A stretch of DNA of 64,000 nt, from assembly GCA_031763025.1 (NCBI GenBank), contig JASSKH010000010.1:992001-1056000 (forward strand). Reading direction: 5' to 3'. The notes under the pieces were generated by a model. The model made no database searches. It was given only the letters and a program-made list of their open reading frames with translations, and was not told the origin of the DNA. Made by a program: the position numbers and the translations under genes. Position 1 is the stretch's first letter. The number at the start of each line of letters is the position of its first letter. The stretch comes from Macrocystis pyrifera (taxonomy: Eukaryota; Sar; Phaeophyceae; Laminariales; Laminariaceae). Shown piece after piece: positions 1-64,000 of this stretch.

Positions 1-545
1 CTATTTGGCTGAATCGGTATTCCTCAGGTCTCGAACCGACGTCAAACATGTCCCGCCAGATGCAATACCCACAAACCAACGCGCGTATGACATACCAGGT
101 ATACAAAAAGACAGGCAAATGTCAATACTTCGTAGATATATAGTGAAGCTCTCACGCACCCCTCCACGACGAGGAGTTTTTGCCAACGAACGTTCGCACT
201 GCATAGTTTGATACGCCTTATTAGCTCAGCAGACTTGCACATCTCCGAAGGGTGACGTGCCTCGCAGGTAGTAACTGCAGTTTCGTCGAAGGGCCGTGTT
301 GGAATTCGGTTTTTGAGTTGTGATGCAGGTAGGATTGATTTGTTTGGGTCTGATGCCGTTGCCGTTCCCGTGCTTGAGACCATGCTCTACTATTACGGGG
401 GACATAGTACATAGGACATACGGTACGCACAAAAACCTATACTTGTATAGATATAGATACGATATATTGGCCTTCTGCGCTCAGCGCTCCTCAGCGTTTC
501 TTAGACGTATTCGTTTGCGTTGTTCGTGCTAGCACGAGATGAGGT
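1..545. repeat. Repeat family A, copy cut by left window edge
   Basis: GGCTGAATCGGTATTCCTCA, CGAACCGACGTCAAACATG, CTCACGCACCCCTCCACGA and GGTCTGATGCCGTTGCCG are shared with 6880-7265 (reversed) and 11870-12245. The family also carries palindromes 1 and 2. Confidence 0.75.
393..460. mobile_element. Half copy of the TTACGGGGG MITE
   Basis: TATTACGGGGGACATAGTAC, ATAGGACATACGGTACGCAC, AAAAACCTATA; the right half is missing. It lies inside repeat family A. A matching right-half remnant (GGTCCTATTTACTATGGTCT) is at 6551-6576. Confidence 0.6.
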
Positions 546-2330
546 TCACCTCACCGGACGAAACTGCCTCATTGTGATCCCCAACCCCGACTGTGTCGGG
601 GGCGGCCTCGGGCGTGCTTGCGCCGTGCTCTAGCTGCCGGTGGGCCAGGTGTGAGTACGCCAGCTGTGAGTGGAGCCAGTTGAGTGGTCGATACTTGATT
701 TATAACGTCTCGCGGCTGAAGAATTTGGTTGACAGCCTGCCTGTGCCCCGTCAGGCTTAGTTTTGTCCCGTCAAACCCTCTTCTCAAACAAAAACGTTTT
801 TACCGTTGGGATGTCCTTGGCAGCTGTGACCGGATGTGTCGTGCTCGTTTCTTACAGAAACTTTTTATGAAAACGTCAGCTGTGAGTTGGACGAGTTGAG
901 TGGTCGATGTTTGATTTATCACAGTTTCGTGGCCAAAGTTTAGGTTGATGACCTACCTTTGCCCCGTCAGGCCTACCTTTGACCCGTCAAGCCTTGTTCT
1001 GAAATATAATAGTTTTGACCATTGGGATGTCGTTGACGGCTGTCCGTCAAGGGATAAATGTGCCGTCAACCGACATCTATGCTCGCTCGTGACGGTAAAA
1101 ATACTATGTTCTCGATGCCAGCACCCAGATTGGACCTCTTCCTCTTTGGCCGAAACGGGAGAGGCTGCATCTCCCGCGGCTTTCGACAGCTCATGGCGGC
1201 AAGAGTGTGGGGAAATATTGGCTGGGGTGGCCGGTCTCATGCTCCGCCGTTTCTTGTGCGTTGAGAGTTGGACGTTCCAGAAACGAGTGTCAACCTCCGA
1301 TTCGGGCTATTTTACGTGTGAAAGCACGACTTTAGTGCAAAAATGTTGAGATTCGTAGGCTAGCATATGGTCGCGAAACGAACGTCACGAGCCTCTTCGG
1401 CTGCTGTGCACGCCGGCGACCACACTCCGCAAGGCAGCGAGGACGGATTCTTTGGCGTCGACCGGATCGGACGAAGCTACGCCGCGGGAGGAGCGGTACG
1501 GCGGTAGAGGTACAAACGGTGTTTACGAAAATTATTTTGTACACACAGCAGCACTGGCAGACAGTGTCATATGCATCGTAGAGTTTTGGTTGTGTTGTGA
1601 AGGCGTTTTGTGTTGCTATGTAACTGCCAAGGAAAAAAGAAGTTATGAACGAGTACATGTATGCCTGTATGTGTGCGTTACACTCACCCTGCAACATGTT
1701 TCGTTGCTGACCCTCGAGGGTATGATTATGCCTTTTCTCATCGTGCCTACTGCTGTAGAGATGGCCTCTGCCACGCTCGCGCAGTGCCCAGACGGGGCGC
1801 GAGAAACATCTCAAATACGTCAGCTGTGAGTTGTAACAAATGAGGGGTCGTTACTGAGTTCCGTGGACCAGTCGAGTGGTCGATACTGAGTTCGACGAAT
1901 AGAGTGATCGATACCCAATTTTGAAAGCTACCAGTACGTGATTTATCACAGATTTCGGTTGAAGGCCTACCTTTGCCCCGTCAGGACTGCCCTTGGCCCG
2001 TCAAACCGTCATTTGAATTACTTTGGTTCATGGCATTGGCATGTCCAATTTTGCAAGCTACCAGTATACGTGATTTATCACGGTCTCTGTGAGTTGTACC
2101 AAATGAGTGGTCGATACTGAGTTTCGTGGACCAGTCGAGTGGTCGATACTGAGCTCGACGAGTTGAGTGATTGATATCCAATTTTGCATGCTACCAGTTC
2201 GTGATTTATCACATTCTCGTGGCCATAGATTTTGGCTGACGGTCTACCTTTTGCCTCGTCAGGCCTGCCTTTGACCCGTCAAACCGTCTTTGAAAATACT
2301 AGAGTCAATAGCATTGGGATGTACATTTAT
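545..2330. repeat. Dispersed and tandem units of a GAGTGGTCGATACTGAG repeat; no gene
   Basis: Units with GAGTGGTCGAT, GTGATTTATCAC, GCCCCGTCAGGCCT and GACCCGTCAAACC recur at about 640-790, 880-1060, 1820-2020 and 2060-2310. Between them are open frames with no recognisable product. Confidence 0.65.
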
Positions 2331-4167
2331 CCTCCGGGCTGATGCCTGATGTTTCCAGTCAATTTCGAGCATGCGAGATAATTTGTCTTCCCCCCCAAAA
2401 AATTATATATATAGATATTTTTCTTGATTTCGATTTTCTCCACACTAGTGCCGGCGTCCCCGGTGGCTTGGTAGGTGGTCCGCGAGCCTATCAAGATCAA
2501 TTTCGTGAGTTCGAGTCTCACCGAGTGCATGCTCATAGGGACTTTTTCTTGCATAAAATTGATTAGCGGAAAGCGCGAGAGCGTGAGTTAGCTGTACATT
2601 CGATGAAAATCGACGAGCAGTGGGAATGCTGAACCCTATGCGCGATAAAAACTAAAGGCACGTACCGGGGGGAAGAAGGGACGACACCTGTGACCACGGC
2701 TTGTCCAGAAGATCGTCGAGGGTAAAACCTCCTGCGAGTGGGCTGGAAAGTAAAAGTGATGATGAAAAAAAAAAAAAAAAAAAAAAACAACAAGAGGTTA
2801 TAATTATCAATTATCATTCACGGCCGGTTAGGAATCCCTGAATGATACCTGGTACATCAAATTACTATCCACGACTTTCCGGAACGTCCAACGCACTTCA
2901 TCGTTTCTTGATTTCGATATCCTCCCCAAAAGAAGTTATAATTATCGTTTGCGGCGGGTTAGGAATCTCTGAATGATACATCAAATACCCATCATCCACG
3001 ACTTTCCGAGTACGACCAACGCACTTCATCGTATCATTCAGAGATTCCTAACCCGCCGCAAACGATAATTGTGCGTTGGTCGTACCGGAAAGTCGTGGAT
3101 GATGGGTATTTGATGTGTCATTCAGAGATTCCTAACCCGCCGCAAACGATAATTATAACCTCTTTTGGGGAGGAGATCGAAATAAAAATGCATTTACAAT
3201 TTTTCTTTTTTGGGGGAGGAGAAATTATGCTTTCTCCCGCAAGATCGGTCGGGCTGATGCCTGATGTTTCCAGTTAGTTCGGGCACGCGGAAAACAAATA
3301 GCCTCTCTACCGGCAAGCTGCAAAAACAAAAAAATCGGTTTGAACGAGAACGTGTGCGGCTCGCGCAGTGCCCAGGCGGGGCGCGCTGCCCTGCCGTGCT
3401 CGTTACTTTTTTTGCGGTTTCTCTCGTGATTTCTGCTTCTACAGCAGCACGATCCTGTGTGCGGTGTGATAAATAATTGTATGACGACAATCTTCTGCAC
3501 GAACGACTTTACTTTGCTTCCATCCTTTTTATTTTCTTTGGGGCGTGGTGTGCTTGCGTCTGGTCACTTTTTTAGTCTCTATCGCCCGTGACTTCTGTTT
3601 TTACAGCAATAAGATCGTATGCGGTGTAACGAACAATTATCCTTCCAAGTATGATGACAGTCTCGTGAACAATCAAATTTTATATTCGTTTCCAGCTTTT
3701 TGTTTTTATTTTAAAGATTTCCTAGGTTTTTCGGAGTGAATTTCTCGAGGTCAGCGTGCAGTTTTTTCCTTCGATGAGAGCTGATGCCTGGTGTTTCCAG
3801 TTAGCTTCGGGCATGCGGGATAATTTCCTCTCTCTCTCCCGCAAGGTCGGTCGTGCTGATGCCTAATGTTTCTAGTTAGTTCGGGCATGCGGAAATAATT
3901 TCCCTTCTTCCCTGCAAACTGCGTGCGTGCGGGGATATTTTCCCCTCTCACCCGAGAGCTCGACAGTCGGGTTAATCCCCCACGTTCATCCCGCCACGTC
4001 AGCTTGCATGCACAAAGTGCGACGACCCCTCCCCATCCCCACCCCGTCACACAACATCGCCCCACACACTACCCAACAACCAACCCGTCATCTCGTCGGC
4101 CACATCAGCTAATCGAAACCAACCAGATATCATCAATGTCTGATGCCTTCAAGCGTTCACCAGCTAC
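2330..4167. repeat. Repeat-rich intergenic stretch with inverted repeat
   Basis: GGGCTGATGCCTGATGTTTC-type blocks recur at 2337, 3248, 3781 and 3857. At 2935-3170, GTTTGCGGCGGGTTAGGAAT and its complement appear three times, forming an inverted repeat of about 90-bp arms around AATACCCATCATCCACGACT. A poly-A run lies at 2764-2787. No gene is supported. Confidence 0.65.
2457..2528 (+). tRNA. tRNA-like sequence, probably a pseudogene or SINE head
   Basis: TGGCTTGGTAGG at 2464-2475 fits a Pol III A box, and GTGAGTTCGAGTCTCAC at 2505-2521 forms a perfect 5-bp T stem with a 7-nt TTCGAGT loop (B box), at normal tRNA spacing. The acceptor halves (2457-2463 and 2522-2528) do not pair and no clean anticodon arm forms, so it is not a working tRNA as read. 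Confidence 0.5.
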
Positions 4168-4912
4168 GGGTCGTTCCTAACGAACCGAAAAAAAATCGCG
4201 ATTCGTGACTTTTTGGCATGACAAAATATCACGACCCATGACATTTCAGTTCTAACGAAAAAAGATGAAAAACGTCACGGTTCGTAATATTTTCAACTAT
4301 TTTTTTTCCCGATATTTCAAACCCAACGATTTTTGCGGGTGGAGCCAACTCTCGCGAGTGGGGCACGGCCAGGCCGGGCCGGGCCGACCGCGCCTGGCCC
4401 GGCCCGTGATATATTCGAATCACGGGCCGAAGCCTGACTCAGCCTGCGAGATTCCAATCTCACCCGCCGTCGGCCAAGCCCGGTAGGCGAGATTTCATCT
4501 CGCAGGCCGTCTGCCCGTCCTGGCTTCTTTGACATTGTCAGATCGTTATTGCTTTTGTCTTCGAGCTGTAGCTCCTCCTCCTCGAATTTTTGAGGCCACA
4601 ACGTGCTCGTTAGTCCGCGCCCAGCGGTGTCTTTGGGTAGCCACCCGTTGTCCACAAGCGGCGTACGAAGCAGAGTCTGCCGTGCCCCTATACCGGCCTT
4701 CGGATACCGTTGGTCCGTGTGGGTTGCGTAGTGCCTTGATCAGGCGTATTTTGAGACACGACAAAAATGTCACGAATCGTGATTTTGTTTTTTTGGGGAA
4801 AATTAAAAAAAGATGAATCGTAATATTTTTTTGTCGTGATTCACGACAAAAAAATCACGATTCAAGACAAAATATCACAAATCGTGTTTTTTTTTTTTGT
4901 TCGTTAGGAGTG
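4168..4912. mobile_element. Non-autonomous DNA transposon with terminal inverted repeats
   Basis: The left end GGGTCGTTCCTAACGAAC-CGAAAAAAAATCGCGATT and the right end, read in reverse, GGGCCACTCCTAACGAAC-AAAA-CACGATTTGTG, are inverted repeats of about 40 bp. Sub-terminal motifs TCACGATTCGTGA recur many times near both ends. The central 400 bp is GC-rich with no transposase frame. The target duplication is not clear. Superfamily not assigned. Confidence 0.65.
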
Positions 4913-6580
4913 GCCCTAAGAAATGTAGGCACTCGTCCGACGGTGCTCGCGGAAGTCGTCCGTTCCAAGTGGTCGGTGAACTATTGGGTAAGGATTGTCC
5001 CGAGGCTGGTTGTGGCGGGGGCCTGCAGTTAAGGCAGGCTAAAATTCTGCGTTCGTGGTCTGCGACCGTGGTGTGTGCCGCGACCCCACCACGTGCCAAT
5101 TTGCGGCCAACCGGTTCCGCAACGACAGGGACCCAAGTAAACCATCGGAGATCAACTTCGTGGTGTGCGTCCTCCCTGTGAGTGACAGTGTCTCCGTCGG
5201 GAAGCTCGTGGATGACACGGACGTATTACGACAGTACTGTCAAGGGGAAAGGGACAAACTTGCACATTGTTAACAGTACAACGTTGTAGTAATCTTAATG
5301 GTAGTATAACCGTATTTGTAGTATTGTTTGTTGTCGTCCGCATGCTCAAGCTTATTGGCCGACGATACTAACATCAACGCCGAAAATGTTGCGGAGCTTC
5401 CCAGGGGAAATTATATACTAGCATACCACTGCAGCATACAGAAAATAGTTAGGTACATAGTACTGCCAGGTATCGGTATAGCGTTGAGTATTGCCTTCCA
5501 ATTTACCTGGTAGGTATAGGTTGAGCGTTATGTTGCAGTGTAAACAAAGCAGTCATCCATCGAGCCGAGTACGTGCATCGTACAGCAGGTTGCTTCAGCT
5601 GCAGCACACGCTCCGATCAGACTGTCGTTAAATTATAGTGTTGTACGCGTTCAGGTTTTGACTTGGCAAGAAAGGTGGTACTTATGTTCGAGCGGAACAA
5701 TGAGGACGCCGCCGTCGTGCCGTCATATTTTGAAACAATTAGTGCACACATTCTGAGTGTTCCTCTGCAGTACGCATTCTGAGTGTTCCCCTGCAGTATA
5801 GATAGATCCGTCGCACCAGGTACTTGCAGTAGATCGCAGGTCCAACCTTGCTGCACCTCACGTGCCGATCAAACAGAGGCTTTCATTTGTGATGGTGTAC
5901 GCGTTCAGGGTTAAGTTTGGCAGCAGCAGCGGAAGTGTTGCGTTGTCGATCAGGCAGAGGCTTTCATTTGTGATGGTGTAAGCGTCCATTCAGATTATGT
6001 ATGCGTTCAGATTTTGATTTGGCAAGAACGGTGGTACTCATGTTTCGAGTGGACCAATGAGGAACCCGCATTGGTGCCGTCATATTGAAATAATCTGTGT
6101 ATGCATTCTGAGCGTTCCCCTCCAGTATAGATTGATCGGTCGAACCAAGTACTTGCAGCAGGTCCAACCTTACCTGCATCTCACGTGCCGGTCAGACAGA
6201 GAAGCTTTCATTTAGATTCGTGATGGTGTACGCGAAAGTACAGCAGCACGGTGGTGTTGCTTTTTGTGGGCGGACGTCGCAAACAAAGCATTAAAAAAAC
6301 TCATGAGGAGAACGTCAACAACAACGTGGAGGAAGCTGGCGGTTACGGCGAGCGTCATGAATAATAAAATAATAATGCGTCATCTCCATTAATTTTTAGT
6401 AATTTCCACCATAAACCCCTTGGCGGTACAATCGATTGTGCGATCGGCTTCCATTTACCTACATTACGGGGATGGGCGAAGCCGCAGGCGGGCGTCAGCC
6501 CGCCGCGGCCGAGCCCCCCATGTATTTACCTATTTTTACTAACAGTATTTGGTCCTATTTACTATGGTCTCCCGTATTAC
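4913..6580. repeat. Intergenic stretch with direct repeats
   Basis: A unit with GTACGCGTTCAGGTTTTGAC, TTGGCAAGAAAGGTGGTAC, GTGCCGTCATA, ATTCTGAGTGTTCC, CACGTGCCG and AGGCTTTCATTTGTGATGGT is present about 5640-5900 and 5980-6230, with partial copies around 5905-5990. 4913-5540 and 6240-6540 hold nothing recognised. Confidence 0.6.
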
Positions 6581-6584
6581 GGTC

Positions 6585-6872
6585 TTTCGAGATATCTCCT
6601 GTGCGGATAAGCACCCTGTGCTTTGCGCTTGGGTAGTATGGAATTTACTGTGTTCCACGAGCGACCGTAAGGTGTAATCCTGGACCATCGACATGCAGTA
6701 CTGCTTACGCCTGTTACCCGTGCCTACTACAGTGGGCACGGGTAGCCAGCGTAAGCACTAACTCATGTCGTTGGTCCAGGATTACCCCTTACGGCCGCTC
6801 ATGAAACACAGTAAATGCAATACCATCTAAGCGCAAAGCATAGGGTGTGTATCCGCTCACGAGATATCTCGG
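6585..6872. repeat. Palindrome 1 of repeat family A
   Basis: Two arms of about 140 bp in inverted orientation meet near 6727-6734 (GCACGGG at the centre). The left arm has GAGATATCTCCTGTGCGGAT, GTAATCCTGGACCATCGACA; the right arm is the diverged complement (GGTCCAGGATTACCCCTTAC, CTCACGAGATATCTCGG). The arms differ at about one site in eight to ten, so the palindrome is not brand new. Confidence 0.8.
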
Positions 6873-8747
6873 AAGACATTAGTAGGGCATCGCCACAAGC
6901 ACGGGAACGGCAACGGCATCAGACCCAAAGAAATCAATCCTACCTGCAACACAACTCAGAAACCGAATTCCAACACGGCCCTTCGACGAAACTACGGATA
7001 CCACCTGCGAGGCACGTCACCCTTCGGAGATGTGCAAGTGTGCTGAGCTAAGACGGTGTATAACACTAAGCAGTGCGAACGTTCGTTGGCAAAGACCCCT
7101 CTTCGTAGAGGGGTGCGTGAGAGTTTCACCATATATCAATTGACATTCGCCTGTCGGTTTGTATCCTGGTATGTCATACGTGCGTTGGTTTGTGGGTATT
7201 GCATCTGGCGGGACATGTTTGACGTCGGTTCGAGATCTGAGAAATACCGATTCAGCCAAATAATACGGATTCTAAAAAAAACGCGAGAGCGAGGGAGAGC
7301 TCCCTGTCCTAGCGCCATGTTTCATTGGCACCGTTTCTGGTGCGGGTGGGATGGTTAGCCGTGTTGCTATCAAAGCCCAACTTATTTATCAAAACGTGAA
7401 AGTAGTGACACCAGCAGCGACGGCTCAATCCCACCCCATCCCATCCCATCTGCTCTACCGACCGAGTATACCTGGGGCGGCTCCCGCAGGTCAACAGTCC
7501 TGCACCGGCTGGTGGCATCCTCCACAGCGGAAGGCGGAGGCACCATCGCGGCGAGGGCAGCGGCTGGTTTGCCCGGTGTCAGCAGTGGGCACACGATTGG
7601 TGAGTGGTAGTGCAGGGGGCCGAGATACTACAGCGGTCGGCACACGATGGTGAGCGTCGATCAGGGTGCTAATGAACACAAGCATGGCGGGTTGAAGACG
7701 CCACTTATTGAGTTCGACTGAACGCGACATTCCACGGAGAAGCCTTTCTTGAAAGTGAGGCAGGGAGCGGATCAGATTATCTCTTCGCTTAAAGAGACAT
7801 GCATAAAACTCAAGAGAGGGTGATATTTCGTCTCTTTGCGCCGAATTCAATATCGCGATTTTCGTACACGCAAATCCCTCGATATTATAAACCCAATGTC
7901 GGGTTTTTTTTCCAGAACAACGAGAGATAAAAAACATGGGTGAAATAAAAATAGTCAGCAAGTCTACAAACACGTAGATAGAACACCTCATGGGTTGGAA
8001 GACGTCGCTGCTGCTGCAGCTGCCTCTCTAGGTAGCTCGGCAGGCTACAGCTGTCTCTCTAGGTAGCTCGGCAGGCTACAGCGCCCGCGTACACCATGGA
8101 CTTGACTCTTGCCATAGCATAGACGAGGGCGCACCGCGGACGCGTCTCGTGCTCGTGCTGAAATATGTCCGCCAACAACTAAACGTTTGGTTGGCGCTGC
8201 GCGCTTGTTCCCGGATAAGGTGGGGCGTGCCGTGTTGGGGCCATGGGTTTGGGGCAACTCCGGCAGAAAGACGCCCAGCTAAAGCACTGGATGCTGTGCT
8301 GGTGCCGCTCGACCGGTTCATCCCGTACATCCGCCTCTCCCCTACCAAGGGAGCACCCGTCTGCCGTACTCATTCAACCAAGTCATGGCGGCCACCACTG
8401 CTGCTGTTGTGGTCCTTGCTGGCAGGGTAATGATCGGATGACCGAGTAGAGGGGACAGGCTGTTTCCAATTTTGTCTGCCAAATTCGGCTCTACTGAGAA
8501 CACAAATAGTTGCTTGGGGCAAACATAACTCAAGCATATATCTGTGTGTTGCGGACCACATGTCGCGAAAATATCGCCTATACCCGACATCCGCATAAAA
8601 CTCGCGAGGCACATAATTTGGCTCTAAGGATTAAATATCGCGATTTTCTTGAATTTTATATATATATATCTAACAGCGTCGATGCTTGAAGTCGTGCGCG
8701 TATTGGTCGAGAGATGGAGCAACCTACGGGGATACTTTACACAGATA

Positions 8748-9122
8748 CTACAGAAATAATTTGGGCTTCGTTTTCGCATCGGAAACCGCGCTCTTGGTCA
8801 AGAAAAACCAGGTGTCATCCATCAACTCACCGAACGAAACCAATAGGTCCCGGTAGATGCCCAGCGGTGGTAGCGAGATGCCAAGGGCGTACGCGCCTCC
8901 ACCGCAGGTCCTGCGCACGTCCACACTCGCCCACCCCCCTCCCGTCCCTCCCGCCCAACCCTCCCTTCCCGCCCCTCCCCCCACTCCTCCCCCACCTCCC
9001 GCCCCACCTCCCTGGCCGCTGATGGCACCACCCCCGCGTCCGTTCCTCGTCACGAAGATGCCATCGGCAGAAGGGTAGACAGATACGCCCCTCGGGTAGT
9101 CCTGGACCATGCTGATGTTCAC
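8748..9122 (-). pseudogene. Reading frame of palindrome left arm (MVQDY frame)
   Basis: The 124-codon frame reads MNISMVQDYPRGVSVYPSAD, GIFVTRNGRGGGAISG, a Gly run, then VDVRRTCGG, ALGISLPPLGIYRDLLVSFG and ELMDDTWFFLTKSAV. Three copies in the window keep the two outer blocks while the Gly-rich middle varies, so it was once under constraint or is recently copied. I recognise no family. Confidence 0.4.
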
Positions 9123-9154
9123 CTGAGCGAGATCAAGTCACCAGTCTCGCTCAG

Positions 9155-9529
9155 GTGAACATCAGCATGGTCCAGGACTACCCGAGGGGCGTACCGGTCT
9201 ACCCGTCTGCCGATGGCGTCTTCGTGACGAGGAACGGACGCGGGGGTGGTGCCATCAGCGGCCGAGGAGGTGGGGCGGGGGGTGGGAGAGGAGTGAGGGG
9301 CGGGGCGGGAAGGGAGGGGTCGGCGGGAGGGACGGGAGGGGGGTGGGCGAGTGTGGACGTGCGCAGGACCTGCGGTGGAGGCACGTACGCCCTTGGCATC
9401 TCGCTACCACCGCTGGGCATCTACCGGGACCTATTGGTTTCGTTCGGTGAGTTGATGGATGACACCTGGTTTTTCTTGACCAAGAGCGCGGTTTCCGATG
9501 TGAAAACGAAGCCCAAATTATTTCTGTAG
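9155..9529 (+). pseudogene. Reading frame of palindrome right arm (MVQDY frame)
   Basis: The inverted twin of 8748-9122, 124 codons, with only a handful of substitutions (for example VPVYPSADGVFVTRNGR). Being open in both arms favours recent copying. No promoter or partner exons are seen. Confidence 0.4.
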
Positions 9530-10060
9530 TATCTGTGTAAAGTATCCCTGTAGGTTGCTCCATCTCTCGACCAATACGCGCACGACTTCAATCATCGACA
9601 CTATTTAGAGAAGAGATAATCTGATCCGCTTCCTGCCTCACTTTCAAGAAAGGCTTCTCCGTGGAATGCCGCATTCAGTCGAACTCAATAAGTGGCGTCT
9701 TCCACTCGCCATTCTTGTGTTCATTAGCACCCAGATAAACACGCACTATCGTGTGCCCACTGCTGTAGTATCTCCGCCCCCTGCGTTACCACTCACCAAT
9801 CGTGTGCCCACTGCTGGCACCAAGCAACCCAGCCGCTGCCCTCGCCGCGATGGTGCCTCCGCCTTCCGCTGTGGAGGACGCCACCAGCCGGTGCAGGACT
9901 GTTGACCTGCGGGAGCCGCCCAGGTATACTTGGTCGGTAGAGCAGATGGGATGGGATGGGATGTGATCGGATTGAGCCGTCGTTGCTGTTGTTACTACTT
10001 TCACATTTGGATGATATGATATTAGCTCAACATCTATATATGCGAACAGAACACTACAGT

Positions 10061-10814
10061 GAACGAACGACGGATGTAGCGATGCCAAATTGATTTCTGC
10101 CTTCGAACAGCGGTGCGCAAAGTTTGGGCAAGAAACAAGAACGGTGACTATTGCTCAAAATATTGGAAGGATGGGCGCGATGGCACTGCTTTCCTAACTA
10201 TTGCAACTTTTTTCATACCTAAAATACGATCGTAAGGTGTCCTGAGTCTGACTGATTTATGAGCAGCTTGAGCAAGTTAATCGGGGACGGATATCAATTT
10301 TCGCGATCAACACGAGCAAGGAATATAGCGTGTGTTTACCCACCCTGTGTTCGAAGAGCGAAACAAAGCATCGCAGAACACCAAAAACGTTGCTTTAACA
10401 ATGTATCGAAATGCAGTCGCCACGAGTTGAGAGCAAACGACACCAGATATCGGGTACTGCGTAGGAGTAGACTATGGCACGAGCGTCCGCTCCTCACGCG
10501 CTGCGGCACAAATTCATACCAGGTATCTAGCAAGCGGCTGCAGCACTGGTGTATAGCGATTTTCAAGTCATGCGTCGGACGCTTTGCTCTAACTTCTGCA
10601 ACGACTTCAGCCTTTGCTCATACTGTTGCCGCCCTTCGAATGTAAGACACCTCACAAACACGAGCATTAAACCTTGTTCGCTGTGATGGTATAAACGGCT
10701 GTAGTCGATGGGGACGTTCAAGCCACCAGCATAACCATGAAAACGCAACGTGGAAGCTGTGCAGTTTCGTAGTCGCCATCCGAACCTATGCGGGGCCTCA
10801 TCCTTACCTGACAG
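10061..10814. other. No recognisable gene
   Basis: A plus-strand frame of 128 codons (10259-10645) is open, but its Arg/Ser/Cys-rich product matches nothing I know and there is no splice or start context. I leave it unassigned. Confidence 0.5.
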
Positions 10815-11145
10815 TCTCTTTCTGTACTGTTTCACCTGCCCAACAACGACCCGCTGGACATACTGTCTCTCGCGCAGTCCGCCCCCTCCTCGTCGGTCAC
10901 CCGGAGCCTGTGCGATATGGCGAGGGGATTCCTGGCCATCCCACAGTGGGACTTGCACGCGTGTCTAACGCCTGAGGCCCCCTTCTTGGCAGCGGGGTGC
11001 TCTCCGTTCGGAGAGGCCTTCAGCGACCGTGCCATCGGTGGCGTCAGCGGCGGCGCTATCCGGGGTGCCAGGGTTACGGTGTGGACAGAGGGAGCATTGC
11101 TCCCCGCTGGGGCAGGCATCGGGCAGGCTGGACCGTGCCTAGGGG
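10815..11145 (+). CDS. Unidentified coding-like segment
   Basis: After TGACAG, the frame reads SLSVLFHLPNNDPLDILSLA, QSAPSSSVTRSLCDMARGF, LAIPQWDLHACLTPEAPFL, and a Gly/Ala-rich part to GIGQAGPCLG, then a possible donor GTGAGC. The composition (mixed hydrophobic and polar residues, GC-rich third positions) looks coding and unlike the surrounding repeats. I recognise no domain. It may be an exon of an unseen host gene or a relic inside a repeat. Confidence 0.3.
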
Positions 11146-11371
11146 TGAGCAAGCATTGTACAAACAACCCTGAACGCATGCACGACAACATGTATAGTCT
11201 TACTCGCCCCTGATGGACTGATTGATGTCGGCGACCGCGAAGGCCAGTCATTCAAAACAATTGGCATTCGCGCTGGCTTATCCACGAACCGATTTAACTT
11301 GGTGGCTTGGTGCTCTATTATGACGCCAAAGGATTTATGGTTCGTGTCCCAGCATGTTACGCCCATCCAGC
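11145..11371 (+). CDS. Unidentified coding-like segment, second
   Basis: A different frame from the segment just upstream stays open and reads LLAPDGLIDVGDREGQSFKT, IGIRAGLSTNRFNLVAWCSI, MTPKDLWFVSQHVTPIQR, then TAG. There is no start codon in frame, so it would be an exon or a fragment. No domain is recognised. Confidence 0.25.
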
Positions 11372-11744
11372 GGTAGTTTGTATCATTAGCCGAGCACAAA
11401 CAGGAAATCAGGGTCGAGATATTAAAACGACGAAAAGGTAGGAGCCGTCGAAGTCGCGAAGCGCGTTTGACAAGTGATATCTGCGTGAGGATGCCATCGG
11501 TATTTCTCTCATCATTTAGGTAAAGGTCGTGAACTCGTGGGGCTCAAGGGATAGTCGCCGGGAAGTCTGCGAGAAGGGAGGGGGCAGGGAAGGGGGGAGG
11601 GGGCAAACGGAGGGGTAAGGCCCAGCGTAACATAATCGTGAGGTTTGATATCACACAGCGCGGATGAAGGCGAAGGAAAGCACATAGGGGTGTTTATAGC
11701 TTTGTTTTGTTCTGACGGACGCAGGAGGTGTCTCAACATATGCA

Positions 11745-12900
11745 GAGTAATACGGCATTTGGTGCAGGCACGGCGACATATCCCGCCCGCACCAGCAACG
11801 ACGCCAATATAGCGTGAAACTAGGACAGGGACCTCGTTCTCACTCTCCCGTTTTTGTAGAATCCGTATATATTTTGGTTGGATCGGTTTTCCACAGGTCT
11901 CGAACTAACGTAAACCATGTCCCACTGGATAAATAATCCACGAACAGACTCACGTATGATATATACAGACAGGAGAACGTCAATATATATATATATATAG
12001 TGGAACTCTCACGCACCCCTCCACGAAGAGGCATTTTCTCCAACGTACTTTCGCACTGCTTAATGTGGTACGCCTTCTTAGCTTAGTGCACTTGCACATC
12101 TACGGGGGATGACGTGCCTCGCGTGTAGTAGCTGCAGCTTTGTCGAAGGACCGTGTTGGAATTCGAATTCTGAGTTGTGTTGCAGGAAGCCTTTGTTTCT
12201 TTGGGTCTGATGCCGTTGCCGTTGCCGTGCTCGTTTCCGCGCCCTATTAATCTCTATCGAGATATCTCCTGTGCGGTTAAACACCCTGTGATTTGCGCTT
12301 AGGTGGTGATTTGGTGTTTACTACGTTCCATGCGTGGCCGTAAGGTGTAAATCCTAGACCAACGACATGAGGTACTGCTCACGCCTGCTACCCGTGCCTA
12401 CTGTAGCATATAGTGCTCCGTTGGAAAGTTCTTTATCGTCTGATGATTCGATCTTGCTCACGTGAACATCTGCATGGTCCAGGACCGACTGGGGGGCATG
12501 TTCTCTTCTGCCGACGGTGTACTCGCGACGAGGAACGGACGCTGGTGTGGTGCCATCAGCGGCCGGGGAGGAGGGGGGGGAGACGGGCGGGGGGAGGGGT
12601 AGGAGGTGGAGGGGCGGGAGGGGGGGCAGGGGGGGGGGAGGAGGGTTGCTGGTCAACAACAACATCCGCCGAGCGTACATGCCCAACATCCCGCTCCGAA
12701 CGCTGGGTATTTACTACGACCTGTTGGGTTCGCTCGGTGAATCGATGCATGACACCTCGTTTTCTTGAACCAGAACTCGGTGTTGATGCTAATACATAGC
12801 CCCGATTGCTGTAGTAGATGTGTAAAATATCCCTGTGGATTACGCCTGCTCTTGACCAATACGTGCATGATTGTGAGCATCGACAATACAAAGCCCCACA
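11745..12900. repeat. Repeat family A, third copy
   Basis: CTCGAACTAACGTAAACCAT, CTCACGCACCCCTCCACGAA, GAGATATCTCCTGTGCGGTT and the MVQDY frame follow in the same order as in the 6.6-9.6 kb copy, but here without inversion, so this copy shows the unfolded arrangement. Confidence 0.75.
12467..12768 (+). pseudogene. Third, diverged copy of the MVQDY frame
   Basis: Blocks SADGVLATRNGR, GAISGRGG, a Gly run, then VNNNIRRAYMPNIPLRTLGI, YYDLLGSLGESMHDTSFS align to the palindrome frames. The frame changes between blocks. It is part of the third copy of repeat family A. Confidence 0.4.
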
Positions 12901-13669
12901 GCTAAAAAAACACCAAAGGAGGTAAAAACGCTTAGAATACCTCGCACGCGCAGCGTTCGTGAGCAGATGACAACCAAACAGTCGCACAAAATACGGCGTT
13001 TGTCCGGAACAAACGTACGGAGGTGTACCAGCGTGTACCAACGTCGATCACAACGTATGGTCGAGAAAAGGCTGCGACCGGAAGCGTTTGCCATCAGTAG
13101 GTGATCACCAGGCGGGGAGGCTTACGGGCCGAAGATAATTACCTGATGCGTCATCCAGGATGTCCAATGTTTGGATCGGACACACATACGTTGCGAGAAT
13201 GTTGATAACTAGCGGATATGGGGGTCACGTAGGTCGCATTTTGACTAACAGCGCGTGGTTTCTCACGATGAACCGATGCTCAGGCTGCCATACACGGGGT
13301 GTGCTGTCAGCAGATTGGGTGCCGATGCTGTACTACTCCTCAGTCGCAAGAGTAGTAATTTTACACGAGCCACGGCTATCATACTCATCCACCATCTGGG
13401 ATTGCTGGCGAGAGGCATCCAAAAGCCAACTGCGAGCGACCCTTCGTGCTCGCACGGGGAAGATTGTTGTCGATGGCGTTCTAAATCACTGCCGACCATG
13501 TGCATGCCCTCCTCATGCACACTGCCTAACACTTCTTTTTCTCTCCTTCGATCGGCCCTCACCCTGCTTGGTGGATCCAGACCAGCCTTGGAGGGTTGTT
13601 TCGGCGATGTCGAGACCCACCCTGGAGACTGAGGGGACTCACCCCCCCAGTTGATCAACGCCCTCGGAC
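12901..13669. other. No recognisable gene; one 126-codon open frame
   Basis: The plus-strand frame 13255-13632 ends LLGGSRPALEGCFGDVETHP, GD then TGA. It overlaps a 246-codon minus-strand frame (13263-14003) that I take as chance. No domain is recognised. Confidence 0.4.
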
Positions 13670-14965
13670 TGATGTCGAGCGCCGCTGAAAGCGCTCTGGG
13701 GAGGAACGACCCGCCATCTCCACCATAGGGGAAGTCTCGTGTTGAAGAGAACAGGGTCTGCTGCGAGGCAGAAAAGCAGCTGCCACGGATGCACGAGGTA
13801 GTAGTAGGCTCCCAAAACGGTACGTTTCTTGCCTCCCACAGAGCTCTCTCCGTCCGTACAGAGGCTGTATCCCAGAGAGGGAGAGCACCGGGCGAAATAA
13901 GCTGACGAGTCTGAGCCCAGGCGGCTACACTCGAACTCATGTGGGCAATGGGGGGGGGGGGGCGGGCTTTACGGTCAGTGGAGGAGTTAGGGTGGGGAGT
14001 CACGGCGTGCGGGGGAAGCTTTATTGCGCTGCGTGGAGACCAATGAGAAATATGTGGTCAACGTCGTCTATTAATAGAGGGAAGAGGCACGACGGGGGGT
14101 GGCTGCATGGGGCTTGCACAGAAAAAGTTGACGAGAGGGGCGCCGGTCTAGCTGTCCGTTGATTCCTTGAAGGTAGGAAAAGCTGTCCGTCGACGCTTAC
14201 GTCTTTTCTCGGGACTGCTCTTATAGATATGTCGTTCCGTGACGGCTGTTTTATGGTTGCAAAAGGCGAGTCGTTCAGGGTTCGTTCGTACAAGTAGTAT
14301 CAATTTTTGACGGCCAACATAACCATACGCCGTCTCCAACGTGGGGGCAGTCTCGTGCCCAAGGGATTTGAGCTTGCTGTGAGACACGAAGGCAGCTGCC
14401 GCGGGCGGACGACCCAGCAGCAGGTTCCTAAAGGAGATACGTTTATTACCCCCGAAAGGCCCCCCTCCGTCTATACTGTGGCGGTACCCGAGAGAGAGCG
14501 CACCAGGCGAAATAAGTTGACGGTCCTGGACCGAGGCGCTACCCTCATGCCCATGTGCGCATTGGGGAGGGGACTTTACGGGTAGTCGAGGAGTTGGGGG
14601 GGGGGGAGCCATACAGCATGGGCGAGCCGTTGTTGCCCTTGAGCGGAGACTAAGGATAAAATATAGGGCCATCGCTGATACGGAGTTCTGGCGTTTGTCG
14701 AGAGGGCAGAGGCACGACAGGGGCAGTTGTACAGGGCTTACACAGGCTAAGTGAGCGAGAGGGGGCGCCGCCCCAGCTGTGGTTTAGTTCCCGGAAGGTG
14801 GGTAGAGCTGTCCTTCGACGCCTACTTCACATTCTCCAAACTCTTTTATAGTAATGCTGATTCGTGACGGCGGTTTTACGGTTGCGGAAGGCGAGTTGTT
14901 GAGAGTCCGTTCGTACCACTGTAGTGCAGTAGTGCGGTAGTGTGGTAGAGTTGATTTCTGCCGGC
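13670..14965. repeat. Tandem duplication, period about 620 bp
   Basis: Blocks such as GCGAAATAAGCTGACGAG (13892) / GCGAAATAAGTTGACGGT (14507), AGAGGCACGACGGGG (14084) / AGAGGCACGACAGGG (14709) and GTGACGGCTGTTTTATGG (14240) / GTGACGGCGGTTTTACGG (14865) recur in order about 615-625 bp apart, diverged by perhaps 20-25 percent. G-runs at 13949 and 14598 mark the same place in each unit. Confidence 0.75.
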
Positions 14966-16370
14966 CAACATGATCTGCCTGCAATTGCTACATATACCGT
15001 GTTGCAGGCAATTGTAACAAGGGTTTCGTTTTTATTGTGAGCGTAGAAGCCCGATTACCCGCCTCCCTCCCCTCTCCCCCCAAGATGCCGGAGTTGGAGG
15101 TCGAAAATCTAGACGCAAGTGCAGAGATTTATATTTTTAGTGATATGGTATTTTCCAGGACTGAGAGACAAGGGACCAACTGCTCGTACTATACTTGTAC
15201 GAGACCTAGCTGCTCTACTATTTCCGGTAGTAATTGTTTTTCGCAATCCGGCTCGGTATTGCGCGTGGGGCTCCGACACCAGCGTCAAGTTTTCGATCGT
15301 TTCCATGAAAGTTTTCGCGGAAAGAGGGAACGGAACCCAGTGTATGTAGCATTTTGACCAGAGAAGAAGCTGGCGTGCCACGGCGTGACGGCGTGTTGTC
15401 CGTCGATATTCGTTCTCACGTGTTGATAACTGACGACGCTCATCCCGACCAAATGTTATTGTCGGTGTGGAGGCATTTCGCGTCTTTTTACGTACGGGGT
15501 GGCTTCGTAATGTTAGCTGCAGTAGCTGTCGTCTTGTGGTGGTGGCGATTTCTGAAATGCATACGTACAGCAAACCAGTCGATGCGTCATTTCGGGTTTG
15601 ATGTTGCCCATTTCATTTGGAATGCAAACAAGGTACGGTGCAGGGTGATGTGCGGCTCGACTCTGTCGTGTACGTGTTGGAAGGTTTCTCTGACTCTGCT
15701 CGGTAGCTTTTTTTTTTCTCGGTCTCTTTCCGATAATCCCCCCCCGTGCCTGGAGCCCAGCGTGACAATCTCACCTGACTCTCGCGATATGTTGGCGGCC
15801 TCTTGTACGGAGAGTGAGGTTTAGCGTGATGATGTTGAGCGTTGGTTGGTATTGAAGAATAGAACCGTGATGGACACAAACTCAAAAGGGGGGGCCGGCA
15901 ACGCGATTTTTCAGTAGGTGTAATTAACGACCTTGAGAGGCCCGTTTCCTAAAACGCACAAGTATGTGAGGTCGCCGCCGACTGTGTTTTTGGCGTAACC
16001 AGCGCTATGCGTACGGCACTGTTGTTTTCCTTTTGCCGTCGTGTGTGGTTGAGCAGGCGGCTGTAGATATATCTTAAAATCGTGTGCCCGACTGCATCGT
16101 GCTATTCCTTGGTGAGTATGTGTACCCTGTTGGCAGAGGGAGTTGTAGCAGCAGCACATGCCAGAGGCAGGGTACCCCAACCAAAAGGTCAACGAAGCAG
16201 TTGGGGAAAATTACCCTCGGTCATTTTTAGTCTCAACGAAAGGGACAAAGGAACTCACCGGCCGCGTGTCGCTTTTTCGTTTTCTTTCCATGGCAAAATT
16301 AGAGGTTGACGGCGAAACCAATGGGCATTTGCAAGGGAACGGGGCGTGGGGAAGGGGGGGGGGGGCGTAC
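14966..16370. other. Intergenic stretch without a supported gene
   Basis: Open frames 15037-15357 and 15354-15824 (156 codons, one possible membrane segment GGFVMLAAVAVVLWWWRFL) have no recognisable family and no clear splice context. The direct repeat GCAGGCAATTG(C/T)TAC lies at 14978-15016. Confidence 0.45.
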
Positions 16371-16371
16371 T

Positions 16372-16889
16372 CATTTGTTGCTTGCCTTAGTCATTTGACC
16401 ATTGACCACGCATCCCTTTCGAGACGGAGCACCGTTCCTACTCCTAATAGAGACACCTCCAACAATTTGGCGCTCATTACGTTGTTTCCATAAATTACGT
16501 AGAAACTTTTTGCTAATCTTGTCCCCTTCCTGTTTGGCCTCCTGTGGCCACCATCTATCTCCTAGGATAGCGATCGTTTTCTCGCTGCTATTCATTGTAT
16601 CAAACTCCTCCATGTCACATTCGTCTATTTTCCTCATCTCCTCTTCTAACACATCCCGTTCCTCCTTGTATATTTCACATTCTCCTACTGTGTGAGTTCT
16701 ACTCTCTATTGTTTTGCCACACGGGCTCATATGTGCGTCTACTTCCTCCTCTTTCCGGCTACTGGTGTACCTCTTTCTTCTTTCCGGCAGGTCCAGGTGG
16801 GGAGGGGGGGGGGGGGGGGAATCCTTAGGCGGCTTTCTTGGTGATTTCCGGAGGAATTTCCCCATGACCTCCGATGACCCGTAAAGCAA
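16372..16889 (-). mobile_element. LINE 3' end with poly-C tail, best-preserved frame
   Basis: The minus-strand frame of 172 codons is open. It contains DLPERRKRYTSSRKEEE, the C-terminal motif SPCGKTIESRTHTVGECEIY (a Cys-Cys-His-Cys pattern as in many LINE ORF2 ends), TIAILGDRWWPQEAKQEGDK and WKQRNERQIVGGVSIRSRNG, ending NGQMTKASNK. The 3' end is ATGAGTACG plus poly-C (read on plus as the G-run at 16356-16367). Another G-run (16802-16819) lies inside the frame. Only the last 0.5 kb of the element is present; no reverse-transcriptase core is visible in the window. Confidence 0.75.
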
Positions 16890-18720
16890 AAGGTCGGTAA
16901 AGTAATCATAACTTCTACTTCGTATATTACATGTTCAGCAGAGTTAGTGGTGCGCGTATCACTGCGTTTTTCGCTTGCGCCAGCTGCTGGACGAACGTGA
17001 TGAGGTGTCGATACGAATTATCTCGCCCGGGGGTCTGGGGCATGTACGAGCAGAGGGATAGAACCAATAGTAAGTCTTTTGCTCGATCAAGATTTTGCGA
17101 AAGCGGGTGACACGTACTTCAAGGCCATGCCGTTACGTCTTTCAAACGTTGCAACTCAACAAAACTGCGCGCAGCGTATTCGTGCGTTGTTTTTACTTGC
17201 TCCCATGAGATCGTGGCGAACATACATACAAGGACACCTATGATAGCCCTCAGAGGTGCAGCTGACAGCTCTTTGTTCCGCAGATCTCTCCCGCCACTGG
17301 CCGCCTTTCCGCGCGTTTTTTCGCCGTGGTGCGCCCCTGCCTCGACCGCAACGGCAGGCGATGCGGGTCCACCCGCTGGGTGCCGTACGCGCCAGCGCTC
17401 GGCCCCGACGTTGGAATCCCCGCAAAAATCCTGCCCCGTCAGTGATTTGGCGTGTTGCGTGACGCGTGCTCGCCAAAGGAACGTGTTGCGTGACGCATGC
17501 TCGCCGCAGGAGGCCTGGTTTTTGGCGTGATTCCTTCGGGTGCGTGCTCTCCGACCTCCGGTCTCCCGGACTGTCGGCTACCCTGCCGGTGCCGCCGCCG
17601 AGAGGGCCCGTGCGGGCGGCCGCCAGCTTAACACCCACCACAAAAGCAGACACCCCCGGCCAATACTTGCCACCCAAGTTTTGCTGCGATGACCTACAAT
17701 TCCTTAGAGTTCACTCTTGTTGTATGTTTTCCGAGGGCAGTAAATTCGTACGGCTAAATCACTCTGAAGTGGACATTTTGAGGTCGGTACTCGTATACTG
17801 GCATGCCTGGTTTATGCAACTAAGTTTTGGGGGGCGAGAATCAGAGTGAACCCACGAGTCCGGCGAGTGCTCGGGACAACAGACCACCACTACGGCAGCT
17901 ATGTTCTAAGGGAGTTGTTCAGGAGGCAGGGTACATGGGCGGCCTGGATCCCGCTGGGTAGCTGCATGGATGGGTGTCCTGCGCGTTGCAAGGTCAACAT
18001 CCTTTCTTGTTCCCGTGGATATCCATCGAAGGTCGAGGGCCTTGGAATTTTTTAGTTCGTGTGTGCCGGAGAATGGGGGGGGGTGCGGTCGTACCTCTCG
18101 CGCGGAGTAGACGGAGCTACAGCAGCAGCAGCGGCAGCAGCTGCGCTGCAGTGATGTAGTGTGTATCGGCTATGCGACCAAGATACGCACCAGCACAGTA
18201 TCAGTGCAGCAGTCGCTTTTATCTTCCGTGTGGCAGTGTGTGGAGTAGTTGAGCACTCTCAACTCTTGGCGCTAAAATTGTCCTCCATCGTTCGCCACAA
18301 CGCTGTTGATACTTTGGGCACCACGCAAGCGGGCGACCGGCCGTCGGCGAAGCCCCTTTGTACAATAATATACCACCAGTTATCATGCAGTGGCGAGATA
18401 AATATAATGACAACTATACGTTGGCACCGGCCGCACGGAGCAAGCCGGGCTGCTGGACTAGGGAACGTTCCACACATGGGACTAATCCATGATCTGCTTC
18501 GTATCTACGGTATCTACTCAAGATCATCTTGATCCCACTCTGCCGTCAGGACATCTCGGCAAAGCCGAGGTACCGGGGCGGTCCTCGCGACGCCCCGAAA
18601 TGCACCGGTTGCTGTCTGTTTTGCCACGGAACGACAAGCTGCCCACCGTTTAGGGAATCGCCCGATATTCTGTGCAGCTACTAAATAGTGCCGGCATGCT
18701 GTAAAAAAAAAAAAAAAAAA
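16890..18720. other. GC-rich stretch without a supported gene
   Basis: Several frames of 60-170 codons overlap on both strands (for example 17156-17677 minus and 17466-17849 plus). A 31-bp direct repeat, GTTGCGTGACGC(G/A)TGCTCGCC, lies at about 17454-17510. Nothing allows a product name. Confidence 0.45.
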
Positions 18721-18810
18721 AAAAAAAAATGAGGCTATAGATCCCCCCACACCTCGTGGTATTTGGGTCTTATTACGAGGTGTGGGGGGATCTATAGCCT
18801 CATTTTTTTT
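18721..18810. repeat. Near-perfect hairpin with 35-bp arms
   Basis: AATGAGGCTATAGATCCCCC-CACACCTCGT at 18729-18757 is matched by its exact complement at 18775-18804. The T/A runs outside extend the stem and the loop is about 17 nt. A poly-A run of about 26 nt precedes it. Confidence 0.85.
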
Positions 18811-19889
18811 GTTTCGAATAGCCGCATTTTCGACCACCTTTTTCTTGGCCGTTTGGGATGAACTTTGTCATCACCCTCCGACCATCTTGTGCTCTGCATA
18901 TACGACTATTCAGGGTGGGCTAATGTGATATGGATGGAGTATTCATGGGCTATAGATGTATAGTACAGATCCAACCCAGGACAACAGCGTGCTAGATCAT
19001 GCATAATAGTACACAGCTCCCACCCGGCAACGTTACGTAGCTTACAGATCGTTCAGATCAGGAATCTATCTTCTCTGAGAGGTCCTACGCATGGATGCGA
19101 GGAATGTTTAACCCTTTTAGAGCTGCAGTCTCGTTTCGGGGCACAAACCACTCAAATTCTAGGCAATTTTGTCTCCAAAACGGGACTGCCGTCCTAAACG
19201 TGTCGGGACCACAATTCAACCATTCTAGACGGCGGGTGAGGCAACGCATTTCTTACGCATATTTTTGGGGTCGTTAGACCTGGGCCCCAATAAAATTAAG
19301 AGGACATGAAGCCTATCATAGCAGGTGGATACAAAATATGCATTCCCCCCCCCGGGAGGATACAAGAATGTGACAGTTAAACCTGCGATCCTCCTTGACT
19401 CATCTAGGAGTGCAGTCCCGTTTTGGGGACAAACTACTTAGAATTAGAGTGGTTCGTCCCCCCAAAACGGGACTGACTGCAGTGTGCCGTAAAAACGGTC
19501 AACTCTCAGTGAAACCTGCGTTCCGCCTTAACCAACCCTCTGGGGGACTTCAGAAGGGAGAAAAAAAGACGATCAGAAGGGACGATTTCAGCAGCGGCAA
19601 CTGCGTCATCGGGGGGGTCGTGATACAAGTCATTGGAGTCCGAGTTACAATGGTTGAAAGGAGTCGTACGGCATGGGGGTAGCATGATCCTGCTCGTGCG
19701 CCCGGGCGCTCGCACTGTTCGCAGACGGTCGATAACATCAAAGGTACGACCAACCATTGGTTCGGCCGCTATCTCGGGCTCCTAAAGAGGTTAACCTGGG
19801 TCCCATTAGAGTTAAGAGGGCACGAAGCCTGTCAAAGGAGGGGATGAAAAATATGCCCCCCCCCCCCCCCCCCCCCCCTCCTTCTGGAA
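18811..19889. repeat. Intergenic stretch with small inverted-repeat elements
   Basis: At 19117-19200 and 19405-19488, CAGTCCCGTTTTGGGGACAA faces its complement about 80 bp on. The same family recurs at 51362-51437 and 51480-51546. 19600-19790 (GAGTTACAATGGTTGA, GGAGTCGTACGGCA) is a dispersed repeat also found at 37180-37370. A C-run lies at 19857-19878. Confidence 0.65.
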
Positions 19890-20138
19890 GTAGCCACACC
19901 AGAAATTAAATCAATCCATTGATGCTGTCATCCGTATGCTAGAGAAAATCCGGCTCTAAAGCGGTTCTTAGTAGGATGCAGCTCACCCTTCATGCGACTC
20001 ACCCAACACCCCACGGCGCTTCGCGCTTGGTGCAAACAATGTCTGCCTGGTCGGTGAAAACCCGACGTGCTCCGTCCTGGCATAGAAGGGATGCGAGGGT
20101 CTATGGTCATACGACTACGGCCATGCACGATAATGAGT

Positions 20139-20173
<35 letters not shown>

Positions 20174-20400
20174 TCTGCCTGGTCGGTGAAAACCCGACGC
20201 GCTCCGTCCCGGCATTCTAGGGATGCGAGGGTCTATGGTCATACGACTACGGCCATGCACGATAACGAGTACCCCCCCCCCCCCCCCCCCCCCATTGTCT
20301 GCCTGGTCGGTGAAAACCCGACGCGCTCCGTCCCGGCATTGTAGGGACGCGAGGGTCTATGGTCATACGACTACGGCCATGCATGATATGAGTACACCCC
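19890..20400 (+). mobile_element. SINE-like retroposon followed by two tandem 3' ends
   Basis: One copy truncated at its 5' end runs to a C-run at 20139-20169. Two further units (about 20170-20290 and 20293-20400) each start at TGTCTGCCTGGTCGG and end GAGTAC plus poly-C. A LINE 3' tail follows at 20404-20490. This is a tandem array of retroposon 3' ends separated by C-tracts. Confidence 0.75.
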
Positions 20401-20917
20401 CCCTCCCTGCTCCGTCTCGAAAGGGATGCGCAGTCAACGGTCAAATGACTAAGGCAAGCAACAAATGAGTACGCCCTCTCCCCTCCCCTCCCTCCCCCCT
20501 CCGAGAGGATACAAAATGTGGCAGGTTAACCTTGGTTCCTCCTCAAACTTCCTTCAGAGACAAGGTCTGACACTATTTTTATTTTTCACCGACCAAGGAA
20601 ATACCAATTATGACAAGGGCTTACGAAATCTGCGCCCCCCTCCCTCCCTCCCTCCCTCCCTCCCCGCACCCACCTCTACTACTACTCCCACGCCTCACGG
20701 CCCTGCTGTTTAAGAACAGACCGTCAGACGACACGGCACAAACACACAAACTGAAATGCCTGCGAAAACAAAAAAAAAAAACGTGTGAAGGCATGGAAAA
20801 AAAAAAATGATGTGAAGAAACACAAAATATGCAACAACAACAACAACAAACGCCGCGCGCAAACAACATCGAACAATGCAACACGACAACCATGGTTGAG
20901 TTCATGCACATTTAGCC

Positions 20918-21091
20918 TCAGAAATCCTCATCCATCGTAAAAGCGGACACTTTCGGTGCCTGGGCTTGCTGTTCTGGAACGGCTTGCGGAGTCGAAGCAG
21001 CAGCAGCAGCAGTAGCAGCAGTAGGCTTGTTGCCGTCTACTGGCACCGGTGACCCCATCTTCTCGAGCTTCACCGCCTTCGGCCCCCCGAT
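20918..21091 (-). CDS. Last exon of the double-thioredoxin gene
   Basis: This exon reads IGGPKAVKLEKMGSPVPVDG, an Ala/Thr/Gln-rich stretch encoded partly by CAG/CTG repeats (plus strand 20997-21031), then APKVSAFTMDEDF and TGA. The acceptor is GCAATAG/ATC. A sense-strand C-tract (G-run at about 21151-21171 on the plus strand) lies some 60 nt upstream of it. The tail has no recognisable targeting signal. Confidence 0.75.
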   Translation of the reverse strand: MGGPKAVKLEKMGSPVPVDGNKPTAATAAAAASTPQAVPEQQAQAPKVSAFTMDEDF

Positions 21092-22872
21092 CTATTGCAC
21101 GTACATCAATACACGCGCGTTGAACAGGAAGAAAGCGCGAGGCGAGGGGGGGGGGGGGGGGGGTGAGGAGGAGTTGTTAGCGATGGAGTTGGCCGAACCA
21201 CATTGGGGCAGCCGAGAAAATGTTTACTGTAAGATGGTATTTCTGCAAACATGCAGGTATAAACATGTGGACATTATTGCAGCTAAACACTCGCAAACGT
21301 GAATATGAAGCATTAACCTCAATACAAAACTAACATTTATACGTGAATGGGGATATTGGAACAATCGCTACGCATTTATCAGATGGCAAATCAAAATAAA
21401 ACTGTATCATTAAAACAGCGGCAGGAGCAGCAGCAGCAAAACGTCTCGCACGCTGATGCCGAAAACGGGGTCTCTCGACTCGCCTGCTCAATGCGAGCCT
21501 TGCCCTCGCTCTCACCGCCCCCCCCTCTCCTCCCCCAGCCACGACAACGTAGAACGGAACGCTCTTCACTCCCGCGCGCGACTTGAAACTCTCGAGCGCC
21601 TCCGAGTCCTCGTCACGACCAGCGAATACGTGGGAGATGGAGGGCCACCTCCTGCCAAGCCGAGGGAAGGAGGGAGGGAGGGCATAAGTAGACTGGTTTG
21701 TAAAACTACAAGTTGGTAGGTGTTCGACATCAAAAGAATGGCCGAATACTATGCGGGGCCGGGAGACGGGGGCCCGGGTAGAGGTAGGGGTGGCAGGGGA
21801 GGTAATAACCAGTCGAGACCCTCGCGCGACACCCAATGCGGGCAGACACTGGACAGGGTGAAAAAAAACAAGACGGCACCGACGTCGGCACTATTAAATT
21901 GTTGTGGCACAAACAGCAGTACGAAGGGAAATACATACCACGCATGAGTACCGGTGTACACTTGTTATGCGAAGGCAAGCGATCAACGGCTGCACACCAG
22001 GCAAAAAAAAAACCAATTCCCCTTGAAAAACACGACAGCACCGAGATGGAACGTCTAAACGCACAGGCTCGGCATAGAGCATTTCCATCATACAAGAAGT
22101 ACAAGGCATAAACACAACGATACGCAGCGTGAAACATTGCAAAGGCATGCAGAGACGTCATCGCAAGGCTCGGACCTCGCACTAAAAACCCCCCAAAAAA
22201 ACACGGGTGACGCGCCCGACAAAAACAAAACAGGATGAGGCATAAAAGAGAGGCAATCGCACGCGGCACCTATCACGACGAGAAGCTACGTAGAATTTGT
22301 ACCGCAGGCGTCGGCCCCGCGCTCTCACCCTTGGCCCACGATCTCCCTCGCCCCTTCGAAGGAGTCCAGGTTGACCGATATGTAGGTGACGCGTGACCCT
22401 TCTGCGCCGGCTGCGCCGGAGGCAGCGGCGGCCAGTTCTTCCAGGGCATCTAGGGCAGCGGGACAGCGGACGCATCGAGTAGTCCAGAAATCTGCTCGAG
22501 CCGCGGGTCGGGGGGGGGGGGGGGGGGGGGGAGGCCGGGGCCGGCAAGAGAGTAGGGGGGCGTAACAGCAGGCGACACAAGGCAAGGCAAGGCAAGGTAA
22601 CTAAACTAACCAAGGCGGGGCAAGAATCGAGCAATACATGGACAAGTGCAAGGTACGAAGAGAAATAAACAAGGCAGGAGACAAGGGAAAACACACGAGG
22701 CAAACAAAGAGACTTGGAGACAAAAGCGAGTCAAGATGCAAGATGAACAAACAACGGCAAGAGGCAAGAGAGAAACAACCAACCGCGAGGGATCGTCGCA
22801 ACATCAAATATACTGCAAGACACAGTAGAGCGTATTCATGGCGGAGGAGCGGCGTAGAAAAAAGGACCGGGG

Positions 22873-22924
<52 letters not shown>

Positions 22925-23920
22925 CGGGCGAGGGAAGCTCGCACGGCACTATCGGGTGCTGTTGGTTGATCTCTAAAGGTATAGGCGCAGCTGGCACGGG
23001 AACGCGTGGCTGACTCCAGACGTGAAACGGAAGTCCTCTTATATTACATCCTCGCTGTCGAGTTGACTCGCCTCATACGCAGTATAGGGTTACACCTGAC
23101 GAGTGGCATTGGTGGGCACACATTACCCCGATATCCCAATACCCTACTGCCAGAATCCCTTTCCAGCATGGAACTCCCCAATCTACCATGGATCTTATAT
23201 GTCGTGTTTCTGAGTACAATCAACAGGTGCGATCGGCTCTCCAAGTGCCCGAGAAAAAAACACGAAACAAAAAAAAAGAACAGCATCGACAAAAACAGAA
23301 CCAACACCAGGACCATCAACACTATTACGGGGGACCATAGTTAATAGGACCAACGATACACACAAAAACCTACATATTTAACCAATTTTACTAATAAATA
23401 TTTTGTCCTATTTACTACGGTCCCCCGTAACAACAACCACACTTGGTAAAAACACCGCGACCACCAGCAACAACTCCAACACTAACCTAACACATGCAAC
23501 ACAGCAGCAACATCACGACCACCACTACCCGCTCCACTGGCAACATCTCGAAGGGCGACAACAACCAACATCAGCACCACCAGCAACATCACGACCACCA
23601 CCACACCAGCACCACCATCAACATCACGGAAAGCACCAACAACCAACATCGTCGCCCACCAAACCTACCACCACCGTCATCGCTATCATTACCACCACCA
23701 CAACAATACCACCACCCCCATCGTACCACCATCACGCCCCACCGCCACTACCCATTACCACTGCGCACTACCACCAAGGCTAAGGGCGCACCTAGGACCG
23801 CGGGGCCACCCGCCCTGACCTCTCCCAGCGTAGTCACACCCCCGTCATCAAGGCGGACCACCTGCCACAACCAAGGCACACCGCGGGTAGGGGTTTCCAA
23901 CCCAACAGAGACGAACATAC

Positions 23921-23970
<50 letters not shown>

Positions 23971-26554
23971 AGGGAAGGTCATCGACACTACGTCAACACA
24001 GGCAGACAGACATCGCAGATAGGTCCTCTGATGAGAAGGGACGGGGGGGGAGGGAAGGGGGGGGGGGGTAGCCAGGAAGCAACGTTTTCCTGGAAAAGTA
24101 AGATTGCCATACGACGTATACGAATATAGATTGCAAGAAAAATAGAAGCTAGTCACTGTTAGTCCAGCGCGCCCAGCGTTTAGCGGCGTCGGCGTACATA
24201 GCGGCGATCGAGCGGTGCGATCACTAGCGACAGCGCTACTACGTAGACATAGAGGGGGGCAAGAGGTGGTGGCGTCACCCCGTTCCCGCTGGAGAGAGAC
24301 ACGCGGAGCCAGAAAAGCTCCTGTCGACCACTTTCGGTGAGCGGAAAAACAAACAAAAAAAAAAACGTTCTGAGGGGAAAACAAATTGATGAGTATTGAG
24401 AAAAGCGATTTTTCACACCCGTTTCTCCCAAGGTCGATTTCCGCTCCCCCCCCCCCCCCCATATATTATATACCTGGTGTATATATATAGGTTGAGTTGG
24501 CGTCGGTTGGCGACGACACTGTAGAACACACCTCTCACTGCGTGAGCTAGACAGCCAGCGTACCGTTTTTTTTTTGTTTTTTTTTTTGGCGGTTGCACGG
24601 CTGGCGGTCAAGTTCGATCATTTTTGTGCAGGGAGAACCTTTACTCCGCACAAGGGGGATGATCGTATCACGTAGTGTGTATATGGTGAGGCACCCACGA
24701 GGCAGCTACATAGTAAACCCATTGCTGTCTCCGGAAGTGGCCACACCAGAAATTAAATCAATTCATTGATGCTGTCATCCATATGCAAGAAAATCCGCCT
24801 ATAAACAGGTTCTTATTTATAGTAGGATGCAGCTCACCCTTCATGCGACTCGCCCAACACCTCACGGTGCTTCTCGCTTCGTGCAAGCAATGTCTGCCTG
24901 GTTGGTGAAAACCCGACGTGCTCCGTCCCGGCACTGTAGGGATGCGAGGGTCTATGGTCATATGACTACGGCCATGCACGATAATGAGTACACTCCCCCC
25001 TCCACCGCCCACCCCAGGCAGTCCGTCCGCCTACCAACCTTTTTACGTATATAACACCCTGGACGGAAATATAAGGTACGTTTAGACACTACTATGAAGA
25101 CCAATCGGTCTCTACATTTTCGTCCTGAGTGGTACTACTCTGTGACTGCGATACCGCAAGAAAGAAAGCGACTTTTAATCCAGGCGAATTGTCCCCAAAA
25201 AAGTCGGTGCGGCGGCGTTCTTTCATTGACGGAAGGGAGGGGGGGCTGGGGGGTGAACCGCCGCAGATCAGGGTAAATTTCACACACGCTACGTAGTACT
25301 TGCCTCTGTCTGCTCTGCGGGTATGTCTTAGTCGCAGGTGTATCAAGGAGGGAGGGCGGCGAGGCGGGGGGCAGGGGGAGGGAGACAAGGGGCACCCCTG
25401 TACATGTATATATTTCACACACGCTTCTGCATTCCTTCTGCTCTGGTCGATGTTTAGTCGCAACTAAATCAAGGACGTGATCAGGGCCGGAAGGTGGGTG
25501 CGGGGGGGGGGGGTGCAATCGTTTGCTGTTTGTCTTCGTCACTTGACCATTGACCACACATCTCTTTCGAGACGGAGCACCGAGGGCCGGCGGGAGGGGG
25601 GGTGGGAAGGGAGGACAGCGCGGGCACCACCACTACTGCTGTACCACGTAGACGTACCTGGTTTGTACTTTACACACGCCTGTGCCCCTGCTCTGCTCTA
25701 TGGTGCGGAGCTATTTACTCGCAAGCGGATCAAGCAAGACGGATGGGCGATGCGGAAGGGGTACTCTCATCACAGTCGAACTTTTGCTTTACCCTGAGAG
25801 ACGGCATATCCCCACCGACGACCAGCGGCCCCTCCTCCTTCTCCGCTTCCGACGAGCCCGGGGCAGCGGCAGCTAAAGCGGCCGGGGTCTTGCGCACGAG
25901 CTTGCAAACGCCTCCTTCACAGTCCATAGTGCGCGCCGGCGCCGGAGATGAGGAGGGATCAGCTGCCGCCGCCACCGCCACGGTCGCCTCCGCCTCCGGA
26001 GTGCCGGTGGAGGGCGGTTGCTCCGGAGCCGGAGCCTTCTTTTTGCGCACGAGCTTGCACACGCCGCCCTCGCAGTCCATACCGCGCACCGGGGCAGCAG
26101 GTGGGGTGGGGCCGGATGCAGCCACCGCCGCCGCCGCCGCTTCTCTCACCGCCCCCTCCCCCACCTCCGGCGTACCCGATAGCGCTTGCTCCGGGGTCGA
26201 AACCACCTTCTTGCGCACGAGCGTGCACACACCGCCCTCGCAGTCCATACCGCGCGCCGGAATAGTAGCAGCAGGGACAGCGGAGGCGTTGGCGGCAGCG
26301 GGGTCATTCTCGTTGGGTTTGTCGTCGACGGGGGCTGTCTGGAGCAGGACGGCGTCGAGGGACTCGACCGACGGCAGAGGCAGGGCTTTGGCGTTCCCGT
26401 GGCGAAGCACGCGCCCGTCCTGATCAACGAGGCGGAGGTGAAGCGAAGTGGGGTGAAGCGCGGGCAGAGGCAGCAGAAGCAGCAGCGCAACGGATCATGA
26501 TGCATGTATAAGGACTATTGATGTAAACTTGGTACAGCGTAACGATCAAGGACG

Positions 26555-26613
<59 letters not shown>

Positions 26614-29600
26614 GGGCATTACATATGCCGCGTAAACAGAACACTTCACGGCGTTATTTAGATTTGAAGCATTCACGTATATTTGGTATACCAAGTACCC
26701 GGTGTATTGTTTTACTACCAACTAACGGCAGCAGCAACAGCAGCAGCAACAGCAGCAGCAGTATTCATACCACGACAGGCATCACGGTACATGAATATCT
26801 TCACGTACATCTACCACTGCTGTGCTCGGTTCCAGGTACCACATTTCGGTCCCGAAATACAAGGAACGTTTCGATATAATATTAAAGGACGAACGGTCCT
26901 TAAATTTCGGTCCAGAGAGGCGTTTTACAATTGAGGTTCACCCCTGAATTTTATGAGGCTCCTCACTTGAGGAGCTCCACACCTCACCCGAAAACTGACT
27001 TTCGAAAAAAATCAAATTGCATCCCGATGAATACTCCCACGGCCCAAGTATACAATTACCAGGTACGTCATTTTTCGAAACAAGATTGGCAATCCGACGA
27101 TTTTGGGCTAAGGAGCCCCGTCATTCAGAAAACATTTTAGCGGAAATGTGCTACAGCTATCGTAGAAGGCGTCCAGAGCGGGATATAATGACGATGGAAG
27201 CGCGGCCGTATCATCGATCGCACTGAAGAGTCGTGCGCACTCGTGCGAGATAAAAAAGGAACGCGGAGAAAGGCGTTCCCCTACGGCTGCTTCCCCTTAG
27301 CGGCGACCTTCTCGACGAGAACGCCAACCTTTCACATGCGAAATGTGTGCGTGTATGGCCGGGGAGAAACGCCTCTTTGAGAAAAATGCCCCTCTGAGAG
27401 AAACGCCTCTTCGCGAGAAACGCCTCTGTATGAGGAACGCCTATTTCTCTGTTTGAGGTGAATTCCTCTTCGTGAGATACGGTTCTCCAAAAAAACGTAC
27501 TCCTTGAGAGAAACGCCTAAATGTGATAAACGCCTGTTGCCCCAAAACGTATCTGTGGTAGTCGCCTCCTTGGTATGAAATGCTTCTCCGTCATAAACGC
27601 CTCATTCTGAGAAACCATTTTTCTTGAGAAGCGTCACCGAAAGAGAATGCCCTGCTGTGAGAAACCACTTTTAGAGAGAAAAACGCGTTTTTACAATGAG
27701 AAACGCCTCTTGAAACGCCTCTTTATGAGGAATGCCTCAATGTTACAAACGGCTGTTCGAGATGAGCATCTCTGTGAAAATAACTGCCACCATGAAAAAG
27801 ACCCTTCGACTACAAGAAACTCATCTACCAGATTTATATGTTGATAAACGCCCTCTTCGCGAAAAAAAAATCTCTTCACTAGGAACACCTCTTCAGGCGA
27901 GGCACACCTCTTCAGGAGGAAACGCCGTTTCACGAGGAAAACCTTCTCTGCGAGACAAATCTCTTGATGAAAAAACGCCTCTGATACGGGGGAACGTGCA
28001 GTAGTAATCAGGACCAAATATGTTGTGTAAATTTTAGGGGATACATGGTTTTTGGGCCCATCGTGGAGTCTGATTACAACATTAGCCCCCCCTGTAGTAT
28101 CTCGTGTCTGTTATATTTTCTCCTGTTCACACCTGGTCCACCACGACGTAAAAAGGCACCGTCCTCATGCCCAGAATGTCCTTCGCTTTTTCCTTGTCGT
28201 CCTCGCTGATGTGAGCGTGAGTTAAGCTGGGTTAGCCGGGCGGACGCAGACAACAATGCATAGGGGTTTCCAATGGGTTCATGTCTGGGCAAGAGCGCGG
28301 TGTCGGGGGTGGTGCACGTTTGAAATATGTAATGTAGCCGTGGAGGATGACGCGAGACAAAGAAATGGCGGTTATGGAAAGGCGTCGAAAGGAGGACCGA
28401 GCACCGGGAGGCGGGTGGGATGCCAAGAGGTCAAGACAGGATGCCCCTTAACGCGATACCGACAGGATATGCCGACAGGCCATCGACAGGATACTGACTG
28501 GAGACCGATGCGATACCGATGCGATACCGACAGGATCCTGACAGGATACTAACAGGATACTAACCGGAGACCGATGCGATACCGACAGTATACCGACAGG
28601 ATACTGGCAGGGATGCCGACAGGATACTGACTGGAGACCGATGCGATACCGACAGGATACTAACCGTAGACCGATGCGATACCGACAGTATACCGACAGG
28701 ATGTCGACAGGACACCCACCGGACACCGACATGATACCGAAAAGGCTGGTAGGAAAGGGCCAAGCACGGGAGGCGGGTGGGGCGGCAAGATATCAAGACA
28801 GAATACCGACAGGATAACGACAGGATACTGACTGGAGTCCAATGCGCTACCGGCAGGATACCGACGGAACACCGACGTGATATCGGAACGGCAGTTGTGA
28901 AAAGTCGTCGGAAGAGGACCGAGCACGGGACAAAAGGAGGCGGGTGGGCGGTGGGAGCACCCCCCTCCCCGCTCCTCAATATCGAGCGCATATCCAAAAG
29001 GCACCATATTTCGTCTGTCGCGTACTGCACCCCCCCCCCTTCTCCCCGCCTCTCGCCCCTCCTCACCTAGTCCACCTGCCCTGCGAGGCAGCCTTCGAAA
29101 CAAGGTCTTTGGCTGCTGCAGCGTCGTCGATGTTGACACCAACAAACGTCACCGAGGGTCGCTGTCGCGCTATGGCGTCCAGGCTGTCCAGTGCGGCGGG
29201 GCAGTTAGTGCATCGAGTCGTCCAGAAGTCTTCGCTCCGTAGGATGGGCGGAGGTGTGGATGGGGAGCGGGGGGGGATGACGGGGGGGGGGGGGGGGGGG
29301 GGGGGTCAGGCGAGGGGGTGCGGGGGCGGTGGCGGTGGGGCGAGGGTAGGGGTGGAGGTGGAGGTGGGGGGGGGGGGGGTAGGGGGGTGTAAGTGGGGGT
29401 GGGGAAGGGGGTGGGGTGAGGGTAGGGGTGGGGATGGGGGGTGGCGGGAGGGGCGTGAGGGTGGAGGTGACTGCCAGTGTGCGTTCCTTCGGCGTGAGTA
29501 CATCTCGTGGAACAGACGAATTCGCCGAAGAGCAGTAAACAACACCTTTACGATGGTTCAAGTTTGCTGCTGTTGCTGTTGCGGTTGTTGATGCATACAT
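20918..29600 (-). CDS. Double thioredoxin-domain protein (about 460 aa, about 7 exons)
   Basis: I read seven exons on the minus strand: 29600-29546 (least certain), 29229-29067, 28226-28133, 26419-25816, 22491-22329, 21651-21516 and 21091-20918, ending in TGA. All phases join without a stop, giving about 462 codons. Order of parts: short N-terminus, thioredoxin fold 1 (CTNC, then VPFYVVVDQDG), a linker of about 190 residues with three MDCEGGVC-type motifs, thioredoxin fold 2 (PLVVDFWTTRCVRCPAALD, then VPFYVVV), and an Ala/Gln-rich tail ending FTMDEDF. The DFW-x3-C-x2-C motif followed by a cis-proline loop (TVPF, SVPF) is the thioredoxin hallmark. Two cysteines in each site imply thiol-disulfide exchange. 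The CxxC residues are not the usual CGPC, so substrate and redox potential are open. No signal peptide is evident, but the first exon is uncertain. It lies divergent to the plus-strand gene. A nucleoredoxin-like or other thioredoxin-like protein is the nearest description. Confidence 0.8.
21516..21651 (-). CDS. Thioredoxin domain 2, C-terminal half
   Basis: This exon reads RWPSISHVFAGRDEDSEALE, then VKSVPFYVVVAGGGEGGA. SVPF is the cis-proline loop. One nucleotide at its start completes the Gly codon split from the previous exon. I chose donor GCG/GTGAGA (phase 0) because it keeps the strand after VPFYVVV and joins to IGGPKAVKLEKM. A weaker GTC/GTGGCT donor is an alternative that would shorten the loop by nine residues. 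Confidence 0.78.
22329..22491 (-). CDS. Thioredoxin domain 2, N-terminal half (CVRC exon)
   Basis: This exon of 163 nt reads DFWTTRCVRCPAALDALEEL, an Ala/Gly loop, then VTYISVNLDSFEGAREIVGQG. The acceptor GAGCAG/AT follows a sense-strand C-tract (G-run at 22510-22531 on the plus strand). The donor CAAGG/GTGAGA is in phase 2. It matches the domain 1 exon in length and start phase. The active-site cysteines are in CVRC. Confidence 0.85.
22874..22924 (+). repeat. Poly-G homopolymer of about 50 nt
   Basis: This is an almost pure G-run in the intron between thioredoxin exons 4 and 5, hence poly-C on the transcribed sense strand. Similar runs lie at 23925-23969, 24045-24067, 25501-25512 and 29282-29305. 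Single-strand G-runs of this length can form G-quadruplexes and are prone to assembly-length errors. Confidence 0.9.
23325..23430. mobile_element. Hairpin MITE, TTACGGGGG family
   Basis: TTACGGGGGACCATAGTTAA at the left end and its complement at the right around an AT-rich core, in the thioredoxin gene intron. Confidence 0.85.
24465..25010 (+). mobile_element. Full-length C-tailed SINE-like retroposon, second copy
   Basis: Same structure as 59800-60362: GGTTGGCGACGACACTGTAG, TGCGTGAGCTAGACAGCC, T-run at 24566-24587, GAAGTGGCCACACCAGAAAT, GTAGGATGCAGCTCACCC, TCGGTGAAAACCCGACGTGC, CATGCACGATAATGAGTAC, then a short C-rich end. It is antisense to the thioredoxin gene, the exception among intronic copies. 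A Pol III origin would fit the T-run, but no clear A or B box was found. Confidence 0.72.
25498..25592 (-). mobile_element. LINE 3' end fragment, minus orientation
   Basis: The reverse complement reads GTGCTCCGTCTCGAAAGAGA, TGTGTGGTCAATGGTCAAGTG, then a diverged end and poly-C (the G-run at 25501-25512 on plus). It is in sense orientation relative to the thioredoxin gene. Confidence 0.6.
25816..26419 (-). CDS. Linker exon with three CEGGVC motifs, between the thioredoxin domains
   Basis: This exon of 604 nt starts DGRVLRHGNAK, completing domain 1, and runs through an Ala/Pro/Glu-rich linker to EEGPLVV, the first strand of domain 2. The linker holds three near-identical blocks of the form (R)GMDCEGGVCxLVRKK, spaced about 45-50 residues apart: roughly 26258-26211 (CTLVRKK), 26096-26044 (CKLVRKKK) and 25939-25891 (TMDCEGGVCKLVRKT). 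Each has two Cys four residues apart. I do not recognise this motif as a named domain; metal binding or thiol relay are guesses. The donor CG/GTGGGG is chosen because it makes VVDFW with the next exon. A donor slightly further on (AGG/GTAAAG) is also possible but breaks the phase. Confidence 0.8.
26556..26611 (+). repeat. (CAG)n microsatellite
   Basis: About 18 uninterrupted CAG units lie in the intron between thioredoxin exons 3 and 4. A shorter AGC/AAC-type tract lies at 26729-26762. Nothing indicates translation; both sit in intron sequence. Confidence 0.85.
27360..28000. repeat. Degenerate array of GAGAAACGCCTCT units
   Basis: Some 35-40 units of about 13-18 bp around GAGAAACGCCTCTT lie in the thioredoxin gene intron. 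Units vary a lot, so the array is old. Open frames across it are by-products. Confidence 0.8.
28133..28226 (-). CDS. Thioredoxin domain 1, C-terminal half
   Basis: This exon of 94 nt reads LTHAHISEDDKEKAKDIL, GMRTVPFYVVVDQ, then donor CAG/GTGTGA in phase 0. It supplies the central strand, a helix and the cis-proline loop TVPF that faces the CxxC. Joining to 26419 gives VVVDQ-DGRVLRHGNAK, a normal thioredoxin beta hairpin, which strongly supports both splice sites. The acceptor is AACCCAG/C. Confidence 0.82.
28440..28880. repeat. Minisatellite of GATACCGACAG / GATACTGACTGGAGACC units
   Basis: Nested 11-bp units (GATACCGACAG) and longer units with GATACTGACTGGAGACCGAT recur across 440 bp. Read on the minus strand it gives Ser/Val/Arg-rich frames with no meaning. 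Confidence 0.85.
29067..29229 (-). CDS. Thioredoxin domain 1, N-terminal half (CTNC exon)
   Basis: This exon of 163 nt reads DFWTTRCTNCPAALDSL, a short loop, then a beta strand VTFVGVNID and a helix to QGRWT. The acceptor is GCGAAG/AC and the donor is TAG/GTGAGG, phase 2. It is the same length as the matching exon of domain 2 (22329-22491) and aligns with it almost without gaps, so the two domains arose by duplication with intron positions kept. The active-site cysteines are in CTNC, where thioredoxins usually have CGPC. Confidence 0.85.
29546..29600 (-). CDS. Candidate first exon of the double-thioredoxin gene
   Basis: This stretch reads MYASTTATATAANLNHRK and ends in phase 1 at AAAG/GTGTTG. 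The next exon begins AC-TTC-TGG and so needs exactly one nucleotide, which restores Asp in DFW. That phase match, plus the position of a beta strand before DFW, is the only support. The reading frame stays open upstream to another ATG near 29678, so the true start may be further up. Confidence 0.4.
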
Positions 29601-29609
29601 AACTGGTAG

Positions 29610-32113
29610 ACTACTACAGCAATGCCGTGACCATTGGTTGCTCCAATCGTGTCGCAAGGCAAGCAGACCTCCAGACACAGCAGAAGCAGCAGCAGGGCTG
29701 TAAAGTTCGACGACAGCAGCTACTGTACAGTTTCAGTACAAACGCGAACACGTACCCGATGGTCGGAACTCGATACATCAACACCGTCCGTTCATGGCAT
29801 GCCCCCGGTGGGATACGGCGGAGCTGTGTGGTGCCCTGGAATGCGACGCGCCGACTCCGGGCGCGACGGACCCAACGCCAACCTAACAGCGTCGGCATTC
29901 TCTACTACAGCAGCATATCACAACATTAATTGCTGTACGAGTTTAGTCCACTATTAATACTGGTACCACTACTATTAACACTACTGCTGTTACCAGTAGA
30001 CCAGTAGGACCTGGTACGTCCCAGTAGGATCTACTGTGTATCAAGAGAGCTATATTAAGAGTACTATACAAGTACTGGTATATACAGTATTAATAGTTGT
30101 ACCCTTACAGCCGTAGGCTCTGCTATTAGTACAGCTGTCTAGCCGGCTTTGAGGAACACCATGTTCGAAGCGCGCGCGAGTTGAGTTGCTACTTTGTCCT
30201 GCTGCCTGGGGACGATGATGATAAACGTGACAATGATTGACGATCATGACGATGATGATGATTGCGACACAGCAGTGGGGCGCCCTACTCAAGAGCCCCT
30301 CAGAATAGGCCAGAAATACCGCTCTTATCTTCGCACCGCTCGTATCCCCGTTCGAGAGCGATTTGTTCTTTTCTCGGGATAAGAGCACACTCGAAGGACG
30401 AGGGCAAGAACGAGCGAATCCGCTCTTAAGCTCTTAAGACAGCTGTACATTTTCCGTGCCAAGCAAAAAAAAAAAAAAAAATCGTTCTTCTCTCACTGCT
30501 GTAAGGGAGCTTAGCTGTTATTAATAGTTGAAAGTCCGATCACTACTCGTATAAATTTTGAAACATCATCGTACACAGCAGTGTAAATATTACGGGGGGG
30601 CATAGTAAACAGGACCTATGGTACATACAAAACCTATATATATTACGTATTTTTACTAACAATATTTGGTCCTATTTACTATGGTCCCTCGTAGTCGTAC
30701 ACACCGCCAAATTGGCAACCCTCGTAACGGCTAATTCGCGAAAAAACACGTACCTGGTATAATTTTTTCCGCCAAAAAAACCCCAACTTCCGCTCTCTTT
30801 TTTCACCGGAAAGAAAGCCTGCTCGGGTCTACAGCGCTGTCCTCTCGCTCTGCTTTTTAGCTTCGTTACGTACCGCCCTTCGCTTGTGTTTCGCTCCGCT
30901 TGTTGTGTTTCGTGCAGGCACCACACACAGCGAGTCCTGGCAGCACTATGGCCGAAAATATATAAGTACCAGCAGGTACTGCTGTAAAAACAGTACTGGT
31001 GAAACTAAATGAGTCTCAACCGCTCAAGCAACGTCGGCGCCTGTCGCCGTGCCCACCAAAGCAACCAAAACCGCCAAGGAACCAAAGCCGTGTCATACAC
31101 CATAAGCAAAAGCTCCTGCCAACTAGCCCGTCTCTCAGTCCTCACCGTACACCGTGGCCTTGGAGGATCGAAGGTCCCCAAGCGTCGTCAACGCCAGCTC
31201 GCGCCCGACCGCGTTATCGACAAGCAACGACGTTGGGGTGGACAAAAGCTCATCGAGTCCTGCTGACATCTTGATCTCTTGATCCGCTGCTAGGCTGTAT
31301 CTGGAGCTGAGGAGAGAGACTAGCTTCGTTGCCAGGAGAAAACTCTGAGCCTTGGAAATAGCGTTATCTTGCGGTATTCGTGTATCTGCCGATGTTTGTT
31401 CTCGGGGGTGCAGTACGCTTTGTGTCTCTCGTCCCTACCGCCCGCAACAGGCAAACCACCCCGAGTCCCGATTTCGATTTTGAAAATTTTGAATTTTTCA
31501 AATGGCCCGTAAATGTTTGCCTTTCCAAGGTGTACAAAAACCGCTATAGGTGTTTCCAAAACGCGAAAATGCTCCCACGGGTGCTTCGGACGACACCCTA
31601 CATCCCGACAGGTCTCGTCGCATTGGCAGCGCTGCGACGGGAAATCGTTACTTCCCCCAGAAAAAACCGTGCTCAGTATTTGTCTCTCTCCGCAAGTCGG
31701 CAAGTCCTTCCGTGAGACTTGTTTTGTGTCGCCCTTTTTCTTTTTTTTGCAATTTTGCATTTTTGACCTACAGCGAGTCGCAGTCGGAAAGGCCGGCCCG
31801 AGTTCTCCTCTTGCTCGACTCGACAAATGTGGAGCTGAAGCAGCTAGCGCGCTAGCAAGCTTCCGTTCGCCGACGTGTGCAAAACGCGGAGCTTGGGATT
31901 TGAAGCCGCGTGGCGTCCGAAGGCAGCACAGGCAAGTGTGTTTCATGCGTAAGTTCTGGAGTGACCAAAACCCAAATTTGTTCGTCATTTGGTGGAGCGT
32001 TGTAGCGTTGCAGAAGTCCGTCTGTCTTCGGTTCAAATCAAACGGTTTTCATATTTTTGTTGATCGTTTGACTGGGTGGGGGTCGTGTGCATTGCTACAA
32101 ACTCAGAGAGAGA

Positions 32114-32169
<56 letters not shown>

Positions 32170-32170
32170 G
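29610..32170. promoter_or_regulatory. Probable divergent promoter interval between the two gene models
   Basis: The minus-strand thioredoxin gene appears to start near 29.6 kb or slightly above, and plus-strand exons begin between about 32.2 and 33.1 kb. The interval holds one hairpin MITE (30590-30694), a poly-A run (30465-30482), CAG/ATG-rich short repeats and several open frames of unclear worth. No TATA-like or initiator motif stands out. Confidence 0.3.
30590..30694. mobile_element. Hairpin MITE, TTACGGGGG family
   Basis: TTACGGGGGGGCATAGTAAA ... TTTACTATGGTCCCTCGTAG, in the interval between the two gene models. Confidence 0.8.
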
Positions 32171-32175
32171 GGGCA

Positions 32176-32520
32176 GCCAGGAGGAACCCAAACCGTCCTG
32201 CACCGTCGCCGACTGCAGGAAGTTCGCCGCATACAAGAAGTCGCAGTATGTGGATAGTCGCTTCCACCTCCTCTGCTGCGGAGTTTTTTTCTTGTTTCCT
32301 ACCACGGTATTCTGATGCCAACGACACCTGCTGCTCCTCCTGCAGGTACCGATACACACCGGGAGAGGTGACAGAGGTGACGGGCTACACAACGCAGCGC
32401 AAACCTTTTGCTGCTGCATTGGAGACGGCGACAAATCAGCATTCAGCGAGCGCCACAGAGTTTGAGTTCCATTCCAGCACGTTTGATAGGCAGAGGAAGG
32501 GGGTAAGTGAACGGGGGCCA
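32176..32520 (+). other. Possible 5' exons of the Tudor/SCC2 gene
   Basis: After a G-run (about 32117-32168), one frame reads EEPKPSCTVADCRKFAAYKK, SQYVDSRFHLLCC. A second, after CTCCTGCAG at 32345, reads YRYTPGEVTEVTGYTTQRKP, FAAALETATNQHSASATEFE, FHSSTFDRQRKG with a consensus donor GTAAGT near 32502. The second looks like a true exon by its splice sites. Neither has a recognised domain, and the phases to the Tudor exon are not resolved. Confidence 0.35.
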
Positions 32521-33015
32521 TGCTCGCGGTGCGATATGATGCGGTGTGGCCTGGTGCGTTGTTGTGCTGTCTTGTGTGCGGTAATGTAAGGTTAGGCAAG
32601 GCAAGGTAAGGTAAGGTGTGGTTAATATATAACATAGCGCTAATAGCAAACAATGATCGAACCCTGATTCCGAGTGCTGCTGTGCTCGCGTGTTTGTGCC
32701 CCGAACGTGCATGCCGTTAGTTATTCAATATACGAGGGGTTGCCATTGGAACTCCCATCCTGGCCGGGGCTGTCCCGTACCGTCCCATCTTCCACGCCCA
32801 CTTTACCGACCACGCTGTGTGTCTGTTCGCGTTTGTGTTTGTGCGTTTTTGTTTCGGGGGCGGGGGGCGGATTGAAGCAGACGAACAACGGGGCGGTCTC
32901 ATCGGCAGGCCCCCGAAAGCAATAGCGGCGCAATAGATACCCGTTCGGCACCCGCTACATACGTTACAATAGTCTGCCATGGCTAGGTTTCACGGAAGCA
33001 CCGACGACAACAACG

Positions 33016-33201
33016 GTGTACTTTACGGTGGAAATGACGCCGGTGAGGGAGGGGGGGGGGGGAGGAGGAGGAGGAGGCGTTTTGGAAGTGGCGGGAACGC
33101 TGGTGGGGCGCACCGTGCGCAAAGAGTTCTCCTTCGGCGTACTAGAGGGAAAGGTGGCGTACGCGCACCGGCCGGACGGGGAGGCTCTCCTGCTTCGCGT
33201 G
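33016..33201 (+). CDS. Tudor-like domain 1, first half
   Basis: The frame reads VYFTVEMTP, a Gly run, then VLEVAGTLVGRTVRKEF, SFGVLEGKVAY and EALLLRV, with donor GTG/GTGAGG in phase 0. The upstream limit is not clear: the frame is open back to about 32973, and the Gly run comes from a G-tract that may be intronic. VGRxVRKxF..G.xxGxV is the first strand pair of PTM/DIR17-type Tudor domains. Confidence 0.6.
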
Positions 33202-35077
33202 GTGAGGATTTTTCTGGAGAGAGGACAAAATTGTCGGGAAGCCGGAACACCCCGCTTGAAATCGACCGCTTTCTTTTTTGTTTCGATTTGTTTTTGTTCG
33301 GCGTCGGGGGTTTCGTCGTGGGTGAATGAAATCAGCGCGCCTCAAGTATCGTTGGGTGTGCTGTCTTTTGGTTTGGAGTCTCGTTTTGTTTCGTTTTGTT
33401 CGCAGCTAAGCGCTTACCCCCCCCCCCCCCCCCCCCCCCTCCCCGCCCCCAACCCCTCCCACCCCCCCCCCCCCCGTAGCAGCACCAGTAGCACTATTGA
33501 CAATAATGCCATTATTTGAAAACGCTTGTAGTGTGCTCATCTGAAGCTCCTGGAACTCGTCGCTCAATCAGCTTCAACAGAACGCCTCCAGTCTGACCCC
33601 CCCCGTCCCCCCCGCCGCCGTACGCCTCCAAGGAATACACCGACGGTGACTCGGAAGACATCCCAGAAGATGAGGTGCGGGACCTCGTCGTTCCCCTCCA
33701 TGCTCCCTCCCCCGCCGCCGCCGTCGCCGCCGCCGCCGCCCCTTTCTCCTCGCCGCCCCACCCCCCGCCCCAGGGGTTGCGATATCCGCCGCCGCCGCCG
33801 TCGTTCTCGTCGTCGCTGATGACCGAGATGGCGGCCCAACTCGTAACGCCGCCTACCTTCATCTCTGCCCCGGCTTTTACTGGTGGTGGTGGTGGTGGTG
33901 GTGGTGGTGGTGTTGATGGTGGTTCTTCTGCGGCGAAGACGGCGGCGGTGGCAAGGACGGATCCCTCCTCCGGCGGCGGCAGCAGCAGCATCAGTGGCAC
34001 CAACAAGAGCAGCAGCGGTGGCATGAGCAGCAGCGGCAGCAAACGGTCTATCCCTGCTCCGTCAGTTTCAGCACCGGCGTCAGGTTCCTCGTCAGCGGGC
34101 CGGAAGTCTTCGGACGGTGGGAAGCAAGGCGCTGGGGGCAGACAGAAGAAGCGGCAGGCGGACGCAGGAAGCAAACACTTAGCTGGGGCGACGGTGGCCG
34201 CTGCGGCGGCGGCAGCGTCTGTCAATGGGGTGGTCGATGCAATTGCGCACGATGGTGGTGGGGATGGTGGCAGGGGTGGGGGCGGAGGGAGGATGATGTG
34301 GACCGCGTGGAGGACAAACGCGGCTTGGTGAGGAACACCTTGTTTTGGTCTGGCAGTGGCGTTGGTTTGTCATATTTGTGTGTTTTTAGTCTTAAGGGAG
34401 CAGTCCTTGGGCAGCGCACAACGTACCCACCCTAGTATGTTTCAAAAACGAATATTGTCGTTGGTAGCATGAAATCGTTTTCGGTCGCTTTGTGCTGTAG
34501 CAGCAGTAACAGCAACGGTAGCAACAGCAGCAGTAGCGGCAGAAGCGGAAGCAGCATCATCAACAGCAGTAGCAGCAGCAGTAGCAGCAACAGCAGTAGC
34601 GAGCAGTAGTAGCAGCAGGAGCAGGAGCGGCGGCGGTGACTCCCCATGCCACCGCCTTGTCCGACCCAGAAACCGATTGCATCCTTCTGGGCTCTCGCTG
34701 TCAATATGTGAAACCGCTCCCTTATCAGTACCTAGTGTGTAGCTGTGCCGCTCCCTATGCGTTCGGTTAGCGTTATGTTCTCCCCCCTGCCTTCCTGCTT
34801 GCTTGATTGCGAGTTTCTGAACGAGTCGTTGCCCCCCCCACCCCCACGCCCCCCTCCCCCATCCACCCCCCCCACCCAACTCCACCCTACCCCACCCCAT
34901 ACCACCCCGCACCACACCACCCAACCCCACCCCACCCCACCCCACGCAACCCCACCTCACCCCAACCCAACCCCACCCGACCCCGTACCCCCGTAACGCC
35001 TCTTATCCCGCCTTTTCCATCCCCCCCATAACGCCTCTCTCCCCCCCCCATATCGCCTCTCTTTTCCCGCCATTTCT

Positions 35078-35132
<55 letters not shown>

Positions 35133-38100
35133 ATCGCCTCTCTTCCCCCCCCCCCCCCCCCCCCCCCCCCGCCCGCGCCGCCGCCACCTACACGTTTGCC
35201 GGGGTGGGTGCAGGTTGGGCAAAAAATTCGGAAGAAGTTTGGGGGAGAATATTACCGCGGCAGAATAGCCTTTACCCACATTCTCCAGAAGGGCGCCGAG
35301 GTGCTGTACCGCGTGGTGAGACACGGTAGTAGGTACCTGGTATTAGCGCTCACGACTTGGCCCAGCTTCGACAACATGGTCGATACATACAGTAGAGTAC
35401 ACACTTACCCTTCATTGCATCTTCGTTTTCCCACAAATTTCCCAGGCGATCGGGGTTAGGGTTTAGGGTTGCAGGGTTTGGGTTAAAAAGTCATGTATGT
35501 ACCACTCTGCCCGGGGATGTGAACCCCCTTTGATGTTCCCGTAGAGTCCAAACGGTGATAATTTTCCCGTCAAGAGAGATATATCTCAACCACGTTTGTG
35601 AAGCTGGACCAAGGTCTGTACAGCCCTCTAGTGATAATTGAACGGGAACCGTGGGGAATCCCTGCGGAGGCGGGGTTGGGGAGGGAAGGGGGGCGGGGGC
35701 GAGGGTTTGGGTATGTTTCGACTTCCGTATGTCCCTCTGTTCACCTCTCTGCGATGGCTCTTCGTGGCTATATGTTTTTTGTGGGTGTTTTGCGTTCACG
35801 ATTTTGTTGTTGTTTGTTTCCCCCGCCCCAACCCCAACCCTCCCCGAGGCACGAACGGGAGCAGGAAAAAAGCCTTCGGATGTTTTTTCGAGGAGAATAG
35901 ACGCGATGTGGGATTCCAAAGAAGAGTAACACTATGTACCTGGTAACTGTTTTTTAATGTATGTATATGGTTCCGCTGGCGCCCCTAAATCCTTTTCGCG
36001 ACAAAGACAGTTAGTCGTGGTTTCTGAGCCAACTACTCCTTCAGTATTACGCGGAATACACTGCTGCGACCCCCACAACCCCCCCCCCCCCCCCCCTCTA
36101 TTATTTCTATACGAAATACCCCGTAGCCCCCAAGGCCCGTTTACCAGAGGGTTAAAACCCTACGGGAACAAACCCGGTAACGTATTTATTAATAGTACAC
36201 ATGTGACCTAGGGCACGATTTTTTTGATAGTTTTGTTTTGTGTTTTGTTCGTGTTTTATTGTGTGATTCTTGAGGCTCTTTAATTTGGTTTGTTTGAGAT
36301 ACCAAGAAATTCCTGTGCCATTCTGTTTTTTTTTTTTTCCGTGCCTTGGGTCCCCTCCCGCCCTGAACATAACGCCTCTGTTGTTAGGTGTACGAGGACG
36401 GCGACGAAGAAGACCTGGAGTACAGCGGAGTCTGGCCGCTGCTCTCTAAAAAGTTTCAGCAGCAATATCAACAGCGACAGCAACAGCTGCAGCTGCAGCG
36501 AATGCAGCAGCAACAGCAGCAGCAGCAGCAGCCTCAACGCTATCAGCAGCAGCAGCAAGCAGCAGCAGCAGCAACAAAAACAGCGGCAGCAAAGCAGGTA
36601 CCAGTATATATGCCAACAGCAGCAGCATACCCACAACAGCAACAGCACCAGCTAAATCAATCGCCGTCGCATCCCCCCCCCCCCCCCCTCCCCCTCCATC
36701 CGCTCGACCAGCACCTCTAACGTCATCCCTCATTCTCCAATAACGCCTCCTGCTAAGGAACCCCTTCCTTTTCCTCGTTTTTTTCTTTTTTTCTTCTTCC
36801 TCTCGACGGTGAACCTCCTTTTCGGGCGGCGCCACCGGTGGCAGCAAACACAAAAAGGCTCATTCTGGCAGCAGCGGCGGGGGGGGGGGGAGAGGAGGAG
36901 GAGGAGAAGCGCGGAAAAGCGCAGTGTCGGTGTCGAGGGTGGCCGTATCGGGGGGGGGGGGGGAAGGGAAGCGTGGATGGGGGTGGGGGGAGCCCGGAGG
37001 CCGCGGCGTCAAAGTTTGACGACTTTATGGACGGGCTCATCATGGTGAGCGTGTACCATGTGGACGGGTACCGCTTTTGACCTACTGACTGACTCACTGA
37101 CTGACTGACTCACTGACTGGCTGATGAACTAACAAGCAGCGAGGAAAATTGACGATAAGAATTGACGATGTCAGCAACGGCCCCACTGCGTGGTTGGGGG
37201 ATGATACAATAGTTGGTGTCCGAGTTACAATGGTTGATGCAAGGAGTCGTACGGCAGGGGCGCAACATGGTCCTACCCGTACTGCTGTGCGCTCACGTTA
37301 CTTGTGGACAGTCGATAGCACCGACATTGTCGATGTTTTGGTTGATATCTCGGGGTCCCAATCGGGTTATTACTGACAACTGACTCGATTGGGTGAGTTT
37401 CCGACTGACCGATTGCCGGACTGCTTGACGGGTTAAGCGACTGGCTGGTTGACCGAGTGACTGAGTGACTGACCGATTAGCTGACTAACGGACCGATTAC
37501 CCGACCGACGAACTAACAGATTGAATAAACCGATTACCTGACCGACTACATGTCCGATTGATGAACCGGTATGGCTGACGGACTGGCCGATTAACTGATT
37601 GGCCGACCGATTACCTGGCCGACGAACTAACCGATTGAATAACCGATCACCTGACCGACTATCTGACCGATTAGTAACCGATTGACTGACCGGCCGATTA
37701 CGTCAACCGACGAACTAACGGATTGAATACCCGATTACCTGACCGACTACCTGACTGACTAAGTAACCGATTGGTGGACCGATTATTTGCCGATTTACTA
37801 TCCAACCAACTGACGGATTACCTAACCGATTAACTGGCCGATTCACAAACCGATTACCTCACCGTTTCACTAGCCGATTAACTGGCCGACTACCTGGCCA
37901 ATTACCTGACCGATTATCTGGCCAGTTGCCTTGCTGATTTTGCCTGTACGAACCATGCGTGCTACGATAGAGGTAGAAGGTTTCACACCCCGGACAGATC
38001 AGCTCACGGTAGCTCGAGCTAGCTCTTTAAGGAGCTAGCTCACCGGTGAGCTACGTGAGCTACGTGAGCTACACATGTTTTCCTGGCTTGAGCTATAGGA

Positions 38101-38996
38101 GGGTAGCTCATCTGCACATGTTTTCAAAGTTTGAGCTATAGGGGATAGCTCATCTGCTCATATATGTCCAGAGTGAGCTATAGGAGCTACATGAGCTAGC
38201 TCATCTACTCCCGACATGAGCTATAGGAGCTACATGAGCTACACATGTTTCCCTCGGCTTGAGCTATAGGCGGTAGCTCATCTGCACATGTTTTCGAAGC
38301 TTGAGCTATAGGCGGTAGCTCATCTGCACATGTTTTCGAAGCTTGAGCTATAGGCGGTAGCTCATCTGCACATGTTTTCGATGCTTGAGCTATGGGCGGT
38401 AGCTCATCCGCATATGTTTTCAAAGCTTGAGCTATAGGGGGTAGCTCATCTGCACATACTTTCAAAGCTTGAGCTATAGGCGATAGCTCATCTGCACACG
38501 TTTTCAAGGCTTGAGCTATAGGGGATAGATGAGCTAGCTCCTGAGCTGTAGAAGTGACCAATACAAGTACGCAGAATAGAACGATATAAACACCAACAAC
38601 CGTATGTATTTTTGTACATACCAGGTACAGTGTAGTATGTGATATTATATGAGATCGGATCTGCTTTTGTTCTGAAAACACTGACGATAGGTCGACACCC
38701 AACAGGATTTGAAGTGTCGTTTTTTTTACAACAGCTATATACAGCAGCAGCTGTCAGCCGTCACCCTGTGCACACCACAAGAGGCGCTCGAACAGAACAG
38801 AACACAACACCGACGCACCACACAGCAACACCCTAGCATGCCCACGACCCGGGGTGGAAGCTCCAGAGGCACTTCGACCTTACACCAGGCTGGCGGCGGG
38901 CAGCAACGGGATCCATCGATGGATGTAGACCCCTCCGACGACGTCATACATGTGGATGAGGACAAGGATGAGGATCAAACTCAATCCGAAAGCAAG
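33016..38996 (+). CDS. Tandem Tudor-like domain exons, probably the 5' part of the SCC2 gene
   Basis: I read exons ending at 33201, then 33633 to about 34226, 35214-35315, 36388-36597, about 36845-37044 and about 38745-38996. They encode two Tudor-like domains of the PTM/DIR17 type, each split by an intron at the same place: a first half with VGRTVRKEF or VGQKIRKKF and a second half with YTDGDSED or YEDGDEED. Long Gly/Ser/Pro/Ala and poly-Gln linkers lie between and after them. The family is known as a histone-tail reader in plant chromatin proteins. Further exons read FDDFMDGLIM and a Ser/Thr-rich stretch with an acidic end (DVDPSDDVIHVDEDKDED). Most junctions are phase 0, including 38996 to 39451, so fusion to SCC2 downstream is possible. 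The first exon and start codon are unresolved; ATG at 32979 is in another frame. This could also be a separate gene. Confidence 0.6.
33633..34226 (+). CDS. Tudor-like domain 1, second half, plus low-complexity linker
   Basis: The exon starts EYTDGDSEDIPEDEVRDLVV (acceptor CCAAG/GAA, phase 0), completing the Tudor barrel with the acidic DGDSED loop. It continues as a long Ala/Pro/Gly/Ser linker with Lys/Arg patches. The end is uncertain: the frame stays open to a stop near 34331. GGG/GTGGTC after 34226 is in phase 0 and joins to 35214, whereas a stronger GTGAGG near 34328 is in phase 2. The linker looks disordered. Confidence 0.6.
35074..35171 (+). repeat. Long poly-C tracts before Tudor exon
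   Basis: Two C-runs of about 58 and 26 nt, broken by ATCGCCTCTCTT, end about 42 nt before the exon at 35214. The preceding 34850-35070 is CCCCA/CCCCTC-rich. Confidence 0.88.
35214..35315 (+). CDS. Tudor-like domain 2, first half
   Basis: This exon of 102 nt reads VGQKIRKKFGGEYYRGRIAF, THILQKGAEVLYRV. The acceptor GGTGCAG/GTT lies just downstream of C-tracts covering most of 35074-35170. The donor is GTG/GTGAGA in phase 0. Similarity to domain 1 (VGRTVRKEF...VLEGKVAY...LLLRV) and the identical donor position show an internal duplication. Confidence 0.72.
36388..36597 (+). CDS. Tudor-like domain 2, second half, plus poly-Gln segment
   Basis: This exon of 210 nt (70 codons) begins VYEDGDEEDLEYSGVWPLL, completing domain 2, then runs into about 45 residues rich in Gln encoded by mixed CAG/CAA, then Ala/Thr/Lys. 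The acceptor is GTTAG/GTG and the donor CAG/GTACCA, both phase 0. The mix of CAG and CAA suggests a kept, older poly-Gln tract rather than a fresh expansion. Confidence 0.72.
36845..37044 (+). CDS. Candidate exon downstream of Tudor 2
   Basis: The frame reads NTKRLILAAAAGGGGEEEEE, a Gly-rich stretch, then SPEAAASKFDDFMDGLIM with donor ATG/GTGAGC in phase 0. The last 18 residues look like genuine protein. The start is uncertain: the first AG after the strong pyrimidine tract at 36770-36812 is at 36843-36844 and would need upstream phase 1, which does not match the exon at 36388. Confidence 0.45.
37080..37945. repeat. ACTGACCGATTACCTGACCG satellite-like array
   Basis: CTGACTGACT units (37084-37130) and, after a dispersed repeat, CCGATTACCTGACCGACTAA-type units to about 37935. 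The same units reappear briefly at 41465-41545, just before an SCC2 exon. Confidence 0.8.
37995..38545. repeat. 42-bp palindromic-core minisatellite, array 1
   Basis: The unit is about 42 bp: GAGCTATAGGCGGTAGCTC (a 19-nt dyad) plus ATCTGCACATGTTTTCGAAGCTT. About twelve units, the middle ones near-identical. It lies just before a candidate exon of the plus-strand gene. Confidence 0.9.
38745..38996 (+). CDS. Candidate exon with acidic tail, before the SCC2 core
   Basis: The frame reads QLSAVTLCTPQEALEQNRTQ, a Ser/Thr/Gly-rich stretch, then DVDPSDDVIHVDEDKDED and QTQSESK, with donor AAG/GTGCGC in phase 0. The acceptor is one of several AGs after a T-tract at 38720-38727. The acidic segment resembles the charged linkers ahead of the folded part of cohesin loaders, but there is no diagnostic motif. 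Confidence 0.55.
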
Positions 38997-39416
38997 GTGC
39001 GCGTTACTGAGGTCGTATGATTTTGCCCACCTAGACCATGATGCTGCTGTTTGAGCTGCATCATCCAATCTATATGCCTCTCATTTCCTGGTTGAAGGGT
39101 AGGGGACTGTACTACTGTAGGCGCAAGGTGATGTACATGTAAGTAGCGAGCTGTACTCGTAGCTGTGCGGGGTTTCATTGCTCGCGCAGGTCTTTTGTGT
39201 TTGTAAACCGAACTTGCACGAGTAAACAGCAGTAACGATGACCGTGGGCTGATCTTATTTATTATGCTTCTTTCACAGTGACGTTGTGTCCTTTATTTTT
39301 CAAAAAAAAATAATGCAGCAGTATCATACGACGTACATGATGTGTATCCGAGATGCCTCGCTTGGTCGGCGCTCTTACGCGTGCTGTGCATCTTCTCGCG
39401 CTGCGCTCACCAACAG

Positions 39417-42400
39417 GAGGCGAAGGAGACAGCCCTTCGTGACATACCAGCACCAAGCGGGTTTAGGCGGTGTGTCATACCCGGCAAAACAGCTACCCGG
39501 TCTATCGTGTACGACGATGGCGTACTATTCGAGCAAGATTGCTCGGAGCCAGACCCCAAGGAGCAGCCTCTCCGCGGCCTACGCGGAGATGGTGGTGCTG
39601 TTCCTAAACGGAAACCAGGACTATATTCCCATCGAAGTGCCCGCCCTGTCACCTGAGCAGGCGCTTCAGGCCATACCTCGGAGGCTTACTAACCCATCGG
39701 CAGAGGTGGTGGCCCTTTCTGCGGGCGAGGAGAAGGGACGAGGATGTCTTCGACGAGTACGAAGGAGAAAGCTCAAGCTTGACGTAGACACCATGGGGAT
39801 AAATGGGGGGCAGCGGTGGATCTTCTGCGTTTTGTTTTCGTTAATGGACTTCATCTGTTTTGTCTGTGTGATTTTTCGGCAATGTAGGTGGTTTTTTGTT
39901 CCTTCCTCTCTGTCTCTTCTTTTGCACCTTGTGGTAGGCTCCAGCCACGGAAGTCGTGTATAAGGAACGGTATGTACGGGATTCAGATTATACTGTAATT
40001 AATTATAGCCTTGTTAATGAGTGGCGGGTGGGTGGATTGGCGGATTGGTTTTTCGCTGGCGTTGCAGCGCACCACTATTAATAGCAGTAGCCATAATAAT
40101 CCTGATCATTTTATTTTGATATAAGAGTCAAATGCAAGTACGTTAATATATGCTAATAATTACATCAATATCTGATCATCTTAATCTTGACTGCTGTCGC
40201 TCGTACCGTCGTTGAAATTAAATATGCATAGTAAGCTGAAGCATAGTGAGCTGTACAACCCATATTATCCCTATACATACGTACTTGTCCTGGAGGGTGG
40301 GCTTTTCTACCTACTTATCTTACACGCATGTGTGGCCGAGAAAGAGCTACAATGAGCTGTGTGCATGAGCTATGATGACGTTCTCCTGGGGTGAGCTATA
40401 GGCGATAGCTCAGCTGCCCATGTTTTCCCTGCTTGAGCTATAGGCGGTAGCTCATCTGCACGTGTTATGAAGGCTTGAGCTATAGGCGGTAGCTCATCTG
40501 CACATGTTTTGAAGGCTTGAGCTATAGACGGTAGCTCATCTGCACATGTTTTGAAGGCTTGAGCTATAGACAGTAGCTCATCTGCACATGTTTGGAAGGC
40601 TTGAGCTATAGGCGGTAGCTCATTTGCACATGTTTTGAAGGCTTGAGCTATAGAAGATAGCTCATCTACACATATTTTCCAAGGCTGAGCTATAGGAGCT
40701 ACATGAGCTAGCTCATCTGCCCCCGAGATGAGCTATAGGAGCTACCTGAGCTACACATGTTTCCCTCCGCTTGAGCTATAGGCGGTAGCTCATCTGCACA
40801 TGTTTTCGAATGTTGAGCTACACGCGATAGCTCATCTACACACATTTACCCAGGCTGAGCTATAGGAGCTGCATGAGCTAGCTCACCAGCCCCCAAGATG
40901 AGCTATAGGAGCTACATGAGCTACACATGTTTCCCCCGGCTTGAGCTATAGGCGGTAGCTCATCTGCACATGTTTTCGAAGCTTGAGCTATACACGGCAG
41001 ATGAGCTAGCTCATGAGCTGTCCGGGGTGTGGAAGGTTTCGGCTCCTCAACTGAGGGACTACCCCACACCGTTTTTTTTTTCCAATCGTTTTCGGTGTGT
41101 GCCTTTCGACGAGAAGTCGACGTGGGAAGAAATGGCTGGAGTCTTCCTTTCATGAAAATGAAGATACAAACCTTACATAGTGAGGAGGGGATAGGAGAAC
41201 CTGCGATGTAACCCCGGATCTTAGTTGCGACTATGGTTGGAGGGAGACAGAAAAGACAGGACGAAGTTATATAAATGGGAATGAGGAGAAAACAAAAACG
41301 AAAAACCAGACCATGAGATCGACCGTGGTCGAGTTCGTCCGTTTTTTTTCTCAAAATTAGTTTTTCGGAAAAGTAGGGAGCTCTTCGAGTTAGGAGCCTC
41401 AGGAAAAAAATAGGTGCATCTCTATGACCGTAAGTTGCATGCGTCGGGTTATAACTATATAACCGAATCACCCGGCCGATTAACCGTCCGGTTACATGAC
41501 CGATTAACTGACCGACTGCCGGACCGATTTTCTGACCGATCGATTTACGAAAGGCGTACGAAGAGCGCGGCATGCAGCGGAGAAAGTCTAAGCAGTTCGA
41601 CGGCACGGATGTCGCGGGCGAGGTACCTGGCGGCGGGGGCGGGGCTCGCGGGCTTCTCCGCCGTGAGGTGTCGCGCGCTTTCTCGGCGGTGGCGGCGGCT
41701 GGGGGCGCCGTAGCCGCGGCGAAGGTGGATGCGGTGTCCTTGCTCCTGAGGCTCATGGAAGAGCAGGTAAGGTGGTGGGGGTGGGTGGGGTGGTGGCGTT
41801 GACAGCTGATGGGGGTGGTAGTGGTGGTGGCGGTGGTATTGGGTTGTGTCTGTTGTTGGTCTTGGTGGTGGTGGTGGTGGTGATGTTGGTTGTTGGTGCT
41901 CTTCTTGATGTTGCTGGTGGTGTTGGTGGTGTTGGAAGTTCTGTTGTTGGTGCTGGTGTTGGTTTTGGTGCTGGTCTTGTGGGTGGAAGCTTAGGGTCGA
42001 ATATGGTTTGTAGCTGTGACTAGACCCGCTTTTTTTTGTTGGTCACGACGTTTGACGAAGCGCGAAGGTGGATTGGACTAACGTTTTTTTTTCTCTCGCC
42101 GATGGAATGGACGGGCCAACCCTTCGTCGATCGCAAGGGTTCACCGATACTGCGCACAATCCCCGCTGCCGGTTACACAGCTAGGCTAAGCCATCTGTGA
42201 GAAGAGGCTTTTTTTCCGTTTCCACCCTGTGGATTACACACACACACACGACGCCATAAGCCTTACCGCCGGAGGCGCATCACCAGTAGCCCAATACAGA
42301 GAGCGAAAATATGGCGAATATATTGCATTTGTTCTTCTCCCTCATTCGAAACCCTCTCGGGTTTTTTTTGGACAGAACCTTTTTTACGGACAGCCAACAT

Positions 42401-45400
42401 ATGCCTCTGACGAACAATATATAGCCAACCCTTCATGGCTCTTCCCGTCGTTGGTAGACCACAATCCCGTGTAGATCACACGACCCCCCCCCCCCCCCCC
42501 CCCCCCGTTGAGACTCCCAATGACCCCTCCCGTCAAGCGTTTCGGGTTGTTTGAGGGGAAAATGTGAGAGTCGCAAGTGGACTGAGATCGAAAGGTCAAG
42601 AAGTCAGACATACATGCAATGAAAGCCTTCCTGTTTTAGAAACCCCAATAAGATGGCTATCGATATACCGTCACGATATGGTCGTCGATCGCTTGGGGCT
42701 GTTTTTTCTGGGGTAGTGTGAAGTTACGCCTGGACTGGGATCCCTGTCGCAGCAGTTGCAGCAGCACTCGCCATCCCCTTGTCCTGGCCTCTGCCGCCCT
42801 TTGCTCCCTCTGAAATCCCGCTCAATGGAACACGGATTGGTGTAATTTTTATGTTTTTCAATTGAACAAGGGTGTGTTGTGTTTTTCCTACTGAGCACTG
42901 GAGGGTGGCTGTCTGTGTTTTTCAATGAACACTGGTGCCGGTCGGTGTTTTCAATTGAACACAGGTAGATATCTGTGTTTTTCCGAATGAACACTGAATG
43001 GTGTGTGTGTTTTTTCAATTGAACACTAGTGTCCGTCTGTGTTCTTCAATTGGATACTTGAGGGCGTAGAGGGCGTCTGTCTTGCTTTTTTTCGAAGTAA
43101 CACGGTTTGTCTGTCTGTCTGTCTGTCTGTCTGCCTGTCTGTCTCTCTGTCTTTGTCTGTCTGTCTGTGCTTTCCGTGTTTTGTCTCTTCAGGTACGGCA
43201 AGGGATGTCTGTGGACGTCTTTCCGATGGCCAGCACTTGCCGCGACGGGAACGGGATGGCGCGCTGGGGACAGGTGCGTTCGTCGCTAACCATACCAGAT
43301 ATCTAAAATATGAAAACTGTTTCACATGATATATATGTTTGACATGGTATATACAACATCAGTACCACAGCGCGCACAGGGGTTGCTCTACACGCGGGTC
43401 CCGGTGACACCTCTTCGAGTTTGCCTGATCCACCCCGCTTCCCAGCGGTTCCAATCAATAATCACGGAGTGGGGCCGTCTGTGACTCGATACGGGGTTTA
43501 TCGGATGGGCCAGGCGCGGGTCGGGGCTCCGCACGGACTCGCTCCCCGCCGCCCCGCCTGTGAAAAAGTTGATAAGCTGGTACTCGTAGTGCGTGCAATT
43601 CCCAATCCATCGTAGACTAACGCTTGTACTGTAATCGTAGTGCTGCTGCTGTGGGTAGTGTGTGCAGGAGTAGTATTATATTCCGTCACTATCATGTGAG
43701 TCTATACCCCTCCATCCTGCTTTTTATTCGAGTGTTGAATGGTCAAATATCAAGATCTACAGATGTGCAGTATGTCGCACTGCGTGCTGCTGCTCGGTCG
43801 TCTCCGTGTACAGCAGGCAGTGTGTTGCCATCCAGTCAGAGATCACGCCGAGCGGTGTAGCGTGTGTCGCCTCGGTACGTTCGTATGTCTCTGGCGTTTC
43901 AGTTCGGATGATCATCGTGGAATCATAGATCATGGACGGATTCGGACTGTCAAGGGCCATGAACCACGACGATCGATTTGCTCCACATCAGACAGACGAA
44001 CGACCGACTGACCCACTCCGCTTCCTGGTGATTCCATTCAATCGATAATCCACGGACACGCACACGGGGTTTGCCAGCTAGACGGGGCGCGGATCGGGGC
44101 TGCGCCCCGATGCGCTCCCCGCCGCCTCGCCTGTCGGGTGTTGCAGCTATGCCTGATATTCAACATTGTTTAGCGTGTTGTACGTGTGGTTCAACGTATC
44201 GGTATGGACAGTAGTAAGGCCCTAGGTCCCGCACGAAACAGCTTAGACCCGCTCTCCCGCCGCCTCGCCTGGGAAGTGTTGTAGCTATATGCCTCTTACG
44301 GGGGGTCCATAGTAAATAGGACCAAATACTAGTATTTGTAGTAAAAATAGGGAAATATATAGGTTTTTGTGTGCACCATAGGTCCTATCAACTATGGTCC
44401 CCCGTAATAGTGCTGTTTTTTTTATTCCTTTTTCGGCTTGTACGTGTGGTTTCTTAGGCACCACGTACCGGTATGAAAAATAGCACACTGTACGTAGGCC
44501 CGAGATCCTACGAGTAGGTCCCGCACGGAACAACTTAGGATTGACGCGACCAACAGCTCGAGCCTTACAAAATAACGCAGATGAGGTTTCGATTCGGTGA
44601 GTGATTGGGGACAAAATCGTAAAATGCGCCGGTTGACCGTACCAGGGATGAATTATTTTCATCAGATCAATTATCGAATTGATGGTCGATTGGCGACAGG
44701 TCCATATTTCAAATGAAGTTGGATGAAAGGAGTTTTATAGGGAGGGGATTGCAAAAACTCGAGCGAATTAGACGTTAGAGTGGCGCTAAAAAGCTGGGGA
44801 TTCTGGGATTTAATTTATTTTAACTATATACGTCACTGGGACTGTCAGCTTTTTTTTTCGGCGTTTGTTTTGGTCCGCTGTTCTTTCTTGCAGGGCGCGT
44901 GCATGCGTGGTTCACGAAACATAACAAGAAAAAGTGTGGAAAACAGAAAATAAATATTGATTCCTGGTACGTACAGTAGTTCGATTTACCAGGTATATTT
45001 TTATTTTCGTGCTTCCACATAGTAAGAAAAGGTGCGCCGACTCAACCCAACTATTGCGGGGGACCGTAGTAAATAGGAACAAATATTGTTGGTAAAAATA
45101 GGTAAATGTAGAGGTTTTTGTGTGTACCGTAGGTCCTATTTACTATGGCCCCCCGTAACACAACCTTAACCCTGACCGTACCCCTAGCCTGACGAAAGCC
45201 CTAACCTTGAAAACCTAACCCTGACCCAACCCGCTCTAAGGGTGTATGGTCCGAGCACAGCTTGGCTTCGCCGCGCGTTTTCCGTTCCCTGACCAAAGCT
45301 GTTTTAGACCACCTCAATCAACGATCGTTTTATGTTCCACTGCTTTCTCTGGTGTTGAACGTTGAGTGGGTCGATTGAAAACACGGTACAGGCTTGTACA

Positions 45401-45942
45401 TACTGTATGTATGTACTGTTGGTCAACGAGGGGGGGGGGGATCATAGGATGGTGTGATAGAAATGTAGCACACGTCGCCGGCTTAGGAGCCAGCTGGTAT
45501 GACTGAAGGTTATTTCCAGTTGTACATTAATTTTTTTGAACGCAGGAAAACAACACGCCCTTTTTTATCAAGCAGATTGTACGGATTCTGCCCGGCGAGC
45601 GCTGAGGTAGATCCATCCCGCAAGATCAGGGGTCTCTCTGGTGGGCCTTGAAAGATCTAGACGGACAAGTAGGAATAGTTAGTCTGTCTGACATGTGAAC
45701 GAGTCGAAAATCAACTACGTCTGTTATCTGTAGGTTTTTTCCAGTAGTGTTTACGGCCTGGCCCGGCTTCGGCCAACTAACTCCTCATTACATCCTCATT
45801 TTCCGAGAATTTTCCGAGGCCATCGTGGCGACGTATGGGGTGAGGTGTTCAGGTTATAGGCTTTAACGTTGAGTGCCTGGTACTGTATATTTCATACTTC
45901 AAACTTTTTTTTTTGGAGGTGTTGAGCAAAGGTCTACACAGC

Positions 45943-45977
<35 letters not shown>

Positions 45978-48900
45978 ACCCCGTGCCCGTACCCTCCCTC
46001 CCCCCATGGCCGCGTTTTTCGTGTCACTTTTTTCGTTTTTTTTTTGTGGTTGCACCAGGAGGGTCCGGAGGCCATCGCGGCCGTGGAAACCTCGCTGGAG
46101 GCGTCTCTGGTGTGTCTCATGATCGCCACGTGTCCGGGATTGGACCGCAGGCTGTGCTCGGACGAACTCATCGACTCTTGCCTCGGCCTGTTCAAGTGGG
46201 TTGAATGGGATGGAGATGGGGATGGGAAGAGATGGGGTGGGATGGGATGGGGGATGGGATGGGATGGGGGGGTGGGATGGGATGGGATTGGGTGGGATCG
46301 AATCGGATGGGATGGGATTGGATGGGATGGGATGGGATGGGATGGAATCTGATCGAATCGGATGGGATGGGATGAGATGGGATGGGATGGGATGGGATGG
46401 GATGGAATGGGATGGGAATGGGATGGGTTGAGATGGAATGGGGGGTGGGATGAGATGGGATGGGATGGGATGGGGTGGGATGGGATAGGATGGGGTGGGA
46501 TAGGATGGGGTGGGGTGGGATGGTTTGGGATAGGATATAGGGTAGAATAGGTGTTACTGATGTTATTGGTGCCACGAGGTGTTGATGTTGATGAGTTGGT
46601 ATTGTCGGTGTTGTTATTAATAGTTATATGGGTGATATTGATGACTTTTTTCGTAGTCGTGATAGCGATATTGGTGGTGGTGTCTGGTGTTTCTCCGCCC
46701 CCCGACCCCCGCTCGTCCCGGCGTTTTAGAGGTGCAAGGGTCTACGGTGATACAGCTACGGCCATGCATAACAATGAGAACCCCCCCGGCGGGCGGGGGT
46801 ATACTCATGTCACTACGGCTATGCACCGCGTTGAGTACACCCCCCCACGCCCCTGTCCCGTCCCGCATCGTCGAGATACCGAGCTCCGATTATACCTCAG
46901 CTCCGTCCTTCCAGCGCTCTCCGTTGAGGCCAAGCCTTTCAGGTTGACTGATGCCCCTCCCTTCCTTCCATCCTGAAACGCGTTTTCCGCTGGATCGGAA
47001 TGCCGAGCTCTGATTATACCTTATAATGCCCCCCCCTCGCTCTCAGTGGCAGCCTGATGAACCGCTCTCCCCTTTCTCAAAACGCCTGTTTTAATGATAG
47101 TTGTGTTTTTACGGTGATTCATGTGGCAGGCATGGATCCCCCCCCCCCCCCCCCCCCCCCACACCCCCCCGGTTCTCAACGCCGCCTGTCACCATGGTTG
47201 TGTTTCATGATGGTCGCTGTGGCGGTCATAAATGACCCCTCTCCCCCCCTTCTCAAACGCCTCCTGTCACGATGATTGTTGTGGCATGCGTCAATGCCCC
47301 CCCCCCCCCCCCCCCCCCCCCTCATTCGACGCTGTCATCCACATGCAAACAAATCCGCCTCACAAGCGGTTCTTAGTAGGGATGCAGCTCACCCTTCATG
47401 CGACTCGCCGAACGCCTCGCGTTTCGCTTCGCCCTTGGTGCAAGCAATGCCTTCCCGGTTGGTGAAGACCCGACGTTCCCTGTCCCAGCATTGGATGCAA
47501 GGGTTCTCATGGTCGTACGGCTGTGGTCATGCATAACATGAGTACCCTCCGTCTCGAAAAGGATGCATAGTCAATGGTCAAATGACAAAACAAGCAACAG
47601 CTGAGTACCCCCCCCCCCCCCCCCCCCCCCCCGGCTTGGTGCAAGCAATGTCTGCCTGGTCGGTGAAAACCCGACATCCTCCGTCCCGGCATTGTAGGGA
47701 TGCGAGGGTCTATGGTCATACGACTACGGCCATGCATGAGATCGAGTACATCTCTCCTATCGAGTACACCCCCCCCCCCCCCCCCGCCCGCCCCTCTTCA
47801 AACTCTTATTTTTGCCATGGTTGTGTTTTTCACGATGGTTGTTGTGGCACGCATCAGTGAACCCCCCCCCCCCCCCTCCCCCCCTCCTCACACGCCTATT
47901 TTTGTCATGGTTGTGTTTTCACGATGGTTGTTCATGGCAGGCATCATCTCGCGAGGCACATTGCCCCGGCGCTTGACCCTACCCTAGCCAACTCCATCGC
48001 GACGGGAGGTGGGTTTGCCAATGACGTTAGCAAGGAGATACAGCCCTACGTATGATGGACGTTGCGTTTTTTTTTTCTTGTCTCGGACGAGGGGGAAGGG
48101 GGAGGGGGGGCGGGCGAAAGGGGAGGGGGGGCGGGCAAGGAGGGGCGAGGCAGCGTGTCGCCGAACTCGCTGCTACTGCCGTAATGCTGTCGGCGACGAG
48201 TCCCGTTTGAGGTTTGGTTTGTGGATGTGTGTTTGGTTTGTGGATGTGTGTGAATGTGTGTGTTTTTTTTCGCTGCGTGTGGAATGTTGGATGTGTTGGT
48301 TGGATGCCGGTCTCTGCGTGCGCACGAGAACACCAAGACGGAGAAGAGCGCAAGGGTGTGCAGGTACGGAATCGCGCCTCCCCTCCCGCATGCAATGCAT
48401 GGCAATGCACGCAAGCGGCTCAATCAATCGGCCAACCAATCAACAAAGCAGAACCAGTTGAGTGCTCAAGCAATTGGGGTATCATACCGCACAAAACCAA
48501 GCCATGGAACCATCGAGCGATCAAACAATCAATCAAACCGTGAGGCGGTGAATCCATCGAACAATCAGATCGCCAATCAAGAAAACCGTACGTATTTTTG
48601 AAGGTTTGTGTTGATTTACGTCGTTTGGTGCCCGTTTGGCAAAGCAATAGAGAGCAGAATTCACATACGTAGTATTACGGAGGTCCATAGTAAATAGGAC
48701 TTACGGTACACACAAAAACCTTTATATTCACGTAATTTTACTTACGATATTTGGTCCTATCTACTATGGTCCTCCGTAGTAGGAGAATGTGAAATGTACA
48801 AGGAGGAACCCGATGTGTCAGAAGAGACGAGGGAAATAGACGAATGTGACACGGAGGAATTTGATACACTGGATAGCAGCGAGAAAACGATCGCTATCCT

Positions 48901-50467
48901 GGGAGATAGATGGTGGCCACAGGCGGCCTAACAGGAACGGGATAAGATTAGCAAAAAGTTTCTATGTGATACATGGAAACAACGTAATGGGCGCCCCAAT
49001 GTCGGAGGGGTCTCTATTAGGAAAAGGAACGGTGCTCTGTCCCGAAAGGGCTGCGTGTTCAATGGTCAAATGACTAAGGCGAGCAACAAATGAGTACGCC
49101 CCCCCCCCCCCCCCCCCCCCCCCAAAACATGCCGCGTGTCACCTCGCAGACCCTTCCAAGCCGGCGGGGTCGAAGGCTAAGACTAAGGGCAAGGAACTTG
49201 AGCCCCAGCAAAGGGGGGGCGAGGGTGGTGTTAGTGGTGGCGTTGGCACGGGGGGGAAGGGGGACGGCAAGAGTGGTGGAGGAAAGAAAGGAGGTGGTGG
49301 TGGCGGCGACGCCCGCTTGGAGGCGCGGCTGAAAGAAATTTCCAAGAAAATTATTTCTGGCGGAACTCTCGGAAAGGCGTACGAGGTGTTGGGACTTCTG
49401 GACTGCCTCGTTTCTAGGGTGGGTGTGTTGGTATTTGTTTCAGAGGTGGGGTTTCGGGAGGGGAGGAAGGGGCGGGGCGGGGGGTGGGATTGACGAGGAT
49501 GGTGCTTTTTTTATACCTAGCACATTTAATTTCGGCTATGAATGGCGTGTGGGTGCGTGTATTGTACGTACCTGGTAGTGTTTCTGTCTTGGCTGCAGAT
49601 TTGTATCGTTTTTGCCCTTTCTTTTTTTCTGTTTTTTTTTTTTTTTTGTACTCTCGTCTTTGTGTTCCTAGCTCATCGTCTTGCATGCGTTTTTTTTTGT
49701 CTGTTCACACTCTGCGACTTTCTAGACAAAACCGTTGTCACAAGTGTCTTCCTTCCCCCCCCCCCCCCCCCCCGCTCGCTACACGCCATGTATTTTTTTT
49801 CGCGTGAAAGCCGTTCGTTTTCTATCACTGCAACCACGGGTCGGGACGTAAAAAGTACAGCAGTAGGGAGCTCGCTCCGAAACCCTTCCGCTTCCGTATA
49901 ACAAATCTCACACTAATTCCAAGTAGCTTTTCCCCAAAAGCGTGGGTGCAGTGCTAAAGAGGTCAAGGGCCCCGAGTGCGTTCGGTATTGAAGGTCCATT
50001 TTATACGAACGGGCTACGTATAGCTACAGCGGTCGCCTTTCGTGGCAATACCCGGTTACTCGGTGGGTATCGAATTCGTTGCTTTCAAACCTGTTACAAA
50101 TTCGTAGAACAACTGTTACGGGGGCCATAGTAAATAGGACCAAATATTGTTAGTAAAAATATGGAAATATATGGGTGTTTGTGTGCACCGTAGGTCCTAT
50201 TAACTGTGGACCCCCGTAATGTAATATGACGGGGGTCCATAGTTAATAGGACCTACGGTATACATAAAAAACTATATATTTACTTATTTTTATCCAACAA
50301 TATTTGGTCCTACTTTTACTATGGTCCCCCGTAATGTTAGTAGTCTAAAAAACAAACCCAAGACACCCCGTAGTATGTATAGAGCGCGCGATCGAATTTT
50401 GACACCGAAAATGGCAAGGATGAGTTTTGAGTACATTTTCAATTTTCGATGTCACAGCAGCAGCTTG

Positions 50468-50498
<31 letters not shown>

Positions 50499-53400
50499 GT
50501 TCATTGTTTTTCTTCCTGTACACAGGGGGTCCCCTTGTACAAGGTGTGTATTGTACGAACGAGTTAGTACATGGCCCCTGTGGGCTAGCCACATACCGCT
50601 CTGTCCGTAAATGAAAGCAAAGCACTTTTTGTATACTATTTATAACAATACTTTGTTCAATCAAAAACGGTCCTTATGTTTGGTGATAAGAGCCTGTCCC
50701 TAGTTATAAGGGCCTTTTGTATGCTAATATTCAATCAATACGTCCCTTGTATTTTGGGACAGAACTGTCTCTAGATCTAAACGCAAGGAATTTTGGTATA
50801 CTACTATTTAATCTATACGACCCTTATGTTTAGTCAATACGGCGCTTGTATTTAGGTGACAGAGTGATAGTCAGTAGCGGACCGAAATGGTGCGCATGCA
50901 TTTGCGGTCGCTTGTTTACTATTACGGGGGACCACAGTAAATAGGACCTGCGGTACGCACAAAAACCTACATATTTTCCTATTTTTACCGACACCAATTG
51001 GTCCTATTTACTATGGTCCCCCGTAATACCGGGTACAGTACCAGGTTAGTTCCCTCATCGTGGTGCGCATAAATTAGAAAGGCCCCTCATTTACTATTTT
51101 CCTCATCGATGAGGCCCTGAAAGGGGGGGGGGGGCACCCACGGTGCTTGAAAATAGACTGCTGCAGTAGACTCGTACGTACAGCCATTAGTGAAAAATCG
51201 CCCTAACGCTTGCAGCGTGTAGCGTCAACCCACCTATTACGGGGGTCCATAGTAAATAACACCTACCTACGGTACACACAAAAAACCTAAATAATATTTC
51301 CCTGTTTTTACTAACAAAATTTGGTCCCATTTACTATGGTCCCCCGTAAGTAGGGCAAAACTGTAGTCAGTCCCGATTTTTGGGACAAAGTACTTGGTGT
51401 AAGTTGAGTGGTAGTGTACGTCCTCGAAACGGGACTGCAGGTTTTGGCCCTGTGACAGGGTAAATAAACCCCTTTAGAATCGCAGTCCCGTTTTGGGACT
51501 AATTACTTGAAATTTGACTGGTTTTGTCCCCAAACAAGGACTGCAGTATATATACTATTACGGGGGGGTCCATAGTTAATAGGACCTATGGAATACATAA
51601 AAACCTATATATTTACCTATTTTTACTAACAATATTTGGTCCTGTTAACTATGGTCCCCCGTAATAAAAGGGTCAAGGATTGTCGTTGCTTTTCTTAGAA
51701 ATTGGTTCTCCTGAGACAGACTCGCTACGTACATATACCAAAACGGTAAACTTTGCTTTGTTGGAAACGTTTCTTATCTGTTGCGACGATTTTTTTTCGA
51801 GCAGGTGAGGCTGCAGGACAACGTGCTGCTGCAGCTGTGCAACGCGTGCAAGTCCTGCCTCCTGTTGGAGGCGTCGTCAGACAAACGGGGGGAGGGGACG
51901 TCCAGGCTCCAGCCCCTGCATCACGGGGCACTGGGGGTTTTCCAGACGGTCTCGCGCAGGTGGGGTTTTGTTTATGGCGGAGGGGAAATGGGGGCGGGGG
52001 AGGAAGGAGTGGGGAGGTGGAGGGGGGGGGGAGGGGGGGGCAGGGGGAATTATGTTGTGGTGAGTGTAAATCGGTCTTTTGTCTTGTTTGCTTTGTGGTT
52101 GTTGTTTTTTGCGTGTATATGAAGTGTAAAGTGATTGGATAGTGTTTTTGGTGTTGTCTATTGCACCCCCCCCCCCCCCCCCCCTCCCCTCCACCGCCTA
52201 TCCTCCGCTCACGGATACGATTGCCGAGGAAAATCCTTCCCCCCTTCTAATTCGACGCTACCATCCATCCACGTGCAAGATAAGTCCGCCCCGCGAGCGG
52301 TTCTTAGTAGGATGCAGCTCGCCCTTCGTGCGACTCACCGAACATCCCACGGCGCTCCTCGCCTGGTGCAAACAACGCCTGCCTGGTCGGTGAAAGCCCG
52401 ACGTTCTCCGCCTCAGCATTGGAGGAGGCGAGAGCCCATGGTCATACGGCTACGCCCATGTATGACATGATCACGCCCCCTCCCTCCTCCCGCCTTCCAG
52501 GTACGCGAGTTTTCGCACCCTGATGATCGAAGACCTGTTCGGCATGCTGCTTAAGATGCCGACGGGGCGTAGGCAGCTCAGGACCTTCCGCCTCCGCCAC
52601 GTCCCCGAGGGCATCGGAGGATCCAACGGTAAGAGGGAGAGCCAATGGTCCAAAGAGGGATACAACGGTAAAACGGGGATCCAACGGTAAGAGAGGGTTC
52701 CAACGGCCAAAAGGATACTGTATCATACTGCTGTAGTGTACGTGGCACTCACAGCGACCGTCAGAGGAAACGTATGTATCACCCGTATGATGCCATGGTG
52801 GCGCCGCTTTTATTTCGTCGGGGACTCCAGGAAGTTTTTTTGGACGGTGCGATCGGTGTATGTATGCAAACGGGGCCGCACCAACCAACCAATCAGCCCC
52901 TCCCCCCCCCCCCCCTCGCGCGCTCCTACGTATGTCACCCCCCACCTAAACCAACTCCCTGACCCCAACCCCAACCCCCCCCCCCCCAATCACCTCCCCC
53001 ACCCCGCCCTCCCCCGCCCTCACCGACGCCCTCCCACTCCCCTATCCCCGCCTCCTCTCGCGTAGCCTCACCCTCATCCTCACCCCCACCCCCACCCCCA
53101 CCCCCATCCCCCCACCCTTTCCTGCACCCACCCACGAGGCAGTTACACATGTAGACAAACCCATTGTTATCTCTGGAAGTGGCCACACCAGAGATTAAAT
53201 CAGATCATGGATGCTGTCATCCATGTGCATGAACATGCGCCTCTAAAGCGGTTCTTAGTAGGATGCAGCTCACCCTTCGTGCGACACGCCCCAACACCTC
53301 ACGGCGCTTCTTCGCGCTCGGTGCAAGAAATGTCTGTCCGGTCGGTGAAAACCCGACGTGCTCCGTCCCGGCACTGTAGGGATGCGAGGGTCTATGGTCA

Positions 53401-53905
53401 TACGACTACGGCCATGCATGATAATCAGTACCCCTCTCCTATCGAGTACACCCCCCCTTTCGTGTAGGGGACCTGGACCTGCCAGAAAGACGAAAGAGGT
53501 ACACCAGTAGCCGGGAGAGGGAGGAGGTAGATGCACAGACGTGCCCGTGTGGCAAAGCAATAGAGAGTAGAACTCATATAGTAGGAGGACGTGAAATATA
53601 CGAGGAGGAACGGGATGTGTTAGAGGAGATGAGGAAAATAGACGAATGTGACATGAAGAAGGATTTTGATCCAATGAATAGCAGCGAGAAAACGATCGCT
53701 ATCCTAGAAGGTAGATGATGGCCACAGGAGGCCAAACAGGAAGGAGATAAGATTAGCAAAAAAATGCTCTATGTAATATATGGAAACAACGTAATGAGCG
53801 CCCAATTGTTGGAGATGTCTCTATTAGGAGTAGGAACGGTGCTCCGTCTGGAAAGGGATGCGTGGTCAATGGTCAAATGACGAAGGCAAGCAACAAATGA
53901 GTACG

Positions 53906-53942
<37 letters not shown>

Positions 53943-54356
53943 ATCCTACCCCCCCCCCCTCCGCCGCCGCCCCCACTCCATCTCGATCACCCCAACCCCA
54001 CCGTCCTCCCGTCCCCCGACCCCCGCCTTCACCCCCATCCCCATCTACCCCTTCCCTCATTCTCGACGCCACCTCACTGCCAACCCCCATCCCCAACTCC
54101 CTGCCCTCAACCCCCGCCTCTATCCTCCAACTCCCCTCTGCCCCGATGGCATCCCGTGAAAGGTGGCACGGACGGTTATATCCAGAACGCTACTGCCCTG
54201 GTGATGCTCATGGTGCAGTCCTGCGTCACCTCCCCTCCCGCGCTCGGCGGCGGTGCCCTCTCGCCCGGCGAGGGACCAGGGGGCGGGGGTGAGGGTCGGG
54301 GACAGGGCGTATTGGCGAGCGTGTCGAACGGTGACAAGGATAAGATGAAGAGAAAG

Positions 54357-54414
<58 letters not shown>

Positions 54415-55517
54415 TGAAGAAGAAGAAGCAGAAGCAGGCGCAGAGCGGGCTGAACCCGGCGCGGAACGCTTGCACGTATTTCGTGACGCGGTTTCTTGCG
54501 AGGTATTATATGTATATATTTATAGAATTGGACAACAAAAGTTGTAAAATCGGGGATTTTGGTCGAAAAAAACTTGTCTTTGCAAGCTGTGTGATGCTTC
54601 GATTGCGCGTGCCGCGGGTTTTACTTGCCTTGCTTTCGTGGGCATTATGTTAGGGTTGAAACGGTATGCCGGGGTGTTGTTCACCCCTTTTGCCGTCAGA
54701 AGTGTAAGGAATATCCGCAAAATCCGCCACAGGAAATATACCTTATTTCGGCAGCACTCGTTGGCCAAGGCACCCACTGCTGTACCGTGATATGCCAAAT
54801 AAGACCACTGGTGTACCGCTTCATGGCTAATATAACTTGCCTCCTTGGGCATTAGCCATAACACGGTGTACCGGGGATTGTTGTGCGCAAATCCCGGGAT
54901 ATTATTATCTCAATTGTGCGCCTCGGCTTCTCTGCGTATGTACACGAAAGTATCGTGTTCGGGCGGCCTTCCCCTGCTAGGAAAAACGTTTGGGCTTCGC
55001 TCAAACGGACGGCGCATACGAAGAGGTATGATCGAGAACAGGCGAAAAATTCACGAGCATAACTCTAGTATACATGTACACCAGGTACACCAGGTACATT
55101 TTTTGTTGCGCTTTGGGCCTCCCTTCTCTCCTCCCCCTGCTTCTCTCTTCGAACCCCTTCCCCACCTCCCCCCTCTCTCTCTTTGTGTACATTCCCTTTG
55201 GTCCCTCCCTTCTCCTTTTTTTTTTCGCCATCTCTTTCCCCCCCCCGTCCCGTCTTTGAGGGCGGCCACACCGGAAAACCAAATCAATTGTTTCGACGCT
55301 GACATCCATATGCAAGAAAACCCGCCTCACGAGCGGTTCTTAGCAGAGGATGCGGCTCGCCCTTCATGCGACACGCCGAATACCTCACGCCTCTTCGCGC
55401 TAAGGTGCAAGAAAGCAATGTCTGCCTGGTCGGTGTAGACCCGACGTGCTCCGTCTCGGCATTGTAGAGATGCGAGGGTCTATGGCCATACGGCTACGGC
55501 CTTGGATGATATCGAGG

Positions 55518-55556
<39 letters not shown>

Positions 55557-58500
55557 CCCCTCACTAACCCCCTTGCCCCTTTACCCTTCTGCAGTACTGC
55601 ACGCCTCCTTATGTCTGACGACGTGACTACTGTACTGCACGTTTCTCTGTACGGTGCCGTACTGCTGTGATACGTGGTAGGTGCTGCGCCAAGGAAGACA
55701 GCGCTAACTTCCAGCCTCTCCTGGCCAACATGGTGGACGATCTCCTCGCGTCGATCCTGTTGCCGGAGTGGCCGGCGGCGGAGCTTCTCCTGCACGCCCT
55801 GTGAGCACGGCGGCGTTCCACATGTCGGGAAGGGATCACGATCTGCCTGACCTGCAGTAAATCGTACAGTTTGGCGTGTTGAGACATACGGTCGGCGACT
55901 TGCGTTGAAAATGTGGGATTTTAAGAATTTCAGGCAGTTTTTTCTTTTTTCTTTTCAATAAATTTTAAGAATTTTTACATCTGCAGTACGTGAGCATTTG
56001 TGATGAGCGAGGGACGCTGCTCCAGAGCCTACCTGGTATGCAACAGCCTTTTTAAGAGCCTGCTTGGGCTCGACGTTGACATCGTAGTAAGCCGCAAGCC
56101 TCGAATGCGGAAACATGTTTTTTTTTTTTCAGCTGCTGTCGCGTACTGTATGTGTAGATTCAGGCGTTATCCTGCAGACCATCGTGTGGAAGCTTGCTGT
56201 TTTTGACACAGGTCTTACCCAGATGCGGGTGCAAATGTGCTCACACCCCCCGGGCGCGCGCATGGTGACATCACCGCATGCTGTAGATAGACCCCTACGG
56301 CCGGGAACATGTACCAGTGCCTGGTGCAGGCTATCAAGAAACTACTCCAGTCTAGTGCAGATGATGTAGATGATGCAGACCCGGTGAACGTGACTCACGT
56401 GGAGGGCTGCACGTTGATCTCGCCTGTCCGACGTGTGCAGCTTTCAGCCTTGTGCCCAACTCAACCCAACCCAGCCTCGACCCATTCTCGACCCGATGTG
56501 TTTCCAACCTCACTCAACACGATGGCGACTCGACCCCAACCCAACCCAATCTCGTCCCAGTTTTCATCCCGACCCCGAAACCAAGTTCATCCCCAATTTT
56601 TTTCCCAACCGAAGCTAGTCTCATCCGAACCGAACCAATCGTTGTTGCTTGCTTGCTGCTTGGTGGGGAGCACAGGTGTGGCGCGCTGGTGAACGACTTG
56701 AGGGGGCAGAAAGGGGCGGGGGGGGGTACGAGGGACCAGCAGTACTGCTTGATGGCCATGGATGTGCTCGGCCGGGTGGCCGGAGGACTGACGGACGTGA
56801 CCAGGTGAGGGGGGGGGGGGGGGGGGCGACCGTGGTGATTGGGGGTAGGTGTTGTTGGCGATGGCGGTGGTGAGAGCGGTGGGGAGGGTGGTGGAGGTGG
56901 GGGTGGAGATGGCGGCAGTGGTGATGGTGATGGTGCTGTTGCTGTTGCTGTTGCTGTTGCGGATGGAGGTGTTGCTGCTGCTGTTGTGATTGTCGTGGTT
57001 GCGATAATGCCGGGATTTTTTTGGTGATGGTGGTGGAGATGGTGTAGTCTGTTGTGGCTGTCATGGTGGTGCTTCGTTTCTGCTGTTGCTGCTGCTTTTG
57101 TTTCTGTTTCTGCTGCTGGTGCTGCTGCAATGTGTTTGCTACAGTGCACGCGCCAAGATGGGTCGACGTCGCAGCCTAAAGTACCGAGCGAAGGAAACTA
57201 CCGCAAGAACAGTACAGAACAGTACCAACTTCTTTCAATATCAAACCAAGCCGAGTACACTTGAACGATTAAGTATCCACAGCAACACCAGCTTGAACCG
57301 AGCCAAGCCAAAATATTAAAAGCACCGGCAACTGAGTACCGCGAAAAACAGATTTCTTCTCTGGCCTGTAGGACTGTCCCGTTTTGGGCCCTGATACTCG
57401 TATGATAATGTTGGGGTATACATCAGACTAAAACTGCAGCAAGACTACTACAGTAGTAGTTGGTGGAACAGTCAAGTCGAGCGCGCTGCCTCCCGTGTGC
57501 GACGATGGTTGACTTTACGGCAGCGTGCACCCCCGATTCAAAAGCATCCCCAAGATGAGTATAGTTCGGATTCAAAAGCATCCCCAAGATGAGTATAGTT
57601 CGGGACTTTTGAGAGAGCGGTCAAGTCGGCGCGTCACGCCTATGCTTAAAAATACCAAGTACATGTTTCCGAGTACACGATAAGAGCACTGCAAGTTCAG
57701 AGCGTTTTATGTTTTTTCGGCTCTATCGCGGAGTCCTCTTAGCTAGGGGTACATACCTACTTGATCATTACTTCTTTTTTTTGTTGCCTTTTCAATTTCC
57801 TGTGCTACTCCCGTTGAAGGCGAGAACGCGAGTGCCCCATGGTTCTCCCCAAGGCTGCGGGGGGCGAGAGAAGACGGGGAGCCCGGGGACAAGGTGCGAG
57901 CGCAGAATTGAGTAGATTACCGGTACGTACGGTGTGTTCACCCTATTGAAAATTAATATTAATAGCATGCCAGGAAGCATGTCCAGCGAAAAGGAAAACG
58001 TGCGCTGTTAGCCGAAAGGATCTATGTATTAATACGTAAAAAAGGGCGGAGTGTCCTAGCCTAAAACTTGTCACTCAGAACTTACATATAAGCACTGTTT
58101 TGTATTGATATGTATGCCCCCACTATCCTTGCGTTGCCGCCCGGAGTGCTATTGCTGTGGCAGCTTGGTGTCGAGTCAAAGCGAAATTAGCGAAAAAATG
58201 TAACCTTGTCAATAAACTAAGGATATGGAAGTGAAAGTGAGGTCTCCTGGTATATTGTGGGCGTTTATGATTACGCGTTTTGCGACTTGTCTCCGCTTCT
58301 ACACCACAATATGCTTTGACAGTCAGTCCGCAGCAACTGACTCCCCATGAAATCTTCATGCCGAGAAAGTTCCTAGAAATTTCTCAGGCGGTCGGGGATT
58401 GTCCACACGTCCACACTGCAGCGGCGATGACTCCTCAGGAGAGACTGCCCTCATGACATGCTCATTCCAAGAAAGTTCTGAGAAAGTTCCCGGGCGGTTG

Positions 58501-59689
58501 GGGATAGTCCACACTAACTCCCCCATGACGTGTTCATTCCGAGAAAATTCCGAGAATGTTCCCGGGGCGATCGGGATTGGGGCCTAGGGTTTAAGTAAGT
58601 TTCGTGTGTGTAAAATATACAGTCCCCAATGTAAGGAGTTCCCCTTTTGAGGCATGCGTGTGCACCTGCCTGAACTGCCGTATGATGATGGCATCATAAG
58701 TGTTCGAAGGTATCGTACGTGTTTAGAAAATTTTAGGAAAAAGCTACCAGCTCTACCAGCTCCAAGATTGATTTTGTACTCCAAACTCTATATAGGTATA
58801 TACCAGGTGCCAGGTGACTGGTGGTGTCGACACAAAACATTTTTGCCACTTCGAATTTTTGTGCGTTACGTTCGGTCGGGGCACCTGCCTCTACTGCTGC
58901 TGTATAAGGTATGATTACGTGAGTGTCAGCACACAACTTGGGTGTTGACTGGGAGTTTGTAACGTGCAGTCGGCTTGCGCTCATCGGGGGGAGGGGGCAG
59001 GGGGGGGGGGGGCGGGGGGGCAAGGAGAGTCCGAGGAAGCTCCGAGCCCGACGTCCGATGAAAATTCAGGGGGTATATTTTCGGAAGAAACGCCTTTCTG
59101 GCGAAAAATACTGGTAGTTTTTAAGCCTTTGCACGGGCTGGCCGGGTGGGCTGGGCTGGGCTGGGCTGAAGCTCCGAGCCCGACGTCCGATGAAAATTCA
59201 GGGGGTACATTTTCGGAAGAAATGCCTTTTTGGCGAAACATCTTGGTAGTTTTTGAGCCTTTGCAAGGACTGGTCGGGTGGGTTGGGCTGGACTGGCCGG
59301 GTGGGCTGGGCTCGGCGGGGCGGGGCGGGGCTGGGCTGGGCTGGGTTGGGGCGGGGCGGGGTGGGGGGTTTAGAGTCGGGTGGAGTGGGCGAAGTTTAGT
59401 ACGCCGATAATAGCGATAAAACGGTCCCTGTCCTGGGAGAAAGATGATGGCCACAAAAGGCTAAACAGGAAGGGGATGTGACAAGCGAAGACACATCATG
59501 CAATATATGGAAAGTCGTTATGAGCGCCCAAATATCGGAGGTGTCTCTGTTAAGAGCAGGAACGGTGCCCCGCCCTGAACGGGATGGGTGGTCAATTACG
59601 AAATCACTGAGGCAAGCAAGAAATGAGTCCGCCCCCCCCTCCCTCGTGCCTCTTCTTTACCCCCCCCCCTCTCCCTCCCTCGTGCCTTA

Positions 59690-59738
<49 letters not shown>

Positions 59739-62700
59739 TTTTATCTAACCCTTCGTCTCGGCATTGCACGCATGATAATGAGCACCCCCCCCCCCCCCCC
59801 CCCGGCTATTATATATGTATTACTATATGGTTGGCAACGACGCTGTAAAACATGCCGCTCACTACGTGAGCTAGCTAGACATCCAGGGTACCGTTTTTTT
59901 TTTTTTTTTTTTTTTTTTTTTGGCGGTCGCCCACAGCTGGTCGTCTAGTTAGATCATTTGTGCGAAGTAAATAACCTTTACTCTACACAAGGGAATTGAT
60001 CGTATCACGTAGTGTTGAAGGTACGGCACCCAAGAGGCAGTTACATAGTACTCCCATTGCTGACTCTGGAAGTGGCCACACGCCACTGGAAATTAAACTA
60101 ACTCATTGAAGCTGTCATCCATATGTAAGTCCGCCTCACAAGCGGTTCTTAGTAGGATGCAGCTCACCCTTCATGCGACTCGCCGGACATCTCACGGCGC
60201 TTCGCGCTTGGTGCAAGCAATGTCTGCCTGGTCGGTGAAAACCCGACATGCTCCGTCCGGCATTGTAGGGATGCGAGGGTCTATGGTCATACGACTACGG
60301 CCATGCATGAGATCGAGTACATATCTTCTATCGAGCACACCCCCCCCCCCCCCCCCCCCCCCGCCTCGACCGCCCCGTGCTTTATCAAACCCTTCGTCTC
60401 GGCATCGCACGCATGATAATGAGCACCCCCCCCCCCCCCCCCCCCCCCTCAACAAAAAGTTCCTGTTCAACATATGGAAACAACGTAATGAGCGCCCAAT
60501 TGTTGGAGATGTCTCTCCGTTAAGAGTTGGAACGGTGCTCCGTCTGGAAAGGAATGCGTTGTCAATGGGCGAATGACCCAAGGCAAGCAACCAATGAGTA
60601 CCCCCCCGCGCCCTCCCTCCCTCCCTCCCTCCCTCCCTCCCTCTCATTCCTTATCTACCCGCCTCATGCGACCACGGCCGTGACTGACATGAGTACCCCC
60701 CCCCCCCCCCCCCCCCCCCCAACACCACCACCACCCCACGCCTCATTTCCCCCCTTGGCCGACCTGAAGGGTGAGGATATTCGCTACCTTCGCGGTGGTA
60801 GTGGCGGCGGCGGCGACGGGTCGGAGAGCGGAGAGGAAGATAGGTTGATGCTCGACTGCGACCGGTGTCACCGGTGGTTTCACGGCCCCTCTGTGGGTGT
60901 TGCGAAGCAAGAGGTGTGTCGGTGGGCGTGGTGGTTGTGTGGGTGTGGACTTCCCGCGTTCCTACGACTAACACCGTATTGGGCGTACGATACCATACCG
61001 CCCTTACCTTGGGTATGATACCACCGGAAACCACCCCCGGTGATGAAAAAGCAACGAATTGAACGAAACAACAAAAAGGCCATGTTTTTATCACCGGGGT
61101 ACGTTACTGTAGATGCCACCCCACCCCCCCCCCCCCGCACCTGGACCGATATGCCTTCCAATCAATCAGTACGAAAAAAAATATCACCTCGGGGGGCCGG
61201 TGCCAGTACACTCGGCTTTTTTTTTTGCGTATGCTTGTTGATACGGTACGAGTTCTTCAACATGGGCGAGTCGTAATAGTCTGTCGGAATGCCATACGGG
61301 TAGATAGGTGCGCAGGATTTTTATCGTACCGGGTACGACTCTGTCCCTTAATGTAAAGGGCGTTTGTGTACCAATATTCAATCCATATCTTCCTTATATT
61401 GAGGGACATAGTGGTATGTATAGGCGAGCTGCCTTCGAGGGTAAGAAGTTGCCAATTTTCGGGGCTCGCGTTATCACCCCCCTTTGTTATCGCCTCTGCC
61501 GGTACCACCCCCCGGCGATAAATGAAACAAAACTCGGATAAATAATGGTATTCTTTCACCACCGGTGTACACTGCGAGGGATACTATTACGGAGGGCCAT
61601 AGTAAATAGGACCAAGTATTGCTAGAAAGAAACGGGTAAATATATCGGTTTTTGTGTGTACCGTAGGTCCTATTAACTATCGTCCCCCGTAAAACGCGAC
61701 CAGGGGAAACCACCCCTGGGTGGTAGATGAGGCAAAAACGAGAAATAGTTATCACCCGGAGTGGTTTTTGTTGCGTCAAGTGTGTAGTTCTGTGTTCCGG
61801 ATCGGTTTGATTTGATTGGTCCAGCGAGTTGGTTGACCCAGAGAGGTGGTGATTGATCCAGCGAGTCGATCGGTCCAGCGATTCGATTTGTTTTGGTGGA
61901 CCGGTTTGATTGGTGGAGCGATTCGATTTGTTTTGGTGGACCGGTTTGATTGGTCGGACGACTCGGTTGGTCCAGCAATTTCGGGGGGGAGAGCGAGAGA
62001 GTGAGATAGAAGTGAGGGGTTGGAGATAGAGCGAGGGCTGGAGGTAGACAGACAGACAGACAGACCCATTCAGACATGAATAGACAGAGACAGAGACAGG
62101 TAGAGGGCCAGGAGAACACGGTCGCGTTCGGTCCCGCGATTTTTCACTGGTCCTACGGTTTGATCGGTCGGGCGAGTTGATTGGTCCAGCGATTGCTTCG
62201 CGACCGGTGGCAGGGGTGATCGTGGTGTTGTAGTATGTGGTGCGGAACTTCCACCTTCGCCCCCGATCGATTCGATTGGTGGAACATGGTGGAGCGATTT
62301 TTGATTGGTTGGCCGATTTTTGATTGGTCGAACGAATATGGTTGGTCCTGCAGTCTGGTTGGACCTGACGGTGGAACATGGTGGAGCGATTTTTTAATTG
62401 GTTGGCCGATTTTTGATTGGTCGAACGAATATGGTTGATCCTGGAGTCTGGTTGGACTTGACGATTTCTTCGCCGGCGATGGCATCGGTGGCGCCCATCT
62501 AGTTTGTTTTGCTCGTTTGGCTGGTTGGTTGATTGGTTGATTGATTGATTGGTTGGTTCAGGGGTAGATAAAAAAAAAAGAAAACGGAGTCAGAGTCGGC
62601 ACCATCTTGGAATTGATGTTAGCGGATTGGGATTTTTTGTCAGAATTTTTACTGTACGTAGATGAAACATATAGTTTTTCAGTTTTGTTGTACTTGATTT

Positions 62701-64000
62701 TAGTATACTCCTTCTGTCCGGTACTCGCAAAAAAAAAACGTGGGGTGTCTGTTTTTTTTTTTTTTTTTTTTTTTTTTCGCGTCCTCTTGTTGGGTTGGTT
62801 GGGTGGGTGGGTGGGTGGGTGGGTGGGTGGGTGGGTGATTTCGGTTATTGGTTCAGGATGCTGGGTTTGGCTTGGGCGGGTTGACATGGTTTTTAGATGG
62901 GGTGGAGGAATGCTCGGGTTATGGGGTTTAGTTGCTTTGATTGGTATCGGGTAGGATTGGTTCTGATGCTCGCGCGGCAGTTATGTACATGCGTCTTGAC
63001 GTACTGATTGGGCCCCCACCTTGTACCTCGTCCTCCGTGTGATCCGTTGATTTGCCCCCCTGTTTATGGCCTTCTTGCAGGATTGCCCATCGGAATGGTT
63101 CTGCGTCGACTGCACTATGCTTCGACAGATCTCCGAGCAGAAACGTGCCTACGGGAAGAAAACGTGAGAAGAGAGGGGGGCGGGGGCCGGGAACAGATGG
63201 AAAAGGAAAGGAGGGGGGTGCACTCATTTCATGCATGGCCGTAGCCGTATGATCGTAAGACTCTCGCATCCTACAAGGTCGGGACGGAGGAGCGGGGGGG
63301 GGGGGGGTTCTCGATATTGTGCATGGTCGTAGTCGTTTGGGGGGAGGTTGGGGGCGGAGGAAATCTGTTTATTTAAAGGGGGGGACAGAGGAGGCGGGGG
63401 GGGGGGGCGCGTGAGAGAGTGAGAGAGAAGTGAGGGGTTGGAGAAAAAAAGAGGTTTAGAAATAGGCAGACAGGCATAAATAGACAGAGACAGAGAGAGT
63501 AGTGCTAGGAGAGTACGGCCACAGATTTTGGGTCGAAAAGATTGATTGGTCGGCGTTACCTACCCGCCTCGACTGGCTGGGAAACCAGCCCCGATCTCTG
63601 AGCTGCACTCGAGGCTCTTGTTTACAGGACCACATTTCAGCGCGCCACCCCCCCCCCCCCCCACCCCAGCCATGTCCCACCCCAACCCTACCCCACCCCA
63701 ACTCTACCCCACCCTAACCCTACCCCGCCCCAACTCTACCCCACCCCACCTAACCCACTCAACCCCACCCCAACCCACCCACCCTACACCACGCCACCCC
63801 ACCCCACCCCACCCTACACCACGCCACCCCACCCCACCCCACCCACCCTACCCTACCCCACCCTACCCAACCCCACCTCACCCCACCCACTCTAACCCAA
63901 GTCTACCCCAATCCTACCTCGACCCAACCCTGCCATACCCCACCCCGCCTAACCCCACCTCACCCTTGTCCCCCCTCTCTCACAGGCGCAGCAAGGCATC
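39417..64000 (+). CDS. SCC2: SCC2/NIPBL cohesin-loading factor with internal PHD finger (3' end off window)
   Basis: Exons read on the plus strand: 39417 or 39451-39783, 41554-41766, 43193-43273, 46059-46195, 47941-48008, 49150-49418, 51805-51959, 52501-52628, 54163-54502, 55681-55800, 56676-56804, (57145-57211), 60770-60913, 63081-63163 and 63986 onward. Nearly all phases join. Diagnostic SCC2 blocks appear in family order: LEASLVCLMIATCPGLDRRL, FRTLMIEDLFGMLLKMP with RRQLRTFRL, YIQNATALVMLMVQS, LLPEWPAAELLLHAL, and CLMAMDVLGRVAGGL. The family forms a HEAT-repeat hook that, with SCC4/MAU2, loads cohesin onto DNA in the nucleus and stimulates its ATPase. The PHD finger after the CLMAMDVLG block matches plant SCC2 and is absent from animal NIPBL. 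The rest of the HEAT repeats must lie beyond 64000. Introns are 0.25-4 kb and full of C-tailed retroposons. Confidence 0.85.
39451..39783 (+). CDS. SCC2: SCC2 N-terminal conserved exon (frame ambiguous)
   Basis: The chosen frame reads HQAGLGGVSYPAKQLPGLS, YYSSKIARSQTPRSSLSAAY, AEMVVLFLNGNQDY and a basic end RRRKLKLD, with donor GAC/GTAGAC in phase 0, matching 41554. It loosely resembles the animal NIPBL block that begins near TLAGIASLTDLL. Acceptor CCAG at 39450 (phase 0) fits the previous exon. The stronger acceptor CAACAG at 39416 would need phase 2. A second frame over 39417-39653 (EAKETALRDIPAPSGF...) is also open and in phase with 38996, but it ends in a stop before the donor. Confidence 0.55.
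40335..41010. repeat. 42-bp palindromic-core minisatellite, array 2
   Basis: The same unit as 37995-38545, about fifteen copies with small variants (GTTTTGAAGGCTTGAGC), in the intron between SCC2 exons at 39783 and 41554. The two arrays flank exons 38745-39783. Confidence 0.9.
41554..41766 (+). CDS. SCC2: SCC2 exon (KVDAVSLLLRLMEEQ)
   Basis: This exon of 213 nt (71 codons, phase 0 at both ends) reads AYEERGMQRRKSKQFDGTD, a Gly/Ala stretch, then AAAKVDAVSLLLRLMEEQ with donor CAG/GTAAGG. The end matches the family block of the type VPxxxLxxLLxxLEKxI that precedes the first HEAT repeats. The acceptor CGAAAG has a poor pyrimidine tract, so the 5' end may differ slightly. Confidence 0.68.
42840..43075. 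repeat. Minisatellite with TTTTTCAATTGAACAC core
   Basis: Six or so units of 35-45 bp around (G)TGTTTTTCAATTGAACACT, followed by a (CTGT)n tract used as pyrimidine tract for the SCC2 exon at 43193. Confidence 0.8.
43193..43273 (+). CDS. SCC2: SCC2 small exon (27 codons)
   Basis: This exon of 81 nt reads VRQGMSVDVFPMASTCRDGN, GMARWGQ, between TCTCTTCAG and GTGCGT, phase 0 on both sides. It joins MEEQ upstream and EGPEAIAAVETSL downstream without a break. Its upstream pyrimidine tract is a (CTGT)n microsatellite at 43109-43170. The position matches the variable loop after LEKxIRxG in NIPBL. Confidence 0.65.
44296..44407. mobile_element. Hairpin MITE, TTACGGGGG family
   Basis: TTACGGGGGGTCCATAGTAA ... 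AACTATGGTCCCCCGTAA, with the core in the opposite orientation to some copies. SCC2 intron. Confidence 0.85.
45054..45158. mobile_element. Hairpin MITE, TTACGGGGG family
   Basis: TTGCGGGGGACCGTAGTAAA ... TTTACTATGGCCCCCCGTAA. SCC2 intron. Confidence 0.82.
46059..46195 (+). CDS. SCC2: SCC2 exon (LEASLVCLMIATCPGLDRRL)
   Basis: This exon of 137 nt reads EGPEAIAAVETSLEASLV, CLMIATCPGLDRRLCSDELI, DSCLGLF, with donor AA/GTGGGT in phase 2. It matches the NIPBL helix pair in which a Ser/Ala-rich helix is followed by IMTSPNMPK and EDVIERI. The acceptor CACCAG follows a T-tract, and a C-tract lies at 45944-45977. The donor leads straight into a (GGGAT)n microsatellite. Confidence 0.8.
46200..46545. repeat. 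(GGGAT)n microsatellite
   Basis: About 345 bp of GATGG/GGGAT pentamers with GGGTGGGAT variants, starting within 5 nt of the SCC2 donor at 46195. Frames across it encode only Gly-Trp-Asp-Met runs. Confidence 0.9.
46726..46845 (+). mobile_element. SINE 3' end, partial
   Basis: GTGCAAGGGTCTACGGTGAT, ACAGCTACGGCCATGCATAA, CAATGAGAACCCC, with a second short repeat of the CTACGGCTATGCACC motif and GAGTACACCCCCC. Diverged. Confidence 0.5.
47325..47545 (+). mobile_element. SINE-like retroposon, truncated
   Basis: The body block GCGGTTCTTAGTAGGGATGC, TTGGTGAAGACCCGACG and GGTCATGCATAACATGAGTA is present in SCC2 sense orientation. It follows a C-run at 47297-47322. Confidence 0.7.
47545..47632 (+). 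mobile_element. LINE 3' terminal fragment with poly-C
   Basis: Only the last 60 bp or so plus the tail are present (CCGTCTCGAAAAGGATGC, GTCAATGGTCAAATGAC, GAGTACCCC...). It lies between two SINE copies. Confidence 0.6.
47637..47784 (+). mobile_element. SINE-like retroposon, 3' end
   Basis: It starts at the GCTTGGTGCAAGCAATGTC block right after a C-run and ends GAGATCGAGTACATCTC, TCGAGTACACC plus poly-C. The terminal GAGTACA motif is duplicated here, as in the copies at 53150 and 59800. Confidence 0.7.
47941..48008 (+). CDS. SCC2: SCC2 small exon (HHLARHIAPALDPTLA)
   Basis: This exon of 68 nt reads KHHLARHIAPALDPTLANS, IATG, from acceptor CATGGCAG/G to donor GGAG/GTGGGT. It enters in phase 2 and leaves in phase 1, exactly what the flanking exons need (46195 phase 2; 49150 completes Asp). 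It corresponds to FHLQNTLYPQYDP of NIPBL. The phase fit on both sides makes it convincing despite its size. Confidence 0.65.
48675..48779. mobile_element. Hairpin MITE, TTACGGGGG family
   Basis: TTACGGAGGTCCATAGTAAA ... CTACTATGGTCCTCCGTAG. The LINE 3' end at 48781 begins right at its right edge. Confidence 0.82.
48781..49123 (+). mobile_element. LINE 3' end with poly-C tail
   Basis: This is a 5'-truncated copy in sense orientation in the SCC2 intron. The decayed frame reads SSEKTIAILGDRWWPQ, KISKKFL, TWKQRN, GGVSIRKRNGALSRKG and NGQMTKASNK, then the DNA ends ATGAGTACG plus about 25 C. An in-frame stop lies after WWPQAA. It is inserted directly behind a hairpin MITE. The tail ends 26 nt before the SCC2 exon at 49150. 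Confidence 0.75.
49150..49418 (+). CDS. SCC2: SCC2 exon with Lys/Gly linker (AYEVLGLLDCLVSR)
   Basis: The exon reads DPSKPAGSKAKTKGKELEPQ, a Gly/Lys linker, then ARLEARLKEISKKII and AYEVLGLLDCLVSR, with donor AGG/GTGGGT in phase 0. It matches the NIPBL segment from the basic SSKAKRAK linker to the helix before LLxxxxLTDTxIL. The acceptor TCGCAG lies 26 nt after the poly-C tail of a LINE 3' end inserted in the intron. Confidence 0.75.
50116..51664. mobile_element. Cluster of five hairpin MITEs (TTACGGGGG family)
   Basis: Copies at 50116-50219, 50227-50334, 50922-51026, 51237-51349 and 51558-51664. Each is about 105 bp, nearly a perfect inverted repeat with ends TTACGGGGGACCATAGTAAA and its complement around an AT-rich centre (CAATATTTGGTCC / AAAAACCTATATATTTA). 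Where flanks are clean they show TA on both sides (for example 50922 and 51558), which suggests a TA target. No coding capacity. Confidence 0.85.
51805..51959 (+). CDS. SCC2: SCC2 exon (VRLQDNVLLQLCNACKSCL)
   Basis: This exon of 155 nt reads VRLQDNVLLQLCNACKSCLL, LEASSDKRGEGTSRLQPLHH and GALGVFQTVSR, entering in phase 0 and leaving in phase 2. It corresponds to LTDTTILQVSSMGITPFF through AVKLVTAVFSRY of NIPBL. The acceptor GAGCAG follows a T-run; the donor is CGCAG/GTGGGG. Confidence 0.82.
52240..52490 (+). mobile_element. SINE-like retroposon whose tail abuts an SCC2 acceptor
   Basis: The body (GCGGTTCTTAGTAGGATGCA, TCGGTGAAAGCCCGACG, GGTCATACGGCTACGCCCAT) ends GACATGATCACGCCCCCTCC. The C/T-rich remainder continues without a break into CTTCCAG, the acceptor of the SCC2 exon at 52501. 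Confidence 0.75.
52501..52628 (+). CDS. SCC2: SCC2 exon (FRTLMIEDLFGMLLKMP, RRQLRTFRL)
   Basis: This exon of 128 nt reads YASFRTLMIEDLFGMLLKMP, TGRRQLRTFRLRHVPEGIGG, SN. It is the most conserved part of the family (compare ILEEIFTSLARLP and KRSLRNFRL). The acceptor CTTCCAG lies directly at the end of a C-tailed SINE. The donor AACG/GTAAGA is followed by two more copies of the same splice motif. Confidence 0.88.
53150..53460 (+). mobile_element. SINE-like retroposon
   Basis: Sense to SCC2: GAAGTGGCCACACCAGAGAT, GCGGTTCTTAGTAGGATGCA, CGGTGAAAACCCGACGTGC, CATGCATGATAATCAGTACC, then a second TCGAGTACACCC. A LINE 3' end begins directly behind it. Confidence 0.75.
53461..53942 (+). mobile_element. 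LINE 3' end with poly-C tail
   Basis: Sense-oriented in the SCC2 intron, starting right behind a SINE copy. The frame includes DLPERRKRYTSSRE, then a Cys/His motif (TCPCGKAIESRTHIVG) typical of the C-terminus of LINE reverse-transcriptase proteins, then SSEKTIAIL and KISKK. It has frameshifts and a stop after EGR. It finishes ATGAGTACG plus a C-run to 53941. Confidence 0.75.
54163..54502 (+). CDS. SCC2: SCC2 exon with poly-Gln insert (YIQNATALVMLMVQS)
   Basis: This exon of 340 nt reads GTDGYIQNATALVMLMVQSC, a Gly/Pro stretch, DKDKMKRKK, about 19 Gln (CAG with one CAA), a KKKKQKQ patch and LNPARNACTYFVTRFLAR. The two ends match YIQMVTALVLQLIQ and TAQNFLSIFLKKC of NIPBL. Only the poor middle is replaced by poly-Gln flanked by Lys-rich segments. 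It enters in phase 1 and leaves in phase 2. Confidence 0.85.
54358..54414 (+). repeat. Coding (CAG)n tract in SCC2
   Basis: About 19 codons, nearly all CAG with one CAA, lie in frame within the SCC2 exon 54163-54502 and encode poly-Gln. The near-pure CAG suggests recent expansion, unlike the mixed CAG/CAA tract at 36459-36600. Confidence 0.85.
55255..55554 (+). mobile_element. SINE-like retroposon with long poly-C tail
   Basis: Starts GGCGGCCACACCGGAAAACC and ends GGATGATATCGAGGACC plus about 35 C (55519-55554). It is sense to SCC2 and lies about 125 nt before the exon at 55681. Confidence 0.72.
55681..55800 (+). CDS. SCC2: SCC2 exon (LLPEWPAAELLLHAL)
   Basis: This exon of 120 nt reads CCAKEDSANFQPLLANMVDD, LLASILLPEWPAAELLLHA. 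It matches EEDYRPLFENFVQDLLSTVN with KPEWPAAELLLSLL almost residue for residue, the clearest signature in the window. The acceptor is GGTAG/G and the donor CT/GTGAGC. Confidence 0.9.
56000..56420 (+). other. Coding-like stretch inside the SCC2 intron
   Basis: Two short plus-strand frames read GRCSRAYLVCNSLFKSLLGL, DVDIV (about 56005-56090) and MYQCLVQAIKKLLQSSADDV, DDADPVNVTHVEGCTLI (56309-56420). Neither is needed to join the flanking SCC2 exons, which fit each other in phase. They could be chance, an alternative exon or a nested gene fragment. Confidence 0.2.
56676..56804 (+). CDS. SCC2: SCC2 exon (QQYCLMAMDVLGRVAGGL)
   Basis: This exon of 129 nt reads CGALVNDLRGQKGAGGGTRD, QQYCLMAMDVLGRVAGGLTD, VT. 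It corresponds to LLVHQFS... and ALRVASLDYLGTVAARLR of NIPBL and joins HAL of the previous exon in phase. The acceptor is CACAG/G; the donor ACCAG/GTGAGG runs straight into a G-tract. Confidence 0.85.
57145..57211 (+). CDS. SCC2: Possible small SCC2 exon
   Basis: This stretch of 67 nt reads SARAKMGRRRSLKYRAKETT, ART after a strong (CTG/TTT)-rich pyrimidine tract and CTACAG. It enters in phase 2 and can leave in phase 0 (ACA/GTACAG), exactly what the neighbours at 56804 and 60770 require. There is no family similarity, so it rests on phase alone; another unseen exon could fill the gap instead. Confidence 0.3.
57212..59033. other. SCC2 intron stretch with no gene recognised
   Basis: Contains a 40-bp direct repeat (TTCAAAAGCATCCCCAAGAT, GAGTATAGTTCGG) at 57538-57604 and paired GAGAAAGTTC/CGAGAATGTTCC blocks with CGGTCGGGGATTGTCCACAC at 58367-58575. 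Frames present are short and unremarkable. A small SCC2 exon could hide here. Confidence 0.5.
59034..59300. repeat. Tandem duplication of about 130 bp
   Basis: GCTCCGAGCCCGACGTCCGA, TGAAAATTCAGGGGGTA(T/C)A, TTTTCGGAAGAAA and TGGTAGTTTTTGAGCC recur at 59040-59165 and 59168-59295, followed by GGGCTGGGCTGG repeats to 59370. Confidence 0.8.
59405..59640 (+). mobile_element. LINE 3' end fragment with C-rich tail
   Basis: A diverged copy: GATAAAACGGTCCCTGTCCT, GGCCACAAAAGG, a block matching the end of the other copies, then AAATGAGTCCG and a C-rich run. It is in sense orientation in the SCC2 intron. Confidence 0.6.
59800..60362 (+). mobile_element. Full-length C-tailed SINE-like retroposon
   Basis: About 560 bp. 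The 5' region reads GTTGGCAACGACGCTGTA, ACTACGTGAGCTAGCTAGAC, GGTACCG followed by a long T-run (59893-59921), then GTGGCCACACGCC, GCGGTTCTTAGTAGGATGCA, TGTCTGCCTGGTCGGTGAAA, ACCCGAC, GGTCATACGACTACGGCCAT and a tail near GAGTAC/GAGCAC with about 20 C. It aligns end to end with 24465-25010. There is no open reading frame. The last 75 bp match the LINE 3' end. Confidence 0.75.
60455..60610 (+). mobile_element. LINE 3' end fragment with C-rich tail
   Basis: A short 3' fragment reads KKFLFNIWKQRNERPIVGD in its decayed frame and ends in CCAATGAGTACCCCCCC. It starts right after the C-run of the preceding SINE piece, so C-tailed insertions are stacked here. Confidence 0.65.
60660..60720 (+). mobile_element. 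SINE 3' terminal fragment with poly-C
   Basis: CATGCGACCACGGCCGTGAC, TGACATGAGTAC plus about 28 C, ending about 50 nt before the PHD exon of SCC2. Confidence 0.6.
60770..60913 (+). CDS. SCC2: SCC2 PHD finger, first part (LDCDRCHRWFH)
   Basis: This exon of 144 nt reads GEDIRYLRGGSGGGGDG, SESGEEDRLMLDCDRCHRWF, HGPSVGVAKQE with donor GAG/GTGTGT in phase 0. CDRCHRWFHGPSVG is the centre of a PHD finger: CxxC, then WFH. The N-terminal Cys pair expected some 15-25 residues earlier is not in this exon, so either an upstream exon carries it or the finger is shortened. The acceptor CTGAAG follows a SINE-derived C-tail. Confidence 0.8.
61587..61692. mobile_element. Hairpin MITE, TTACGGGGG family
   Basis: TTACGGAGGGCCATAGTAAA ... 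TTAACTATCGTCCCCCGTAA. SCC2 intron. Confidence 0.82.
61800..62555. repeat. GATTGGT-rich repeats with 90-bp tandem duplication
   Basis: Degenerate GGTTTGATTGGTCCAGCGA units at 61800-61980. Two copies of a unit of about 90 bp (GGTGGAGCGATTTTTGATTG, GGTCGAACGAATATGGTTG) lie at 62275-62370 and 62370-62465, then (GATTG)n. Minus-strand frames over it (61474-62379) are by-products. Confidence 0.75.
62745..62840. repeat. Poly-T run and (GGGT)n tract
   Basis: T-run at 62752-62777 and GGGTGGGTGGGTGGGTGGGT at about 62799-62836, in the SCC2 intron. Confidence 0.85.
63081..63163 (+). CDS. SCC2: SCC2 PHD finger, second part (EWFCVDC)
   Basis: This exon of 83 nt reads DCPSEWFCVDCTMLRQISEQ, KRAYGKK, from TTGCAG to AC/GTGAGA. 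WFCVDC supplies the final CxxC pair of the PHD finger. The following LRQISEQKR helix resembles the segment after the PHD finger in plant SCC2. Confidence 0.8.
63228..63310 (-). mobile_element. SINE 3' end, minus orientation
   Basis: The reverse complement gives the AGGATGCGAGAGTCTTACGA, TCATACGGCTACGGCCATGC block with its end toward 63228, antisense to SCC2. It lies just after the exon at 63081-63163. Confidence 0.5.
63645..63975. repeat. CCCCA-rich tract before the last acceptor
   Basis: Some 300 bp of CCACCCCAACCC-type sequence, with an 80-bp inner duplication (ACCCTACACCACGCCACCCC), leads directly to the acceptor TCTCTCACAG at 63985. It acts as an oversized pyrimidine-rich region. Confidence 0.8.
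63986..64000 (+). CDS. SCC2: Start of next SCC2 exon, cut by window edge
   Basis: TCTCTCACAG at 63976-63985 is a strong acceptor after a long C-rich tract. The next bases continue the phase (ACG then CGC AGC AAG GCA), giving KKTRSKA across the junction. Confidence 0.6.

Follow-up and report, generated by a model that had tools for sequence, protein, structure and literature searches.

Oligo-C tracts as probable insertion targets of a LINE and its short non-autonomous partner in the kelp Macrocystis pyrifera

An APE-type LINE of Macrocystis pyrifera and its non-autonomous partner probably insert, in one orientation and often nested, mostly into oligo-C tracts that were already present in the genome, with priming on the G strand. 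Our analyses covered a window of 64,000 nucleotides (the whole stretch of DNA under study) and the 223-contig, 537,376,219-base assembly in which all genome-wide matches were counted, an assembly described in the consulted part of its report as 537 Mb in 35 scaffolds and 188 contigs (PMC10498591).

Element copies and controls

Copies were collected by their 3' ends. The 151 matches were reduced to 75 by removing duplicates and matches lying within 35 nt of a locus start, and to 72 by removing 3 near-duplicates by hand; setting aside 9 near full-length copies left 63 truncated copies (33 of the LINE and 30 of the short element) for a truncation test, with one LINE copy present twice among the 63 (L041 and L054, at the same place, the latter with a false 5' end and scored as a miss). 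A 5' junction was scored as positive when a run of at least 5 C (or G) lay in the 25 nt preceding the element, and the background was taken from random 25-mers of the window, 5.1% of which hold such a C-run. A second sample (C125) comprised 14 copies on one chromosome contig, all counts being read by eye and the 5' junction being readable in 10.

Other repeats served as controls. A dispersed repeat of ~110 bp, present as 22 rows that represent 13 copies (9 of them on both strands), had a C- or G-run at 3 of its 5' flanks and 2 of its 3' flanks. Three small control repeats had such runs 5' and 3', respectively, in 0 and 1 of 3 rows, 0 and 0 of 2, and 0 and 4 of 9, the last of these being low-complexity DNA. 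The ~110-bp repeat matches itself on both strands and is MITE-like (23317-23430, 30588-30693, 44301-44415 and 50918-51026, among others), and some of its copies adjoin CCCCCGTAAT.

Two families with one 3' end

Self-comparison of the window yielded two families, a LINE and an abundant non-autonomous element of ~0.5 kb, both of which end in (T/C)GAGTAC, sometimes with one more base, before a C-rich tract begins. Genome-wide, the pattern ATGAGTACNCCCC has 16,324 matches versus 82 for the reversed pattern, and the LINE 19-mer GCAAGCAACAAATGAGTAC has 4,632 exact matches versus 0 for its control. The first-pass annotation, made from the sequence of the window, had proposed that the two elements are alike over their final ~75 nt, and this was borne out: the pair aligned locally with a score of 53, whereas the best of 1,000 shuffles reached 21 (one copy of each element compared). 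The short element has its 3' end in common with its partner LINE, a known strategy of SINEs. A head of Pol III type (tRNA, 5S or 7SL) was not recognized, and it is hence referred to here as a short, or SINE-like, element. The idea of a tRNA-derived head found no support, as no tRNA was found in the window and Rfam gave nothing above threshold there, its one match to an element copy being at chance level (E 2.3). A run of 28 T that begins ~90 nt into the short element (window positions 59894-59921) should act as a terminator for Pol III, so that transcription by this polymerase in the ordinary way is doubtful.

C-rich DNA lies 3' of all 14 copies in the C125 sample and of 29 of the 30 loci that carry the LINE 19-mer (the exception is L068), the redundancy of the small contigs reducing these 30 loci, in our judgment, to only ~14 distinct insertions. 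The earlier claim that the elements end and are then followed by C therefore stands for both families. A uniform poly-C does not, since the tract is in many cases short or interrupted (e.g., GCCCGCCCCACCCC and GCCTCCCCCCCC). In the same way, the (T/C)GAGTAC terminus assigned to the SINE could be retained, but in many short-family copies the last bases are GAGTACA, or the terminal motif is duplicated, in place of ATGAGTACG. One of the five LINE 3' ends that had been listed is correct (16372, minus strand), but the other four (20404, 48781, 53461 and 60455) lie close to where truncated fragments begin on their 5' side; the true 3' ends of these fragments are at 20473, 49098, 53905 and 60601.

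At the level of RNA, the common 3' end is predicted to fold into two hairpins plus a GUGCUC/GAGUAC pairing, paired in 94.9% of cells, with covariation no better than that of shuffles; a fold common to both 3' ends is offered as a suggestion only.

The features of the window are collected in Table 1; between 59800 and 60720, four successive element ends occur, each followed by C.

Table 1. LINE and short-element copies and adjoining C-runs in the window
Position	Strand	Feature	5' side	3' side
16366..16798	-	LINE fragment, truncated	GGATT-C16-TCCCC	C12-TTCCCCACG
19883..20396	+	Short element and two tandem 124-bp 3' units, C30 and C22 between
20408..20473	+	LINE fragment within C tract 3' of short element
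24461..24992	+	Short element, near full-length	C15 run (24446-24460), directly adjoining
25519..25582	-	LINE fragment, diverged	CCGGCCCT	CCGGCCCT
47321..47545	+	Short element, truncated	C25 run (47297-47321), directly adjoining
47547..47608	+	LINE fragment, end CTGAGTAC	CC from short-element end	C25 run from 47608
48777..49098	+	LINE fragment (counter-example)	C-run absent	C25
53129..53450	+	Short element, truncated, inside C-rich DNA
53457..53905	+	LINE fragment, truncated	C6	C36
55243..55519	+	Short element, truncated	C-rich tract	C-rich tract, C36
59393..59631	+	LINE fragment, diverged	C-run absent	C-rich
59785..59803	+	C19 run at 5' edge of the short element at 59804	ATGAGCAC end
59804..60339	+	Short element, near full-length, end GAGTACATATCTTCTATCGAGCACA	C-run	C-run
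60340..60362	+	C23 run	Short element ending at 60339
60426..60448	+	C23 run	Small fragment ending ATGAGCAC	LINE fragment
60453..60601	+	LINE fragment, 5'-truncated, end ATGAGTAC	C-run and TCAA	C6, then C-rich DNA
60696..60720	+	C25 run	ATGAGTAC end of short-element fragment 60659-60695 (fragment by eye)

Other repeats were seen among these features. At 47100-47946, a further short repeat, CTCAAACGCC...CCATGGTTGTGTTTTCACGATGG...GCATCAATG, alternates with C-runs and may be another family that makes use of these sites. A 42-bp unit with TGAGCTATAGGCGGTAGCTCATCTG forms long arrays at 38072-38522 and 40392-40992.

C tracts at the 5' junctions of truncated copies

The first-pass annotation had treated the C-run as a feature of 3' ends and overlooked the C-runs at the 5' side. 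These adjoin the 5' ends of truncated copies at many differing truncation points: at least 5 C precede 48 of the 63 truncated copies, against a G-run in 1 of 63 (binomial P ~5e-49 for the 5.1% background). The C125 sample agrees, 9 of its 10 readable 5' junctions having a run of at least 5 C within the 25 nt before the element and 8 of them one of at least 7, with L088 as the single miss. For the whole genome, homopolymers of eight were sought that have the LINE 21-mer X (GGTCAAATGACTAAGGCAAGC) 1-31 nt further on. X had C8 just upstream at 404 sites, G8 at 1 and T8 at 0, and the corresponding counts for the short element were 923 sites with C8 and 2 with G8, the C8 counts not being independent because some contigs are redundant and many of the listed short-element sites are repeats of one another. 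By eye, the single G8 site before X is the same tail in inverted orientation, and among the C8-X sites listed (100 of the 404) there are many differing truncation points. Insertion into a simple repeat with a fixed orientation, by which microsatellite-targeting LINEs are recognized, was thus found here.

A 5' run of at least 5 C is absent from 15 of the 63 truncated copies. By eye, L054 and L072 at least do not show a genuine 5' end, and five lie next to the end of another element with little C between; old age, deletions or a loose preference could each explain the lack of a 5' C-run in the 15. The element is often broken at its 5' junction where its own sequence contains C, e.g., with the C-run joined to GTCTCGAA or TCCGTCTCG, which suggests 5' joining by microhomology with the C-run.

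Coding content of the LINE

The LINE is a non-LTR retrotransposon with an APE endonuclease and a reverse transcriptase. Both regions are present, with stops and frameshifts, in the near full-length copy L039, the endonuclease with the motifs WNVCG..GDFN. Pfam matched the endonuclease to Exo_endo_phos (APE type; E = 1.1e-10, in a single broken copy with a stop read as X) and the reverse transcriptase to RVT_1 (E = 9.8e-15), pieces of the latter also matching LINE-1 ORF2p and R2 chains in the PDB. In the C-terminal region, a CxC...H...C motif was seen by eye and no Pfam match was found.

The LINE frame ends in ...GAPSRKGCVVNGQMTKASNK (...TKASNK*), its TGA stop codon falling within the terminal ATGAGTAC. 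A frame of 354 codons in L041 stops at the same TGA, and the last 40 codons are stop-free in 18 of 27 distinct LINE 3' ends, some of which are frameshifted or start in the flank. With its stop codon in the terminal motif, the LINE is without a 3'UTR, so that the ~75 nt held in common with the short element are LINE coding sequence. An extremely short 3'UTR of simple repeat is a trait of RTE and RTE-X elements, and the LINE is probably of this kind. Its 5' truncation is frequent, as the endonuclease region was found at 262 sites (20-mer, at most 1 mismatch) versus 4,632 for the exact 3' end (19-mer).

The loci with the best RVT_1 matches (L009-L038) look like a second LINE family, with open frames of up to 1,299 amino acids and many equal scores. 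An ATGAG(T/C)AC-Cn end was found in none of these 30 loci, in which the stretches may stop before the 3' end of the element.

Target or tail

The C-run is read here mainly as a target because C-runs stand 5' of truncated copies, because C-runs occur free of copies and because the runs are equally long on the two sides. The window holds 58 C-runs of at least 10, and 42 of these adjoin no detected LINE or short-element copy, with at least 2 of the 42 (24446 and 60696) adjoining, by eye, copies that the test had missed. Median run length is 12 on the 5' side and 10 on the 3' side (n = 49; Wilcoxon P = 0.52), with no 3' excess.

Duplications were examined at the flanks. At locus L062, a C-run plus GTCTTTCCT is repeated on both flanks of a LINE, and a C-run plus TCCGTC on both flanks of a short element. 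The flanks of the minus-strand LINE fragment at 16366..16798 form a near-matching duplication that takes in the C-run (at 16798, a C-run plus TCCCC on both flanks, the 3' copy with one extra T). Exact duplications beyond the run were found in 4 of the 72 copies, which is not above chance (shuffled pairings gave a mean of 1.8 and a maximum of 6). In both L062 pairs, the C tract on the 3' side exceeds the 5' target copy in length, which suggests some addition of C or a later expansion. As to C-runs at empty sites, which the first-pass annotation had named as evidence that would refute its tail, the outcome is indirect: the upstream target copy bears the C-run, and a single search at one locus, L062, found no true empty site.

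Its further suggestion, that the LINE enzyme primes on or adds C-rich tails, holds in part: the data are best read as priming on a G-run, but the C-run is mostly a pre-existing target (48 of 63 junctions; 404 sites against 1). An explanation by nothing more than the addition of a uniform poly-C tail was rejected in view of the 5' C-runs, the free C-runs and the equal run lengths. It is possible that extra C comes from slippage or from an RNA tail on top of a tract that is mainly a pre-existing target.

Proposed mechanism and alternatives

Under the reading that we favor, the LINE protein would bind the common 3' end of either RNA and nick the G strand within a C:G tract. As C is nearly always on the sense strand of the element, the nicked strand would offer a G-run as primer; once freed, this G-run would prime reverse transcription while paired with C at or near the 3' end of the RNA, C that may have been transcribed from the tract at the source locus or may be no more than the final C of GAGUAC. 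The cut in the top strand would fall 0-10 nt past the tract, so that the duplicated target would be mostly C, and the resulting copies would usually be 5' truncated. Because the C tract survives insertion, it could be hit again, which would give rise to element-Cn-element arrays such as those at 47297-47785 and 59785-60720.

Three other accounts of the C-runs were weighed. The main rival to site choice by the endonuclease is endonuclease-independent insertion, in which C:G tracts, as possible G-quadruplex sites, break frequently and the reverse transcriptase primes on the exposed 3' ends of G-runs. Such breakage would account for the strand bias, for the presence of C both 5' and 3' of the copies and for the weakness of the target duplications, and the lack of T8 sites does not weigh against it, as T tracts would not be expected to pair with the RNA end there either. 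We nevertheless consider it unlikely, since the LINE has kept a recognizable APE endonuclease (at the Pfam E value given above) and some of the junction duplications resemble staggered cuts. Less likely again is that the C-run is a retrotransposon tail, made from a C-tailed RNA template or by slippage of the reverse transcriptase, with a choice of target that is not specific for C. In favor of a tail are the 3' ends with at least 5 C in their first 25 nt (57 of the 63 copies), the extra 3' C in both of the clean L062 duplications and the copies that have C at the 3' but not at the 5' side, such as those at 48777 and L088. A tail does not, however, sit well with the C-runs 5' of truncated copies, the C8 to G8 ratio of 404 to 1, the equal run lengths or the many C-runs that have no detected copy. 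A mixture of C-tract targeting with a little slippage is possible.

The arrays could also have formed by tandem duplication between C-runs or by jumping between RNA templates, in which case the 5' C-run of one copy would be the tail of another. At 20037-20407, tandem 124-bp units of the 3' end of the short element, with C-runs between, include two that start at the same element position, and this array is apparently a tandem duplication rather than a set of separate insertions. When the tract at the 48 C-run junctions was traced further upstream than the 25 nt of the junction test, an element-end motif was found before it in 19, for each of which nesting, template jumping or tandem duplication could be the explanation. 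The remaining 29 junctions have no such motif before the tract (very diverged ends could escape this check), and this, together with the variety of truncation points among the 100 C8-X sites listed, makes duplication or template jumping the least probable of the accounts, and a very improbable one, for the C-runs as a whole.

Insertion into pre-existing C tracts would have further implications. It helps to account for the arrays of repeats and C tracts in the kelp genome, it would make the C target a clean test of primer-template pairing versus endonuclease in the choice of site, and it serves as a warning that SINE "tails" can be landing sites. Target-specific LINEs also bear on work on RNA-templated gene insertion. 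We give somewhat less than an even chance to the full combination, i.e., an APE LINE outside Tx1 and R1 with C-tract specificity, C:G priming, a 3' recognition element that is coding, a parasite that copies it, and nested arrays that feed themselves.

Comparison with known systems

LINE-1 primes poly-A RNA at T-rich sites, and human LINE-1 and Alu show an RNA tail complementary to the target, which would help priming, together with frequent 5' truncation and nesting in tails. The kelp model would be the C:G counterpart of LINE-1, with C:G pairing in place of the A:T pairing of LINE-1 and Alu. Waldo, Kibi and Dong are further examples of microsatellite-specific non-LTR retrotransposons. LINE-1 differs in needing no common 3' end beyond poly-A, according to the part of the source consulted (PMC3747384).

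Microsatellite-targeting LINEs are thus already known, as are RTE elements with a very short 3'UTR that seed simple repeats (PMC2887409). Togen, in (TG)n, and some HERO families resemble the kelp LINE in lying in a simple repeat in fixed orientation (PMC4640811). The target-specific families described in the consulted part of that source are RLE elements or APE elements of the Tx1 and R1 clades (PMC4640811), whereas the kelp element is an APE LINE of another architecture found at mononucleotide C; with a homopolymer of C as target, the site would be of a different kind. In the literature on LINE and SINE tails and targets, as far as the consulted portions extend, no C-homopolymer target or tail was found described, the two poly-C matches concerning overhangs for the LINE-1 endonuclease (PMC12809410) and the end of a DNA transposon (PMC9942856).

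Lepidopteran RTE elements that generate microsatellites are alike in their frame of APE and reverse transcriptase, their extremely short 3'UTR of simple repeat and their many 3' fragments at simple repeats (PMC2887409). There, the repeat was explained by slippage during retrotransposition (PMC2887409), whereas in the kelp the repeat is also at the 5' junction and resembles a target. Another brown alga, Ectocarpus, has autonomous RTE-X LINEs (RTEX-1 and RTEX-2_Ec32) and a non-autonomous partner that matches them at the 3' end, RTEX-N1_Ec32, which is ~600 bp long, very abundant and has a 5' head of unknown origin (PMC12477816). The account of these elements differs in that its consulted sections do not mention C tracts, a target preference or a missing 3'UTR, and the terms homopolymer, C-rich and insertion preference are absent from its main text (PMC12477816). 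Likened by its description in those sections, RTEX-N1_Ec32 is the closest known match in kind to the kelp short element.
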